Source: Laburnicola sp. R22_1 (Eukaryota > Ascomycota > Dothideomycetes > Pleosporales > Didymosphaeriaceae). From it: a stretch of DNA of 64,000 nt. The DNA lies in contig JACONQ010000003.1 in NCBI GenBank assembly GCA_014281115.1, forward strand, positions 1,984,001 through 2,048,000. The letters run 5' to 3'. Shown here one piece after another: positions 1-64,000 of this stretch; the first letter of the stretch is position 1; every line of letters starts with the position of its first letter. A program made the position numbers and the translations under genes. The notes beneath the pieces were generated by a model. It saw only the letters and a program-made list of their open reading frames with translations, was not told the origin of the DNA and made no database searches.

Positions 1-458
1 GGTCATATCGTTAATCTTTTCCTCAACGCCGTTTATTACCGCTCTAGCTATCACCCCCTGTTTAGTCGCGAATTTAGAACGCTGTCAATGTTTCGGAGGG
101 CTACAAGGCAAGTATAAGGGGCAAATACCATTCTCTTCTAGTTAGAGGCTTTTTAACCTTGCGAGTGTAGATGCCGGGAGTTTCGCCGGGCAGAGAAGAA
201 GACTGTTGAAAGCCTCCGGACTTGACGAGATGCTCTAGCCATATTGAGGTGCTGACATTATACGGTATAGATCGTAACTAATTGCAGCACTATGCCTACT
301 TCAGACGCACCTAAAAATAATTGTGGCGCATGGCGTGGGTTCCGGAATGTGTTCTCTGTGCTGTGCTGCCAACGGTGCCCGCGCCGCCCGCGCCGCCTGC
401 TCATCCGGAGGTTGCGGCTCGCTCCCCTTCCTTCATGCCCTCACCACCACTTATTATC
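1..458. other. Sequence upstream of the first pogo transposase
   Basis: No convincing gene is seen. A reading frame runs in from position 321 in phase with the transposase, but it begins with TTG and its first part is proline/arginine-rich low-complexity sequence. I therefore treat it as the 5' region of the transposon. The outer terminal inverted repeat of this element was not identified. Confidence 0.4.
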
Positions 459-2800
459 ATGGATAAAGCCAGTCAAGTGTTAGCACGAGAGGTTCGTTCT
501 GGTATGCGTAGATCGTACCGTGCCCTCGCAGACCGTGACGGGGTTCCTCACACTACGCTCCATCATCGCGCGCGCGGTCGACGGTCGATAGAGGAGAAGG
601 CCCAGAGTCAGCAGTATCTGACTCCGTGGGAAGAGACCGCCCTCGTCAAGTACCTCTTACAAATGTCAGATCTCGGACAACCCGTACGAATCAAATTTAT
701 ACCCTTCCTTGCCTTCGTCGCCACTCGCCAGCGACTGGCGACCGATCGACCCCTCAAACCTCCAGGTAAAAACTGGGCGAAGGCCTTCGAGACCCGCCAC
801 CCAGAGACGGCAGCGAGACGGGTAATGGCGTTAGACTGGAACCGCCACGAGAAGAATGTCGCCGGGAAGATCACACACTGGTTCGAGGTGATAGAGAAGG
901 TGTTGGACGAACTAGCCATCCTGGCGGAGAATTTCTATAACATGGACGAGACTGGAGTCATGCTATCGATGCTAGGCTCTGTAAAAGTCCTCGTAGGTAA
1001 GGGCGATAAACGAAGCTATAGAGGTGCGCGCGTCAAGCGAACGACAGTAACTGCCATCGAGTGCATTAGCGCTGACGGTAGGTATCTGAACCCTATGATC
1101 ATTTGGCCGGCTACTACTTATCGAAGCAACTGGACCACGTTTCCTACTCCTGGATGGCAGTATGCTTGCAATGAGTCTGGATATACCGACTCCAACATTA
1201 GCTTGCAGTGGCTCAAGCGTATATTTGACGCCGATACTAAGGAACGTGCTAACGGACGACCCTGTGTACTTATCTGTGACGGCTTTGGGACGCAAGAGAC
1301 CCTCGAGATCCTAGAGCATTGTTTCGCAAACAATATTATCTTATGTCGTCTCCCCTCGCACACATCCCACAAGCTTCAACCTTGCGACGTCGCGGTATTC
1401 GCACCACTAAAGACGGCTTATCGTGAACAGGTTGAGCGACTGGAGCGGGGTGGGGTGAATGCTATCGGCAAGGAGCACTTCACCGCTCTATACAGTCATG
1501 CAAGAGTGCGCGCGTTCACGTCCAAGAACATCAAGGCCGGCTTCGCCGCCACTGGTTTGTTTCCGTTCAACCCAGAAAGAGTGCTCAGAACGGTACCGAG
1601 ACTCACCGCGGAACTAAACATTCCGGCAACTAATAAGGTAACATTACCTTGTCGACAAGATGCGGTACCGCAAACGCCTATAACACCAGTATCAGCGGAG
1701 GGCCTCATGTCGCTGCAAAGTCTGATCATGCAAAAGGACGCTCATACTCTTGACGAGACCAGCAAACAGGGCCTACAGCGACACTTACAGAAGTTTGCCA
1801 AAGCTGCCCACCTATCCTTCACTAAGGGCGCCCTTCAGCAGAATCACCAGCGCTGACAACGTAGCGTAGTACGGTACGATTGACCCTTATTGCTCTACGC
1901 TACGGCTTGTATGGGCGCTACGTACGTACGGGAGCCGCTGGAGATGCCAGATTACGCCCCGTAACCGTAGTACGGTCCAAAAAGGTGTTTACGGGCCGTA
2001 CATGCCAAGATCCTTCCTAATTGGGTAATTAGTGATCGTTTTCTAGTGTTAAGGTCGTCAAAAAGTTGTCTTTTTAGGAGATCAACTTTATAAGGTCAAA
2101 AAAGTGACTTTTAACGGCTTTTTGACGCAGCCAATTCTTCCAAAAGGTCACGTTAAAATCTCATAAAAAGGCTCCCGTAGAGCCGTAACTACGCCGTAGA
2201 GCCGTACAAACTACGGCTACGCTACGGCCCAGGAGGCAGCTACGTACGTACGGCGTACGGGACGTACTACGGGACGTAGTACTACGCGTAGTACGGTACG
2301 TTGTCAGCGCTAAGAATCACATCCATCTCTTGATGGCTATTAACAACGAAGCCAAGACTCGACGATCAACTAAGTCAGACATATTGTTGAAGGGGACCGG
2401 GAAGGTGATTAGCTATGAGGACCTTGAGGCAGCACGAGCGAAGCGTGCTGAAAAGGATGCCGCCAAAGCGGCTAACAAAGGGAAACGTGGTCGGAAGCGC
2501 AAGGGTACTGAACTGGAGGTCGAGGCATCGGAGGCGGCGGCAACTGCACCAGGGATCGAGGCAACTGCTCTAGAGGTCGAGGCTGGTCCGTCGATACCGA
2601 AGGTCAAAGGGAAACGCGGTCGAAAACGCAAGAGTACTGCGCTGGAAGCAGAGGCAGATGTCGAGGCTGGCTCATCTGTGCCAAAGGGGAAAGTGGCGCG
2701 AACGAGCGACAAGATAGCGATAGATATAGAAGTGTCATGGAGGGCCCTATTAGCGAAAATGTATAAGTTCTCTGAAAGTCAAATGTTTATGCTACAGTAG
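459..2800 (+). pseudogene. pogo-type DDE transposase, copy 1, split by a MITE
   Basis: This is a Tc1/mariner-superfamily pogo-like transposase, which cuts and pastes DNA at TA sites. The reading frame from ATG 459 has an N-terminal helix-turn-helix/CENP-B-like region and then the catalytic core. Acidic residues are visible in NMDETG (about D163), ICDGFG (D274) and LQPCDV (D310). The frame stops at 1854-1856 inside an inserted MITE (1848-2312) and resumes at 2321 in the phase expected if 473 bp are removed. The C-terminal part (2330-2800) is basic and has two AT-hook-like GKRGRKRK motifs. The extreme C-terminus runs into a second TIR element at 2795. No transposase stop codon other than those from insertions was seen. 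I preferred the ATG at 459 because the frame upstream is low complexity. Family assignment is firm; activity is lost in this state. Confidence 0.88.
1848..2312. mobile_element. 465-bp hAT-like MITE inserted in pogo copy 1
   Basis: The ends are inverted repeats: CAGCGCTGACAACGTA at the left, and the right end reads TAGCGCTGACAACGTA on the other strand. The flanks AGAATCAC at 1840-1847 and 2313-2320 are a perfect 8-bp target-site duplication, which is typical of the hAT superfamily. The interior has no ORF and is full of short TACG/GTAC-rich subrepeats able to fold back. Removing the element plus one duplication (473 bp) puts the two halves of the transposase in the same frame. Confidence 0.9.
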
Positions 2801-4341
2801 TGTGCAGGTTCGGCTTCCGGCTTTCGCGCTGCTTAATTTACTTCCCGCCAGCGCTTTAACATACGCTATACTAACTTTGGATCTTACACGCCCTAGCCCA
2901 GCTGGATGCACGCGATAAGGCGATTGGTTAGGGGCGCCGCAACCCTGAGGCATATACTCGTCTTGGCGCGGTTGTACCCCGCATCGACATCCCAATGCAT
3001 TGCGGAGCCTGGACCCCTCACTCCCAACAATTCCTTCTTTCTTCCAAGAGGCCGTCCGTCTACTCTGTCTCCAACTTCTCCAGCAGTGTAGATGAGCAGG
3101 TGGGTGAAGCAGAGTGACACTTTTTCGTCCTGTCGCAAGACTGACATCTCTAATTAGTCTCCTTCTAAACTTGTTGCGAACAGATACATACGCTTTTATC
3201 AATTCTAAAAGGTATAACACCCAGCTTTCTTCATTAGGTTATATCTAATTCGCTATCAAGATGTGCAACGATGTCAATGCGATTTTTCGATGCGCGCCGA
3301 GTCACACAGACCCAATCAATAATCCTAACGGTCTTGCTTTCAAACATATTGCGAGATGCCAACAAGCTATAAACGCTAATACTACGTGCCCTCCTCCCCA
3401 ACGTCAGGTTGCGCATGTGGTGCAAGAGGATGAGCCAAATAGGGACTGCCCAGCATGCAGAGGAGAGACTCCACCAGAGACACCTTAGGAACAATTGCAC
3501 AAACTTAAGAGTCACGAATTGATAGTTGATGCGCTTGCAATGAAACCTGTTTCTTTCTTCCTTAGTGCTTCCGCAATCTTTTGTTCTTCTCGACCCCCCC
3601 AGCAGAACATTGCGCAGTAACTCTTCGCGTTAGAAAGCCAAGTATCGCGCTCAACAAATATCCTAAATACAGTAAGCATACCTATTAATCAACTCAATGA
3701 GCTATCCTACCATTGATTATCTACCAAGCTAGCTTGGTAGACATGGTGTGGAATTCTTGCTAGTAGTTCCTTCTCTTCTAGGTTGCATGCAACGTTGAGA
3801 TCGTAGATAAACCACCGCTTGAGTGGTTTATCGGAGTCAAATCCATGCGGAATATGAACAGCATCAAATTTTGACGCTGATACTTTTGTATTGAAGGACC
3901 TCCCAAGGATCTCTGTGCAGAATATCTCCCCAAGGGTAATCGGGCGGCGACACGACTCCCTGGTATATCTGTTATGCGAGCTCGGATGATGATACGAGAT
4001 TCTTTTCCGTCGCGTTCCATGAGCTTTATGCTGGCGAGTGAAGAAGAAGCGGACGAGTTAGGCTGGAAGAGCCAAGGAAGTGTGGTTAGAAACGAGGAAC
4101 AGTTCGGTAAGGTTGCTGTTTGGAGAGAAAATTTAGGGTAACATCACTGAGCCTCGCTTCATGAGCTCCTAGCGCCGGTAGATAGTTATCCCGATCCGCT
4201 GTAGATGCATCTGCGCTCTCGAGGTTTCGTTGCCCCGGAACTAGCTTAAAATAGGTAAAGTGCCGTCCTACGCTGCAAGGCACTTGCCGAGATAAAGGCG
4301 AGTAGCGTGCGAAAGCTGGAAGCCGAACCTACACACTACTG
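2795..4341. mobile_element. hAT-like TIR element of 1.55 kb, non-autonomous
   Basis: The left end CAGTAGTGTGCAGGTTCGGC is mirrored by the right end at about 4300-4341, with inverted homology over about 40 bp. The flanking 8-mers (ttatgcta and tatgagta) match only partly, so the target-site duplication is imperfect or eroded. It lies at the C-terminal end of pogo copy 1. No transposase is seen inside. It contains a short Cys-rich ORF at 3261-3488. Confidence 0.7.
3261..3488 (+). CDS. Small Cys-rich protein inside the hAT-like element, hypothetical
   Basis: This is a 75-residue ORF from an ATG. It has an N-terminal MCNDVN...RC motif, a central HIARCQ segment and a C-terminal CPAC pair near PPETP, which together suggest a small metal-binding fold. 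I do not recognise the family. It is the only ORF in the element that looks protein-like. The opposite-strand frame over it is hydrophobic and probably a shadow. It could be captured host sequence or chance. Confidence 0.35.
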   Translation: MCNDVNAIFRCAPSHTDPINNPNGLAFKHIARCQQAINANTTCPPPQRQVAHVVQEDEPNRDCPACRGETPPETP

Positions 4342-5362
4342 TATGAGTATGGATGCCAGTCCGAGATGAGTCGGTGTTAATTATTGCTGGCATGGGTTGG
4401 ACCGTCATATTCTTGTCAGCACAGCCATAAGCCTGAACAGCCACATGCCAGCCAGGAGAAAACGCTTACTAAGGGGGAAAACTTACACGCTAATGGGTAT
4501 GAGGTGTGCGGGGTCGGCGTCGCACCAGCCGGATTAGTGATCTGATGTACCGACCAGGTGGCAATCAAGCATGAACATGCGCGCCACAATCGCCACAAGG
4601 ACGGGGATGACTTCTTACTATCGCTGGTGGACTGAGAAGCATGAGCGGAATCAAGCTATTGGCTTCAGAGGCCTATAGGGGTTGCTGCATGGTGTAGGCC
4701 TATATACACGCCCCAGAGAAGGCTCCTACTTAACCTCTCCCCCGGTGTAGCGGAAAACCCACCGTGCCGGAAATACTTGAACCGATCAACATCTCATATC
4801 CTGCGACGTTCGTTTATAAACCTATAGTTGATGTTCATGTAGTTTCCAGTCTCTGCTTAAAATGATCCTTACTCTTAACGACAAAAATACGTGAGACTTG
4901 GCCGTCTCCTCAGTTGGTTCTCTTAACGCACGGAGAGGTGCTGGAGCTGTACTCCCCTGCTATATCATGGATGTCGGAAGCTCTTCGAATTTCGGGACTA
5001 TAAAATGAAAACTCTAACTAGAATAACTATTACACCAGTCTTCGCCAACACTCGGCTCTTCATAACTAGCATTCCGGGAGTCCGGTGGAGAGGGAGCGGG
5101 TACCTACTGACACTTGCCAAGACGCGACATCGTTAGCGTTGCTTATGTTGCGTTTCATACATTTTTCATTACAGTAAGATTCTAGAAGTGTCGATGGGAT
5201 CGGCGACGTGTCCTCTGGCCCCCGCTACCTAGCTCAGCTCGTCACTCATTTCCCTTCACCATCACTACCACCATATGTAGAATGGAAAGCCACCAGCACC
5301 GTGCTTTGTGAGCGGCTAATCTCTCTCGTGACCAAAACACACAGCATCGAACGTTAATCACA
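4342..5362. other. Intergenic region with family A transposon relics
   Basis: Positions about 4497-4640 match the internal block of family A elements (motif gtgcggggtc, then taccgac and gatgacttctta). At 4731 a family A terminus in left orientation begins with TAACCTCTCCCCCGG and includes ACCCACCGTGCCGGAAA. No partner end was found for it. The rest is featureless, with a probable promoter for the gene at 5363. Confidence 0.55.
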
Positions 5363-6235
5363 ATGAGCAGAAGAATATATAGACTCAACGTCGACCCCGA
5401 AGATGACGATTTCGCCGAAATTTTGGCAAATCTAGGAGTCAACCTACCTATTTCAGGATCTTTAATCTACGCTGAGGCAATCGAGGACCTGGGGAAGACT
5501 CTAAGAATCAGCAACGCGGGAATAAATAACTCTATAGAGCTGGCCACAGGCTACTCCGACATCGTCATCGTTCTTCGCGAGCCTTGCGACTCCTTCGACG
5601 AGCTGGGATTCGACGAAATGCTGGAACAGTCTCCTTCTCTACAGCTTGTTGACGAATCGATTCGGAGAGCGACCAAAGGCATGCGCAGCATTCACGACAC
5701 GATAATTCTAGATCGTTGGATGTTTAGAAGCCAAGCGATCCGAGAAACCGAAACTCCTCAGACACGACTGGTGAACGACGAGATCTCATTCTCCGCATTC
5801 GACGACATAATCGCTTGCATCCGTCCCAAAGTCGTACTCCTATGCTGGCGCACGCCCGACAACGAAGTCGAGCGCTTTATACTGCCGGAAAACTGCGATC
5901 CCTTCCGCTCCGCGCCTATCAAAGCACTGAAAGCCGGTTGCAGAAAACGTAGCAAGATGCAGATCAACGACCACGAAGTTCACGAGTACATCAGTATCGA
6001 CAGCTTTCACCCAATGTTCAGTATATACGAGAAAGACGAGTACGTGTATACAAATGACATAAGGCAACTTCTTTTCATCTTTACGTTCATTCAGGCTGTG
6101 AATGCGCTCCAGAGACGCTCGATTGAGGGGAAGGGAATTGAGAAGTTGAGAGATATGGCTTTTAGGGAACGGCCGCCCGAACAAGATGTTGAGAGTCAGG
6201 AACTGATTGATCAATTGCAACGGCTGGGGTTGTGA
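5363..6235 (+). CDS. Hypothetical protein of 290 residues, apparently intact
   Basis: This is an uninterrupted ORF from ATG to TGA, balanced in composition and unlike the surrounding decayed DNA. No signal peptide or membrane segment is obvious. A hydrophobic strand followed by CWRTP (about residue 160) and a later SFHPMF motif (about residue 212) faintly recall the strand and HPS motifs of the uracil-DNA-glycosylase superfamily, but the resemblance is too weak for a call. It stands alone between transposon relics with no intron signal. A host orphan gene or cargo of a larger element are both possible. Confidence 0.65.
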   Translation: MSRRIYRLNVDPEDDDFAEILANLGVNLPISGSLIYAEAIEDLGKTLRISNAGINNSIELATGYSDIVIVLREPCDSFDELGFDEMLEQSPSLQLVDESIRRATKGMRSIHDTIILDRWMFRSQAIRETETPQTRLVNDEISFSAFDDIIACIRPKVVLLCWRTPDNEVERFILPENCDPFRSAPIKALKAGCRKRSKMQINDHEVHEYISIDSFHPMFSIYEKDEYVYTNDIRQLLFIFTFIQAVNALQRRSIEGKGIEKLRDMAFRERPPEQDVESQELIDQLQRLGL

Positions 6236-6443
6236 GAGGAGTGTTGTGGGTCCTGGGAATACCCAGAAGAGGCTACTTAGCCTAAGCGGGATGTGGGCAC
6301 GCCCGTTGCGGCAACTCTCTAGTGGCGGTGCAGTTTAGCAAGCTTGGATGTACTCTGCGCAGCAAAACGACGTATACAACAAAATACGAGAGGTGGAACG
6401 TGAAGGTATATACTTGATATATAACCTGCGCAACTCCCTTGTA

Positions 6444-7187
6444 ACCTTCCCCTCTATGTGGCGGAGTACCCCGCGTCCCAGAATAAGTTTAAGGTATAAG
6501 TTATACTTTGATTTCTGAGCTCAATCACGCTAGTAGGGAGGATGGCCGACCCGCACCGGCCAGAGGGTTGTGAGGTGGCGAATTCTGTAGGTGTTTTCAG
6601 AGACTTGAGTTGGTTAACTGGAAGCATGGCCAAGGTTGAGTGGGGGTCGCAAGGCTGCGGGGCTGAAGTCGGTCCGCCCGCCAAGATTCCGCACAGCCAC
6701 AGGCCTAACAGTCATCACCAATACACCGCGATGATTATGTAGGTGCGGGGTCATTTTGAACTAGCCGAAATTGGTAGTTGGTTTGATTAAAGGTACCGAC
6801 TAGGGTAGCGGCCTTGCATGAATTTGTGCGCGACAGCGGGCACAAGGTTGATGATAACTTCTTAGCATTATAGCGAGGTTCTAAGGCTCGATAAGACCGT
6901 TCATGAGTATTATGGAGTAGTAAGAGCTTGATGGTTGTGCTATAGGGAAGGAACTTTGTCACGCTATAGAAGGAGGCTCTCTGCAAATCAGGCGCGAAGG
7001 CGACGATGCAAACGTAATTTATAGGTGAGAGGCGCCCTAGTTCTTCAAAAATAGCCACAGCACATTATTCATACATAATTTTAGTGAAGCTCGATGTGCG
7101 CACAGAGTTATAGTCGCTTGAAGTTGAAGTAAGTTACCCCTCGTATTTTCCGGCACGGTGGGTTTTCCGCCACGCAGGGGGGGACGT
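6444..7187. mobile_element. Family A short TIR element (744 bp), TA-flanked
   Basis: The left end (after TA 6442-6443) starts ACCTTCCCCTCTATGTGGCG. The right end (before TA 7188-7189) is its degenerate inverse, containing GGCACGGTGGGTTTTCCGCC and ending GGGGGGGACGT. No coding capacity is seen. The subterminal block from 6735 and the motif GGGAGGATGGCCGACCCGCA near 6537 recur in the arms of the NLR element at 61.6-62.9 kb. It abuts the truncated 5' end of pogo copy 2. Confidence 0.75.
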
Positions 7188-7741
7188 TACCTAGAACATG
7201 GGCTGCCCTATCAGAACAAGGCGATGTCCCTCTTACTACGCTCTATTATCGCGCACATGGACGTCCCTCCGTAGAGGAAAAAGCCCAACGCCAGCAATAC
7301 CTTACCCCAGAGGAAGAGAAAGCTCTTATTTCGTTTTTACTACTAATGTCTGATCTTGGGCAGCCTGTCCGAATAAAGTTTCTACCTTCACTAGCCTTCA
7401 GTCTCGCCCGCCGGCGTTCCACGACGAACAAACCAATCAAGCCTCCAGGCAAGAACTGGGCTCGGGCCTTCGAGAAACGCCATCCCCAACTCAAAGCGAG
7501 GAGAGTTAGGTCGATCGACTGGAAACGTCATGAAAAGAATACATACGTCAAGATCACACACTGGTTCGAGGTGATTGGAAGAGTAGTACAGGATTCGGCT
7601 ATTCTGCCAGAAAATTGCTACAACATGGACGAGACGGGAGTCTTGTTAGGCATGCTTGGCTCCGTCAAAGTTCTTGTAAGTAAGGATGATCTACGAGACC
7701 ATAGAGGCGCAGGTGTCAAGCGGACAATGATAACTGCTATT

Positions 7742-7912
7742 AGTTGAAACTCTGAACAAAGGATACAAGTGTGATAGTATTCTATCTATGAGATCTACAG
7801 ACTACTTATAGTTGTAGGAGCTCCTCTATCTGCCTAGCGTCACTGACTGCCTTCCAGGCAGTCACCTTTGTGGCGCTCCTGCCTATAGGCAGCCTGATCA
7901 TGGGATTCAACT
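7742..7912. mobile_element. 171-bp MITE, family B, first copy
   Basis: The ends are AGTTGAA and TTCAACT. The target-site duplication is CTATT (7737-7741 and 7913-7917). It shares blocks such as ACAAGTGTGAT, ACTACTTATA and AGGCAGTC with the element at 8283-8456. MITE plus duplication is 176 bp, which accounts for the frame change in the transposase. Confidence 0.85.
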
Positions 7913-8282
7913 CTATTGAGTGTGTCAGTGCTGACGGTAGGTCGCTACTCCCTCTTGTCATCTGGCCAGCTTCGACCCACCGAAGCAACTGGACCATGTA
8001 CCCAACCCCTGGATGGCATTACGCACACTCCGAAAATGGATATAACGACTCTAAAATTAGCTTAGAGTGGCTTACGCGTGTATTTGATCCCCAAACCAAA
8101 GAACGGGCTAACGGCAAACCACGGGTACTAATTTGCGACGGCTTCGGGACACATGAAACCCTCGAGATCTTGGAGTTTTGCTTTGCAAACAATATTATCC
8201 TGTGTCGTCTCCCTTCTCACACCTCTCACAAACTCCAGCCCTGTGACGTTGGAGTCTTTTCGCCTTTGAAGACAGCCTATCG

Positions 8283-8456
8283 AGTTGAAATCCTGAAGTG
8301 AGAACAAGTGTGATGATGATTAACTGCTGGAGGTCATGCAACTACTTATAATCGCTACTCCTCCTCATCTACCTAACGCCACCGCAGGCAGTCGCCATGG
8401 TGGCGCCCCTGCCTGCTAGGCAGCACGTCCTATATCACGTGACCTGGGATCCAACT
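8283..8456. mobile_element. 174-bp MITE, family B, second copy
   Basis: The ends are AGTTGAAATCC and GGATCCAACT. The target-site duplication is TATCG (8278-8282 and 8457-8461). It is clearly related to the MITE at 7742-7912 by terminal and internal blocks. MITE plus duplication is 179 bp, again matching the frame change of the host ORF. Confidence 0.85.
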
Positions 8457-9167
8457 TATCGCGACGAGGTTGAACGACTGTATCGGGGAGGTTTAGACAT
8501 AGTTGGCAAGCAGCATTTCACCTCTCTATACTATCCTGCAAGGGAAAAGGCGTTGACCAAGAGGAATATCACAGCCGGGTGGGCTGCGACTGGTTTGTTT
8601 CCGTTCAATCCGGAGAGAGTACTCCGACATACACCGAAGCCCACCGCTGAACTTACCGTTCCGAAAGCTAATGAGGTGGTGGGGTCATGTCCGCAAGACG
8701 AAGTACTGCAAACTCCTATAACGCCTGTAACGCCTGTGACAGCAGAAGATCTTACGTCGTTGCATAATCTAATTAAACAGGATGCTTGTGCGCTTAATGG
8801 GCCAAGTAAGCAGCGCATACAGAGGCACGTACAGAAGCTTGCAAGTGCCGCCCAAATATCATTTGCCAAACAAACTCTCCTTCAGGATCAAAATCGATTC
8901 TTATTCAAGATAAACAACGAAGGCAAAGTTCGCCGATCGACCAGATCAGTGGTCCTAGGGAAGGCGAAGGTGATGAGCTATGAGGACCTTGAGGAGGCAC
9001 GAGCGAAGCGTGCTGCGAAAGAGAAAGCTACTGCAGGCAAGGTTAAGGGAAAACGCGACCGTAAGCGTAAGAGTCCTGCGCCAGAGGCGGGCTCGTCAGA
9101 GGCAGTGCTAGAGCCAGCGAAAGCCCCGGTAGTGCCATGGAGGGCCCCAGTTGCACGGATGTACTAG

Positions 9168-9462
9168 GACAGTGTTGTTGAGTTTGCTTCAAGGGTTAAC
9201 CTATGCTGGGAGTTACGCAGATTATGTAGGATAACAGGATGAAATTGTAAAAGAACTGGAATTGCAATTTTCAAAACACGCAAGACAGCCGTAAGATCTC
9301 ATAGAATGTGCCAGACCACCCACCACAGCCCAGAAAGACTCATTTCCTTCATCTGCGAATTTGCCCCAATCTTGTCTCCCATCACCAACTTGTTCTGGCT
9401 TCCCCCCTTCCACCCCACCTGGAGCCATGGCACTCAAATCGAAGTATGCCATCGAGCTTGCT
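9168..9462. other. Intergenic, downstream of pogo copy 2
   Basis: Nothing convincing is seen apart from short frames that are probably shadows. The pogo terminal repeat expected here was not identified. Confidence 0.35.
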
Positions 9463-9948
9463 TCAGTCGAGAACCTGACTCCGCTCGACAATGTTCGCCT
9501 TCGTGAAAGGTTCGCAGATGATCACCACCTTATCATCTCTCAGTAGATTCAGTCCCGCGCTCTCATATGAGACATCTGCAGCGTATCTGCGCAGGCGTCT
9601 ATAGTCGATCTTGGGCACGCAACGCGTCAGACGGACAAGTATGATACCTGAACCCTCGCGCCCGAGACCGCGCAGCAGCTTTGCACGGGCGATAGCATCG
9701 TCCTTGTTCTCATACCCAGGTATGAACGGCGCGCGGCAATTCGGACGGTCGAAGACTTCTTCTAGCCCCTCGCGAATATCCGCAACGAGATCAGGGATCG
9801 TCTTTTTGGGCACCTCTTCAGCAAATGGGGTGAGGAAATATGCAGGGGTCGCTCGACGCGCCGTGAAGCTCTGCCGCCGGATGTCAACATCTCCAGCGGC
9901 TACCCAACACTGCACTCCATCGTTTGAGGCCGAGCTAGATGATGGCAT
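9463..9948 (-). CDS. Hypothetical protein of 161 residues
   Basis: This open frame starts with ATG at 9948. The composition is protein-like, with charged helical stretches and a long hydrophilic middle part, and there is no signal peptide or membrane segment. I do not recognise the family. GC content is higher than in the surrounding relics. It may be complete or the last exon of a decayed gene; the minus-strand frame further upstream (to 10286) looks like arginine-rich shadow sequence. Confidence 0.4.
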   Translation of the reverse strand: MPSSSSASNDGVQCWVAAGDVDIRRQSFTARRATPAYFLTPFAEEVPKKTIPDLVADIREGLEEVFDRPNCRAPFIPGYENKDDAIARAKLLRGLGREGSGIILVRLTRCVPKIDYRRLRRYAADVSYESAGLNLLRDDKVVIICEPFTKANIVERSQVLD

Positions 9949-10391
9949 CGTCCGAGTCTAAGGACGCCGACACGACGTCTTCTGAGTGCTGTGAAGTAGA
10001 CGATAGATTTGGTAATGACTGCACGAAGACAAGGCTGCTTTGGAAGACGGTTCGCCCTGAGAAAGGTCGAGGGCGAAGGCAATCCACGAATCGTAGCTAA
10101 GAAGAAGAGCTCAGATTCGAAAGATATGCGTGAAAAATATTGAAGTAGACGGCCGCGGGAGTTTTGAGGTAGGGAAAAGAAACAGGATATTCCCGTCAGG
10201 GAAGTGGTGGGATAGGCTTCCTCGCGACTCCTCGCAGCGCGGGGCATGCGTGCGAACTCGATGGCCAAGGCCCTTCGCCAAGTCACGTGAGTAGTCAGCC
10301 GTCTTCTCCCAGCTCTGAGGCTAGTGCAGATGCTCCGCTAAACCCGGTCAGGGAGTTCAGGAACAGACATTACCACTGGTAAATTACACTA

Positions 10392-10848
10392 TGATTATAT
10401 AGGACGTGCGGGGTCGTTTTGCACTAGCCGGGATCGGTAATTGCTTTGATTGGAAGTACCGACCGGGGTGGCGACCTTACATGAATTTGCGCGCGACAGT
10501 AGGCACTGGGCTGATCATGACCCGCCAGCATCGGAGTGAGGTTCTAAGGCTCGGATAAGACCCTTTTACGAGAATTTGGAGTGGTAAGGGCATGGCGGTG
10601 GTGCTGTAGGGAAGAAAGTCCGATGCGCTACAGAAGGAGGCTCTTTGCGAATCAAGCCCGAAGGCGACGGTGCAAACGTAATTTAGAAGTGGGAGGTATC
10701 CCAAATGTTCAAAATTAGCTACCGTACACGACTTATAAAGAAAAATAGCAAAACTCAATGTGCGCGCAGAGTTATAGTCGTTTGAAGTCAAAGTACCCCT
10801 CGTATTTTCCGGCACGGTGGGTTTTCCGGCACGCAGGGGGGGACGTTA
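10392..10848. mobile_element. Family A element, right part, truncated
   Basis: This closely follows 6733-7189: a gtgcggggtcg block, a taccgaccgg block, then a terminus with CCGGCACGGTGGGTTTTCCG and a final GGGGGGGACGTTA. The left terminus was not found, so it is truncated or nested. There is no ORF of note. Confidence 0.7.
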
Positions 10849-11051
10849 ATCAGGCGCGAAGGCATCAACGCCACTGTAATTTTTGTATGCGCAAGGGCGA
10901 GAGCAGTCTAGAGTAGGCTTAAAAATTTATTATTAACTTAAGAGACTTTAGGAAATTTCAACGCGCTGAGAATGTAAGAGTTGTTTGATCTTAAAGTACC
11001 TGTAGTGTGTCTCGCTACACCGTGCGTCTCGCGACCCCAGAACAGACGTTA
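10849..11051. mobile_element. Older family A fragment next to the previous copy
   Basis: Immediately after the previous terminus the sequence restarts with atcaggcgcgaaggc, an internal family A block. It ends with a degenerate terminus finishing agacgtta at about 11050. This looks like an older copy that received the younger one at a TA site. Confidence 0.55.
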
Positions 11052-11087
11052 CTTTACGAATTTATCTATAGAGCCGTGTGCCCCTCT

Positions 11088-12240
11088 CTATTTCGCTTGC
11101 CCAACTTTTGAATTAGACATATTCTGCTGCTCCCCAACTATTACATCACTATTTATGCTATCCGCATACTCTTCATTCTTCTTTATAGCCAAAAACTTTT
11201 GGTATGGTAAAAATTCCACTTTTACCTTCTTACCTTTCACCCAAACTTCTACATATTGAATACTTTCTTCTTTTGGCTCTGCATTATCAATAAATTTAAT
11301 CTCGTCGAGAGGAACTTCGGCTAAGTTAAAAAACGTTGGAGTGTATACCTCATCTCGGTCTTGCTGCAATTTACGTCGTATGTGTTCCTTATCATCTTTA
11401 TCAGACCTATTTGAGGGGTCATCCATGTTAAAACGCCCAAGTTGCGCGGAGAGTTCATCGACGTCAGTTTCTCCCTTATTGTGGGCCTTATCGTCTTCTG
11501 CGAGTTTTCCGTCCTCCTTATCATCTTTATTAGACCCGTTTGAGGAATCATGTGCTTCCTGACCCTGCTGTGCACCTTGCTCACCAGGGGCATCCTCATC
11601 ACCAGGGGCATCCTCGTCACCAGAGGCATCAGCGGCATCAGAGCCATCAGAGCCATCAGAGCCATCATCCTTTTCTTTGAAGGCCTCGTTATCAGTTTTA
11701 GAGCTACCTTCCCCTTCGAACGATCTCGCTGTGCAAAGTTCGCAAACAGTGCTCTGTCTATGGCCTTCGCATAATGTGTGTCGCTTGCAGGGAGCTTTGT
11801 ATACTAATGCGCTAATATTATAAAGCTGAAGCTTCTCGCCTATATTGCAGTGAACGCAAGATTCAGAATCCTCCAACTGACCGAAATTCACTACTGGCCA
11901 CTGGTATTTGCTTAGCAATTCTAACTCCTTAGCCGAAATTTGAGCGTTTTTTATAAATCTTTTCCGGTCAGGTGTTTTTCGCCAGCCCAGATTCGACAAT
12001 AGCTCCATTAGACAGAACAGTGGCATTATATCGGTTCCTTCTTCTATTCCTTCCAAAGGGACGGCAGCATGAGCGCCACTAGTCTCGTCCCGAAGCATAT
12101 TTAAGAGTCTCTGACGCGAAGTTGCTATAGAACTTATAATGTAAGATTGCTGTTGGAACGGCTTTAAATTAATAATGGGAAATGCTAAAGGATAAACTGC
12201 AGTAAAAGGATGCCTAGCAGTCTTTATATTATAACCATGC
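11088..12240 (-). CDS. Acidic, Cys/His-rich protein, possibly C-terminal part of a fungal BTB protein
   Basis: The frame has an ATG at 12098 but stays open upstream to about 12240, so an earlier exon is likely. The N-terminal part (helical, with a SRQRLLNMLRDE segment) recalls the C-terminal half of fungal BTB/POZ proteins. It is followed by a cluster of Cys and His residues (CVHC, CKRH, CEGH, CELC) that could bind zinc. The middle is very acidic low complexity with GSD and GDEDAP repeats. A conserved-looking basic/hydrophobic C-terminus follows. The BTB link is a family resemblance only. No stop codon breaks the frame. Confidence 0.45.
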
Positions 12241-14053
12241 TTCTACTTTCTGCACTGAAAGCCCCAAGAAAATATAGCATCCATTATTTACTGCAGGGTG
12301 ACTATATAAAATGGATGTCGCCAAGCCCTCACGAAATACTGGCGCGTGCGCTTTGCAAAGACAGTCGAATGTTGCAGGGCAACTAGATGAGTTTTACGCG
12401 AGCCACTATGGTTTTCTGAGCTGTTAGCAGACGCACACACGATATAAAAAGGAGTACTCGCTTGAGATATTAATCATAAGCCCAAAGTTTGCCTTCTTCC
12501 CATGATGAAACGGTTGGCGATGAGTATTCCGTCCAATGAATATTGTTTGATGTCAAGATAACCAATTTTTGTGCTCTCCTTCGCTTGCGCTGTTTTATGG
12601 CTGCGCATAGCATAGACCACATTCGGTTAATATAATAAGTCGGCATTGTCGGTTGGGTTTAAAGTTGGTATCCTGCTGGGCGCTGTGTGACATCAGATCG
12701 TTTTATAAAAGCCGCAAGCTGTATTGGCATAATTTTAGCACCTGTGCCGCTAGTTATTATGACTACGTTGCTTACGCGCCGCCACAAAACGCAAACCGAA
12801 TGTCCCCGTCACTATGTGGCACAGCTACCGGCTTATCCTTTGGGCTACTAACGGAAAAAACCTAACCCTTAACATTATAGAAAATCCAAATTTAATTTAA
12901 AAAAGTTCTTGCCGCATCTAACATCGGGAGTGTAAAGCTTCTAAGGTGTTTAAGGTTCCCGAGGTCCAAAAGCTATCACGTGACCATAACCACCCCTGGC
13001 AGGAAATTTATTCTACTATCCTTTTTATTGGCCCTCATTTAAAATCATTGCTAGGATATATAAAGATCTCATGCCGACACTAACTATGCCATGTATTTCT
13101 CCACGATGATGCTAACCACGGCTTACGCTATTAGCCTTTTTATAGGCCAAATATATGCGCAAAATATAACAGATAATTTACCAAAGGTATGTAAGACCGT
13201 TTAGATCCTAAATATATACTTATAGGTAATAGCTATGGTTCTGTAATAAGGACCGATGGAGACATTGCACACACTTAGGAACAGGTCCCTCTCCAGATAT
13301 TTGTTGGGCTACTGATATAATGAGAAATACTTCATCTATTGCAATTGGTCTTGGCGTATGTTGCCGGTTCTACAGGTAATTGGCTCTTTATTATTCCGTT
13401 TTAAGTTAACATAGATAGCGATGAAACCTGTAATATACCTTATAGAGGATGGGGAGGTGAAGGTGTATAGTACCCAGGGTCATCCTTTGTAAACAAAGAC
13501 TTTTAGGAGACAGTTCGCAGTTACAAGTGTTTACAAAGTACGTGGAAATGCCTATTAGCAGCAGAGGGGGTTACCCAAGTGACGGTTCCTGTGTCTCCCG
13601 CACCCTCCAACCCAACGAATAATGCACAGGGGTACCCGACGAATAGCGCAGTCTGCACTACTTAATAAGTCTTTCTATAGATAGGTATATAACCCGTTTT
13701 TAAAGTAGGTAGTTAACTCTAGTTTTATATTTACAGTACATAATAGAAATATTTTCTTCAGCGTTTAATGTAGGTAATAATGCAGTAATAATTGTAAACG
13801 TGGCCTAATTAAGTTAGACTTAGATATAGTCCTTGTGGTTTTCTAAGCAAATACCGCATTAAAGATTAAACAATCTCTTAACATACTAAGGTTTAAACCT
13901 AAGATGCTTTATGTAATAAAGTACTGTATTAACTTATGTCCTAATACACAGTAACATGCATCTAACCAAAATATAACAACACCTATAGCAGAATAAATAA
14001 TAAGTACTTTAACCTTAATTTAATATGCTTATAGTATAAGATTATTTACTATA
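12241..14053. other. AT-rich decayed region
   Basis: Most of this is AT-rich with many stops in all frames. At about 13091 a frame begins with a signal-peptide-like stretch (MYFSTMMLTTAYA...), followed by a possible GTATGT donor and then nonsense-riddled sequence. It may be a dead small secreted protein gene, but I cannot assign a family. Nothing else is supportable. Confidence 0.35.
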
Positions 14054-14922
14054 ACATCCCTCCCTGGGTAGCCGGACACCCGCTGTGCCCAGACGCTACT
14101 AATACTTTCTAATGCAACAACGTCAACATTAAGCTAGAAGCTTAAATATTCTCGGAATAAAGGCCTCTAATGATAAGCTCTACTTCGCCTAAAGATTATC
14201 TGCCCGTAACTTCTGCTTACCGTGCAATACCACTATTCACTTGAGCTCACCACGACGGCATCATTTTCAAGAGACTTGAGTTCGTTGAAAACTTCGTGCA
14301 TCCCGCTAAGAGATTTGTATGCTGTAGCGAGATATATAAAGACTCTATCCCGAGAGTGGGAACAGATTCTGAGAGATGATCGTGCTTCAGTGGCGACCAG
14401 ATGCTCATGGCCTTGGAGGTGCGAGGAGAGCGACCTCGCCTAGCCGACCGTAAGAGGCATAGCGCCGAAGTTGCTGTGTAAGTTATTCGGATGGGTCAGC
14501 AGCTATACTACTTTAAGTGCTTTTCTTGCGAATGGCGCTTACCTAAAGTTTTGCACCTCGGGTGATAAGGCATTAACTCGCCACATCACAGAATTACCAC
14601 TATTAATAATTCATCCCTACGCTCGGATTAAGATCTATAGATATCTATCTATTATATATGTTACTTTTAGGGTGATTCTTAACTCTCTTCCTACGCCTAA
14701 AGCTGTCCGGATAGACGCCATGCCAGCGGGAAAGAACGTGTAATTGTATTGCAGATAAAGCAAAAGAGACTATAGACTGGCATGTAATAGGAGTGAAGCG
14801 TATAGCTCAAGATCTCTATTCCGAGATTGACTACGCTGCCAGCTAGCTGTGTAATGTGTTATCTTAAGTGACAATGCCGGCGTCCGATCATACAGGGTGT
14901 CCGACCACGTAGGGATGGATGT
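14054..14922. mobile_element. 869-bp TIR element related to family A and the NLR element
   Basis: It is flanked by TA (14052-14053 and 14923-14924). The left end ACATCCCTCCCTGGGTAGCC and the right end, read inverted as ACATCCATCCCTACGTGGTC, are imperfect inverted repeats. They are closer to the NLR element termini (ACATCCGTCCCTGGG) than to the family A ends. Two short plus-strand frames inside (14222-14443, 14471-14743) are not recognisable, so it is probably non-autonomous. Confidence 0.75.
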
Positions 14923-15825
14923 TAACTATTTATAAGCATAGAGAACCTTCTAACGTAATAGAAAAGATACGCGCATCTCACCGCCTTCGCAAGTTTCTTT
15001 ACCATAGACTTTATTCTCTAGCTTAGAAAAGTCCTTTAATATAGCCCGCAACACTTAGTAATGGGTTTCTTATAAGCCTTAGTGTCGACGGGGACATACA
15101 TTGAGTGACCACTGTCCGGCGAGATAAGTAGCCACCCAAAGCCTTCTACTTAGATGGAAATCAGGTATGGAAAGTTCCCTGCACACAAAAAGGTCTCGCG
15201 GTCTTTAACACATTCCAGACTAGGGTAATAACAGAAACTTCACCTGCCGAAACGATTCTATTCGAATAATTCGTGGAGATATTAGTAGATATTTCTCCGC
15301 CTGCTCCAGTCAACGAGCGGCATTCGCACGCATTATTCGACAGCCTACCCCACTGGACTGGATCGCGGTAACTATGACATATCAAAATCTACTTGGGTTG
15401 TACGCAGGACAAGGAATTAGGCCTTCATAGTGGTGGCATGCATGTCTTGCCAAATTGTGCACATACCGGTTAGTTATAATGGCTAAAAAGTAGGAAGATG
15501 TGGCGAGTTCTTAGCAAAATCGGCTTCACCCCTGCAGACAAGAATTTTAATTGCGGTGAAGCTTGTAAATTAGTGGACTGAAAATTATAAATGACCCCTA
15601 GACCAGACAGGGGGGTGTCGCTAACAAGATAGTTGACGGCGTCGACAAAACGATCGACAGTAAGACCAAGAACGAGAGATTCCGGGGGCCTTAATTAAAC
15701 CTTGGCCAAACATTACTTTGGGCTATATTTTACTAGTCTCGCAATGATACCGCTCGATATGTACGAAACCAGAGCTTGTTGCTGGCCTTATGACGATAAT
15801 TTTACAGTAGGAGATTGGGAATGTT
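14923..15825. other. AT-rich intergenic, no gene recognised
   Basis: Stops occur in all frames. Short frames such as the minus-strand one near 15161-15385 have no recognisable features. I see nothing supportable. Confidence 0.4.
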
Positions 15826-16471
15826 AGGTAGAAGCCAAATCTTCTCTATAGATATCTAGCATAGTCATATGGATGATCTAATAAATATAATGTCCTTTCG
15901 CTCTTTATAACGCGTTCCCAAAGCTCAAAATAGCATTCCTCCCAGTGTATCTGCTTAGAACCATTAACCCAATATCTAAGAAACATGTGGGCACAGTTTA
16001 GTATATCAGTATGCTTAAGATTTAAATGCCTCCAGAGCTTCCAATCCTGGGGTTTGAATAACCCAAATGCTAATATACGAACGCGTAACTAACTAGTATA
16101 GTGAACGAAGTCTATGCACTTTTAGTAATATATATAGCTACGAAATAAAACCTACGACTGTGCTTAACTAGCTTCTACAGCTCATAGAAATGTGCTGCTT
16201 TATATACTGGTGTTACTGTGCATCTAGTAAATTGAAATTGCCAATAACGCAATCCTGTTAACGCTTGACGCCAGACACTAATAGGCTAGTATGAAGTCTG
16301 TGCAAAGAGCACAACCTGAGCAAGATAGCATGTTGACCATTCTGAACCTGCCTTTTTTTGCAGTAAATTAACTAAATGTAGAATCCCAGGCCAGCTTTGA
16401 ATTTGTTTTACTTCGTTTATAACGTTGTACAATCGCTTAACGCTTAACCTTTCTGAGCTAGACCACTCCAT
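15826..16471 (-). pseudogene. Decayed paralogue of the gene at 51953-52594
   Basis: The start MEWSSSE and much of the sequence match the protein encoded at 51953-52594 over its whole length, including the second-exon region (DW.LW and the HTD.LNCA.MFL pattern). Tryptophan codons of the relative are TAG here (after QTSY, and in EL-KL), and another TAG lies before the second half. These are single G-to-A changes as expected from RIP. The function of the family is unknown to me. Confidence 0.75.
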
Positions 16472-16792
16472 TGTTTTCCTTTAGGTGGGAATTGATGGGG
16501 TATTTATACTTAATTGTTGCAACCGACACGATTTTGTTAGTGGAAGGGGCCGAAATTTTTTTTTCGGGCAATATGTGACAAGGAGCCGAACCAAAGTTTA
16601 ACGCAACTATACTTCTATCACATGCGAGTTATACTTTGCTGATGAGGGGAGCTGTAGTAATATTAATGTCTCTAACAGACAATTACTATTCGGATAACAA
16701 TCCGTCCTGTTTAGCTCCGAATGCCCTATCCACGCCATCCCAACTGTTTATACCTTTGGCTTAGGTTTGAGGGAGTTTTGCCTAACATATAT

Positions 16793-18970
16793 TTATGCAT
16801 TTCTACTGTACGTTTTTAATCTAATTTTACAATGATTATTAATAACTGCGTCTTCGTCTAATAGGATAATATTCGAAGATAGTTCTCTGCAATTATGAAG
16901 CTTAATATCACTAAAACCAAAGTTGTCTTTAGGCAGACGCAAAGCTGCTTGCGCGTTAATTGTATTATATATAGGATATTCCGTTACTGGTTTATCTAAC
17001 GCTTTTGTTGACAATGGTAAAAACTTTAACAACGGGTTAAACATCTTGCAGAGAATGTAATGATAAACAATTGTTAAAGCTGCTATTAGAAGCATAAAGA
17101 TAGCTTGACTAATGCATGCTGATTTTCCCTGTGCATCTCGTACCAACACAAAAAGGGCTACTAGTCCAGCCTCCATTGTGTATATACCTATAATAAGGTG
17201 TTTAATAGCGTGTGGATAAAATATGCCGCCGTAGTCCTGTGCTGTAATTGTAATCGATGAATGCGAGTGCACTATTCAAGATATAGCGAATATAAACAGC
17301 TGAATTGGGATTATTATTGGTGATATTGTAGCGTAGATAAATCCTGACTGAGTTAGTAGGGAATCTCCTAGATAATTTAGTACTATACTAATGCAGGCAA
17401 GATTGGTGTAGACAGGAACATAGGTTCCCTACTTAACTTCTGGAACTTTTCTATCTAACATTTGGGAAACTGTGCGATTAAATAGAGGCGCAGCAATAAA
17501 TATGCTTATTAACCGGTCGATACGAAGTAAACTATTCGCACTTATAGCCAGAGCGTGCAGGAGAACGTACGATAAAAAGTAGTTACTCGCTTTCGGTAAA
17601 TTCTTGGCTAGTGTTGCAACTATAGCATTTCCAGCAGAAACCTCGTTCGAGATAGTAGTGAGGCCGGTAGAAAGAGTGACGATCAACGTAACCTGAGTCC
17701 ATAGGAAGAAAAAGTAGTAGTTCTGAATTTTAAGCCCAATGATACTTCTTAGTGGAATTCCTTGTTTCTTGACTAAGAGTAACAATGTTACCGAAAATAG
17801 TTTTAGCAGAAAGGCCAATAATAGCGGTGGTAACAGGCCCTGTATAATACCAAGCGCCCAGATGGGTGTATCCTAAAGCCACCCGAGCCATGCAAACGAT
17901 TTTGAGAGATATATAACTTGAGATAGTAAACTAGATAGAGACACCGGGATAGCGAGGGAAATAGCGAGCAGAGTGATGAGGAAATTACTTGTAACAGTGC
18001 GAGCAGTTCTATTCCACTATTTTATACTAATATTGTCCCATACAACTTCGTGAGTTGACGTGGGAAGAGAGCATGGCGTCATGAATCCTGCCTTAGAATG
18101 AAGGACTGTTTGGCAGGCCATGCGAGCAGAAAGCGAAGATTCGAAGGTAACGAATGCTGAAGGAAGAGTCCTTAGTGTATTTTGATTTCCTGTTAAGGCT
18201 TTAATCTTGTTATTGACTTTTACTAAGCTTTTGCGATAACCTTCTATGGAGGTCATGTCCCCTATTAAGAACTATTCAAGTAAGCGCCAGACAACAGCCC
18301 AACGCTCATTCTTAGTGGACTTATGTTTCCCTTCTAGATGGCAACGAGCGATGGACCGTATCTTTTGTTTAATTAACTTCGTTTCTGCCCCTTTAAGGAG
18401 TCCAATTAGCCGGTCGCGTTGTTGAGTCTTTTGCTTAATAATACCCATGTCTTGGTTGAAACAGATCGCTGTGATTTTCCCAAAATATTCTAGCATGTTC
18501 TTTAGCCGTTTGTGAGATAATAGAGACTGAGGGATTGAGTCTATGAGTACTGTGCGCTGCGATGGATATTGGGATGCCTGCCAAATATCGATATAATTCT
18601 CAAGCTCTTTCTATATCATCCAACAGACAGATGCGATAAAGCATACCCCCAGCCAGAGGTGAGCCCAATAGCGATCCGTATGTTCCAATCTAACGTTAGA
18701 CTAGCCAAGCAGGTCGAGGCCTTAAACACTATAAGGCCTACCTTTTCCTTGCAGAAAGTTAAGCGGCGCAAGGACTGGGGTTACTATGAGACAGGATGGT
18801 AGAAAAACTAACACTAATGTTCTTAGGTATCGTTGGAAAAAGTAAGCGTTAAGGTTATCACCTCGCTTCCAATTGAATCGTATTATTTTAGACGTCATCA
18901 GACGGACTAATTCACCGGTCCGCCATCCGGCAGTCTCGGGGCTGCATTGATGAGTCAATAGTTTGAACAA
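16793..18970 (-). pseudogene. CSC1/OSCA-type (DUF221) stress-gated cation channel, decayed
   Basis: Four minus-strand blocks follow the order of the CSC1/Rsn1/TMEM63 family, which are plasma-membrane cation channels. Block 18970-18722 has the first transmembrane segment pair (YLRTL...TPVLAPLN). Blocks 18496-18017 cover the cytosolic loop. Block 17818-17429 has the core helices (FFFLWTQV, NLPKASNYF). Block 17272-16793 has the late helices (YGGIFYPHAIK, LVRDAQGK, AIFMLL). The linking stretches contain stops and shifts but still show family sequence (around 17400, a VYTNLAC-like segment). The family is usually 800-1000 residues, so the whole gene was present once. It is unlikely to be functional. 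Confidence 0.8.
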
Positions 18971-19875
18971 GAATTATGGAGCACTAACTATATTAAAGGG
19001 AATCTTTTCTGGATTACGAGAAAAATGATTATCTCCACTCCGAATACGACTAACGAGGTGGAAATAGATGCTACAAACGTACTTAGGGATACACCGCTAA
19101 GCTCTTGTGCCTTTAAAAAAGACTGACTGGCAGCTACGTTTAATGACAATTGCGACATGGTACTGTCTACACGATAACGCCGTCGCTACCACGATCTATA
19201 TACCTCAGGGTCATGATCTTGATGGTCTTAATTAAATTTTATATTACGTAGGCCATGCAGTTAAAAGCAATGTCTTACCATAAACGTTCTAGTGGTACCA
19301 ACGGAAACATTTTTAATTTTTGGTTGGGACCGCTATACCTCGTCAAGTTGGCCATGCTCCGACACCTCCGTCCGGCGGCATGTCACGTGATAAAATTTTC
19401 ATGCGGCGTGGTCGGATATAGCGGGCTAACTATCATGGTCTTGATTCGATTCTTCCAATTCATTGACATTATGGACCTAAACGAGGCTCTAAGTCTCATT
19501 TTAGTACGTCGCTGTCCTTTTAAGCTTGTTACAAAGTACCTATGGTATTAACAACTAAAGCGATTCGCTTAGGACTGGAACGAGACCGACCTGAAAGCAG
19601 ACAACGAAGAGCTTACCTAGTTACTCCTTGCTGTTCAACTGTGGAGTAAGAACGTCCAGGACACACTACAGCGTTGGTCGGATACACTCCAGATTTCTAA
19701 TACTCTCCACCTACGTCACAGGGATGTGGTCCGGACAAACGAACCAACCACTGGATCGCGAAGCTTTACTAATGTGCCTCGGCGAGCTTCTAAACGCACA
19801 AACAATTCCTTATCAGAGCGAAATAGTTAAGAAGGATCAATTGACCAGGATGTTGATCCAGATGCCGGAGGATTT
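18971..19875. other. AT-rich intergenic
   Basis: A plus-strand frame at 19255-19551 and another at 19628-19927 lack recognisable features. The second may be an upstream exon of the Ulp1-like pseudogene. Nothing else is supportable. Confidence 0.35.
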
Positions 19876-21710
19876 GTGGAGGATGATCTTGGCAACCATC
19901 AAAGCGTTCGTGATTCGAACAGCTTAGACGCCGAGGGGTTGTTCGTTCCCGATGGCCATAATCCCGACAACAGAGGCCTGGGTTTGAATCTTGGTGATTA
20001 TAACGATAATGTTCCCGCTTTCAACAGTGACAATCTTTTTGGGGATATGGAGGTTGAAATGCCGAGTTACTTTGAAGACGCTATAGGGCCACTCGAAGAC
20101 GTTTTGGTGCTTACTAGCGATTTAGAAATGGTAAACTCTAAAGATGTGGAGGGTGAAACTGCGCCGGCAGACGAAACGAGGAAGATTACAGGATTATTAA
20201 GCTTCCAACCGTCGTTGAACCTGGGCTTTAACGGCGTGGAGGGCTACGTTCATAATTCTGCTAACCAATTGGCAGAATTTCCAAACACTTAACCAATACA
20301 AAAAGCAGATATTCTGGGTCCTGAAGACATAAAGGAGATCGAATCGTACCTTTAAAGCGCTTGCCATATAGGATTCCGTCCACTATACCAAACTCCAGAA
20401 GAGGATATGTCAAAGAGCGCAGTTTACGATATGTTTGATCCGCTTATATATGGGCGTCAACTGACTCGGCCGCTAATATGTAACCTTCTTCTTGCGCTGA
20501 TTCCTGCTCCTTTGTCTATAATAGAGCCCGAGTCTTAGGATTGGGAAGAGGAGATGTTTATGAACGATGGAGTTTCCGCCACTCTATTTGAGTTAATGCT
20601 CCTAGTCGTGGTGGACACACCCAACAAAAAGGTATTCCTTCTTGGCTCTGGGTCCCCACTATCATCTATCCAGAGATGTTTGGATAATTGTTTGTGGGTA
20701 AAGGTTACCCAAGATGTACGTTCTCTCGATTATTCTGTACGATTCTTTAACTCACGCGACAGCCTGCCATGCACCCCAGTGTTGAAAGCACATTAATGCT
20801 CGTGCACTTGGCAACAGCCAGCTTTCGCAATACAAACGCTGACAAGATGGACGCACGAGATCTTCGAATGGACTTCATCAAAGCCATGTTGGGCCCCTAT
20901 CGAAAAGAAGCGGTCCTTCGGGGACTCGGCATGGATCCGGAACAAGCTCCATATCAGAGATTCCAGATGGTAGTTGAGACATCACTCAAAGATTTTCCCT
21001 TGAAAGAGCTGCTTATCGAATATATTCACTCTAATAACGTAAGCCTAGACAGCAAAAAGCTTCGAATGCTACAGTGTATTCATGAGATCGGATCTGTGCA
21101 TATCCTTTGTTCGCTAAAGCACATCGCAGCACAACCGAGGAAAGGAGCTCCAACCAGGCAGCTACATGTTAACCGGCTTTTGCAAATACATCATTACCTC
21201 GACACCAAAAACGCAACCAACCATTTGGAAGTGGCGCGCACGCGATACCTGAAATTCTGCTATTACGATGCTTTTCGCTACGAAGTAAAAACTCTTACAG
21301 AGAAAAGAAGCATAAGTAGGATTGAGAAGAAACGCAAAGCAAGGCACGAATCCACCGAGAGTTTCAAGCAGGGGATCAATACATCTACTGTCCCAACACC
21401 TGAGACGGATTGGATTGCCCGTAATTATCCTGATTTTGTACCCGGATCCAAGCATCCTGCATCATTTCCCGTTAAACAGGCGATTGCGTCTGGGATCGAG
21501 AAGGCATATGGTGGCGACCACGATACCATAGAAAAGGATTTGAACAGGTATATTCACAATGGAAAGATCATACATTTTATTTTTCAAGGCACAGTCGACC
21601 CGTCCTTACTTGTCTTGTTTCCTGGTCAAGAGATAAACACCCCGGTGCTCAAATTCTCTCGCGCAGGTCTGCAGAAGAGCCTGCAGAAACCGATAAAACC
21701 TAAGGAGTAA
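19876..21710 (+). pseudogene. Ulp1-like (SUMO protease family) gene, decayed
   Basis: One frame runs from 19876 to 20796 with in-frame stops near 20290, 20353 and 20536, and then shifts into the open frame 20769-21710. The N-terminal part is acidic. The middle resembles the C48/Ulp1 fold: a hydrophobic strand followed by VVDTPNKKVFLLGSG, then a TQDVRSLDYSV segment where active members have a Q..xxDCGV motif. The catalytic Cys position is not conserved (Y-S-V). The C-terminal 313-residue frame (helical, basic middle, conserved-looking end) is unbroken but I do not recognise it. Ulp1-like genes recur in fungal accessory DNA, sometimes in transposons. Confidence 0.5.
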
Positions 21711-22222
21711 GTATGACCCTTTGTGACGTAACTTTGCTAAAATTGATCCCAGCATCGACATACTCTCTGACGACGACGCACGATGGTTTGGGAATGCTAT
21801 GAAGGTGCTCTGACCTGAACTTTTGGTCCCTGTCCCTAGCACTGCCACGGAGCTTCTCCTTGGCTTTCCATCTAATCTTAATACAAGACTTCAAGATCGC
21901 AGTCCAAATGAGTATATCGGCAGCCCTCTTACCTTCCTAGCCTAGACGGATGAGTTTTCATTACGTGAGCATCCGCACAGGACCCAAAAACATGAATATC
22001 GCAAAAAAATAGCTGTAGGTAGTAATAGCGTGTGCGCCTTGCAGACGACTGCTGAGCATTAGGGAGCCGGGCGCGTAGATTTAAAAATAAGCAGCGGGCA
22101 GTGCTACCTAAGCGCCGGCTACTGGTACATTAGTGGCTGTGTCATGTTGGTCTGTGCGTTCTTCTGCTACTATAGGTATTTCATATCCTACGGATCTATA
22201 ATTCTACCCTAACAATTACAAG
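21711..22222. other. Intergenic
   Basis: No gene or repeat is recognised. Minus-strand short frames here look like shadows. Confidence 0.4.
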
Positions 22223-23369
22223 ATGCTTGACAAGATTGCTTTCTTCGCTATTATGTGGCTCTGCTTTGGGCTTTTAGCCTTTGTCGCTTCTATTCGCTAT
22301 GTCACACAAAGTTCGCTTATGAAGCCGCCCTACGACAACATCCTATCACTTGTCTGTTTTTTACTACTTTTTGTTTCTTGCATTGTTAATACGGTTTCTG
22401 CTGCTCTATACTACAATTATTTAGCTTCTAATACCTTACCTGGCTCATTATTCTATTGGCTCTAATACTCCTCCACTATGCTACAGACTAGTTGCCTATG
22501 GCTCCTAAAAGTGAGCCTTCTTACTTCCTATTACTGCCTGGTCGAATCGTTTTACTTGCTAAAGCGAGCTTGGTGGTGCATACTTTGGATGCTTGTTATG
22601 GCGTGCACATGCTGTATTATTGAGTACCCTTTTGCAGAGCCGCCTCACACCGCCGGTAGCCCTTACTTCGGCCTAAAATTGACGGTTTATTAACCTGTGT
22701 TTAGGTATTGAAGAACCCTAAATACTGGTATCATTTGTGGCATTGTGGGTATTTATATTGTGGGATGGGGTTACCAACATCATTCTGATCGCCTTTCCGC
22801 TGACAATCTTGGCACATACACGTTTACCCAAACGTACTAAGAAGTATGCCGCTGTGCGATTTTGTCTGATTTCTATAGTTATTTTAGTATCCTTTGCAAG
22901 AGCAGGTAGCAGCTACGCAGTACGCGGTATCGCTAAATCGTTCTGGCTACATCTTTGGGGACTTATTGAAAACACAACCTTTCTCTTCATCAATAACGGC
23001 ATAGCTGCTCGTTCGAATTTTCGGATCAAGACCTTACGCTGTGGAACTTGGGAGACGGGTCCAGACATGTCTGGTAACCGTAGCAGCTCGCCTCCTAGAT
23101 CCGAATCTCCAACTGGCCCAACATTACCGCAAGAGGGCGTTTGGCACGTGACTAGTCGGATTGCGACCTCTGAGAACGTTCCTGGGCCTAGTGGGGAGGA
23201 AGCGCGGTATACACCTATAGAAACCGACGTAAGTCATTACTATCCAGCTTATACTATAGGTGGCTCACATCGCTTTAGATACGTATCGTGCACCGCGTCC
23301 GAGACCAGGTGCCTGTTAGTGCATTTAGTTGGGACACAGAGTCAAGCATTGTCGGAAATAGCATTATAG
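22223..23369 (+). pseudogene. Fungal rhodopsin-like seven-helix membrane protein, decayed
   Basis: The first block (ATG 22223) has two to three hydrophobic helices. A TAA at 22463-22465 interrupts it, and the frame continues with a block having WLLKVSLL and the RRAWW-like KRAWWCILW motif of the fungal rhodopsin-like integral membrane family (often annotated as PTH11-like). A third block from about 22737 in another frame has helices with DGVTN, LPKRTKKYA and a last helix, followed by a Ser/Pro-rich cytoplasmic tail. An intron or shift lies near 22690-22740. The family is thought to include sensory receptors. At least one nonsense codon means it is probably non-functional. Confidence 0.7.
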
Positions 23370-23394
23370 TTGATATTTAAGACTATTTGAGGTT

Positions 23395-24124
23395 CTAATG
23401 TGAAGAGACGCAGTAGTAATAGCCAAGCCATAGGTTCGTGCAATTTACACTTAGTCCTGGATTTAGTTGTTTCAACTCCACAAATGCTATGTTATGTTTC
23501 TTAGCAACTGCGTTATATATATCACCTTCTCCTACTAAATAATACACACTGCATTGTGGTAGAGTCGAAGGTGGGAGTAGCATCGAAGGCGGCGGTGTAG
23601 ATAGACAGCCTGTCTGTATGGAATGTTTGGTATTGGATGGAAGCAATGGTAGATCTGAGGATTGCTTAGGCCCAACGGCATGATCCAATGGGCACGTAGT
23701 GTCCGCTCTTTGGCTTTAGCCGAGAAGACAGTTAGCAATGTTAGACGCGTAGCATTGTGTAGCTCGTCCCTATTCTAAGTGACTTGCCACTACACTGTTA
23801 GGCCTGGCGTTGTAAGTATAGGCTGCCGCGCGGTAAAATTTTGCAGGCATAGAGACGTTCGTAAATAGATCCACAGCTTGCTTTAAGCCAAAATCTCGAC
23901 CCTCTTCTGCGCCCTCCATCAACATCATTTTGATGATACTTGATGGATAGGGAGAGACGTTGACACAGCTCCCTTCGCCAGCATTGGATTGCATGAGTTC
24001 GGGATTTGTCACCGCACCTTGCAGTGCTACCCACACGTACGCAGCCATTAGATTCTTGCATCATCATTGCAAACAATAGACTCGGAGGCACGCTTGTGTA
24101 CGATGCAGCATCTAGAATAAACAT
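23395..24124 (-). pseudogene. Muramidase/lytic-transglycosylase-like protein with C-terminal LysM, decayed
   Basis: Reading on the minus strand, 24124-24030 encodes a helix ending MMMQESNGCVRV, which carries a QES motif with the likely catalytic Glu. A frame shift follows, then TNPELMQSNAGEGSC, KFYRAAAYTYNA and, after a stop, a CYASNIANCLLG segment. This order matches fungal secreted proteins with a GH23-like lysozyme fold. A Ser/Pro/Thr linker leads to a LysM domain (YYLVGEGDIYNAVAKKHN, then LNPG and LWLGYYYCV). Such enzymes are expected to cut peptidoglycan outside the cell, with LysM binding the polymer. The shift and stop make it a pseudogene here. Confidence 0.7.
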
Positions 24125-24664
24125 CTTAATGCTCTCTAGCTCTTCTAGTGAATTATCGCTGCCATAGGTTGGTGAGCAAGACGCGTTGAGGACGTGGAGA
24201 TTTCGACTCCATCTGTGGCTTTAGTTTGCGAGCTATGTACATGGATGTTTATCTTACAGTTCTTCAAATGTCAGCCATTCTGATGCTGAAGGCCATCCTG
24301 CTTACGTTGAGCCGTGTCCGCTGAAGACCTGATAGGATGCGACTAAGGAGAAAGGGAGACTGAGGTACAGGATCCAGAAAACTATGTTGGCTTAGTGACG
24401 GAAGTATATTGCTTATAGAACATGAGGTGGATGCACGTGATACCTGTGAAACGTAAATATAAATTTGGTGCATATCTTCAAATCGCGGGATTCTAGCTAG
24501 AATGTTAGTGTGGAGTACGATATCACATGATACCACCAACCTGATGTAGACTAGTTGCTGATCACGATTCTGCTACTTAAGCAGTTTCTCTGTTCAGCTT
24601 GTTACAATCAACTCAGTCTCTCATTCCTAATTGCTACCCTACTTATCCCTTACATAGAAGAATA
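24125..24664. other. Intergenic, AT-rich
   Basis: This may contain the lost 5' exons of the muramidase-like gene on the minus strand. No clear feature is seen. Confidence 0.35.
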
Positions 24665-24670
24665 TCCCAA

Positions 24671-24895
24671 ATGACTAAGTACCAAGCTAATATATCTGTT
24701 CGATTTGCCAATCCACCTACCACTGCCCACATATTTCCTCTAAACGATCCCGAGTATTGGAGCGTTTAATACTTTGAAGAACACGTTAAAAAATGCGTTG
24801 TGTGCAAAGCCCCCTATACAAGACTCTGTCCTGTGGGTTTGGCTCATGCTGGTAATACTGGACAGGTTGCACACATTGATTATACGGATGCTTAG
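24671..24895 (+). pseudogene. Small zinc-ribbon-like fungal protein, decayed
   Basis: From ATG 24671 a frame gives a short N-terminus ending in PEYWSV, a TAA near 24767, then HVKKCVVCKAPYTRLCPVG, GLAHAGNTGQVAHIDY, and stops again near 24894. The CxxC...C spacing suggests a small metal site. I have seen similar fungal proteins with a C..C...PY...LC..G..LA pattern, but the function is unknown. Longer overlapping frames on both strands (24740-25169) are judged shadows. Confidence 0.4.
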
Positions 24896-25670
24896 ATACA
24901 TAGGTAGCATTGACTCGTACATGTATCTCAAGAGTAACTGCATTATTAGTTCCAGTTGTAAGCGGATCTGGCTGGATGTTCCTATGCAATTCGTCGAGTT
25001 GCGGGTCCTCCTTAGGACTTTGCGATACGAGCTCCCGCGGGAAGCTGGCACATCCTGTAGCGCGATTGGCACCGTATGCCAAGGATCAGGCAAAATTGGG
25101 GGATATGGAAAAATGCCAATGCTAAAGAAAACCAGTAGCTTAAAGACGCGCTATGTGTATTTTTACTAGATACTTAAATGGTTTTATGTCTAAAAAGATA
25201 TGTTTCCTCCTTTGATAGCAAGGCATCTTTACTGTTAAAGCTATTAAACGATGTGCTCATGTCGGATGCAACATCTTCGTATGACGTAGACTCTCCCTGA
25301 ACCTCTGATCGCCTTAAATCCGCGCTGTTCGACTTCAAAGACATCTCTTGTGTCTTGTTGGAGGATTTTTTTAGGAGCTATTCCGACGCATCAACTGTGG
25401 CCTTGTAAATGACATGGAGTGCTCCTTCGCGTTTTACTTGATACTGCCATTTGGGAGGGATGTAGAGTGCTAGCAACGCGTGATTGATGTTTTTGAGACT
25501 GGGCCGAATTTTCGCGATCCAGACTACTATTTTCTATAGGCGGCGTGACATATTAAGGTCTTTGTTGTTATCTTTGTAGAGGTTTGTAACTATTTGTGCG
25601 GACTCTGTTAGGATGTTTATCACGTTATACCGGACGGTTTCCACCCTAAGTATGATATGTGCTGTAAGTT
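24896..25670. other. Intergenic, no gene recognised
   Basis: Overlapping frames of 71-131 residues on both strands between 24740 and 25170 have no recognisable features. The stretch from 25170 to 25670 has no coding signal that I can support. Confidence 0.35.
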
Positions 25671-26213
25671 TTAGTCAAGTTCTATGATAAGAGTAGTTTG
25701 CTTGTTACCTAATAGCAAGGTATAGAAAGGGTCTCCTTGAGGATTTGCCACTTTATAGTAACACTGGTTGTTTTGGAATATGCTTAACCCTAACCGGCAC
25801 AGCTTTTTAGGGCTAAGTACTCTCGCAACTACAAGGAGATCCACTAAATCGCTCGAGAACTTATAAGGCGTTGATTGAGTCTTAGCCTGAAAGCAGAACT
25901 GGACCAAATCATAAGCTTCTGATGATTGCGGGACTTTGTACTGTTCGAGCAAGAGCGCAAGCTCAGCTAGAATTTCGCTGGTAATGTCCTTGGCCGTTAC
26001 GAAGATGCTATGGGCTGATTGAAAAAGTCGTAAAAGCGCTTCCGGATGCTCTTTTATGTTGAGTAATGTAGGAGACGTCTGCTCGCTGAACAAAGCTTTA
26101 AACTTGGGGCCTAGTAGGCGTAACTTGGAGGATGAGACGTGATAGACATAGTCTTGAGCGCGTATAACCGTATCTGGATTAGGCGAAATGTTAAACACTT
26201 TTATAGTCGCCAT
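25671..26213 (-). CDS. BTB/POZ-domain protein, short
   Basis: The ATG at 26213 opens a 180-residue frame without stops. The first 110 residues fit the fungal BTB/POZ pattern: YVYHVSSSKLRLLGPKFKALF, then a conserved HPEALLRLF segment and an alpha-helical EILAELALLLEQYKV stretch. BTB domains mediate protein-protein contacts, often as adaptors for Cul3 ligases. The usual fungal family has 220-350 residues, so the C-terminus may be shortened or spliced. The acidic protein at 11088-12240 could represent the C-terminal half of a related gene. Confidence 0.65.
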   Translation of the reverse strand: MATIKVFNISPNPDTVIRAQDYVYHVSSSKLRLLGPKFKALFSEQTSPTLLNIKEHPEALLRLFQSAHSIFVTAKDITSEILAELALLLEQYKVPQSSEAYDLVQFCFQAKTQSTPYKFSSDLVDLLVVARVLSPKKLCRLGLSIFQNNQCYYKVANPQGDPFYTLLLGNKQTTLIIELD

Positions 26214-26805
26214 AGTGTACTTTTAGACCTCGAAGATATATTCAGCAACGTGCTTAAATAATGTATGTAGATATTACGTGACATGGATCTGCCAAGCATT
26301 AGTATGCAGGCTAGAAGATTAGAAGCCTGCCAGCGAGCCATGAGATCCGAGCAAGACTCGAAGGGGGGGTTGCACAGTTCTCAGAATCTGCAGGTATTAG
26401 CGGCACCCTTGGGAGCTAGGTATGGATTATGCGTCACGTGCTTTCGGAAAGCCTGGCGAGTTAATTAGTTACCGCGGCACAGCATCCAACCAGACGGCAC
26501 GGGATTGTGCAAGGCAGACGAGCGCTTAGCTTTTCCTAAAATTATCCGTTACTCGTTTGGCTGGCTAATAAGAAGTGCCGCTGACATCCGAGTCTCAGTC
26601 CGCTCAGGCTAGTACATGACGATTAGCACAGTTGTCTTTACCCTTTGTAGCCCGATCCCATTGCCGAATCCACGACACTTGTCTCATAGAAGGCCCGATT
26701 AGGACGAACGATGGATGCCATTTGCAACTGCCTATGGGAATACTAAAAAAACTCCAAGCTAAGACTAGCCGCAACCGTAGGTGCCAAGATTCTCATTTAG
26801 TTCCG
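26214..26805. other. Intergenic
   Basis: No supported gene. A plus-strand frame at 26632-26931 overlaps the gene on the other strand and is probably a shadow. Confidence 0.4.
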
Positions 26806-27600
26806 TTAATGAATGACGAACCACTTGTCTGTGGGAGCGAGGAAAGAGGAGGCTGGATCTCCTTGCCAGCTTCTAGACGCCCTTTCGTTGTTAACACCAC
26901 CCTCGAACAACGGCGGCACTTTAGATTTTGAAAAACTATTTGGTGCGAAATGCGGATGTTCCGTAAGTGACCCGCTACCACCAAAAGAGGTAGTGGACTG
27001 GCCTTGGATTTCGAAGTTTGGAGCCAAACCAAGACTCTGAGTGTTGTAATCCGATATGACAAGGCCTTTATCCAATTGGGTGGGTTGGGCTTGGATGAAA
27101 TCCGGGGCCAGACTAAAACCTTGAAAACACTGGGCGTTCGCAGCGTGATTGGAACCTCCTATAGGGCCCAAAATAAGCTCCTGGGAATACTGGGTGTTGA
27201 AATTCACTAGGTCGTCTTCCATTGTAGATTTAGTTGGAAGTTCCTCCTTTTCAGCTGCTTGGAAGCCGGTGTCTGGATTGGCGTGCTCCTCAACCTTCTG
27301 AAGTATACCCAGCACGTAGTTCAATGAAGGCTCAGGATTGGCGTGAATCTGGGAAGGGCTTTCGGGCAGGCAGTTGTGTTCCCGCAAGAGCTTGAACGAC
27401 ACTTGCAGTGCTTCTGAGAGTAGATCACATTCCTTCTTTAGATAGGTCTGTCTACTTAAGGCTTAGCGTAAAGAAGTGGCTTTGTGCGTGAACTTACTCA
27501 TTGCTGGCCCCGGAATTTCGCTCTGTGATCACACAGAGCTGGCGAGCGGTCTGGCACTTATCACAGACGCCTCTATCCTGGGTACCATTTATGCACTTGG
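26806..27600 (-). CDS. Possible Zn(II)-cluster-type regulatory protein, partial model
   Basis: The open minus-strand frame 27402-26806 continues upstream to about 27456, where an intron is likely (donor GTAAGT at about 27500, branch GCTAAG, acceptor GTAG). The exon before it reads KCINGTQDRGVCDKCQTARQ in frame, a Cys pattern like a fungal zinc-cluster DNA-binding region. The rest is low in hydrophobics, rich in Ser, Gln, Asn and Pro, and contains a repeated LGLAPNF/FSLAPDF element. This fits the activation or linker region of a transcription factor. The start codon is not placed. The assignment is tentative. Confidence 0.4.
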
Positions 27601-27966
27601 TATCTTATAAGCAATCGATGCGCAAGGTAGGTTATTGGTAACATTACCCTTATTTTCCTGAACCGACAACGCTCGCATGCACGTGCTGCGCGCCTTAGTT
27701 GTGAACGTGCTGCGCGCTTTGGTTGTGAACGTGGACCCATGTTACTCGTGTACCTCCCACTGCTGTAACACCGTCCTACTTATATCTGGGGGATCCTGTG
27801 CGCCACTGCGGGGTACATCTGAGACTATATATGGCACAGTCGTTCAGCCTGGGCGCTTCTAGCTCTATTTGTGAAATGTCAAACACGCCAAACATGGGTT
27901 CCTGTTAGTGCTATCTTGGGTACCATTAATTCCTATTGAATGTTCTTGCAGTTTAGACACTCCAGA

Positions 27967-29806
27967 ATGATGAATCTTCCTCTAGAGCTAAGCGACGCGA
28001 TCTTTGAGACTGTATGTTTCTTGACCCCGCGAAACAAAATATGTTAACATTTTCAGCTGGATTCAAGCGCGTTAGCCTCGTTGTGCCGCGTTTGTAAAGC
28101 AATAAGTACAATTGCTCAAACCAAACTGTATGGACATCTAATCATTCCGATGACGTCTTTTGAAGACATCGACCGAGCTCAAGTATTCCTTGTGGCACGA
28201 GCTTCCTTGAAGATACAAGCCCACACCCATAGTGTAACCGTTATTGATTGTTCACCCCCAGCGGATGCAATCTCCGTTAGGAAAACTCCCCTAGGGAGCA
28301 ACTATCGGTCTAATTTTCCGACTCACACCGTTCCGAAAAGGAAAGCCGTGACGACTGGGGAGAAAGACCAATCGCTCTATCTATTTCTCGTTCTGATCCC
28401 CCATGGGAAACTTCGCGTATTCAGGTCAGATGGTCTTTGTTGAAAATTTACTTCGCTGATAGTTGCAGGCACTTATCAAATCGGCCTATAGGCGCGCGGA
28501 TACTGGAATACTTGTCCTACACCCAACGAGAGCTGCACTTCTTCCAGGCAAACATTCGCTACGATGCACAATACCAAAGTCGCTTTGGCGAGTCTTTTAG
28601 ACTAACCCATGTACTACGGGATTCGCCCAAGCTTAGAACCTGCGACATCAGCTTCCAACGCTTGGAGCATCTTCAGGAGTTTTTGCACTGTCTTTTCTCG
28701 GACCGTTCGACTTTTCGACACACACTCCAAAATCTTCGCATTCAGGCCATGAGGTCGGAGCAACTCACGATGATAATCAACCATGTTCAATCTCAAAGGT
28801 CGTCTTCCCAGGGGTGCTGCCTCTCGAATCTCCGCCGACTCACTCTGGACGGTTGGGACCTAGAGACGCTTCTTCCGCTTCTGATTGGGTTTATCCCTTT
28901 CCAATCCATTACTCATCTTACACTATGGAACTGCCTGCATTCGGATACTTTTCTGGACGCTCTCGCCGAGACATTTCTGCAAGTTCCTCGTCTTATTGAT
29001 CTACACCATCTCGCAACTTCTTTTAGCCACGTTGAAAAACGCAACATTGATGCATGTCTGGGACAACTCTTCAAAATCTGTAACTTCGACTCACTACACC
29101 TGGTTTGGAGCCACGCTGGGGCCAAACCAGAGACGACCTTTGCAGCAATGCCACTGCTCGGAAAAAGCATCCGCTCGCTTTCGCTGCATTACAGAAGTCA
29201 TCTTCACGCTGCTGAAGACGAGGTCGATTACCTGCCAGGCGGTCTAAGCGAGGTGTTTCATCATTGTCAAAATCTTAAGCAGCTCGGTCTGCAAGTTGAC
29301 GAATACTATCTTCTTCCCCATATTTGGAACAAACCCTTGGTTGCAGAGCATATCAACTTCTGGGTAAGTATCGAGGGTTCTAGGTTTTAAGTGCTGACAT
29401 CATGTAGAACGGACTTCAGTGTATGCCCGATCTGTTCGTGCTACACCTTCGGCAGTACCATGTATGCCAGCACGCACAACCGAGGAGCGAAAAGGAGATT
29501 GCGTGGGAGCTTCAGTGCTTTACCACTGGTCTGTTCGCATTCCTTCATGATAGAGGGTACTGCGGGAATCTCCAATACATCGTGATTGGAATGCGTCAAT
29601 CACCAGTCATAGGACGTTACTGTGACAGGATCCCACTGCATTGTTTCTCAAAGGCAAAACAGCGAAGATATCTTGGCGAAGAAACCGTGGTGTTGGTGCC
29701 TCTGTCATTAAGTACTCTGCAAAAAGAGGAGCCCGCTGCCACTATCTTGCACTATGACCCTGGATGCGAATGGGATGGCGGTAGGCCAGGACAGTTCTAT
29801 CCTTAG
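27967..29806 (+). CDS. F-box protein, four exons, apparently intact
   Basis: The model starts at ATG 27967 with LPLELSDAIFET. Introns are 28012-28056 (GTATGT...TTAAC...CAG), 28425-28468 (GTCAGA...GCTGAT...CAG) and 29364-29407 (GTAAGT...GCTGAC...TAG). All three join in frame, giving 1,707 nt or 568 residues. Residues about 4-45 form an F-box, which binds Skp1 in SCF ubiquitin ligases. The rest is helical with scattered leucine-rich motifs (LRRLTLDGW, ITHLTLWNC, LKQLGLQV) like a fungal F-box/LRR substrate-binding region. There are no stops or shifts even though neighbours are decayed. The substrate is unknown. Confidence 0.85.
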
Positions 29807-30051
29807 CATTATTATTACTCAAGGTAGCATTACAGTAACGTCAGTCTATTCTATATTTATTTCTATTATATTTTAGCATATAGTATATATAATAACCTAG
29901 TATATATTATCCACTAGCTAGAATTATATTTTGGAAAGTAGTATAGATAGAATATTTAGCTGTAAAGTACCAATCGTAAAACATTCCCTATAAGAAGGTT
30001 CTTATAATAGATTTATAGATACTTTTAGCTATATAGGTTTATTTTACGCGA
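29807..30051. other. AT-rich spacer between convergent genes
   Basis: Strongly AT-rich with TATA-like runs. It probably holds 3' ends of the F-box gene and of the DUF3723 gene. No feature can be defined. Confidence 0.4.
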
Positions 30052-32283
30052 TTAAATTTGTAAAGCATTATATGGTTGCTTACCCATAAACAATGATACG
30101 GAACTAATACTATAATAATATATTTGAATAGATTTTAGATGCTTTCGAAAAGCTACAATATTCTCGGCAGCTGGACTAACCAATCTTAACCGCTTACAGG
30201 CATTGCGACTATTGTTCTTACTATGACTTGCGACCTCTGTAGTTAAGAAGGCTTTCGTCCCTCCAGCTGTTAATTTTTGGATTGCCTGTTTAACTGTTTG
30301 TTTAGTATTTATGTAAGTAAAACTATTGGTACTATCTACCACTGGTAGTGGTATAAACTCCACGGTAGCATTGTGGGACTGTCTCTCTTGTATCGTTACA
30401 TCTAGTCCCTCTGTTGCGAAACCGTTGGATGTGGCATCTTCGATTGCGACATCTCCTTCATTCCCATTCTTATTAAATTTATGTGGGGAGATCAAATTAG
30501 GCCGGTTCCTTTCTATGGTGTTTGATGACTCTGTATCGAGGGTTTCTCTTAGTAGGAGATCGTTAAAGAAAGCCATTAATATTAGGACCAAATCACCAAA
30601 TGGAGTTAGGAAATCCCCTTGCTCTTGGGCTGCGAGAGCATCCCATATATAACCGAGAAACAGATTGTGATAGTGATCTAAGTTTTTCGATTTTATTTTA
30701 GATGCACTTGTCATGGTTGGAGGGACAAAATCCGTCCGGGCCGTGAATATAGTCTGCCTTGCCCGTCTCATTTGAACTTCTTGGTCGAATAACTCTGCTG
30801 AAACATCAAATTGGTTGGTAGGACGCTCGCACAGCATGTGATATCGAATGTCACATGCGTCAGGGTTGAATTGTCGTAGCTTAAGGATAGTTGTATTCTC
30901 AAAGCCCAAGTCGTACGCTACGCTCGCCAATCGAATTGTCCAACCTGGCTGATCCGAGTATTGCTCTTTGGGGTTCCCATCTCTGCTATAACGCATGGAA
31001 GCCAAAAACAGCTGTATGTAAGCCCATCCCATTGCTCGTTGTGCCGTATCTGTCTCCCTATACTCTTGCTTATCACCATATTGGATTATACATTTGCGCG
31101 GTTCGCTATAATATTTTGTATAGTATGTTTTAATTGCACTTTGTATGGTAGGGGACGCCTTATGGTGTGGAAGAAGCCATCGTAACGCAAGCATCGCAGG
31201 ACCTAACCTCTTAGTGTGCTTGAAGAATGTGGCAAAACTTGGTACAAAAGTAGGCAGCGCAAGCAGTTTGTCAAGCGACTCTTCTCTCTCTGTACTTGAA
31301 GCTTGCTTTAGCACTTGATTAGTACCAAATAGGTACCTGGCCCTCTTTGAATGTTCCAAGCTCCATTTGGGCGCGAGACCTTCTACCTTCCGCAGCGTAA
31401 CAAGATCACACCAGTGGCCGTTTCCGTGAGTGAGAATTTGCCATGTCTGAAGTATGGTTGTTAGGTAAGTTTCGATTTCCTGTTTTTGTTAACAAAGTAC
31501 TTTTGAGCTAGCATAGTAAGGCTTCGATACCTCATAGCATCTCCAACTAAGTATAGGTGGAAAGGAACCCAATTGGAAGTTCACCCAGAGCGCACGAAAT
31601 GGCTCCAGGTTGTCTAAAATAGATCTAATCTTGGAAGTACGTAAAATTTGATTCACGTTGCGTTGTTTCGATTTGCTCAGCCTGTTTATCCATGCGGTAG
31701 CCTGGTCGTTCATTCCTTCTTGTTGATAGCGTCGTACTCGGAGATATATTTCGCCATCGCATAGAGCAGAATGACCTCTGTAAAACTGACGGAGATACAG
31801 CGCTACGCCGTGGGTTATTTCTACACGTTGACTCTGTGAGCAACTTGGACTCTCTAGACCGGATTCAAACCTACTATTACTAAACATGTCCACAGGCCAA
31901 AACTGGGAGAGGTTGCTACTTTCCTGTCTTGCATTCTGCAGTCTAAATCTGCCATGCAAACAAGGTATTACTAACGATGATGGTAGTAGGAGTTTAGGAA
32001 GTAAAGCAACACGATGAAGATTCTTGGGTACACATCCAGAGGCCCCTAGAATTTTATCTAATATAGAGGGAGAAATTAATGCAGGCAAATGATGCTTAAA
32101 ATCCGACATACAACATCCCGTATAGTCGTTTGGGAACTTCTCGAGCTTAGCGTAGATTAAATTTATCGACGGCACCAACGCGGTCCCTAAGTAATATTGA
32201 TTAACTTCCAGGTCCATTGCTTCTAAGTAGTCTGCGCGGAGCCTATATAATCTAAGTAAGCTAGAACGCGTGTACCTAAACAA
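30052..32283 (-). pseudogene. DUF3723 family protein, one in-frame stop
   Basis: Two minus-strand frames (32283-31489 and 31359-30052) are in the same phase. They are separated only by a TAA at 31489-31491, and the sequence between them continues to read as the same protein (LTTILQTW, WCDLVTLRKVEGLAP). The N-terminal part has the DUF3723 signature: HGVALYLRQFYRGH, CDGEIYLRVRRY, then FRALWVNFQLG. The C-terminal part is helical with a variable tail. No function is known. The family is one of the recurrent cargo families of Starship transposons. The apparent start is TTG at an acceptor-like TTTAG, so a first exon lies upstream. It is divergent from the patatin-like gene, 84 bp away. Confidence 0.75.
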
Positions 32284-32366
32284 AAAAAGGGCTGACTACA
32301 CTAAATTTAGGCTCCACCTATGTTCGTAACTATATAAGACGAGATAGAACATTGAATATATCGGCT

Positions 32367-35319
32367 ATGGCTTCCCCAAATAATAGTAGTTTACTTTATG
32401 CTTTTTATGATAACGAAGATAATTTTCTTATGCTGGGTAAAGGCCTAGGAAGAGTAGTTAGTCAACTCAGCAGCCCGTCAACCTAATACCCTGGCATAGT
32501 ATTGCTTGTTGGCCGGGGAAACCGGAATATTCTAAAATATACCTCTGATATCACTAATCAAACATCTAGAGCCGTAGCAGATATCGGTTTAGTAAAATCG
32601 ACGGTTAACGACAAGAGCCCGCTACTCTTAGCCACAGTAGATCTGAACACGGCATACAGTGGATTCGATCCTCGAAATAAACGTCATAGTCGCGAGTATC
32701 ACCAAGTGTCGTGGTTAAGTAAAGCTTTAGACTTAGGAACTACTCGACTGGTTGATACTGTATTTGGTCGTCTTATTCTCAAATTTACTGACGTACTATG
32801 CCTATTCTTAGATGACTTCAGATCTTCTACCGAAGCGCACGATGTTCTCACTCGTTGGTCAAACATTGCTTCGCAATCCGCAACATCCTGGAGACCACGG
32901 ATCATCTTAGTCGGTGGCCACCAGCTTAATATGGCCAGTTGGGACCAGCTGTCTGGGTTCGAAGATGTAAAACAGTTACGAGCTCTTAGTTCGAACACAG
33001 CACTAAACATTGCGCTACGGAACACTGTCTCCATAGTACAAAAACACCGAAGAGAGTGCAGTATGCTGTTTGTAGCAAATCACACGAGAGCTTTCTTTGA
33101 AGCTGCCTTGCGCCATGTCGCAAAACATTCACACGACTTTGATTTTGTCTTAGCGACGCGCATCAACAATGAGGTTGACCACACGTTGGGTTCAAATTTG
33201 CGATCGTTCCTTGAACTGTGTGCGCAGAATTCAATGAGCCAACAGTTCGCATTTCGATACATTGCCTCCGCGTTGGTAATGGATAGCTGTCCCCCTGATA
33301 TGCATCGTAGGTCAATCTCTCTAGCTGTAGCGTAACTGACAAATAACAGGATTTCCCCCTGACTTGGTGTTTGATACTCTCTACTATCCGTGCTCATTTA
33401 AAGCTTTCGCGCAGTAGGGTGTTCCGCCGGTTGAAGCATCTAAGCTTCTAAAAGCAAAATATGCTAAAATCTACAGCTCCGTGGGACCCACTATGGCGGC
33501 CCAGCAGCATAAGGAAGTAATTGACTCATTTGAAGTGGATTGGGCTGGGTTTAAGACGAACCGAGTATGCCTAGTCTGTTTGAGGCGGAAGCCAGAGCAT
33601 GCATTCCAATGCGGTCACGCTCTTTGCGATGTTTGCGTATGCATATTTGGAGCTCAGGTGGAAAATAGAGAGTACAGCTATCAGTTGTCGACATGCATAA
33701 TCTGTTGAACACGCTGTAAACTGACTGTACAGCTTAAACCTCCAACCGCTGGGTCTAGGCTACTAGTTCTAGACGGAGGTGGCATTCGAGGCATATTTAG
33801 TATCCTAGCCATTACCGCTTTCGACTCCGTTCGAAAGCTTCCATACCCGATCTACGATGATTTCGACCTTGCACTAGGCACAAGCTCTGGAGGCCTGATT
33901 GCTCTAATGATGTTTGTTCGCTGGACGATGTTGGAATGTCTCGAACTATTCGAGACCTTTGCGACCCAAGTCTTTTCCAAGAGGAACGAACATTTCCTGG
34001 CTAATGTGTACGGCTTTATTTTATCTCTTATAACTGATAGTAGGTACGGCGCAAGCCAAATAGAATCCTACATGAAGGAAGCATACGGACCCCGAACCCC
34101 GTTTTTTAGTGGCCTTGGACACCCTTTAGGGGTTTTAAGCACCAAATTTGCTGTTACAACTATGAGTGTTTCCACCTCTAGATTATGCATCCTATTAAGC
34201 TACAATGGATAAATGGAAAGATGCGGTGTGTTTTACCTAATTAAAAATTTAACAGAAGTATCTAACGTGTGAAGGTTACAAACACCATCGTCCTCTACGT
34301 GGGGATTATGAGGTCCTAGTGTGCGATGCGTACGATACCATCCTATGATTATAGAGCTCAGATTTCTGATTCCCCCGCAGTGCAAGAGCTACGTTGGCTG
34401 CTCCCTCTTACTTCCCCGCCAAATTCATTCCTGGGCCTGGCTATCTACAAGATGGGGGCGCGGGGAAGCACAACAATCCTATTGATCCTGCCGAGTGGGA
34501 GTCGAAAGCCATTTGGAACACGGATCCGGACTTTGTCATATCTATCGGTACGGGTTACGCCAATACTCCCCAACAGTCCCCTGTGACACTAAACCGACTG
34601 CGATTTCGGGACCGGTTTCTCATCAGGTTGTTTCGACTTTTTAGCGCCATGCTAAATGCACAGAGCAGCTGGAATGATCACTTGAATGGGGTTAGTGAAG
34701 AGCGTCGCGATAATTATTTTCGCATCAACATGTCTTTAGATGAAGAACCCGAGCTAGATGACTTTATGAAGATCCCTGAACTAAAATCAAGATCCATCAT
34801 GTATCTAGATAGCTTTGATTTCCGCCCGATGGTTCAGGCCCTCCTCTCAGCTTCATTCTTCTTCGAGCTGGATGGCAGCCCAGTGCTGGTACGAAATAAT
34901 CTCAAGTGTACGGGTGCAATCCGCTGTAGAAGTGTGAACAGCCACGCCATGGTAGCTAGAATACTGAGCGAATATCCAACCGCAAGTTTTAGTACTAGCA
35001 CAGGAGATGGGTTCGGTCGTATAGATCCCAATCAAGATCTCTGTCCTAATTGCGGTCAATATAGTAAAAGGTTTCGTTTACGGTCTATTATTATGACCAG
35101 ACCATTAGTATATACATGAAGTTAAATCAGTTATGGAAACGTAGAATTAGCGGCTTCCCGCAAAGTATCTCTAGTTTGGCAGAAAAGCAGGTATTGCAAG
35201 CGGATTTTGGTAGGGCAGATCATGGCAGCCGAAAAAGTAGCTGTAGCTGTCTACGGAAAAGAAAACGCCGCACTCTTCCCTTTCTCAGACAAAAGAAGAG
35301 GCAAGGGGTAGTGGACTAA
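32367..35319 (+). pseudogene. Patatin-like phospholipase family protein, four nonsense codons
   Basis: From ATG 32367 the frame encodes an N-terminal region with VGRGNRNILK and LFLDDF motifs, the LYYPCSFKAF segment, and a CxxC...CGH.LCDVC zinc-binding region. The patatin core follows with DGGGIRG (oxyanion hole, about 33774), GTSSGG (nucleophile Ser, about 33881) and QDGGAGKHNNP (catalytic Asp). Introns 33307-33349, 34226-34274 and 34330-34380 all join in frame. Stops interrupt it at 32484 (TAA), 33415 (TAG), 33709 (TGA) and 34210 (TAA). The C-terminus continues past 35119, possibly to 35319. Patatins hydrolyse acyl esters of lipids. This architecture is a recurrent Starship cargo type. Confidence 0.8.
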
Positions 35320-35387
35320 GACAGGGTAGAAAAGTAATTATAAGCGCGTACATTAATCCAAACTTGCAAATGCACCACTTGTTCTAA

Positions 35388-36090
35388 ATGTGCTCGCTCT
35401 CGCAGCAGAAATACAGAGTAGTAATAGCATTATTTGCAAGTATTATATATGCAGCATCTGCAGGTAGTATAATCTATACCTACCGTCACGGTGCAAGTCA
35501 TAAGTCTGGGATATTTACCTTGACAGTAAGCCGAGGCTATCCAACTCCATCTATCTAAATATTCATTCATCTAGCCTACCGTAGTACAAACCCAGTCATG
35601 GCATCTATATACAATAGGAACGTTAGAATACTGCCTCACGCACGACAGTAAAGTCCAGTGTAACGATCTACCCACCCAACTTAAATATGTCGATCCGCTA
35701 TACCCAAGAAAGAACGATTATATCCTCCGAATAATACAACCAAGTATCCTGTATAGTGCTTTGACATTAGGACTAGTCACTGGAATCTCCAGCCTGACGC
35801 TCTTCTGCATATGGATGCTTGATCCCCAGGCTCATCGCATTCGTGGACTCCAAATCGTTGCATCTTGCATTTCTTGTATCTGCTTTACCATTCTGTTGGT
35901 ACTTATTAATCTTCTCAGTCGACGTCTCTCTGCGATATTATCTTTATCCGTCGCTCGTAGTCCGCTATTCTTGCTTTCCTCTATATTAGTCTGTTGTTCC
36001 GCTGTCCTCGTTATTATAGTATCAATATTTTCAGCTGATCGGATTAGGATGCAAAAGGACCGGTCAATCGGACGAATGAAAAATATTTAG
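35388..36090 (+). CDS. Four-helix membrane protein, two exons, apparently intact
   Basis: ATG 35388 opens exon 1 (138 nt), whose end at 35525 is followed by a GTAAGC donor. The intron 35526-35574 ends in CTAG, and exon 2 runs to 36090 in frame, giving 217 residues. One membrane helix lies at about residues 10-30. An extracellular loop with YCLTHDSKVQC and a likely disulfide follows. Three more helices lie at about 105-200, then a short basic tail. The layout resembles SUR7/PalI-type or other tetraspanning fungal plasma-membrane proteins, but I cannot fix the family. It is convergent with the gene at 36132-36963, with 41 bp between their ends. Confidence 0.65.
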
Positions 36091-36131
36091 CTATAGTTCT
36101 TTGACAAGAATTACATACACACAAAGTCTAT

Positions 36132-36963
36132 TTACATATGTGAAACCCACTCTCCAACATCGTCCCACAAACTTTCGGTAATGCTTATCTCGGGTAGCAC
36201 AGGCGCTATATTATCCCATTCAGAATCTGCCTTAAAGGTCTCCCTGCCATCTGAGTGCGACGTGGTAAAAGGTGCATCCTCAGCAGCATCACCACAATCC
36301 ACTTCGCCATAGTTGCTATGGATATCTTGCACTGTTCCAAACTCGACATCTCGGCGTTGGGAGCCTGCCACACTTTGGCAGCCTTGGAACCAGTCGACTA
36401 TAGAATCGGTCGTGTGAACGGTTGCACTGGCGCCGTATCCATCGCTGCTCCTCCGAACGCAGGCCTCAGGCGTTGGGTGGTTTTGCCGTCTCGTGTGAGC
36501 ATCTTCACTTCTATCCTCATCCGAATCAAGTCGAATTTGCTCTTGGGAGTGTTTAATTAAAAATATTAGGCTTCCAATTCCGAATACCGCGCCCGCAACC
36601 GAGGTGATCATGACGAATCCAGTGGCTTGCTCCGATAAAGTCGAACTAGTAGCTGTAACGATTGCTGGAGCATTCGGGCAGCGTGTAGAGGTCGGTGGGG
36701 GCGGTTCCTTAGTGGGCAGGAATGTGGCAATAGTGGGATTAACTCCCAATGAGGTTTCTGGAATAGAAACAGACGAAGTAGAATAACATCCGCCCGTTGC
36801 CGTCGCTCCTGGATGATGTATATTCGTGGTTCTGTTTAGCCATGGGCGGACTAGAAAACAGTTAGCGCGACACCTGCTTTCCGGTATCCGTGCACCACGT
36901 ACCTAGTCGAGCATTGCACCACCCACAAAGCACGAAGTAACATCCTATACAAGAGAAACGCAT
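36132..36963 (-). CDS. Single-pass type I membrane protein, two exons, apparently intact
   Basis: ATG 36963 begins MRFSCIGCYFVLCGWCNARL, a plausible signal peptide. The intron 36902-36851 (GTACGT...GCTAAC...CTAG) joins in frame, giving 259 residues. A Ser/Thr/Pro-rich outer part with a few Cys residues follows, then a membrane helix (FVMITSVAGAVFGIGSLIFL) and a hydrophilic acidic tail. The pattern suits a fungal cell-surface sensor or adhesin-like protein, but there is no domain that I recognise. No stop codon breaks it. Confidence 0.65.
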
Positions 36964-37422
36964 CGCGACAGGTATGCTTGGAAGATATATTCACGTTACA
37001 CCGACCTCTTTAGCATGTACATATGTATCATTTCGTGTTGCGGCGAGGCTTGCAGGCCCAATACGCCTTTGGTTAATAAATTTAGTGAAATGTTACGGCA
37101 CAGTGGGTGTGCCTTGTCGCTGGCGCGTAGTGGCAAACCATGGAGATTGCTGCGGCGCCTGCGCAGGGTGCCATATGCCAAGGAACTAGCAGAGCTGCCG
37201 CAACAGGGCGTGATTACCAACGATCGATTTGGGTGTCTTCGCAAGGCGCACGCGCTCATGCTGATGGTATTTCATGGGGGCTTTATTGAAAGGCTTGACT
37301 ACTATATTAGGTAGGTAGCACCTGAATCACATTCTAACTAACTATGTAGCCGCAGCGTTCCCACTATTGGGAGCGTCGCCTTGAACCGCCACAGGCAATA
37401 GCTCCGTAACTGTTTGATGAAC
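36964..37422. other. Intergenic
   Basis: Short overlapping frames on both strands (about 36974-37314) show no family features. It probably holds the promoter of the membrane-protein gene at 36132-36963. Confidence 0.4.
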
Positions 37423-37806
37423 CTAATAACACCATGGCAACAGTTTTAGATAGTTTCGCTGCAAACTGGCAATATCCTTCGTCACTTCGATCAAAGACTT
37501 ATCTATCTCATTTGACCATCTGCCCACGCTCTCCATTAATTGTGAGTGCATCTTTTCCATCCTATTCTTGATTTCTGTCACATTGAATTGGAGTTGGTCG
37601 ACACGCGATATGAGGTCTGACAGCTGCTGCATTTCGGGGCTAGAGATGTACGCGCTTGCGACCTGGTTGAGTGGGAGGAAAGAGTTTGTTTGTTCTGCAT
37701 ACTCCCACCCCATGCTAAGGTCCCCTTCCGTTTCTGGGATCGGCGGTAGGTCGGTTTGGAACGCCATTGATTCAGAACCCCAAGCGCAATCTGGGAAGAA
37801 CTCCAT
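37423..37806 (-). CDS. Coiled-coil protein, hypothetical
   Basis: A 127-residue frame from ATG 37806. The second half has a heptad-like helix (LSDLISRVDQLQFNVTEIKN...) suited to dimerise. The first half is acidic with several Trp residues. It is divergent from the Myb/SANT-like gene at 38064, with 257 bp between starts. Possible introns were not excluded. The function is unknown; the pairing suggests a regulatory partner, which is inference. Confidence 0.45.
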   Translation of the reverse strand: MEFFPDCAWGSESMAFQTDLPPIPETEGDLSMGWEYAEQTNSFLPLNQVASAYISSPEMQQLSDLISRVDQLQFNVTEIKNRMEKMHSQLMESVGRWSNEIDKSLIEVTKDIASLQRNYLKLLPWCY

Positions 37807-38063
37807 GTTGATTTGAGGTGGCGTAGGAACACTTAAGAGGATGATTTCGTCTGCGATTTGTGATGGTTACCATAGGCCGGTGTAAAAGTTGAGCTTACAT
37901 ATCTGCGGCGTACCTACCTGTTTACGAGGCCTCCGAGACTTCCGAGACTTCCGCGGTTTCCGCCGGGTACGACGGAATCGGGCGGAATGGGCGGCAACAA
38001 AAGCTTTGCCTTCGCCACGTTATAGTGTTGCGGCTGTGGAATACGGCAACCCTACGCTCCACC

Positions 38064-38444
38064 ATGGCTCCCCGACGCAGACTTGCATATACGCCCGAAG
38101 AAGAAAATACATTGGCAGAGATTATCAAAACACGACCCTCCGCTCCGTGGCCTGTTATACGAAAGGCGTACAATTCTGCCAATCCGCAAAGACACAGAAG
38201 TGTCCCAGCTCTACGCAAGAAGTGGAAAAGCATGCAAAAAGCAAAATTGCTTCCAGCATCGCAGGGTAGCCCCAACACTGCAGCTTCGGAGCATGAGAAA
38301 GAGCCGTTGTCCACCAGTCATGATGTGGACTCTTCTTTCCTCAGTGGCTTTCCATCGCGCGCATCAAGCCCTGCGGGTTCAGGTTTCTTCACCGAAGATC
38401 ATGTTGAACTGAAGGACGAATCGATGGTGCATGTGAGTAACTAG
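38064..38444 (+). CDS. Myb/SANT-like DNA-binding protein, small
   Basis: ATG 38064 opens 126 residues. Residues 5-60 have the spacing of a Myb/SANT-type three-helix domain (YTPEEENTLAEII, WPVIRKAYN, ALRKKWKSMQ). A Ser-rich tail follows. The end may be spliced: a GTGAGT donor at 38433 and an acceptor at 38499 would change only the last residues (a stop follows two codons later). Similar small Myb/SANT proteins have been noted among Starship cargo, to my recollection. No stop or shift interrupts it. Confidence 0.6.
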   Translation: MAPRRRLAYTPEEENTLAEIIKTRPSAPWPVIRKAYNSANPQRHRSVPALRKKWKSMQKAKLLPASQGSPNTAASEHEKEPLSTSHDVDSSFLSGFPSRASSPAGSGFFTEDHVELKDESMVHVSN

Positions 38445-38790
38445 CTCAGCGCATTGTTCCTTGGCTGACTATGGCTTTGGCACATCGTTCTTCAATCAGT
38501 GGGATTAGTTTTCCTGGTGATATCAGGTTTCCTGGCGATCTGGATTATTCGCATTTGGAAGGAAGATCCTTATCTATGGTAGACATCACCAACCGCCACG
38601 GTATCTAGCAGATGTTTCAATGTCATTCAGAATAATATATGCAGTTCTGTACATGTTTTCCACAATTAAGGATTCTTTAACAAGTTCTCCACCTGACTAA
38701 CGCGCAGTAATGCCTATTCCGTACTGTAGTAAGGCGTATCCCATTCTATATTAGCAGAAACCTACTGCGCGTTAGAAAACTCGACACTAG
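38445..38790. other. Intergenic
   Basis: Apart from a possible last-exon remnant of the Myb/SANT-like gene near 38500, nothing is recognised. Confidence 0.4.
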
Positions 38791-39565
38791 TTGTTCCGGC
38801 TATCACTAGGAATAGATCACGCGCGTTTAACTATGGCCCACCCCCTGCTCACCGCAATATTTCATAACGTTACTCATAAACCGTTCTCCGGAGATGCCGC
38901 TCTAGCCCAAAGACATGTTCTCCGCTCCCTCCGAAATGCCGTCATGTTTTTAAAGTACTCTCTTAGATTTAAAGGCGGCGCTGTCCCTGTACTACAGCGT
39001 ATTACTTCACCAATTCAACAATTTGCATATATGGAACCTAACCAGAACTAAGAGTTGGTACGATCAATATTTATTTCTAAGTCTGTTCGAGTTAATGACA
39101 AGGCCTCAGTCGACCCAGGATGAACCACTCTCCTACTACCAACAAGTCCTGAGACAGCTGGATCTCCACACGAAATGGAGTATCCAAAGACTTGCAGTGG
39201 AGTTTGATGCTGCTACCTAAAGCAACATAGCGCTTCAGGCGGAACTTAATAGGGCTGCACAAAACATTATGCTCCTATAGAGGGAGCTTGATAAGGCGCG
39301 CAGCCATTTGGAGACTCTTAAGCAAGAGTGTAACGGTCTATTCAAAGAGGTTGAAAGGCTGGAAAAGCTGGCCGATAATACGAGTGAACAACGTGACGCT
39401 GCGAAAACGCAGCTAGTGGCGATCACGAAAGAGAATGATGAGAACGTTAAGAAATTGAAGGCGGCTATGGAAGAAAACGCAAGCTACAAGGCTATTATTG
39501 AATTGAGCAATGATGCTTCTGGAGCAAGTGGGAATAGGAGATCTCGCCGCCTTTGTGAGATTTAG
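38791..39565 (+). pseudogene. Coiled-coil protein, decayed
   Basis: Three plus-strand frames (38791-39051, 39023-39220, 39308-39565) form one degraded gene with stops near 39220 and 39280. The last part is a strong coiled coil (ETLKQECNGLFKEVERLEKL...) ending in a basic RRSRRLCEI tail. The family is not recognised. Confidence 0.4.
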
Positions 39566-39779
39566 CTAGTACAAAAGGCTCATTTTTAATTATCTAGACT
39601 CCCTTCATCTGCTTGTATGCTTTTGATGGATCCTTTAGCATTGGCTAGGCCAGGAAATGCAAAAACGGAAGTCTTGGAAGCTAGACATGCCAGTGACTGA
39701 GCTGGCAACGCATTTTTAAGAAACCCATGCTAATAAGGTTAGTGAGCACGATAGAGACAGCGGTAGGTCAAAAACCTGT

Positions 39780-40657
39780 TTTAAATCATCAAGCTCTACT
39801 TCGTCGCGCATTCCATGCCGCACGAAGTCGTCCATTTCCTTATCCGCCAATGCTGGTGATATAGGTTCTGTTATCCTTAACAGCAGCTGCACCAGTACCT
39901 TAGCTTGCGGGGGCGGCTTTTTCGGCCCTATGTGGATGTATCGATCGAATCCTACCTGTATTACGTTATCTAGTCACCTTAATGCATTACAATACTTACC
40001 TATCTTAATACGTCCGTCCCAGCTAGAAACAAACACGTCTGATGGTAGGATGGCGTCGGAGTGGCATCCTAATCGGTTCAGTGCCTCTATGCCTCGTAGG
40101 GTCTATCTAGTCAATATTGAATGCAGACGCAGGAATGTACATACTTCCTTAACTATGGTTCTTATATCTTGGAGAACTGCAGGCCTCCAGATAGCTGTGG
40201 ATAGAGGGATGCCAGGTCGATCGTATACGCAGTATAGCCACCCGTTCCATTCAAACGCCTGGATAAAATTCAAAGCGTACGGTGAGTTTCTATCCAGTTT
40301 GAAAACAGCTTTGGGGATGATTTTTCTTATGATAACAGGACAGCTATCTTCTCTAGACTCGGCCAAACAATAACTACGGCCGTCTCCCGGGATGATTTCG
40401 TACACGAACTCGTAGTAGACATCAGGATCTTTGTGCTGAGGAACAACTGGCTTAAGAAGAGCATACGATGCTGGCTTTTTATGTATTGTGTTTTGCCTAG
40501 TTTTGTTCTGCTGTACTGGATAATTATTAATGCTCTTTGGAGTGTGAGTGGAATCAGTGTTGAAATTTGATGCGCCATTCACATCTGGAGATGCCGGTTT
40601 ATTTAGACGCCCTTGACCAGGCGAAAGGGAAAATCTAGTGTTCCTATCGGGAGCCAT
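39780..40657 (-). pseudogene. Protein-kinase-like protein, decayed
   Basis: From ATG 40657 the minus-strand frame has a Ser/Asn/Lys-rich N-terminus. It then shows a kinase-like fold: a VIIRKIIPKAVF strand, YALNFIQAFEWNGWLYCVYDRPG (hinge-like), and an AVLQDIRTIVKEV helix. After a TAG near 40103 the same protein seems to continue with an SDVFVSSWDGRIKIGKY segment, like the catalytic-loop side of a pseudokinase. The usual HRD and DFG motifs are not visible, so it may never have been catalytic. It is divergent from the coiled-coil gene at 40740. Confidence 0.45.
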
Positions 40658-40739
40658 CGCGTGCACAAGAACCGGGGGTGGCACACTACTTATAGCTTTG
40701 GTAAACCCTTTAGTCCCAGGGATCACCTTTCTGTCGAAA

Positions 40740-41192
40740 ATGCCACGCGCAAGGAAAGCACTCGAGCCCTCGAAATTAAGTGGAGTAGAAGTGAACGAAA
40801 TTGATGAGTTCGTACGAAGGCACGGTGGGACCACTTTGGCTCTGGAACTGACTCGTGCTCGAACGAAAGAGTCGAAGCGCGAGGAAAACATTATACAGCA
40901 CATCCACTACCTGTCACGTACAAATGGAGAGCTACGCGCGGAGCTTTCCTTCTACAGGCATTGCTACACGAACTCAGAGCGTTTCAAAGATGTAATTGAA
41001 GCATATGCACGAGATTTGCTCCACGAGTGCATCATTGGGTTAGTCGCAGAGCCTGACTTGGAGACAATACGATCTATATCAAGTGGCATTACCAGGGAAG
41101 TTGAAGACTTCCAGAACAAGCTATCTCAGGCATTTGAAGAATTTGCTGCGCCGTATGAATCTAAGCAAATGCAGCCATTGCCTTATGTATGA
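40740..41192 (+). CDS. Coiled-coil protein of 150 residues, hypothetical
   Basis: ATG 40740 opens an unbroken frame, 82 bp from the divergent kinase-like gene. A helical, charged middle (TRARTKESKREENII...) suggests a coiled coil, and the C-terminus is an acidic helix. No intron is evident. It resembles other short coiled-coil frames in this window (37423-37806, 38791-39565). The function is unknown. Confidence 0.5.
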   Translation: MPRARKALEPSKLSGVEVNEIDEFVRRHGGTTLALELTRARTKESKREENIIQHIHYLSRTNGELRAELSFYRHCYTNSERFKDVIEAYARDLLHECIIGLVAEPDLETIRSISSGITREVEDFQNKLSQAFEEFAAPYESKQMQPLPYV

Positions 41193-41364
41193 TGGGGATC
41201 TAGTCCGCGGCATTGCAAAGACATACTTCTAGGTCGTCTTGTTGCGGCATAAGTGGGCAAAAATGGTTCGAAATCAAGCTCAATCAACCTTATATCTCTG
41301 TTCATTACATTTGCAACCGTTTTTCTAATTCCATCGCGAATAGTTTCATTAGCACACACTGTGC

Positions 41365-43030
41365 CTAGTTAGCGTCGAAATAGACTGGATCCATTTTCAT
41401 ACCCGATACTGCCACCTTGCCCCTTCGTTTACGGAGGATATCTTTGATAATTTCGGAGTAATCCAGTTTGCCCTGGATCTCTACAATCCTTGCTCCCTTG
41501 CGCTCTTGTGTTTGCGGCAAGTCATCCCGATAAATATACATGTCCAACACCTAATGTATTAGAAAGTGTAGGCAGAAGGCGTAGGTATACATACATTGCT
41601 CCCAGACAACGCTAGTCGTTTTCTAGGGTAATCCAGGCTTGCCGTTGCTCCTCTCTGTGTTTGGCCTTTTGAAATCTCTATATTGGAAACTTCTGTAGCT
41701 GGCGTATATTGTTGTTTATCTTTCTTTAAGAGCTCATCTATGAATTTACGAGCAAGGTGATGCTGTTCGCTGCTTTCCATATGCCAAACAAATACAATTT
41801 CTCAGGTGTTGGTATTCAAAGAATCCTGTTCCTTAATTAAATGTCTCAGATAAGACAGATGCCCAGTTATGCCTATCCCACTTGCGAACAATACGACCGT
41901 GCTATATTGCCGAAAGTTAAAACATGAACTATAGGGACCTTTAATCTATGCAGTGTGGCTGTTGTGCATGTTCGAAGCGAGACCCGATAGTTGTCGTGTG
42001 AAACCTCTTTGTGGCCACACGTGAAGTTCTATACTGTTCGATAGTATAGGGGATGCTACTATGAAGGGATGTCTTTGAAAGCAACTGAATAATCCAGCGT
42101 TGGCCAAAGTAAGGTAAACATATTGACCAGGACGTACTCTCCACGGCCTGGCAGGTGTAATTTCGAGTTTGATGCCTTCTCCAGTCTTTTGCAGCATGGC
42201 TATTGTTCTGTGTCTGTGCCAAGATAAGTTCCGATAAAGCAAGAGACAATATCGACATGCTAGACTAAGAAACTAAAGAGACGTGCTAAGTACTATGCGA
42301 TATCTGGTAAGTCTGTTGGGGCTCTCTACATGAAACCAGAGTAAAATGCTTATACACAATGCACTTGTTAAATGAACGAGGCGGAATATCTCGTATATAC
42401 GTCGCCGGACTGGTTTTATAGAGGTACACACGAGTGCAATTAGACTAAATGCTACCTGTTCTATTAGATACAAATTTTCATTTTGGTAGCATTACGTACA
42501 ACAGTCCCAGTGATGAATACTAGATCTATTTTCCAGTTCGCTAGAATTAATTCTAAAGATACATGAAGTAGCCCCTCTAGTATAACAATAGAAGCAATAG
42601 CTATATGACCTTTTAGATATGTTCTGAGTGAGATCTTTAGATAGTGGGCGATAAGGTCTGCACTTGGAAGTAGCATTGCTAGGTTTGTTAGAAAAAAGGA
42701 TGCAGATCGTATACTTAATTCCTTTTGAGACTGTACTCCCTAGCCTATGCAAATGCCATTCGTAGTAAACAAGAGAATGTAAAGAAGGACATCCCTGATA
42801 GAACATTGTAGCCTAAGGGCTTCTAGGAACGTTACTTGGGTATAACGCAGATATTTTAGGCTTAGGTATGTGGTCTATAAAGTAAACGAACGAGATATGT
42901 AATAGCTAAGCCATCTTATTGCAATAAGCGCGATGAGGCCAAAGAAGGCTACTAGATACCAGAAGCCAAAGTTTAAGTCGTCCGCCATGCTAGGGAGCGA
43001 TGGCAGTTCCACCAGCGCCGTTAAACGCAT
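41365..43030 (-). pseudogene. Ferric-chelate reductase family protein, decayed
   Basis: The start is ATG 43030 or 42988. A first membrane helix (FWYLVAFFGLIALIAI), later helices with HYLKISLRTY and GHIAIASIVILEGLLHVSLEL, and a further membrane block (42473-42273: YEIFRLVHL...ILLWFHVE) fit the ferric reductase domain, where His residues bind haem. An FAD-binding block follows (RPGQYVYLTL, FQRHPFIV), then NAD-domain remnants (VLFASGIGITG, WHMESSEQ). Stops and shifts break it near 42890, 42740, 42270 and 41935. Intact enzymes reduce Fe3+ at the plasma membrane. The family is a recurrent Starship cargo type. Confidence 0.75.
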
Positions 43031-43107
43031 TTTATAATTGGCCCGTGCGCAATGCGTATAGATATATAAGTGGACCGTTCACCCTCTGTTTTTTTTTAAA
43101 CTCCTAC

Positions 43108-43561
43108 ATGGCGTCTGAGCGTACGCGGTAGGAATCGTTTCGTAAATGTCGAATCAATTTTATTCGTCGCGCACACGAGATCAGTGACCGTTATGACGTT
43201 GATGTATGGGTTTGCATCCGCAAGAAGGGTCAATGCTATGTCTACGATTCTATGCCTAATGACAATGATTGGCCTCCCACAAGCAAAAAGCTAGTATGTC
43301 ACATAATATTATTTGCTACTTTGGACTTATTTTGTATAGTAAACAAGTTATCCAATACTATGTATTAGAACACCCCAAGACTTTAAGCATAACAAATTAG
43401 TAAATAAAGCGTTGGGTAAACTATTAACAAAGGAGAAAGAGTCTTCTAAAGCAACTGTGTCTGAGATGTATCTAAAGAACAATCTTCCTTGGCCACCAAT
43501 GCCTGAATATTCCCAGGAGGAGCTCTTTTCTGCTGAAGGACTGTGGAAACTAAGCAAATAA
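43108..43561 (+). pseudogene. MADS-box-like protein, two exons, two stops
   Basis: From ATG 43108 the frame reads MASERTR, a TAG at 43129, then ESFRKCRINFIRRAHEISD and a VDVWVCIRKKGQCYVYDS strand region, followed by WPPTSKKL. This matches the MADS-type DNA-binding fold seen in small fungal accessory proteins. An intron 43294-43339 (GTATGT...TATAG) joins to a second exon in frame that starts with TAA and goes on as TPQDFKHNK... to a stop at 43561. The stops fit C-to-T or G-to-A changes. It probably once encoded a small regulator. Confidence 0.55.
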
Positions 43562-43657
43562 GAGCCTATTGCCTAAAAGTGGGGGTTGTAAAAAAGTAAC
43601 GTAGCAAGATTTCTAATATAAATATGTTCGTACGCATGTACTTTTATAATTGTAACT

Positions 43658-45088
43658 GTGATCATGATGCCAACTAGATATAACCGTAACCTAAGGTCGC
43701 TAGTTTTAACTAAGGATATTAGCAAAAACAAAAGGATCGATGCATTGACCGTACCTAAGATCGATAAACTGATAGAGGGGATAACAAAGGAATTAGACGA
43801 TGGTCTACTACCCCCCTTGGCTAAAAAAAAGAGGAAAATCCTTCAAACCCTTTAAACGCTAAGAACTGCCAGAGTTAGTGCTAAAGATGCTATCACTCAA
43901 GACATATTAGCCTGTGTTGATGAGTTAGAATCACAAATGGATGTCGACGATTATAATCCACATCCCGGCCCTAACAACCAGACTAGTTATGATAATAATG
44001 GATATCGCGAACCCGACGATTATGACCCTCAAAATGCTGCTCAGACTAGCCATAATAGCCAGCAAACCACTTAACTCGGCCACCAAAATGCTCAGACTAG
44101 CCATGATAGCCAGCAAACCACTTAACTCGTTAAACATGGTCCTCTAGTGTGCTGGATTGAAGAGAAATCATCTTCGAACAATTAGTATTCAGACATTAAG
44201 AGGAAGATCGTAGCGCATGATGAGAGGGGACGATATGTCGTAGCTTATGGGGACATTGATGCTGATAGCGGCGCTTCTGGGAACTTACAGAGCATATTTA
44301 GTCTGAGAGTCGAGGTATCGCCTCCAGGGAAAATGATTGAAGATTATGAAAAGAAAGATAGTTCTGGCAACAGTTTAGAGCTGAATATCGTTTATACTAA
44401 CGATCGCGTTCTAGAAAAGATTATTCAGTGGCATAGACAGGCAAGGAGACAGCCACCTCGTAATATTCTTAGTTAGATTACTATGTTAGGTGCCATCTAG
44501 AATCGAAAGACATAGCTAGGCCACCACGCAGAAGTACATGTACTAGATCTAAGTATTAAAGAGAGAGACTGAGTCCGCTGTTTAGTGTATCTTAATCTGC
44601 AACCGTATAAAGATGAGTGTAGAATATGGGGCGTAACGAACTTCTTGGGGCTAAGCTGGGAAACAAGAACAACTGTGATGGCATGTGTAGAAGGTCACAA
44701 CAAAACCGAAAAGGCAGTCTTGTTTCATAACAAAATTGTTGAGATAGAGAATAGGTGGCATGCAAAGTTCCGACCCGATGATTCTGATGCACTGTCAGAA
44801 ATAGATGTAGAACCATACCATAGGTACGAAACGCCACAGCGACGACATACGTCACGGACAAAGTCAAAGACGCCTGGAGAGGCCTCTACTCGGCCTCCCA
44901 AGACTACACCACCATCGCCTAAGAAGGAGAGTAATACTATAGACCCATCGATAGAGGAGTTTAAAAAGTATCATGTATATCTTACTGGGAAAACATACGG
45001 GGAACTAGATAAAGACGAAAAGACACTATATTTTGCACAGTATGAGCTTTGGACAAAGGCGCGTGAAAAAAATAAGGGGGGCGAGTAG
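43658..45088 (+). pseudogene. Unrecognised protein gene, decayed, single frame with stops
   Basis: One plus-strand frame runs from 43658 to 45088 with stops near 43853, 44071, 44122, 44188 and between 44470 and 44580, but with little sign of frameshift. It includes a tandemly duplicated AQTSHNSQQTT-type segment (about 44040-44124). The last 167 residues (44585-45088) are open and contain a Pro/Ser/Thr-rich basic linker and a conserved-looking IDPSIEEFKKY...YGELDKDEK end. I do not recognise the family. The pattern fits RIP of one large gene. Confidence 0.45.
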
Positions 45089-45147
45089 GATTTGTTACAT
45101 GAAGGTTATATAGTCCGTAGGTACTCAGTAATACAGATATCCCCGCA

Positions 45148-46271
45148 ATGCGTCTATTCACCTGCATCATATTTGCCATATCTGGTTGGGCATTTTGGCG
45201 ATTGCCATGCTACTCTAGCTTGGGCGTTTTTCGCATCGATCTAATCGTGTCCCCAGACTTACCATCTCAGTATGCACATACCCTTCATGGAGCCCAAAGT
45301 AAGCATTGCACTGTTAATTTCAACGCGCTCATACAAATATGCCATAGAAATTGGGTTTAATACATTCTACTCTGATATTCGTTTATCCAATTGCACTTTA
45401 TGCGCAGTCATGCAGGATTTATTAGTCTATTGGACGCCCTTGCTGATGTTCGCGTACCCAAATGGAACTGTGATTTCTGTGCCATAAGTGAATGGAATGT
45501 TAATATAAGCGTCGCCGAGGATACAGTGCACGCATTGCTAATAATCTTTACAGATATTATTTTCTGTTTGGTGAAGATATTAAGGCGTTTCCAGAAGGAT
45601 TTAGAATGATAGCAGGCAGCTCAACGAGACGAAACTCCACGCTTGACGTCCCAGATCCTCCCTTATCCTTTTGGACTGCCAAAGATAAATCACAGGAAGT
45701 GCTTGTACAGCGAGCGCTGGGCTTCAATTGCTTAAACTACGAAACTGTAGGCGAGGGTGCATTACAAAGGCATTCTCTACCCCCTAAGCCTTTTATTGAC
45801 TCCTAGTGCAAAGATGGCCTGCGCCTAGAGCTGTTGTTCCCATTATGCTGGGATGGAGTCCATATCGATTCTTTTAACCACTAATTTCATTTGGCATATC
45901 CTGACCTCCTCATGTAAGGGAAATGCCCAGAAGGCTTTAGATCTCGTCTTCCCTCTCTATACTATGAGACAATATGGGATACCCACGCCTTTAAAGGCGT
46001 GGACGGCCAATTTGTATTGAGTAACGGCGATGTAACTGGGTTTGGCTATCACGGCGACTTTCTCAACGGTTGGGAAGTTAATGTATTGCAAGATGTAATT
46101 ATAGTATGTACGAATCTATCAGGGAACGTCGAGGATTGTCCACCTTTTCGTCTACAGTCAGCAGAAGCAGCAGCTAGTTGCATGCTGACTCCACCTGATG
46201 TTCTAAAGAATGAGAATTGTACAGAACCTAGATGCGAGCTTTGTGGTAATATTTCTATATCCTATGTATAA
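45148..46271 (+). pseudogene. DUF1996 secreted protein, decayed
   Basis: The start (ATG 45148) has a hydrophobic leader, followed by FRIDLIVSPDLPSQYAHTLHG, the N-terminal DUF1996 signature. Later remnants are LELLFPLCWDGVHIDSFNH (about 45825) and YETIWDTHAFKGVDGQFVLS followed by NGDVTGFGYHGDFLNGW (about 45960-46075), the diagnostic core. Stops and shifts separate these blocks. The C-terminus has a few Cys residues. The role of DUF1996 proteins is not known; they are typically extracellular. Confidence 0.75.
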
Positions 46272-46274
46272 TAT

Positions 46275-46583
46275 CTACGTAGAAGAATAAATGATGATTC
46301 CTGTCTGTAAGAGATATGCATATAAATAAATGGATTCAGGTGCGCCTGGAGCAGCTGAAACCAACGATGTTGATGGCGTGGAATTGTTTATCGTAAAATT
46401 AGAAAGCCTTGGCCTCTGCAGTCCAGGACTACCAGAGTTAATAGGGACAATGTCGTTCCTGGCAGGAGAACACGATGGGATTATAGGATCTGTAACTGTG
46501 GTCCCATTAGGAAAGTTCGAGTTAATGTTCACGTAAGTAGAATAGACAGTGCTAACAAGCATAAGACTAACTAGTAATCTCAT
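46275..46583 (-). CDS. Small secreted protein candidate, 102 residues
   Basis: ATG 46583 begins MRLLVSLMLVSTVYS, a convincing signal peptide. The mature part is Ser/Thr/Asn/Pro-rich with one Cys and several potential N-glycosylation sites (for example NGT, NST). A weakly hydrophobic stretch near the end could be a lipid-anchor or membrane signal. No family is recognised. It ends only 3 bp from the DUF1996 pseudogene, convergently. Confidence 0.45.
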   Translation of the reverse strand: MRLLVSLMLVSTVYSTYVNINSNFPNGTTVTDPIIPSCSPARNDIVPINSGSPGLQRPRLSNFTINNSTPSTSLVSAAPGAPESIYLYAYLLQTGIIIYSST

Positions 46584-48163
46584 AATGAAGGTAAGTTGCG
46601 GTACTGCGATCGGGGTCTTTATACTAGATAATAGCCTTGGATTTATGCTACCTATAGTACATAATTTAAATGCGTCCTAGTGCAACTCTTCGGGCAAGGG
46701 TAGGAGTCTGCCACCTTTGGTGGGTCCTACCGAAGTAGGCGTTGACGGCAACTATAGAACCGCTTTCGAATAGTTATCTTAACAACCCTTTCTTGTTAGA
46801 GTTATATAACTATCTATAGTACTGACGAAAATCTCTGCATACAATAGTATAAAATTCGCACGCGCACACCCTTTTCCTCCATATTATCGATTAAAATACC
46901 GGAACCCTGAGTAAGTCGGGCAAGGGTAGAGACTTGTGAGGAGAAATAAGCGCTATTGCAGGCTTTGTAAGCTCAGGCGTAGACTGTGCACTTCGACCTT
47001 GCCCCCAAATTCCCGGCCATTTAAGAAGAGCGTTGCCATCACTATTTCACCTCCCCTACTTTCCTTCTCTTCCTCATTGTTTTCGATTGATCGGCCTCCG
47101 ACGACGCCTCGCGAAGATGACCATGAAGAGAAAGCGTGCGGATAACGATGACGACACCCAGCACTATTCGCTACCCACAGAGTGGATAACAAGACCCGAC
47201 TTTCTAGGCCCAACGACCGATGTTATCGTTTGCGAGTCTGTTACCTTTCGAGTATTGGAAATTGTGCTTTGGCTGGATGCCTGGTTCGCAAATGCGCTAT
47301 CCCCGCGATGGGCAAATTCGTTGGAAGATGGCGAAGTGAGATAGTCGTTAGCCAAGGTGCCATTGACGATGCCCATGGATGCGACATGCGCAATGCGCTT
47401 GGTCTTCCTGGTATTCTACTAACAAGTCTCGAAGCTTCCAAAAGGACTTTCTGTCCAGCACTTGAACGAACTCGCAACTGTTTGCGACAAGTACAACTGG
47501 ACACTAATTATGCGTTCGCATCTACGAGAGCACTGGTGGATTGATTAACACTGGGATCTTGGAGGACGTCGGCCAAGAGTACAGGACCCTGACGAGTGGA
47601 AGATGTGGCCCTGGATTATCTCTACATTTGAGGGATCTTTGTCCAAAAAGCTCGCATTATTAAAGGACGTGTTTGCTGGCAGTATGTACATGAGGGGAGA
47701 CGATTTAGTTATCTATCTTTGGGATTATTCTTCTTTTTTAGCCCTTAACATCCATGGGATAGATTCTAGTATGCCTCTTCCTAACATTTACTAATAATGG
47801 GCGACTAATATAGATTAGAGGAGCTACTAGATTGCCGTTCGAAGATGTGGAGCCAGTTAATATACAGGTGGCAGAAACTCCTTAAGAAACTAAAAGAACA
47901 AAGAAAAACGGATAGGGCACACCTCTTAATGGTGGGATTTATGTGTTAAGCTATGATCGACATGCTAGATGAACTGGCCAAAGAAGTCCGGTTTATTGAT
48001 AAGCTTAATAGGTTAGAAGATAGCTCGATTGTATTGTCAAAGAAAGAACTAGTCGAAACTCTACTATACTGCCATTAGCAGAAGGTTGCCTATAATATTA
48101 GTTAAAAAAAGAATCTTTTAATCTTTTATTTTATAAATTTTATTTATATAAACTTTTAATTTA
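46584..48163. other. AT-rich region, no gene confidently recognised
   Basis: Between about 46936 and 47800 several plus-strand frames (47033-47344, 47182-47544, 47603-47794) overlap, with a basic MKRKRADNDDDT start at 47120 and later WIISTFEGSLSKKL. They could be parts of a decayed gene, but I cannot assign it. From 47800 to 48163 the sequence becomes very AT-rich and leads into the minisatellite-like TATAAACTTTTAATTTA motif. Confidence 0.35.
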
Positions 48164-48165
48164 TA

Positions 48166-50021
48166 ACGTACTCCACAACCGAGCGACTCACTTTTGCCAA
48201 GACCCCACCAAAACATGTACTATTCACGACAGTACAGAGTTAATACGAACTATTATCAATAGTCTAAATAGGCCAATCTATTCAGAATCTACTTCTGCAG
48301 GTTATTTACACGTTGTTCTATTGTGCCCAGGCTCGCCGCAGCGTCCACAGCGCCGTTGAGTTGGCTCGCCTCTATTAACGCGCGCCCTCTTCTTTGCCTT
48401 CTTGCCATCACTGCGCGCCGCAAAGTCCTTTAGAGTAGCCAGCCGCTGGCCCTCTTTAGCTGTAAGAGCTCCTTCTTGCTGCAATCGCTTTCTTTTGTGC
48501 GATTTACGTCGCGTGGCGGCCTCATTAGCAGCTTAAAGTTCGGCGTTGCGTTTGGTTATTAATACTAAAGAATGCCCCATTAGCTTGGCGCCTTTAACAA
48601 GCTTTTCCACCGCCTTAACTATATAAGTTGGGGAACTATCCACATGCCTTTGAATCCTCTGCTTAACCAGCATTGATTGTGACCTAAGTTCTGTACTATT
48701 TCGCGGAGTTTGCGACTCCTATGTACTATCGCGAATAGTACATTCTGGAGGCGTACGCAGGCGGACGTTAAGCTGCGATAGTACAGCCTCTGGGTTGTGG
48801 GGCACTAGGCCAGCACCTTGAAAGCCTCCTTTGATATTACTTTCAGTAATTGAAGCCTTAAAAGCAGCAATAAAGCAAGGTAGGAACTCGATTTTAGTGA
48901 TGTGCGTGATGTAGTTGCGCATCAGATTCTCGGCTTGGCGCCCATACGCCTTCTTTAACAGCGCAAAACAACCCACGTCAAGTGGCTACAAGAGGTGCGA
49001 CGAATGTGGAGGCATACAGAGAGTAATAATATTACTCTTTTTGCAGTAATCCTGGAATTCGAGCAAGTTGTGACTTTTGTGGCCATCAATAATGAGCAAA
49101 CGTGCTCCACCAATAGTACGCCTCTTTGTATGCTCATCAAAGTGCTTCAGCCATTGCAGACCAAGCTTATTTGTCGTCTAGCCGTTCTTAGAGACTGCAA
49201 TAACCTAATTATGAGGTAGATCCTTCTCCTTATACTAGGCGGAGAGGTGGTGCTTGCCCCCGAAGATAATGAAGGGTGGGATCCACCACCCCATTGCGTT
49301 GATGCCTTGGATAACTGTTGTCCACTCCCTATTGCCCTGCTGCACCTGCTTTGGCTGTCCTCAACGCTTAGAGCCTGTGACTACCACTCCAGTCAATATT
49401 ATGCCTATTATAAAGCCAGACTCGTCGAAATTGTAGGTGTCCTTATCTAGGATACCATACTTAGCCTTCATGTTCTCCACAAGCCGGAATCAGCCTCGTA
49501 TCACCTCAGGATCCTCCTGGAGGGCTCTCTTATAGTCGTACTTTCGATTAAACTTGACTTTAAGCTCTGGCTGGCGCTTAATAAAGTTTGGAGCCCAGTT
49601 ATAGCCCACAGGGTCGCGATGCCGCTTAGCTAGCAAAGAATTGGCCATATCCTCTATGGCAGCAAGCCGTGGCGGGAATTCTTATAAGTCTAGGTCGAGT
49701 ACATGCTGTATAATCGCCTTCTCCTCTCTTACAGTGAGCTTCATTGTGTTGGGTGGGCAGTCGCGTTGGAAGGCGATTCCAGCGCGTCGTCGGCTGAGGG
49801 TCTTTTGAGGGATGTTATAGATGGCGGCAGCGCGTCTTTGCGAAAGTGACGCGTCTTGTTTGATAGCCTGGATCGCAAGCTGTATACGAGCTTTGTTTGA
49901 CGCTAGTAGTTCGTTGTGTTGTTAAGGCATCGCGTTGTACTATTGATGGTAGCACGTTTTGGTGGGGTCTTGGCAAAAGTGAGTCGCTCGGTTGGGTGAG
50001 TCGCTCGGTTGTGGAGTACGT
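48166..50021 (-). mobile_element. pogo-type DNA transposon, third copy, full length
   Basis: Both ends carry the inverted repeat ACGTACTCCACAACCGAGCG, and the repeat continues to about 55 bp with a tandem GAGTCGCTCGGTT duplicated at the right end. The flanks are TA (possibly TATA). The element sits inside a 17-bp AT-rich repeat. It encodes one transposase on the minus strand, which is nonsense-mutated. Confidence 0.88.
48302..49930 (-). pseudogene. pogo-like transposase with C-terminal zinc knuckle, about ten stops
   Basis: From ATG 49930 the frame reads to 48302 without any shift. It has an N-terminal helix-turn-helix (AAAIYNIPQKTLSRR), then a second DNA-binding region. Catalytic Asp residues lie in YNFDESGF, LLIIDGHKSH and PLDVGCFALLKKAYG. 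A CCHC-type zinc knuckle (RRCGRCGEPGHNRTTCK) ends it. Stops occur after MP, in DLDL, VIRG, GSKR, LSA, PHN, KNG, HLL (where the family has Gln), DST and NAEL. All can be derived from CAA, CAG, CGA or TGG by C-to-T or G-to-A changes. This is typical of RIP on an otherwise full-length transposon gene. Confidence 0.88.
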
Positions 50022-50252
50022 TATAAACTTTTAATTTATATAAACTTTTAATTTATATAAACTTTTAATTTATATAAACTTTTAATTTATATAAACTTTT
50101 AATTTATATAAACTTTTAATTTATATAAACTTTTAATTTATATAAACTTTTAATTTATATAAACTTTTAATTTATATAAACTTTTTATTTATATAAACTT
50201 TTTATTTATATAAACTTTTATTTTATATAAACTTTTATTTATTTTTAATTTA
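50022..50252. repeat. 17-bp AT-rich minisatellite
   Basis: About a dozen tandem copies of TATAAACTTTTAATTTA, with variants having one more T or a missing A near the end. A single matching unit lies on the other side of the transposon (about 48146-48163), so the transposon probably landed in this array. Confidence 0.9.
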
Positions 50253-50807
50253 CCCAAGAGGGCTACGCAAACGCTACCGCCAGCATTCCCGAGCTTGCCA
50301 GAAAGGGCATATGCAACGTTAAATGCCTAGGGGTAGAACGACAAAGGCTTTTATCTTAAATAACATGACAAAAAAGCAGAGCCCTCTGCTTAGTAAACAA
50401 AAAGAGCGTTTTTAATTTATATAAACTTCTAATTTACAACTTTTAATTTATTTATTAAACATTAAAGCGTGTGGTCTTTGCGTGGGCACGTCCAGGAATA
50501 CCGCGCCCCTAGGGGGTTGAGATAGTTAGGAGATAAGGTTAATTTTCGAGATAGATAACAGTACTATATTGTATATTGCTTTACTAAATAGGAATCGAGT
50601 GTATATATTAATAGGAGCAGAAAAGTACATATTAAGTCTAAGATATACTTAAGCTATACCTTAACCTATACATTATCTGTCAGGCTTGTTTGTTACTTTA
50701 CACTACCACCTATTATACGGCTTAAATATTGCTTGCGGGTATGTCCCTATTTTCTATCGTACTCCTCTAGCGTGCCGTAGATTATAGTACTTTTTCCGTT
50801 CTAATTC
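50253..50807. other. AT-rich region downstream of the minisatellite
   Basis: Further degenerate minisatellite units occur near 50412-50455. No gene is recognised. Confidence 0.4.
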
Positions 50808-51503
50808 CTAGTCCTTAATTTTATACCGACGCTGTTGATGGCGATTATCTATAAATACGAATCCATTATAGAGACGATCACCAGTATGTTTATTAGTGCC
50901 TCCTGGTATAACATTTACAAAAGGCGGTTTGCTAGCAGCGAAGCTTACGCCATTAAAGCTTCTAAATATATACTGCTCTTGACAGTGCGGAGAGGCTAGA
51001 TTTAAGAGGAATATGGGGCTTAACTGTTTAACAGATTTAATCTCCCTATTAATTTCTAGGATATCCTTGGAGCTTAATGTCCTAATGCTTTTCTTTGGGT
51101 CGTTGTAGTAGCAGTACTTTGTTTCTAGGGGCTCCCAAGGTTTCCTTCTTCCACCCGAGAAAAGATAGCGAAAGTCTTTGCCAAAGCACTCTGAAACAGT
51201 AAGGGTATCTATAGTAAGAAATACCTGATCGAGTTCTACTGGTACTTTAAGTTGGCCGTCGTAGGTTCTATTTAGACATGCTTTTAGTGAGTCCATCTTA
51301 TGTTGTATATCACCTGTACGATCGTGTATAGTAAGGAATAAGCGGGGCTTTCGGGAGCTTTTCTTTGCCCTACTAGCGAGATCTAGATCTGCCCCAATTA
51401 GTACTGGAGTCGCTCCCATATTAATAGCTGTTTGAAGCCATTCAGTTTTCTTAAAGACTATGCTCCAGACTTTATCCCAGAGCTCCTGGTGGAGTTTAGA
51501 CAT
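50808..51503 (-). CDS. Hypothetical protein of 231 residues
   Basis: ATG 51503 opens an unbroken frame in AT-rich DNA. It contains PVLIGADLDLASRAKKSSRK, a long charged middle part and a GGTNKHTGDRLYNGFV segment near the end. No signal peptide or membrane helix. I do not recognise a family. The absence of stops in a RIP-like background suggests that it is or was recently functional, or was not duplicated. An upstream exon cannot be excluded. Confidence 0.5.
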   Translation of the reverse strand: MSKLHQELWDKVWSIVFKKTEWLQTAINMGATPVLIGADLDLASRAKKSSRKPRLFLTIHDRTGDIQHKMDSLKACLNRTYDGQLKVPVELDQVFLTIDTLTVSECFGKDFRYLFSGGRRKPWEPLETKYCYYNDPKKSIRTLSSKDILEINREIKSVKQLSPIFLLNLASPHCQEQYIFRSFNGVSFAASKPPFVNVIPGGTNKHTGDRLYNGFVFIDNRHQQRRYKIKD

Positions 51504-51952
51504 TCTGAATAGTGTGTTACTATAAGAAAGAGTATAGTTAGTACGAGCTATATAAATACTCCTATCTAAGACAATTATATTAAAACGACCTGGTAGCTTT
51601 TATGCTTTCAAGCTCTAATTTGAGGGTTATTACCTCTATTTTATTTACGCAGTTTTTATATACAGTTCAATAATAAAATCTTAGATTAATATGCTAGTTA
51701 AATAATAATAGCTTATTCGCCCTTAGACAGTATCTTTATAGGTATATACACTATAGAATTAGGGTTACTAGCGCTATTTGTGCTAGTAAGAAATTCATAG
51801 GGGAGAGTGGCCAGATCTCTCGTCATTAAATACAGACGCAGTTTTTGATAGCCAGAGTAATGTAAGGCTGGGAACTTAGCACCTACCTATACTCTTTTAA
51901 GTAGAAATTAAGATATATAAACAGGCATTATACATTCCTTCTACAGTTAAAA
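51504..51952. other. AT-rich intergenic, divergent promoter region
   Basis: It lies between the starts of the minus-strand gene at 50808-51503 and the plus-strand gene at 51953. No defined motif was found. Confidence 0.4.
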
Positions 51953-52597
51953 ATGGAATGGTCTAGTTCAGAAAAGTCAAGTGTGAAAAGTCTCTTTCGA
52001 ATCATTTATAGGTTTGAGCAGAGCCACGCTTGGCTCGCAATTCTACATGTTGTTAAAATCCTACATACACAAACTAACGCCAGATGGTCTACATGGTATC
52101 TTGCCCAAGCTGTACTATTTATACAGACATCGTATTGGCCGCTGGATATCTGGCGACGAGCCTTAATAGCGTTGCGCCAATGGCAGTTTGCAAATCCAGG
52201 ATGCATTATAACACTAGTTTATAAACCAGAAGAATTTTACGAATTGTGGAAATTGCTTGAGCACTTTAGTAAGTTTTAATAGGCGAATTACAATTGTAAT
52301 TAACATAAGACAGACAACCACATTAGCCATACTAGTTTAACACGCGTCCGTATGCTAGCATTTGGTCTTTTTCTACCACAGGACTGGGATTTATGGAGCG
52401 ATAGTAATCTAGGGCATACAGACGTACTTAATTGTGCGTATATGTTTTTAGGCCATGTTACAGCTTCAAAGCAGCGATATTGGGAAGTATGTTATTATGA
52501 GCACTGGGACCGCATTGTAAAATCAGAGAGAGCTTCATATTTATTAGATAATCCCTCTAGTTATATTAGATACCTATGGAGAAAACTTAGTTCCTAA
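51953..52597 (+). CDS. Hypothetical two-exon protein, ends at the NLR element border
   Basis: ATG 51953 begins MEWSSSEKSSVKSLF. An intron 52269-52313 (GTAAGT...TTAAC...CAG) joins in frame to the second part (LAFGLFLPQDWDLW, then YMFLGHV, then the end YLWRKLSS), giving about 199 residues. The stop TAA (52595-52597) consists of the TA target-site bases plus the first base of the TIR element, so the insertion created or replaced the natural end. A RIP-decayed relative lies at 15826-16471. The sequence is rich in Trp and Tyr. The function is unknown. Confidence 0.6.
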
Positions 52598-54910
52598 CAT
52601 CCGTCCCTGGGTTACCGGACACCCCATGTGACCGGACAAACTATCGGTACTTTGACTTTCAGCAGCTGCAAAACCTATGCGCACAACGAATATTGCAATA
52701 ATTCTATGAAAATAATACGCTGCAGCTAATCCCAGATGTGGGTAATCTACTTTTTCCCCAAATTTACGTTCGCATCGTTGTCTCCGCGCCTGATTTGTAC
52801 AGCGCCTTGTGTTGTGGCAAAACATAGTTCCCTACCTATAGCGCCAATATTGAGCCTTTTTCGCTCCGGCTTTTTGTAGACCAGCCTTATCCTACCCTCG
52901 CGACCCCCCTCTGATTCTAAGTTATTATCAGCCCTATGCGCGCTGCAGGGCGCGATTTCATGCAGCGCCGCTCCGCCGATTGGTACTTCCAGCGGAAGCG
53001 AACCACCGATCCGGGCTAATGCGAGACCCCGCACGTCTTACGTCATGCACTGGCGGGGTGTTTCATTGCCAAGATATGTGGCTGTGCGGGGTGCACTAGC
53101 GTTCGGATTATTGTTAAATCCGACCTCGGATTGGGAGCAGTGACAAGGCAAGGCCGGGTGCTTGTTTAGTTAGCCAACGCGCTGCCAGCGGCGAAACCAG
53201 CTTCGACATAGCGATCCTAAACACCTTGAGATGCAGTCTAACGCACAGCGATACCTACTTTGTAGTATAGCCACGCAACTGGAGTGCCGAGATCCGCTGT
53301 TGCTCCTTCCGCTAACTGATAGAACGACCCGATTGAGCACTCCGCGCCCTTATGCTTCTTGAGTCCACCGGCGCGCCGATTCCTAGACCAAGCCGCAGCG
53401 AGCTCTGGTCTTGGCCTGTTGAAAGGGAATACGATGTGATAGGAAGGATACAAGCTAGGATAGAGCGCGACGGGCCTAGAAGGAAGCCTGCGCTTCGGCA
53501 TGTAGGTTCAACTAAGCGTTACTGGCAAAACGCCGTCGTTGCAAGCGCACACGAAAGTGGAAAGCCCTGCATGTTTTAGTGATACAGCTGTCGTACGGTT
53601 AAACAACCAGCGGCTCCTTACATGAGCACTGCAATCTCTAGAGCTGTAGAGACGTGCTCCAGTTTGAGCTCTGAGGGTCACTGGGAACTTCGGATTGTTC
53701 ATGTTCGTGAGGGACGAGTACTAGCGGAGCTGTGATGGTGGCTATGCTTGGCAACACTCTACACTATCTACAGTTGCATCCAGCACTCTTTCTCTTCAGC
53801 CAGATCTACAAACCATCGCCTCCGGCGCAACCCCCTGGCAGGTGCGGGTCGGCCATCCTCCCTGCTAGCGGTGGCAACTCGAAGTACCATCTCACATAGG
53901 CTGCACCTTACACTAATTTCTAAGCGAACTGTGGTATTTTGGCTATGCTGTTTTTATGCTTCGTCCGCCCTGCCGCTTTAGAGACCATCTGTTTACCACG
54001 CCTATCTCGTGCTAGGTGTTATTCTGCTTACTAAGCTCTATCGCCTCTAACTGCCATGTTGCGAGAGCTTTGCGAGATGATACAGTAAAGGGATGTTGAG
54101 GACCTAAGGCAACTGTCCGCAGCCCGCAGCAGTCCTCCATTAGTAAGATCGCTTTATTTGTAAGTCCCTGACCCTTTAACGTAAACGCGAGATTGTTCAT
54201 GCTGGTCAGCGTGTCTGGATGCTCCTCCCCAAGCACCCTCGAGCTCGTCTCCATCACTTGCACCTCTAGCTCTTCGGCCTCCTTCCACCGGCCTTGATTC
54301 CTGTACGTCGACGCCAGGTTGGCCATGCTGGTCAGCGTGTCTGGATGCTCCTCCCCAAGCACCCTCGAGCTCGTCTCCATCACTTGCACAAACAGCTCTT
54401 CGGCCTCCTTCCACCGGCCTTGATTCCAAAACGTCGACGCCAGGTTGGCTATGCTGGTCAGCGTGTCTGGATGCTCCTCCCCAAGCACCCTCGAGCTCGT
54501 CTCCATCACTTGCACCTCCAGCTCTTCGGCCTCCTTCCACCGGCCTTGATTCCTGTACGTCGACGCCAGGTTGGCCATGCTGGTCAGCGTGTCTGGATGC
54601 TCCTCCCCAAGCACCCTCGAGCTCGTCTCCATCACTTGCACAAACAGCTCTTTGGCCTCCTTCCACCGGCCTTGATTCCAAAACGTTGACGCCAGGTTGG
54701 CCATGCTGGTCAGCGTGTCTGGATGCTCCTCCCCAAGCACCCTCGAGCTCGTCTCCATCACTTGCACAAACAGCTCTTCGGCCTCCTTCCACCGGCCTTG
54801 ATTCCTGTACGTCGACGCCAGGTTGGCCATGCTGGTCAGCGTGGAAGGATGCTCCTCCCCAAGCACCCTCGAGCTCGTCTTCATCACTTGCACAAACAGC
54901 TCTTCGGCCT
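52597..54910. repeat. Left inverted arm of the NLR element
   Basis: This is the inverse of about 59995-62932. From the end inward: a terminus, a family A-like subterminal block (to about 53037), a block with two ORFs (53238-53501 and 53508-53702, minus strand), the motif GGGAGGATGGCCGACCCGCA inverted near 53850, and the NLR 3' end. The two arms differ by scattered, mostly C/T or G/A changes. Confidence 0.85.
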
Positions 54911-56906
54911 CGTCATATCGTCCGTCAGTGAGCAATGCCATAGCGCATTTCCATGCTAGGTCTATCCTATCTCCCTTCTCTTCTTTAGGAACATCGTGAG
55001 ATAGAGCATACCTAGCATGGGGAATTAATCGTCTCCATTTGCTTTGATTTCCGTGATTATTGTCTGGGAACATTCTAAGTAGTCGTGCAATAGCGTGTTG
55101 ACTCCATTGCTCTAGCCTCTCGTGCTTTTGGAGCCATCCCCGTAGAGCACTATGTACTAGCTGGTGAACATCGAGCGCAGACTCGGCAGGTCGCCTAGTA
55201 ACAAGCCCGTAGCTGTTGAGGATTTGTATCGCAGCTTCCCTTTCACGAGGCGATAATGCTTCTAGAAGATCGAGCGGGATGTCTTTTCGGTCTACCGAGG
55301 CCGCAAGAAACAGATATTCTGCTGCTAGTGGATCACTACCGCGGATCTGGTCCATTGAGATGAGAAGTGTGGTGGCTACAGGACCTGTTGTGTCATATTC
55401 TTGTAGCCTGCCCTCTAATGGTACACGGCTACGCTCGCGAGCTTCCCCCTTTTGCTTCAGCAATTGTGATCGGTAGTGTTCTAGCGTAGTGTTTCTGGTG
55501 TTGATGTACGCTGCTGCTTGGACAATTGCTAGGGGAAGATGCGATAACTCTTGCAGCAAAAGTCTCGCCTCCTGTTGCTCACGTTCTGAAACTGGAGTCT
55601 TCAAATAGTTCTGCAACGTCCTTCTTGCTACATCGGGCGTCATTTCCCTAAGCTGCACAACCTTCTGTAGTTCTAGCCTCTCAGTTATCTTGCTGTTGGT
55701 AGTCGTGAAGATGATCGAACAGAGTTCGGACTGTGGCAGGTAGTCGATCAAGTTGGCGGCCCCTGGTGCTGTGGGCATCCCGCTGGACCCCAGGTCTATG
55801 CGATCCACGTTGTCGAAAATGAGCAACCACTGCCTTGACCCCTTTCTGCTTTGATGAAGTTTGACCAGCTGCCTGATATCCGCCTTCTCATCTGCCCAGC
55901 CAGGAATGTCAAGCTTTTGCGCAATGCTCGCATATGACTGATAGAGGCTGTCTGCGTTGCTTGCATCAATCCAGAAGACCGAGCAGCTCTTATTCTTCCG
56001 TCTTGTCTGGTATGCAAGCTCGAGCGCTAGCTGTGATTTGCCTGTCCCCGGTGGTCCGGTTATTGCCATCCTTGTGGTTTCCTTGCCCGTGAAGAGCGTT
56101 GCTTCTAGTTCGGCAAGCTGTGACTCCCGGCCAACAAAATGGTCGTTCTGGGAAAACGGGATGATAGCCGGAGCTGAACCGGCTGCTTCCACTTCAATTT
56201 GGAGTCTTCTCCACGCCTGCTCCTTTCCCTCGCCATAGGAAGTAGACATAAAGACGTCGAGAAGTCCGAGAAGACAGTATACCCCGTCTTCCTCTTCAGT
56301 TGTCCGGCGATGTTTGGCCCATTCCATTCGCTTGGGTATAGTAAATCCGTCCAATGGGCAGTTCCGCAAGGCCTGGACTGGAATGCTAGTAATGTCGTGT
56401 AGTAGCTGCTCGAGGGATTGTTTATCGCCTATCCGCCGTCCTTCGAAAGAAAAGAACTCGACTGATGCTGGAGCAATAAGCTCTTGAAGCGTCCAGCCCC
56501 TAGTAAACCATTCGCTCGCCCGAAAGGATGCCTCCCACGCACGTTCTTCGCGCATGTCAGCTGCAGTGGGTGCTGAAACATCTGGTAGGAAAACATAGCA
56601 TCTTGCTGCATCTCTGTACCAATGAAACATCGAGTTGATTGCTCTCGAGAGCTCACGAAGGTTCCATTTATTAATGCAACACGTGTCGATCCAGAAGTAC
56701 TGAAGCTGGTCCTTGGCCGCCTGTTCCGCACAGAACTCGATCTTTCGATAACCCTTCTTCTCTTTGTAGGTGTTGCCTCCGATATCTTCGAAGAGAATCT
56801 CAGAATCTCCCCATCTGTGTGAAAGGATAGCATAGCGTGGAATAGTCTTCCCGCTGAAGTCGGTCAAGACGAGTCTCTTGGAATGATTGAAGTGAAGAAG
56901 CCGCAT
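54012..56906 (-). CDS. HET-NB-ARC-TPR protein (fungal NLR)
   Basis: The ATG chosen is 56906 (MRLLHF), giving 964 residues without an intron. The HET domain (1-215) shows YAILSHRW (25-32), WIDTCCI (72-78) and WFTRGWTLQELIAP (133-146); HET domains trigger cell death in heterokaryon incompatibility. The NB-ARC domain has Walker A GPPGTGKS (284-291), Walker B LLIFDNVD (361-368) and HLPLA (456-460). About five nearly identical 42-residue TPR units plus degenerate caps end it, presumably the ligand-sensing part. The gene diverges from the NLR at 57539 and shares its last TPR cap and 3' end almost exactly. It appears intact and is probably part of a non-self recognition system. Confidence 0.92.
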   Translation of the reverse strand: MRLLHFNHSKRLVLTDFSGKTIPRYAILSHRWGDSEILFEDIGGNTYKEKKGYRKIEFCAEQAAKDQLQYFWIDTCCINKWNLRELSRAINSMFHWYRDAARCYVFLPDVSAPTAADMREERAWEASFRASEWFTRGWTLQELIAPASVEFFSFEGRRIGDKQSLEQLLHDITSIPVQALRNCPLDGFTIPKRMEWAKHRRTTEEEDGVYCLLGLLDVFMSTSYGEGKEQAWRRLQIEVEAAGSAPAIIPFSQNDHFVGRESQLAELEATLFTGKETTRMAITGPPGTGKSQLALELAYQTRRKNKSCSVFWIDASNADSLYQSYASIAQKLDIPGWADEKADIRQLVKLHQSRKGSRQWLLIFDNVDRIDLGSSGMPTAPGAANLIDYLPQSELCSIIFTTTNSKITERLELQKVVQLREMTPDVARRTLQNYLKTPVSEREQQEARLLLQELSHLPLAIVQAAAYINTRNTTLEHYRSQLLKQKGEARERSRVPLEGRLQEYDTTGPVATTLLISMDQIRGSDPLAAEYLFLAASVDRKDIPLDLLEALSPREREAAIQILNSYGLVTRRPAESALDVHQLVHSALRGWLQKHERLEQWSQHAIARLLRMFPDNNHGNQSKWRRLIPHARYALSHDVPKEEKGDRIDLAWKCAMALLTDGRYDEAEELFVQVMKTSSRVLGEEHPSTLTSMANLASTYRNQGRWKEAEELFVQVMETSSRVLGEEHPDTLTSMANLASTFWNQGRWKEAKELFVQVMETSSRVLGEEHPDTLTSMANLASTYRNQGRWKEAEELEVQVMETSSRVLGEEHPDTLTSIANLASTFWNQGRWKEAEELFVQVMETSSRVLGEEHPDTLTSMANLASTYRNQGRWKEAEELEVQVMETSSRVLGEEHPDTLTSMNNLAFTLKGQGLTNKAILLMEDCCGLRTVALGPQHPFTVSSRKALATWQLEAIELSKQNNT
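54154..54910 (-). repeat. TPR-encoding 126-bp tandem repeats, left gene
   Basis: Five near-identical units with a divergent first unit and cap. The units alternate between the YRNQG and FWNQG forms. Unit differences are block replacements: TAC AGG versus TTT TGG, and TTT versus GAG (LF/LE). Rare single changes give Met to Ile and Glu to Lys. Confidence 0.92.
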
Positions 56907-57538
56907 CGTTACCACATCGTTTCTCAGTCGAGGAAGCAGAAAATACAGACAATCTAGGGCAAGGCGCTGTTAGGAACTGGCTAAGATGGGTGGATATGGA
57001 TTGTGGGAGAAAGCGCGGTCGGTGGAATATGATGGCCGAGTATGGGTTGCGAGGGCGGCCTCCCAAGGCTGTGCACAGGGGGCGCTCGACGTGCTCAGCC
57101 GCGCCCGGCTGACTTGCACAGGCGAGCGCTCGTGTCTCGTGTTCGCCCGCAAACATGCGCAAGCAATTCAACAAATTTTATCTGCTTGCTAATTTAACTT
57201 AATCGATGCGGCATTGAGGAAATAAGCCTTGCAGGCTTAGCATCCTACCGGCTGGGTGGAGTGATATCGATAAGAGGCGAGCCCGTCCTGCTGCGCGCCT
57301 CAGGTCCGCAACCTCCAGCCACAACTGGGAGCCTGAGCCTGAGCAAGTCAGCCGGGCGGGGCTGAGCCCACCGAGCGCCTCTAGTACACAGCCTCGAGAT
57401 GCCGCCTTCACAGCCTATCTTCAGCAATCATTTTCACTATTTTTGGTGGTTTTACTTATAAGTGTACCCTCCTGCCTTTGGAATACGCGCCTATACCTGC
57501 CCGCCGCACCCAGCTTGTGTACGCACCGATGATCCGAA
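56907..57538. promoter_or_regulatory. Shared divergent promoter of the two NLR genes with an inverted repeat
   Basis: The 632-bp space between the ATGs contains an imperfect inverted repeat: 57053-57120 (GGCGGCCTCCCAAGGCTGTG ... CGCCCGGCTGACTTGC) and its inverse at about 57343-57407. Each arm is about 65-70 bp and lies on the side of one gene. The repeat could place equal regulatory sites before each gene, or could be the rest of the duplication that made the pair. No TATA box is obvious. Confidence 0.6.
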
Positions 57539-60500
57539 ATGTCTGGTGTTGAAGCCATTACCGCCACCCAGCTGATCGACGCTTGCATCGGCATCGCTAA
57601 TACGATCATCGACATTGGGCGTGCCGTCCACGACGCTCAAGGATTACCACCAAAGCTTCGAGAGCTGCTCGAGAAGCTACCAGCGATCCAAGAACTGTTG
57701 GAGAGTGCGCAGGAGAGCTGCGAGGAAGGGAGGATCACGGAGGATGCCAGCAAGAGCGCACAGCCGATCTTGAAACAATGCGCGGAGGCTTTAGCTGAAC
57801 TGAGGGACATATTCAGGAAAGCCTGCCCAAGGGATGGGGAGAATCGTACCAAGCGCATCTGGAGAGGCGCAAAGACTGTCTTCTTCGGCCGAGACAGCCA
57901 GGTACAGAAGCTTCTCGTGACTATTCAAGACGACTTGAGACTGTTGGAGCAGAAGGAGATCTATGTTATTGGCGACAAGCTGGACGCGCTGCAGCAAGTT
58001 ACGCAAGGACTAGCGGATAATGTGGACGGCAAGTATACACACACTGGAGCGGGCAACATTATTGCCAATGAAGGCGGCAGTCCTACGAATTATGTAGTTG
58101 GTGGAAGCAACAACCGGCAGATCAACAATCCTGGGGTATACAATGAGGGCCCTTCAAGTACGTAGTTATCGTTCTCACGTAGTCATACCAACTTCTCAAT
58201 CGAGGCAGTTTCTTTTCATTAGCATCCGTTCAGTGCGTGCCTAAGTGCTCTTTGGCAAATCCGTACTGACCACGCTGGTGTTAGCACATAATTACACTTA
58301 TCTACCACCAGGTAAACTCGTCCTTGAATGCTATTATAATGGGTGTGCTTGTTTACTGGCCGCTCCAGGCAAGTCGCCGCGCTCCTGGCCATAGCTAATA
58401 CCATCTCTAGCTAGACCAGAGACCCCGCCGGTCCCTTCCTGCGCCATCCCCTTCCGCCGCGACCCGGACTTCGTCGACTGCGGAACGCTGCTCGATCAGA
58501 TACGCGAGAAATGCGCTGCGCCGGCATCGCGGATAGCGCTGGTGGGCCTGGGCGGCGTGGGGTGAGCCAGGAGAACCCAAGGCCAGTGCACGTCGCTAAC
58601 GCAGACACAGAAAGTCGCAGCTCGCCATCGAACACTGCTACCAAACCGCGGATGAATATGCAGAGACGTGGGTATTCTGGGTGCATGCCAGCAACGCGGA
58701 CCGCATCGAACAAGGCTACCGAGATATCGCAGACCAGGTCAGGCTGGCTGGCCGGAACGATCCGCACGCAGACGTTTTCAAGCTGGTTCATAATTGGTTG
58801 CGTAACGAGAAGAACGGCAGGTGGTTGCTGGTCCTCGATAATGCCGACAACGCTGCTGCCCTTACTCTGCCAGCAAGCAATGACCTGAAGACGCAGGCGA
58901 GCAGCGGAGATGGCTCTCGTCCACGGTTCCTCTCGTCGTATCTGCCCCAGAGCAAGAACGGCTCGATGCTGGTGACCAGTCGGACGAGGAGCGTAGCTTT
59001 GCAGCTGGTGGAGCAGAGCGATATTCTTTCTATTGAGCCCATGGACGACACGAGCGGCCAAGAGCTTCTGCGAAAGAAGCTGGGGGCGGAGGTGGACGAG
59101 GACCGCATTGCCGAGCTAGCAAGGACCCTCGAGTTCATGCCACTCGCTCTCGTGCAGGCGGCCGCGTACATCCGACAACGAGCACCTCGGTGCTCGGTGC
59201 AGCAATACTTAGAGGAGTACCACAAGAGCGACAAGAAACGGACAGGCCTGCTTGAATACGACGGAGGCCGCCTTCGGAGAGACGAAGAAGCAAAGAACTC
59301 TATTCTTATCACGTGGCAAATCTCGTTCGACCACATCCTCCAAGCAAGGCAGTCAGCAGCAGACCTGCTGTCGTTGATGAGCTTCTTTGACCAGCAAGGG
59401 ATTCCTGAGGCGCTTCTTCGCAGCCAAGAGAGGATGGAGAACAGACACGGGGGTGTGGAAGCTGCGTGTAGAGACAGCGAAGACAGCGACAGCAACGATA
59501 ACGAATCAGAAGCAAGCGTTGACGACGGGTTTGAAGAGGACATTGTCACGCTAAGAAACTACTTGTTTATTGAGGTTACTACTAATGCTGGCACGTTCGA
59601 TATGCATGGCCTTGTGCAGCTAGCCACGCGGAAGTGGTTGGAAGGCCAGGGCCAACTGGAAACATGGAAGCAGCAGTACATCAACCATCTTTGCGCAGCA
59701 TTTCCAACAGGGGAGCACGAGAACTGGATTCAGTGTCAGGCGCTCTTTCCGCACGCCAAGTCGGCATTGTTGCAGCCGCCTAAGTCCGAGGAATCTCTGC
59801 AAAAGTGGGCTCTATTGTTATATAATGCAGCGTGGTATGCGTGGCAGAAAGGAAACATAGGTGATGCAGAGAAACTATCAGTAAAGTCAATGAAGGTTAG
59901 GGAAAAGCTTCTCGGGGAAGAGGATACAGACACGTTAAGCAGTATGGCAATGGCAGGGTTAGCAGCAAATCTTGCAGGCCAATGGAAGAAGGCCGAAGAG
60001 CTGTTTGTGCAAGTGATGGAGACGAGCTCGAGGGTGCTTGGGGAGGAGCATCCAGACACGCTGACCAGCATGGCCAACCTGGCGTCGACGTACAGGAATC
60101 AAGGCCGGTGGAAGGAGGCCGAAGAGCTGTTTGTGCAAGTGATGGAGACGAGCTCGAGGGTGCTTGGGGAGGAGCATCCAGACACGCTGACCAGCATGGC
60201 CAACCTGGCGTCGACGTTTTGGAATCAAGGCCGGTGGAAGGAGGCCGAAGAGCTGTTTGTGCAAGTGATGGAGACGAGCTCGAGGGTGCTTGGGGAGGAG
60301 CATCCAGACACGCTGACCAGCATGGCCAACCTGGCGTCGACGTACAGGAATCAAGGCCGGTGGAAGGAGGCCGAAGAGCTGGAGGTGCAAGTGATGGAGA
60401 CGAGCTCGAGGGTGCTTGGGGAGGAGCATCCAGACACGCTGACCAGCATGGCCAACCTGGCGTCGACGTTTTGGAATCAAGGCCGGTGGAAGGAGGCCGA

Positions 60501-61518
60501 AGAGCTGTTTGTGCAAGTGATGGAGACGAGAAAGAGGGTGCTTGGGGAGGAGCATCCAGACACGCTGACCAGCATGGCCAACCTGGCGTCGACGTACAGG
60601 AATCAAGGCCGGTGGAAGGAGGCCGAAGAGCTGGAGGTGCAAGTGATGGAGACGAGCTCGAGGGTGCTTGGGGAGGAGCATCCAGACACGCTGACCAGCA
60701 TGGCTAACCTGGCGTCGACGTTTTGGAATCAAGGCCGGTGGAAGGAGGCCGAAGAGCTGTTTGTGCAAGTGATGGAGACGAGAAAGAGGGTGCTTGGGGA
60801 GGAGCATCCAGACACGCTGACCAGCATGGCCAACCTGGCGTCGACGTTTTGGAATCAAGGCTGGTGGAAGGAGGCCGAAGAGCTGTTTGTGCAAGTGATG
60901 GAGACGAGAAAGAGGGTGCTTAGGGAGGAGCATCCAGACACGCTGACCAGCATAGCCAACCTGGCGTCGACGTACAGGAATCAAGGCCGGTGGAAGGAGG
61001 CCGAAGAGCTGGAGGTGCAAGTGATGGAGACGAGAAAGAGGGTGCTTGGGGAGGAGCATCCAGACACGCTGACCAGCATGGCCAACCTGGCGTCGACGTT
61101 TTGGAATCAAGGCCGGTGGAAGGAGGCCGAAGAGCTGTTTGTGCAAGTGATGGAGACGAGAAAGAGGGTGCTTGGGGAGGAGCATCCTTCCACGCTGACC
61201 AGCATGGCCAACCTGGCGTCGACGTACAGGAATCAAGGCCGGTGGAAGGAGGCCGAAGAGCTGGAGGTGCAAGTGATAGAGACGAGCTCGAGGGTGCTTG
61301 GGGAGGAGCATCCAGACACGCTGACCAGCATGAACAATCTCGCGTTTACGTTAAAGGGTCAGGGACTTACAAATAAAGCGATCTTACTAATGGAGGACTG
61401 CTGCGGGCTGCGGACAGTTGCCTTAGGTCCTCAACATCCCTTTACTGTATCATCTCGCAAAGCTCTCGCAACATGGCAGTTAGAGGCGATAGAGCTTAGT
61501 AAGCAGAATAACACCTAG
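57539..61518 (+). CDS. SesA-like, Gly/Asn motif, NB-ARC and TPR protein (fungal NLR), three exons
   Basis: The model joins 57539-58157, 58411-58561 and 58611-61518. Intron 1 is 58158-58410 (GTACGT, GCTAAT, TAG; an acceptor at 58419 also keeps frame). Intron 2 is 58562-58610 (GTGAGC, GCTAAC, CAG) and splits Walker A. The product has 1,225 residues. Residues 1-150 are helical and resemble the SesA/NACHT_N-type N-terminal domain of fungal NLRs. Residues 164-204 are Gly/Asn-rich with GGSNNRQINNPGVYN, similar to NLR-linked amyloid signalling motifs (sigma-like). The NB-ARC domain has GLGGVGKS (252-259) and WLLVLDNAD. About ten 42-residue TPR units plus caps follow. It appears intact. The sigma-like reading is inference. 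Confidence 0.85.
58158..58410 (+). other. Intron 1 of the plus-strand NLR gene
   Basis: Donor GTACGT, branch-like GCTAAT at 58394 and acceptor TAG. At 253 bp it is much longer than the others in this window. If retained, the first exon would end in a 208-residue protein with the SesA-like and Gly/Asn parts only (stop at 58163-58165). Confidence 0.65.
58562..58610 (+). other. Intron 2 of the plus-strand NLR gene, within Walker A
   Basis: A 49-bp intron with GTGAGC donor, GCTAAC branch site (58595-58600) and CAG acceptor. Splicing restores GLGGVGKS across the junction (phase 2, GG|A codon) and joins the frame to the long third exon. Confidence 0.88.
59995..61320 (+). repeat. TPR-encoding 126-bp tandem repeats, right gene
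   Basis: About ten near-identical units preceded by a half-unit. The variants are YR/FW (TACAGG/TTTTGG), LF/LE (TTT/GAG), SSRV/RKRV (AGCTCG/AGAAAG) and PD/PS (GAC/TCC). Single transitions also occur: GWW for GRW, LREEHP for LGEEHP, IANLA for MANLA, VIE for VME. The YR form is nearly always followed by LE and the FW form by LF. Confidence 0.92.
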
Positions 61519-62932
61519 CACGAGATAGGCGTGGTAAACAGATGGTCTCTAAAGCGGCAGGGCGGACGAAGCATAAAAACAGCATAGCCAAAATACCACA
61601 GTTCGCTTAGAAATTAGTGTAAGGTGCAGCCTATGTGAGATGGTACTTCGAGTTGCCACCGCTAGCAGGGAGGATGGCCGACCCGCACCTGCCAGGGGTT
61701 GCGCCGGAGGCGATGGTTTGTAGATCTGGCTGAAGAGAAAGAGTGCTGGATGCAACTGTAGATAGTGTAGAGTGTTGCCAAGCATAGCCACCATCACAGC
61801 TCCGCTAGTACTCGTCCCTCACGAACATGAACAATCCGAAGTTCCCAGTGACCCTCAGAGCTCAAACTGGAGCACGTCTCTACAGCTCTAGAGATTGCAG
61901 TGCTCATGTAAGGAGCCGCTGGTTGTTTAACCGTACGACAGCTGTATCACTAAAACATGCAGGGCTTTCCACTTTCGTGTGCGCTTGCAACGACGGCGTT
62001 TTGCTAGTAACGCTTGGTTGAACCTATATGCCAAAGCGCAGGCTTCCTTCTAGGCCCGTCGCGCTCTATCCTAGCTTGTATCCTTCCTATCACATCGTAT
62101 TCCCTTTTAACGGGCTGAGACCAGAGCTCGCTGCGGCTTGGTCTAGGAATTGGCGCGCTAGTGGACTCGAGAAGCATAAGGGCGCGGAGTGCTCGATCGG
62201 GTCGTTCTATCAGTTAGCGGAAGGAGCAACGGCGGATCTTAGCACTCTAGTTGCGTGGCTATACTATAAAGTAGGTATTACTGTGTGTTAGACTGCATCT
62301 TGAGGTGTTTGGGATCGCTATGTCAAAGCTGGTTTCGCCGCTGGCAGCGCGTTGGCTGACTAAACAAGCACCCGGCCTTGCCTTATCACTGCTCCCAATC
62401 CGAGGTCGGATTTAACGATAATCCGAACGCTAGTGCACCCCGCACAGCCACATATCTTGGTAATGAAACACCCCGCCAGTGCATGACGTAAGACGTGCGG
62501 GGTCTCGCATTAGCCCGGATCGGTGGTTCGCTTCCGCTGGAAGTACTAATCGGCGGAGCGGCGCTGCATGAAATCGCGCCCTGCAGCGCGCATAGGGCTG
62601 ATGATGACTTAGAATTAGAGGGGGGTTGCAAGGGTAGGATAAGGCTGGTCTACAAAAAGCCGGAGCGAAAAAGGCTTAATGTTGGCGCTGTGGGTAGGGA
62701 ACTATGTTTTGCCACAACACAAGGCGCTGTACAAATCAGGCGCGGAGACAACGATGCGAACGTAAATTTGGGAAAAAAGTAGATTACCCACATCTGGGAT
62801 TAGCTGCAGCGTATTATTTTCATAGAATTATTGCAATATTCGTTGTGCGCATAGGTTTTGCAGCTGCTGAAAGTCAAAGTACCGATGGTTTGTCCGGTCA
62901 CATGGGGTGTCCGGTAACCCAGGGACGGATGT
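61320..62932. repeat. Right inverted arm of the NLR element (outer part)
   Basis: This mirrors 52597-54200. It contains the TPR cap and stop of the plus-strand NLR, the block near 61665-61690 (GGGAGGATGGCCGACCCGCA), two short ORFs (61827-62021 and 62028-62291), the family A-like subterminal block from about 62494 and the terminus. The arm as a whole begins near 59995 within the TPR repeats. Confidence 0.88.
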
Positions 62933-62934
62933 TA

Positions 62935-64000
62935 GCATAACTAATCTTCTGTATTAAAGCTTTTATATGCTAGAGAGGTGCATTTTAATAGTCTAGCCAC
63001 TGCTAAAACCAAAATAGGTGGCGCTTCTAGAGTACAAATATCCCAACTGAGCACTTGCTAACTAAAATAATCTCTCCTTATGGTATGTCGACTTAGGTAC
63101 AGATCTCTAACTAACATTTATCAGGCCATGCTTACGGTTATCTATTCAGTTAATCTGCCTTATGGCTGTAGCATTTGACACCTTTATACCCCCTTGGCAA
63201 CATGTTAGATCCGACTCCTGGATAGATAATCTTACTAGCGCTTAATGTTAGCCATTTCGGTTGCCTTACAGAGAATTACAGCCTCTACTTACTTTGGAAA
63301 TCTAAGCTTAAGATGATGTGGATTTAAAAGCATCATGCCAGAGTCATTAGCGCAGTTTTCTGTGGCATATACCAAGCAGTGTCCGCCCTTATCTGGGCGA
63401 ATAAGGCTAATATAAGCGTTGTGCCATTCGCTGTAAACCATACTCTCCACAAGGTACTGCCGTTTTATGCAACTAGTTGCTTCTTCTACTGGATACTAAT
63501 GGGTGCGGTTTCGTGAAGGTTTTCCTACTCCTTGCGCTAATGTTGTGATAACAATACTAACGGCACCAGGTTCTCTAATGCGGTTGTCTCGTGGGAGGAG
63601 ATTTAAGTCTTGGATGGTGCTCGCTTGACTAAGGTAGGTGAGCATTAAACAGAGCAGGTAGGTAATCCTGTATATTGTGGCGGTTGTTGAATGTTGTGGT
63701 TGTATGTGGCCCTGCGTTCGAGGGCAAATGAGCGTAAGATAGAAAGCAAGAACGAAATCGAGTCTGTTGGATTGGTATTTGATCTTGTATAAGGTTGTGA
63801 TGGAAACGACTTATGGCTGGGCAGGCTACTTATAGTGCGGGACACGGGGGCGAATAGTGCATGTTATGGTGAGGGGGCGCGACGTTAACTTTATAATCCC
63901 GAACGGTTGAATAAATAACAGCCTCACGTTTTATTGACTGCAGGTCCCTCGCAGTGGCTTTGCGCTCCCGACGGCGCCCCGCATTAATAGATAAGTGAAT
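62935..64000. other. Downstream flank of the NLR element
   Basis: AT-rich, with no gene recognised. A short minus-strand frame (63645-63845) is probably chance. No partner of the gene at 51953-52597 was recognised in the first bases after the element. Confidence 0.4.

Follow-up and report, generated by a model that had tools for sequence, protein, structure and literature searches.

The repertoires of NLR and HET genes in fungi are large, patchy and fast-changing, and the routes by which complete receptor genes are dispersed and diversified remain largely open. Gene-capturing Pack-MULEs, like foldback elements, are non-autonomous TIR elements with host-type genes. Fot-like TIRs contain a tandemly repeated box near the end. 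In the Pleosporales, ToxhAT is described as a TIR-bounded element of ~14 kb with evidence of mobility and 74-bp TIRs, for which that account reports no target-site duplication; its TIRs show RIP-type mutations in two of three species, and a member of the fungal NLR family, a patatin-TPR gene, is part of its cargo (PMC6737239). Starships, a class defined by a tyrosine recombinase captain, reach hundreds of kilobases and include NLR genes, among them the SesA-NACHT type, in their cargo (PMC12134995). In Podospora anserina, the NWD (het-d/het-e) family of STAND receptors is characterized by near-identical repeats, a repeat domain that evolves in concert between loci, and RIP in members (PMC1805685), and in the 62.7-Mb genome of Pyrenochaeta lycopersici HET genes are expanded, 42 of them lying close to repeats (PMC6034849). 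Our search of the openly licensed PMC literature found no long-TIR palindromic transposon with paired NLRs. The element described here, E1, lies in a 64,000-nucleotide stretch (the window) of a 63.9-Mb Pleosporales genome and is probably of this kind: a long-TIR DNA transposon that was inserted in one piece at a TA with an NLR pair as its cargo, that was mobilized in trans by a pogo/Fot-type transposase, and that has undergone conversion between its arms and exchange of cargo.

The unit, its TA target and its empty sites

E1 is a 10,336-bp unit at 52597-62932. It starts at 52597 with ACATCCGTCCCTGGGTTACCGGACA..., the exact inverse of which closes the unit at 62932. The two ends agree without exception over their outermost 45 bp, the first mismatch being at 52642. 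A TA adjoins each side (52595-52596 and 62933-62934), so that the perfect inverse termini and flanking TAs of the original prediction were both recovered. Allowing up to three mismatches, the terminal 25-mer has three matches in the window, two of which are E1's own ends, while 0.00 are expected from the shuffled window.

When the flanks of E1 are joined at one TA, they match C20:3226501-3226680 and C8:1633097-1633276 at 99% over 180 of 180 bp, and this homology extends 0.9–1.0 kb to each side at 97.6–99.5% identity (2-kb stretches compared). An empty site holding a single TA, suggested earlier as a check, is thus available as paralogous target copies within the same genome. At least one spanning paralogous empty site exists for seven of 14 tested elements, E1 and six others. 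In eight empty loci that were aligned, no indel occurs at the joint, and the joint is TA in seven and TG in the paralogue of E12.

The genome contains at least 15 elements (E1–E15) of 5.3–16.6 kb with homologous ends. TA adjoins 30 of their 30 ends, the two flanks of E3 being copies of each other, and the terminal pattern of the family has 31 genome matches versus none for a reversed control. NLR or HET genes are on board in 11 of 16 elements (E1–E16, one of which was found by its NLR); other elements that combine such termini with NLR cargo, a search for which had also been named as a check, are present. The single-TA empty paralogues and the dispersed, TA-flanked family support the proposal of a mobile unit carrying a recognition gene pair, and the empty sites and the TA at every end speak against the alternative offered beside it, an inverted duplication bordered by transposon ends. 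That alternative holds that an NLR 3' end was duplicated locally in inverse orientation, that transposon ends border it by chance, and that no unit moved. It draws on the arms taking in the 3' parts of both NLR genes at 96.7% identity and on the palindrome of E3, which extends past the element ends and implies that larger inverted duplications do occur in this genome. However, single-TA empty sites for E1 and six more elements, together with 15 dispersed elements whose ends are homologous and uniformly TA-flanked, make it very improbable; inverted duplication without mobility was rejected as largely refuted by the empty sites.

The near-identity of the E2 and E3 arms across 6–7.5 kb would fit a palindrome created during assembly. 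The arms of E1, however, differ at 75 sites, and the genes in its two centres are not the same; other family members repeat this architecture with arms 73–99.8% identical, and insert-free sites are present elsewhere in the genome. On these grounds an assembly artefact was rejected, and we give it next to no credence.

The receptor pair and its palindromic arms

The two NLR genes of E1 are arranged head to head. The left gene, on the minus strand at 54012-56906, is a single open frame of 964 aa in which Pfam recognizes HET, NB-ARC and TPR_10 (seven stretches). The right gene, on the plus strand at 57539-61518, encodes 1,225 aa with SesA, NB-ARC/NACHT and TPR_10 (12 stretches); its predicted exons are 57539-58157, 58411-58561 and 58611-61518, and an internal stop is absent. 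Pfam thereby bears out the claim of two different effector/NB-ARC halves in the middle, HET with NB-ARC on the left and SesA with NB-ARC on the right, and both receptors have the fungal NLR layout of an N-terminal effector-type domain, NB-ARC/NACHT and repeats. Between them lies a common 5' region of 632 bp (56907-57538), presumably a divergent promoter region. Both genes end outwards and have an identical C-terminus. The two genes are predicted to be intact, and the pair may act in non-self recognition or programmed cell death.

The arms, 52594-54911 and 60619-62935, are 96.7% identical; their alignment of 2,318 columns contains 75 mismatches and a single gap. The homologous stretch of the right NLR reaches back to 59976. 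The original prediction gave inverted arms of 2.3 and 2.9 kb that include both NLR 3' ends, and both lengths are valid because the right-hand NLR has extra 42-residue TPR units. Its wording of a "short-TIR palindrome" has to be abandoned, since the TIR proper of E1 measures ~1,281 bp. This long TIR, or shell, spans 52597-53877 (+) on the left and 61652-62932 (−) on the right, as delimited by the homologous ends of the 15 elements, the arm alignment, a fall in family conservation from 0.83 to 0.55 at ~1,280 (11 representative arms) and the end of E1-E2 identity at element position 1281/1285. At the border of shell and cargo is a conserved inner box of ~50 bp (53828-53877, + strand; right counterpart 61652-61701, − strand), where homology with E2 ends and homology with E16 begins. 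Conservation per 40 bp does not single out the box inside the shell (0.83 versus a mean of 0.82); what sets it apart is that the breakpoints fall there and that short shells have it too.

All 41 shell substitutions between the arms of E1 fall in an outer zone, 52597-53524 (mirrored at 62005-62932), and all 41 are transitions (23 CpA, 17 CpG and 1 CpC). Adjoining it is a substitution-free zone of 727 bp with one 1-bp indel, 53525-54251 (mirrored at 61279-62004), which runs from the shell into the NLR 3' end. Over the first 1,300 bp, transitions and transversions between arms number 41/0 in E1, 36/1 in E2, 32/1 in E5 and 45/0 in E7, while six older elements (E4, E9, E11–E14) have many transversions. 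RIP may be the mutational process behind the arm transitions in young shells, although its classical, CpA-biased form is only part of the fit because CpG transitions in E1 are nearly as common as those at CpA.

The 3' ends of the two NLR genes within an element differ at 0 of 319 positions in E1 and at 7 of 510 in E7; E1 and E7 differ from each other at 42–43 of 319, far above the within-element counts. This likeness within E1 and E7 points to gene conversion from arm to arm. E16 adds nothing to the argument, because its 3' ends are about equally far from each other (5 differences) and from E1 (5–6). A different source of the likeness would be repeated formation of new palindromes by template switching or break-induced copying. 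Such renewal explains the arms of E2, where the first 1,285 bp differ by 36 transitions and a single transversion and the next 6.3 kb are free of substitutions, as well as conversion does, and the E3 palindrome reaching beyond its ends also favours it. In E1, however, the substitution-free tract is internal, with 41 substitutions outside and codon-scale TPR differences inside, as expected of a conversion tract, and TPR copy number is unequal between the two genes. We regard renewed palindrome formation as rather unlikely, and arm-to-arm conversion as the preferred source of the shared 3' ends.

Re-assortment of cargo among shells

E1 and E2 have shells that are 96% alike and different cargo; E1 and E3 are 92% alike over the outer ~0.5 kb, and again their cargo differs. 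The reverse combination is found in E1 and E16, whose NLR pairs are 98.3% identical over 6,418 ungapped bp (dS 0.007, 3 synonymous changes in 640 codons) while the shells are dissimilar apart from the ends and the box. Both breakpoints of this re-assortment lie at the inner box, suggesting that the shell swaps cargo with related elements by recombination at or near it.

The window contains a degraded relative at 4733-10846, with family-type ends at 4733 (+), 7187 (−) and 10846 (−). Pieces of shell are found in it at 6528-7187 and at 10385-10848, and pieces of a pogo-type transposase at ~7190-9167. E16 has a TA before its left end and none before its weak right end. In comparisons with eight shells, its left shell outscored the best of 20 shuffles every time, clearly with the relative in the window (94 versus a shuffle maximum of 40) and with E9 (72 versus 34) but barely with E1 (41 versus 40); its right shell outscored the shuffles with one shell only. 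The left shell, with a low GC of 0.42, could be a strongly decayed related shell. E6 and E15 have the same insertion inside the shell in both arms of each element.

Among the cargo genes, dN/dS is 0.22 for the E1-E12 HET-NLR and 0.44–0.49, on few changes, for recent pairs. The SesA exon occurs in three places only, all three of them pair elements; no copy was found outside the pair elements. Among the ten closest HET-NLR loci (best 70 of 108 candidates), seven sit in described elements, one at C1:184 kb lies between family ends, and another on C3 lies between related arms; the tenth is at C7:917 kb.

Movement, captains and described systems

The two NLRs account for the long open frames of E1, which has no DDE transposase of its own and is at most a non-autonomous member of the pogo/Fot type of Tc1/mariner. 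Its likely mover is a pogo/Fot-type transposase acting in trans. Pogo-type pieces lie among the family ends in the window, in the right arm of E16 and, at the C3 locus, in either arm; E3 contains pogo pieces (DDE_1, HTH_Tnp_Tc5) along with a frame bearing an NDC10_II domain. We found no pair of matching family termini that encloses an intact transposase. Resident pogos, two in E10 and one in E6, and an element inside E9 were rejected as movers, since each is a nested insertion bordered by TIRs of its own that differ from those of the family. A genome-wide search for DDE_1 scored the best 150 of 2,759 candidates, copies too many to inform.

A DUF3435 recombinase of captain type is encoded at C20:1975914-1978288, ~58–60 kb upstream of E1 and in the same orientation; inside E1 there is no DUF3435 match. 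The NLR genes might be ordinary cargo of a giant Starship-type element in which the palindromic unit is a passive passenger. Besides the nearby recombinase, 16 of 37 family places lie <100 kb from any of 40 captain points, a zone that covers 10.8% of the genome (binomial p 4e-7), and window positions 16600-16810 and 34003-38789 correspond to C8:1673578-1673788 (97%) and C8:1649962-1654749 (99%), in order between another captain and the empty site of E1. Yet this partly collinear C8 copy lacks E1, indicating an independent entry of E1, and the greater part of the window has no C8 partner among the best 36 of 348 and 29 of 2,586 candidates. Proximity to captains is also weaker for the 16 described elements, five of which are <100 kb (p 0.02) and two <50 kb (p 0.23) from a captain point; E7, E9, E11, E12 and E15 are >600 kb away, and the contigs of E3, E6 and E13 have no captain point. 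A Starship as sole mover was rejected given the empty collinear copy and the many distant elements, and the passenger reading is improbable. E1 instead suggests one route of NLR genes into Starship-like regions, carried in on a smaller transposon.

The data presented above have led us to propose a model in which E1 inserted as one unit at TA, with a pogo/Fot-type transposase as its likely mover in trans. Gene conversion between the 1.28-kb arms would allow the two receptors to keep one evolving 3' end, and recombination at the inner box, or close to it, would let the shell trade cargo with related elements. A broader role as a receptor-cassette platform is a tentative extension, somewhat doubtful at present: long-armed shells might dock complete immune genes at the inner box and spread them, also into Starship-like regions, while the arms copy sequence of the repeat domain from one receptor to another whose effector end differs, yielding matched pairs. 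With its visible empty sites, shell/cargo exchange and likeness between two receptor types, the family is a concrete vehicle that opens receptor dispersal, pairing and diversification to tests in collections of strains.

The TIRs of the E1 family resemble Fot-like TIRs in their tandemly repeated box, and very long TIRs, immune-type cargo and the lack of an internal transposase set E1 apart from pogo/Fot1 elements. The TA target is shared with the pogo/Fot1 branch of Tc1/mariner (PMC7325037). Like ToxhAT, E1 is a TIR-bounded element of the Pleosporales with NLR-family cargo, but the hAT-like transposase association, 74-bp TIRs and lack of target-site duplication described there (PMC6737239) do not apply to it. 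The TIRs of E1 measure 1.28 kb, its family occurs in many copies with varied cargo at TA targets that are also seen empty, and E1 carries paired NLRs with their 3' ends inside the arms and no transposase. As in Starships (PMC12134995), NLR genes travel in mobile DNA, and E1 sits in a captain-associated region, but it has no captain, lies at a TA target, ends in long TIRs and is missing where that region recurs in partly collinear form. With the NWD family E1 shares fungal STAND receptors and within-set likeness of repeat domains, whereas the exchange described there takes place in a single gene family, both inside a locus and from one locus to another, and concerns WD40 repeats (PMC1805685). 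In E1, the palindromic arms of a single transposon bring together two receptor types with TPR repeats, placed head to head. Unlike Pack-MULEs and foldback elements, the family carries cargo mostly of one functional class; several of its genes are complete, and the family is under constraint (dN/dS 0.22).

Structure of E1 and its insertion at TA

The window corresponds to C20:1984001-2048000. In an assembly of 63.9 Mb in 26 contigs, the palindromic unit E1 (window 52597-62932; 10,336 bp) carries the perfect inverse termini of the original prediction: 45 bp match without mismatch and TA adjoins either side. The two arms share 96.7% identity across 2,318 aligned columns and enclose two NLR genes arranged head to head, with predicted start codons 632 bp apart. 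The left gene encodes a HET-NB-ARC-TPR protein of 964 aa in a single open frame, while the right gene encodes a SesA-NB-ARC-TPR protein of 1,225 aa in three predicted exons without internal stop. The 3' ends of both genes fall just inside the long terminal inverted repeats, here called shells. Among named proteins, the left product (residues 1-660) is most similar to those of Bimuria (88%), Lentithecium (87%) and Decorospora (82%), which points to a Pleosporales host.

E1 inserted as one unit. The proposed single-TA empty site was found at two paralogous loci of the same genome, C20:3226501-3226680 and C8:1633097-1633276 (99%, 180/180 bp), and homology around both extends 0.9-1.0 kb per side at 97.6-99.5% in the 2-kb stretches fetched. 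Queries joining 90 bp of each flank with one TA were built for 14 elements (E1, E2 and E4-E15) and run in two pooled genome searches; among the best 40 of 115 and the best 40 of 433 candidates, spanning empty sites were recovered for at least seven (E1, E5, E8, E9, E12, E13, E15). The joint was free of indels in all eight empty loci aligned, and the empty paralogue of E12 (91%) has TG at the expected target TA.

The element family and its cargo

The terminal 164 bp of E1 match at least 40 genomic places, mostly as inward-facing pairs (best 40 of 42 candidates). Further copies with E1-type ends, for which the original prediction proposed a search, are part of this genome: 15 pairs of 5.3-16.6 kb were fetched (E1-E15), and additional pairs and single ends, such as C1:180780-202259, lie outside this set. 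TA adjoins 30/30 ends of E1-E15, the flanks of E3 being copies of each other, and the family terminal pattern (up to three mismatches) gave 31 genomic matches against none for the reversed control. The near-perfect palindrome of E3 (C6:160401-177388) extends beyond both element ends into the flanks. Homologous ends are common to all 15 elements, limited in E3, E5 and E8 to the outer 0.5-0.6 kb (with an inner piece in E5). The shell was taken to extend to ~1,280 because conservation among 11 representative aligned arms falls there from 0.83 to 0.55. Its NLR led to a sixteenth element, E16 on C7, with a clear left end and a weak right end lacking TA. MITE-sized stretches between facing family-type ends were also seen at window 14054-14922 (869 bp) and C20:2062258-2062817 (560 bp).

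NLR-type genes occur in 9/16 elements (E1, E2, E7, E11-E16) and a HET gene in two more (E6, E9), so that 10 of the 15 elements found by termini alone carry NLR or HET cargo. Pfam scans covered E1, E2, E4-E6, E8, E9, E11, E12, E15 and parts of E3 and E10; E7, E13, E14 and E16 were classed by similarity to E1. E2 (C26:694045-710614), with an NLR-type gene of ~20 TPR units in each arm, was so classed on 34% identity to the E1 NB-ARC region, where its Pfam matches are TPRs and DUF7779, not NB-ARC. E15 (C25:696048-710131), of the same shell family, encodes HET, an NPHP3_N-family P-loop domain and ankyrin repeats in a 1,592-aa frame, and therefore the repeat domain of the cargo varies too; its right arm holds an additional 3.7-kb insertion. 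E4 (C8:1606096-1612682), also of this shell family, has no NLR and carries genes for an OTT_1508-like deaminase and a MYND-type protein (the latter match just below the Pfam cut-off). E8 has a zinc-ribbon gene, E5 a collagen-like gene, and E3 and E10 other transposon genes and frames without assignment. The SesA exon is confined to three genomic places (14/14 candidates scored), all in elements with a HET-NLR and SesA-NLR pair: E1, E7 and E16.

Some NLR copies are broken: E13 and E14 contain stops, the E7 HET gene is split over two frames and the E16 SesA gene is interrupted. The NLR cargo genes nevertheless appear to have been constrained while the family spread, judging from one divergent comparison, the HET-NLRs of E1 and E12 (dN/dS 0.22, 450 codons). 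For recent pairs, dN/dS is 0.49 in E1-E16 (8 changes) and 0.44 in E11-E12 (18 changes).

Re-assortment, arm likeness and decay

Aligned sequences show that shells and cargo re-assort. The E1 and E2 shells are 96% identical, E3 is 91-93% identical to both over the outer ~0.5 kb, and the cargo differs in all three. Conversely, E1 and E16 share the same NLR pair (98.3% over 6,418 ungapped bp, dS 0.007) in shells that are dissimilar except for the termini and the inner box, a conserved ~50 bp at the shell/cargo border. In E1 and E7 the pair is ~93% identical and oppositely oriented, within shells ~65% alike. The likeness of E1 to E2 stops at element position 1281 and that to E16 begins at 1232, with the inner box between. 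Among 16 segments chosen by hand from 11 elements (all but E3, E5, E8, E13 and E14) and a degraded relative at window 4733-10846, the box is clear in 15 and poor in the E12 right arm. Recombination at or near the inner box would swap shells.

Arms within an element resemble each other beyond the box. Over the adjoining ~320 bp, comparison of the HET-side copy with the SesA-side copy gives 0/319 differing sites in E1 and 7/510 in E7, against 42-43 differences per 318-319 sites between E1 and E7. The two E16 copies differ from each other at 5/319 sites and from E1 at 5-6, and E16 is therefore neutral here. A 727-bp tract without substitutions runs in E1 from the shell into the gene end, and E6 and E15 each hold an identical insertion in both arms. 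Gene conversion is the best explanation of this likeness, and the arms would in this way hold the two receptors close in sequence. Renewed palindrome formation is a possible alternative, above all for E2, where the outer 1.28 kb of the arms differ by 37 substitutions and the next 6.3 kb by none.

In the first 1,300 bp, arm-arm transitions/transversions number 41/0 in E1, 36/1 in E2, 32/1 in E5 and 45/0 in E7, and 24/3 in E10 and 15/2 in E15, where only part of the arm was aligned. For E3, E6 and E8 the count is one difference at most over these 1,300 bp; the arms of E4, E9 and E11-E14 differ by many transversions. The NLR repeats of E1 and E7 show mixed substitution types. This pattern fits RIP-like mutation of multi-copy shells in young elements; the E1 contexts are 23 CpA, 17 CpG and 1 CpC, a CpG share outside the classical RIP prediction.

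Surroundings, candidate mover and known systems

A DUF3435 recombinase of the type that serves as Starship captain lies at C20:1975914-1978288, 5.7 kb before the window and ~58-60 kb upstream of E1, and a DUF3723 gene lies at window 30055-31488; much of the window may therefore be a Starship-like region. Window 16600-16810 and 34003-38789 correspond to C8:1673578-1673788 (97%) and C8:1649962-1654749 (99%), with order and orientation preserved; both C8 stretches lie between a second captain and the E1 empty site, so E1 probably entered one copy of such a region. Among the matches listed, the rest of window 15001-52590 has no C8 partner there. The family itself is independent of captains, as the association is weak for the described elements, 5/16 of which lie within 100 kb of a captain point (88 DUF3435 matches merged by hand into 40 points). 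For all 37 family places, including single ends and MITE-sized elements, the count is 16, against 10.8% of the genome.

A pogo/Fot-type mover is suggested by the TA targets and by a doubled box close to the termini, a feature that resembles Fot1 ends. Pogo-type pieces of one kind are interspersed with family ends at window 7190-9078; they recur in the right arm of E16 and in a further HET-NLR locus on C3 (C3:315801-323800). Both inverted arms of this locus match the E16 right arm including the piece, and no element ends were seen there. None of these pieces amounts to an intact transposase flanked by matching ends. Pogo elements in E10 and E6 were rejected as the mover since they are nested. 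A ~1.85-kb repeat at window 48176-50023 has at least 27 other genomic copies at 93-96%, several of them coinciding with DDE_1 matches.

Our search of the openly licensed literature listed no paper that describes transposons with long arms, paired NLRs and exchangeable cargo. The nearest known systems are ToxhAT, with TIR-bounded mobility of an NLR-family gene (PMC6737239), an NLR carried by a Starship (PMC12134995), and fungal receptors subject to concerted evolution and RIP (PMC1805685).
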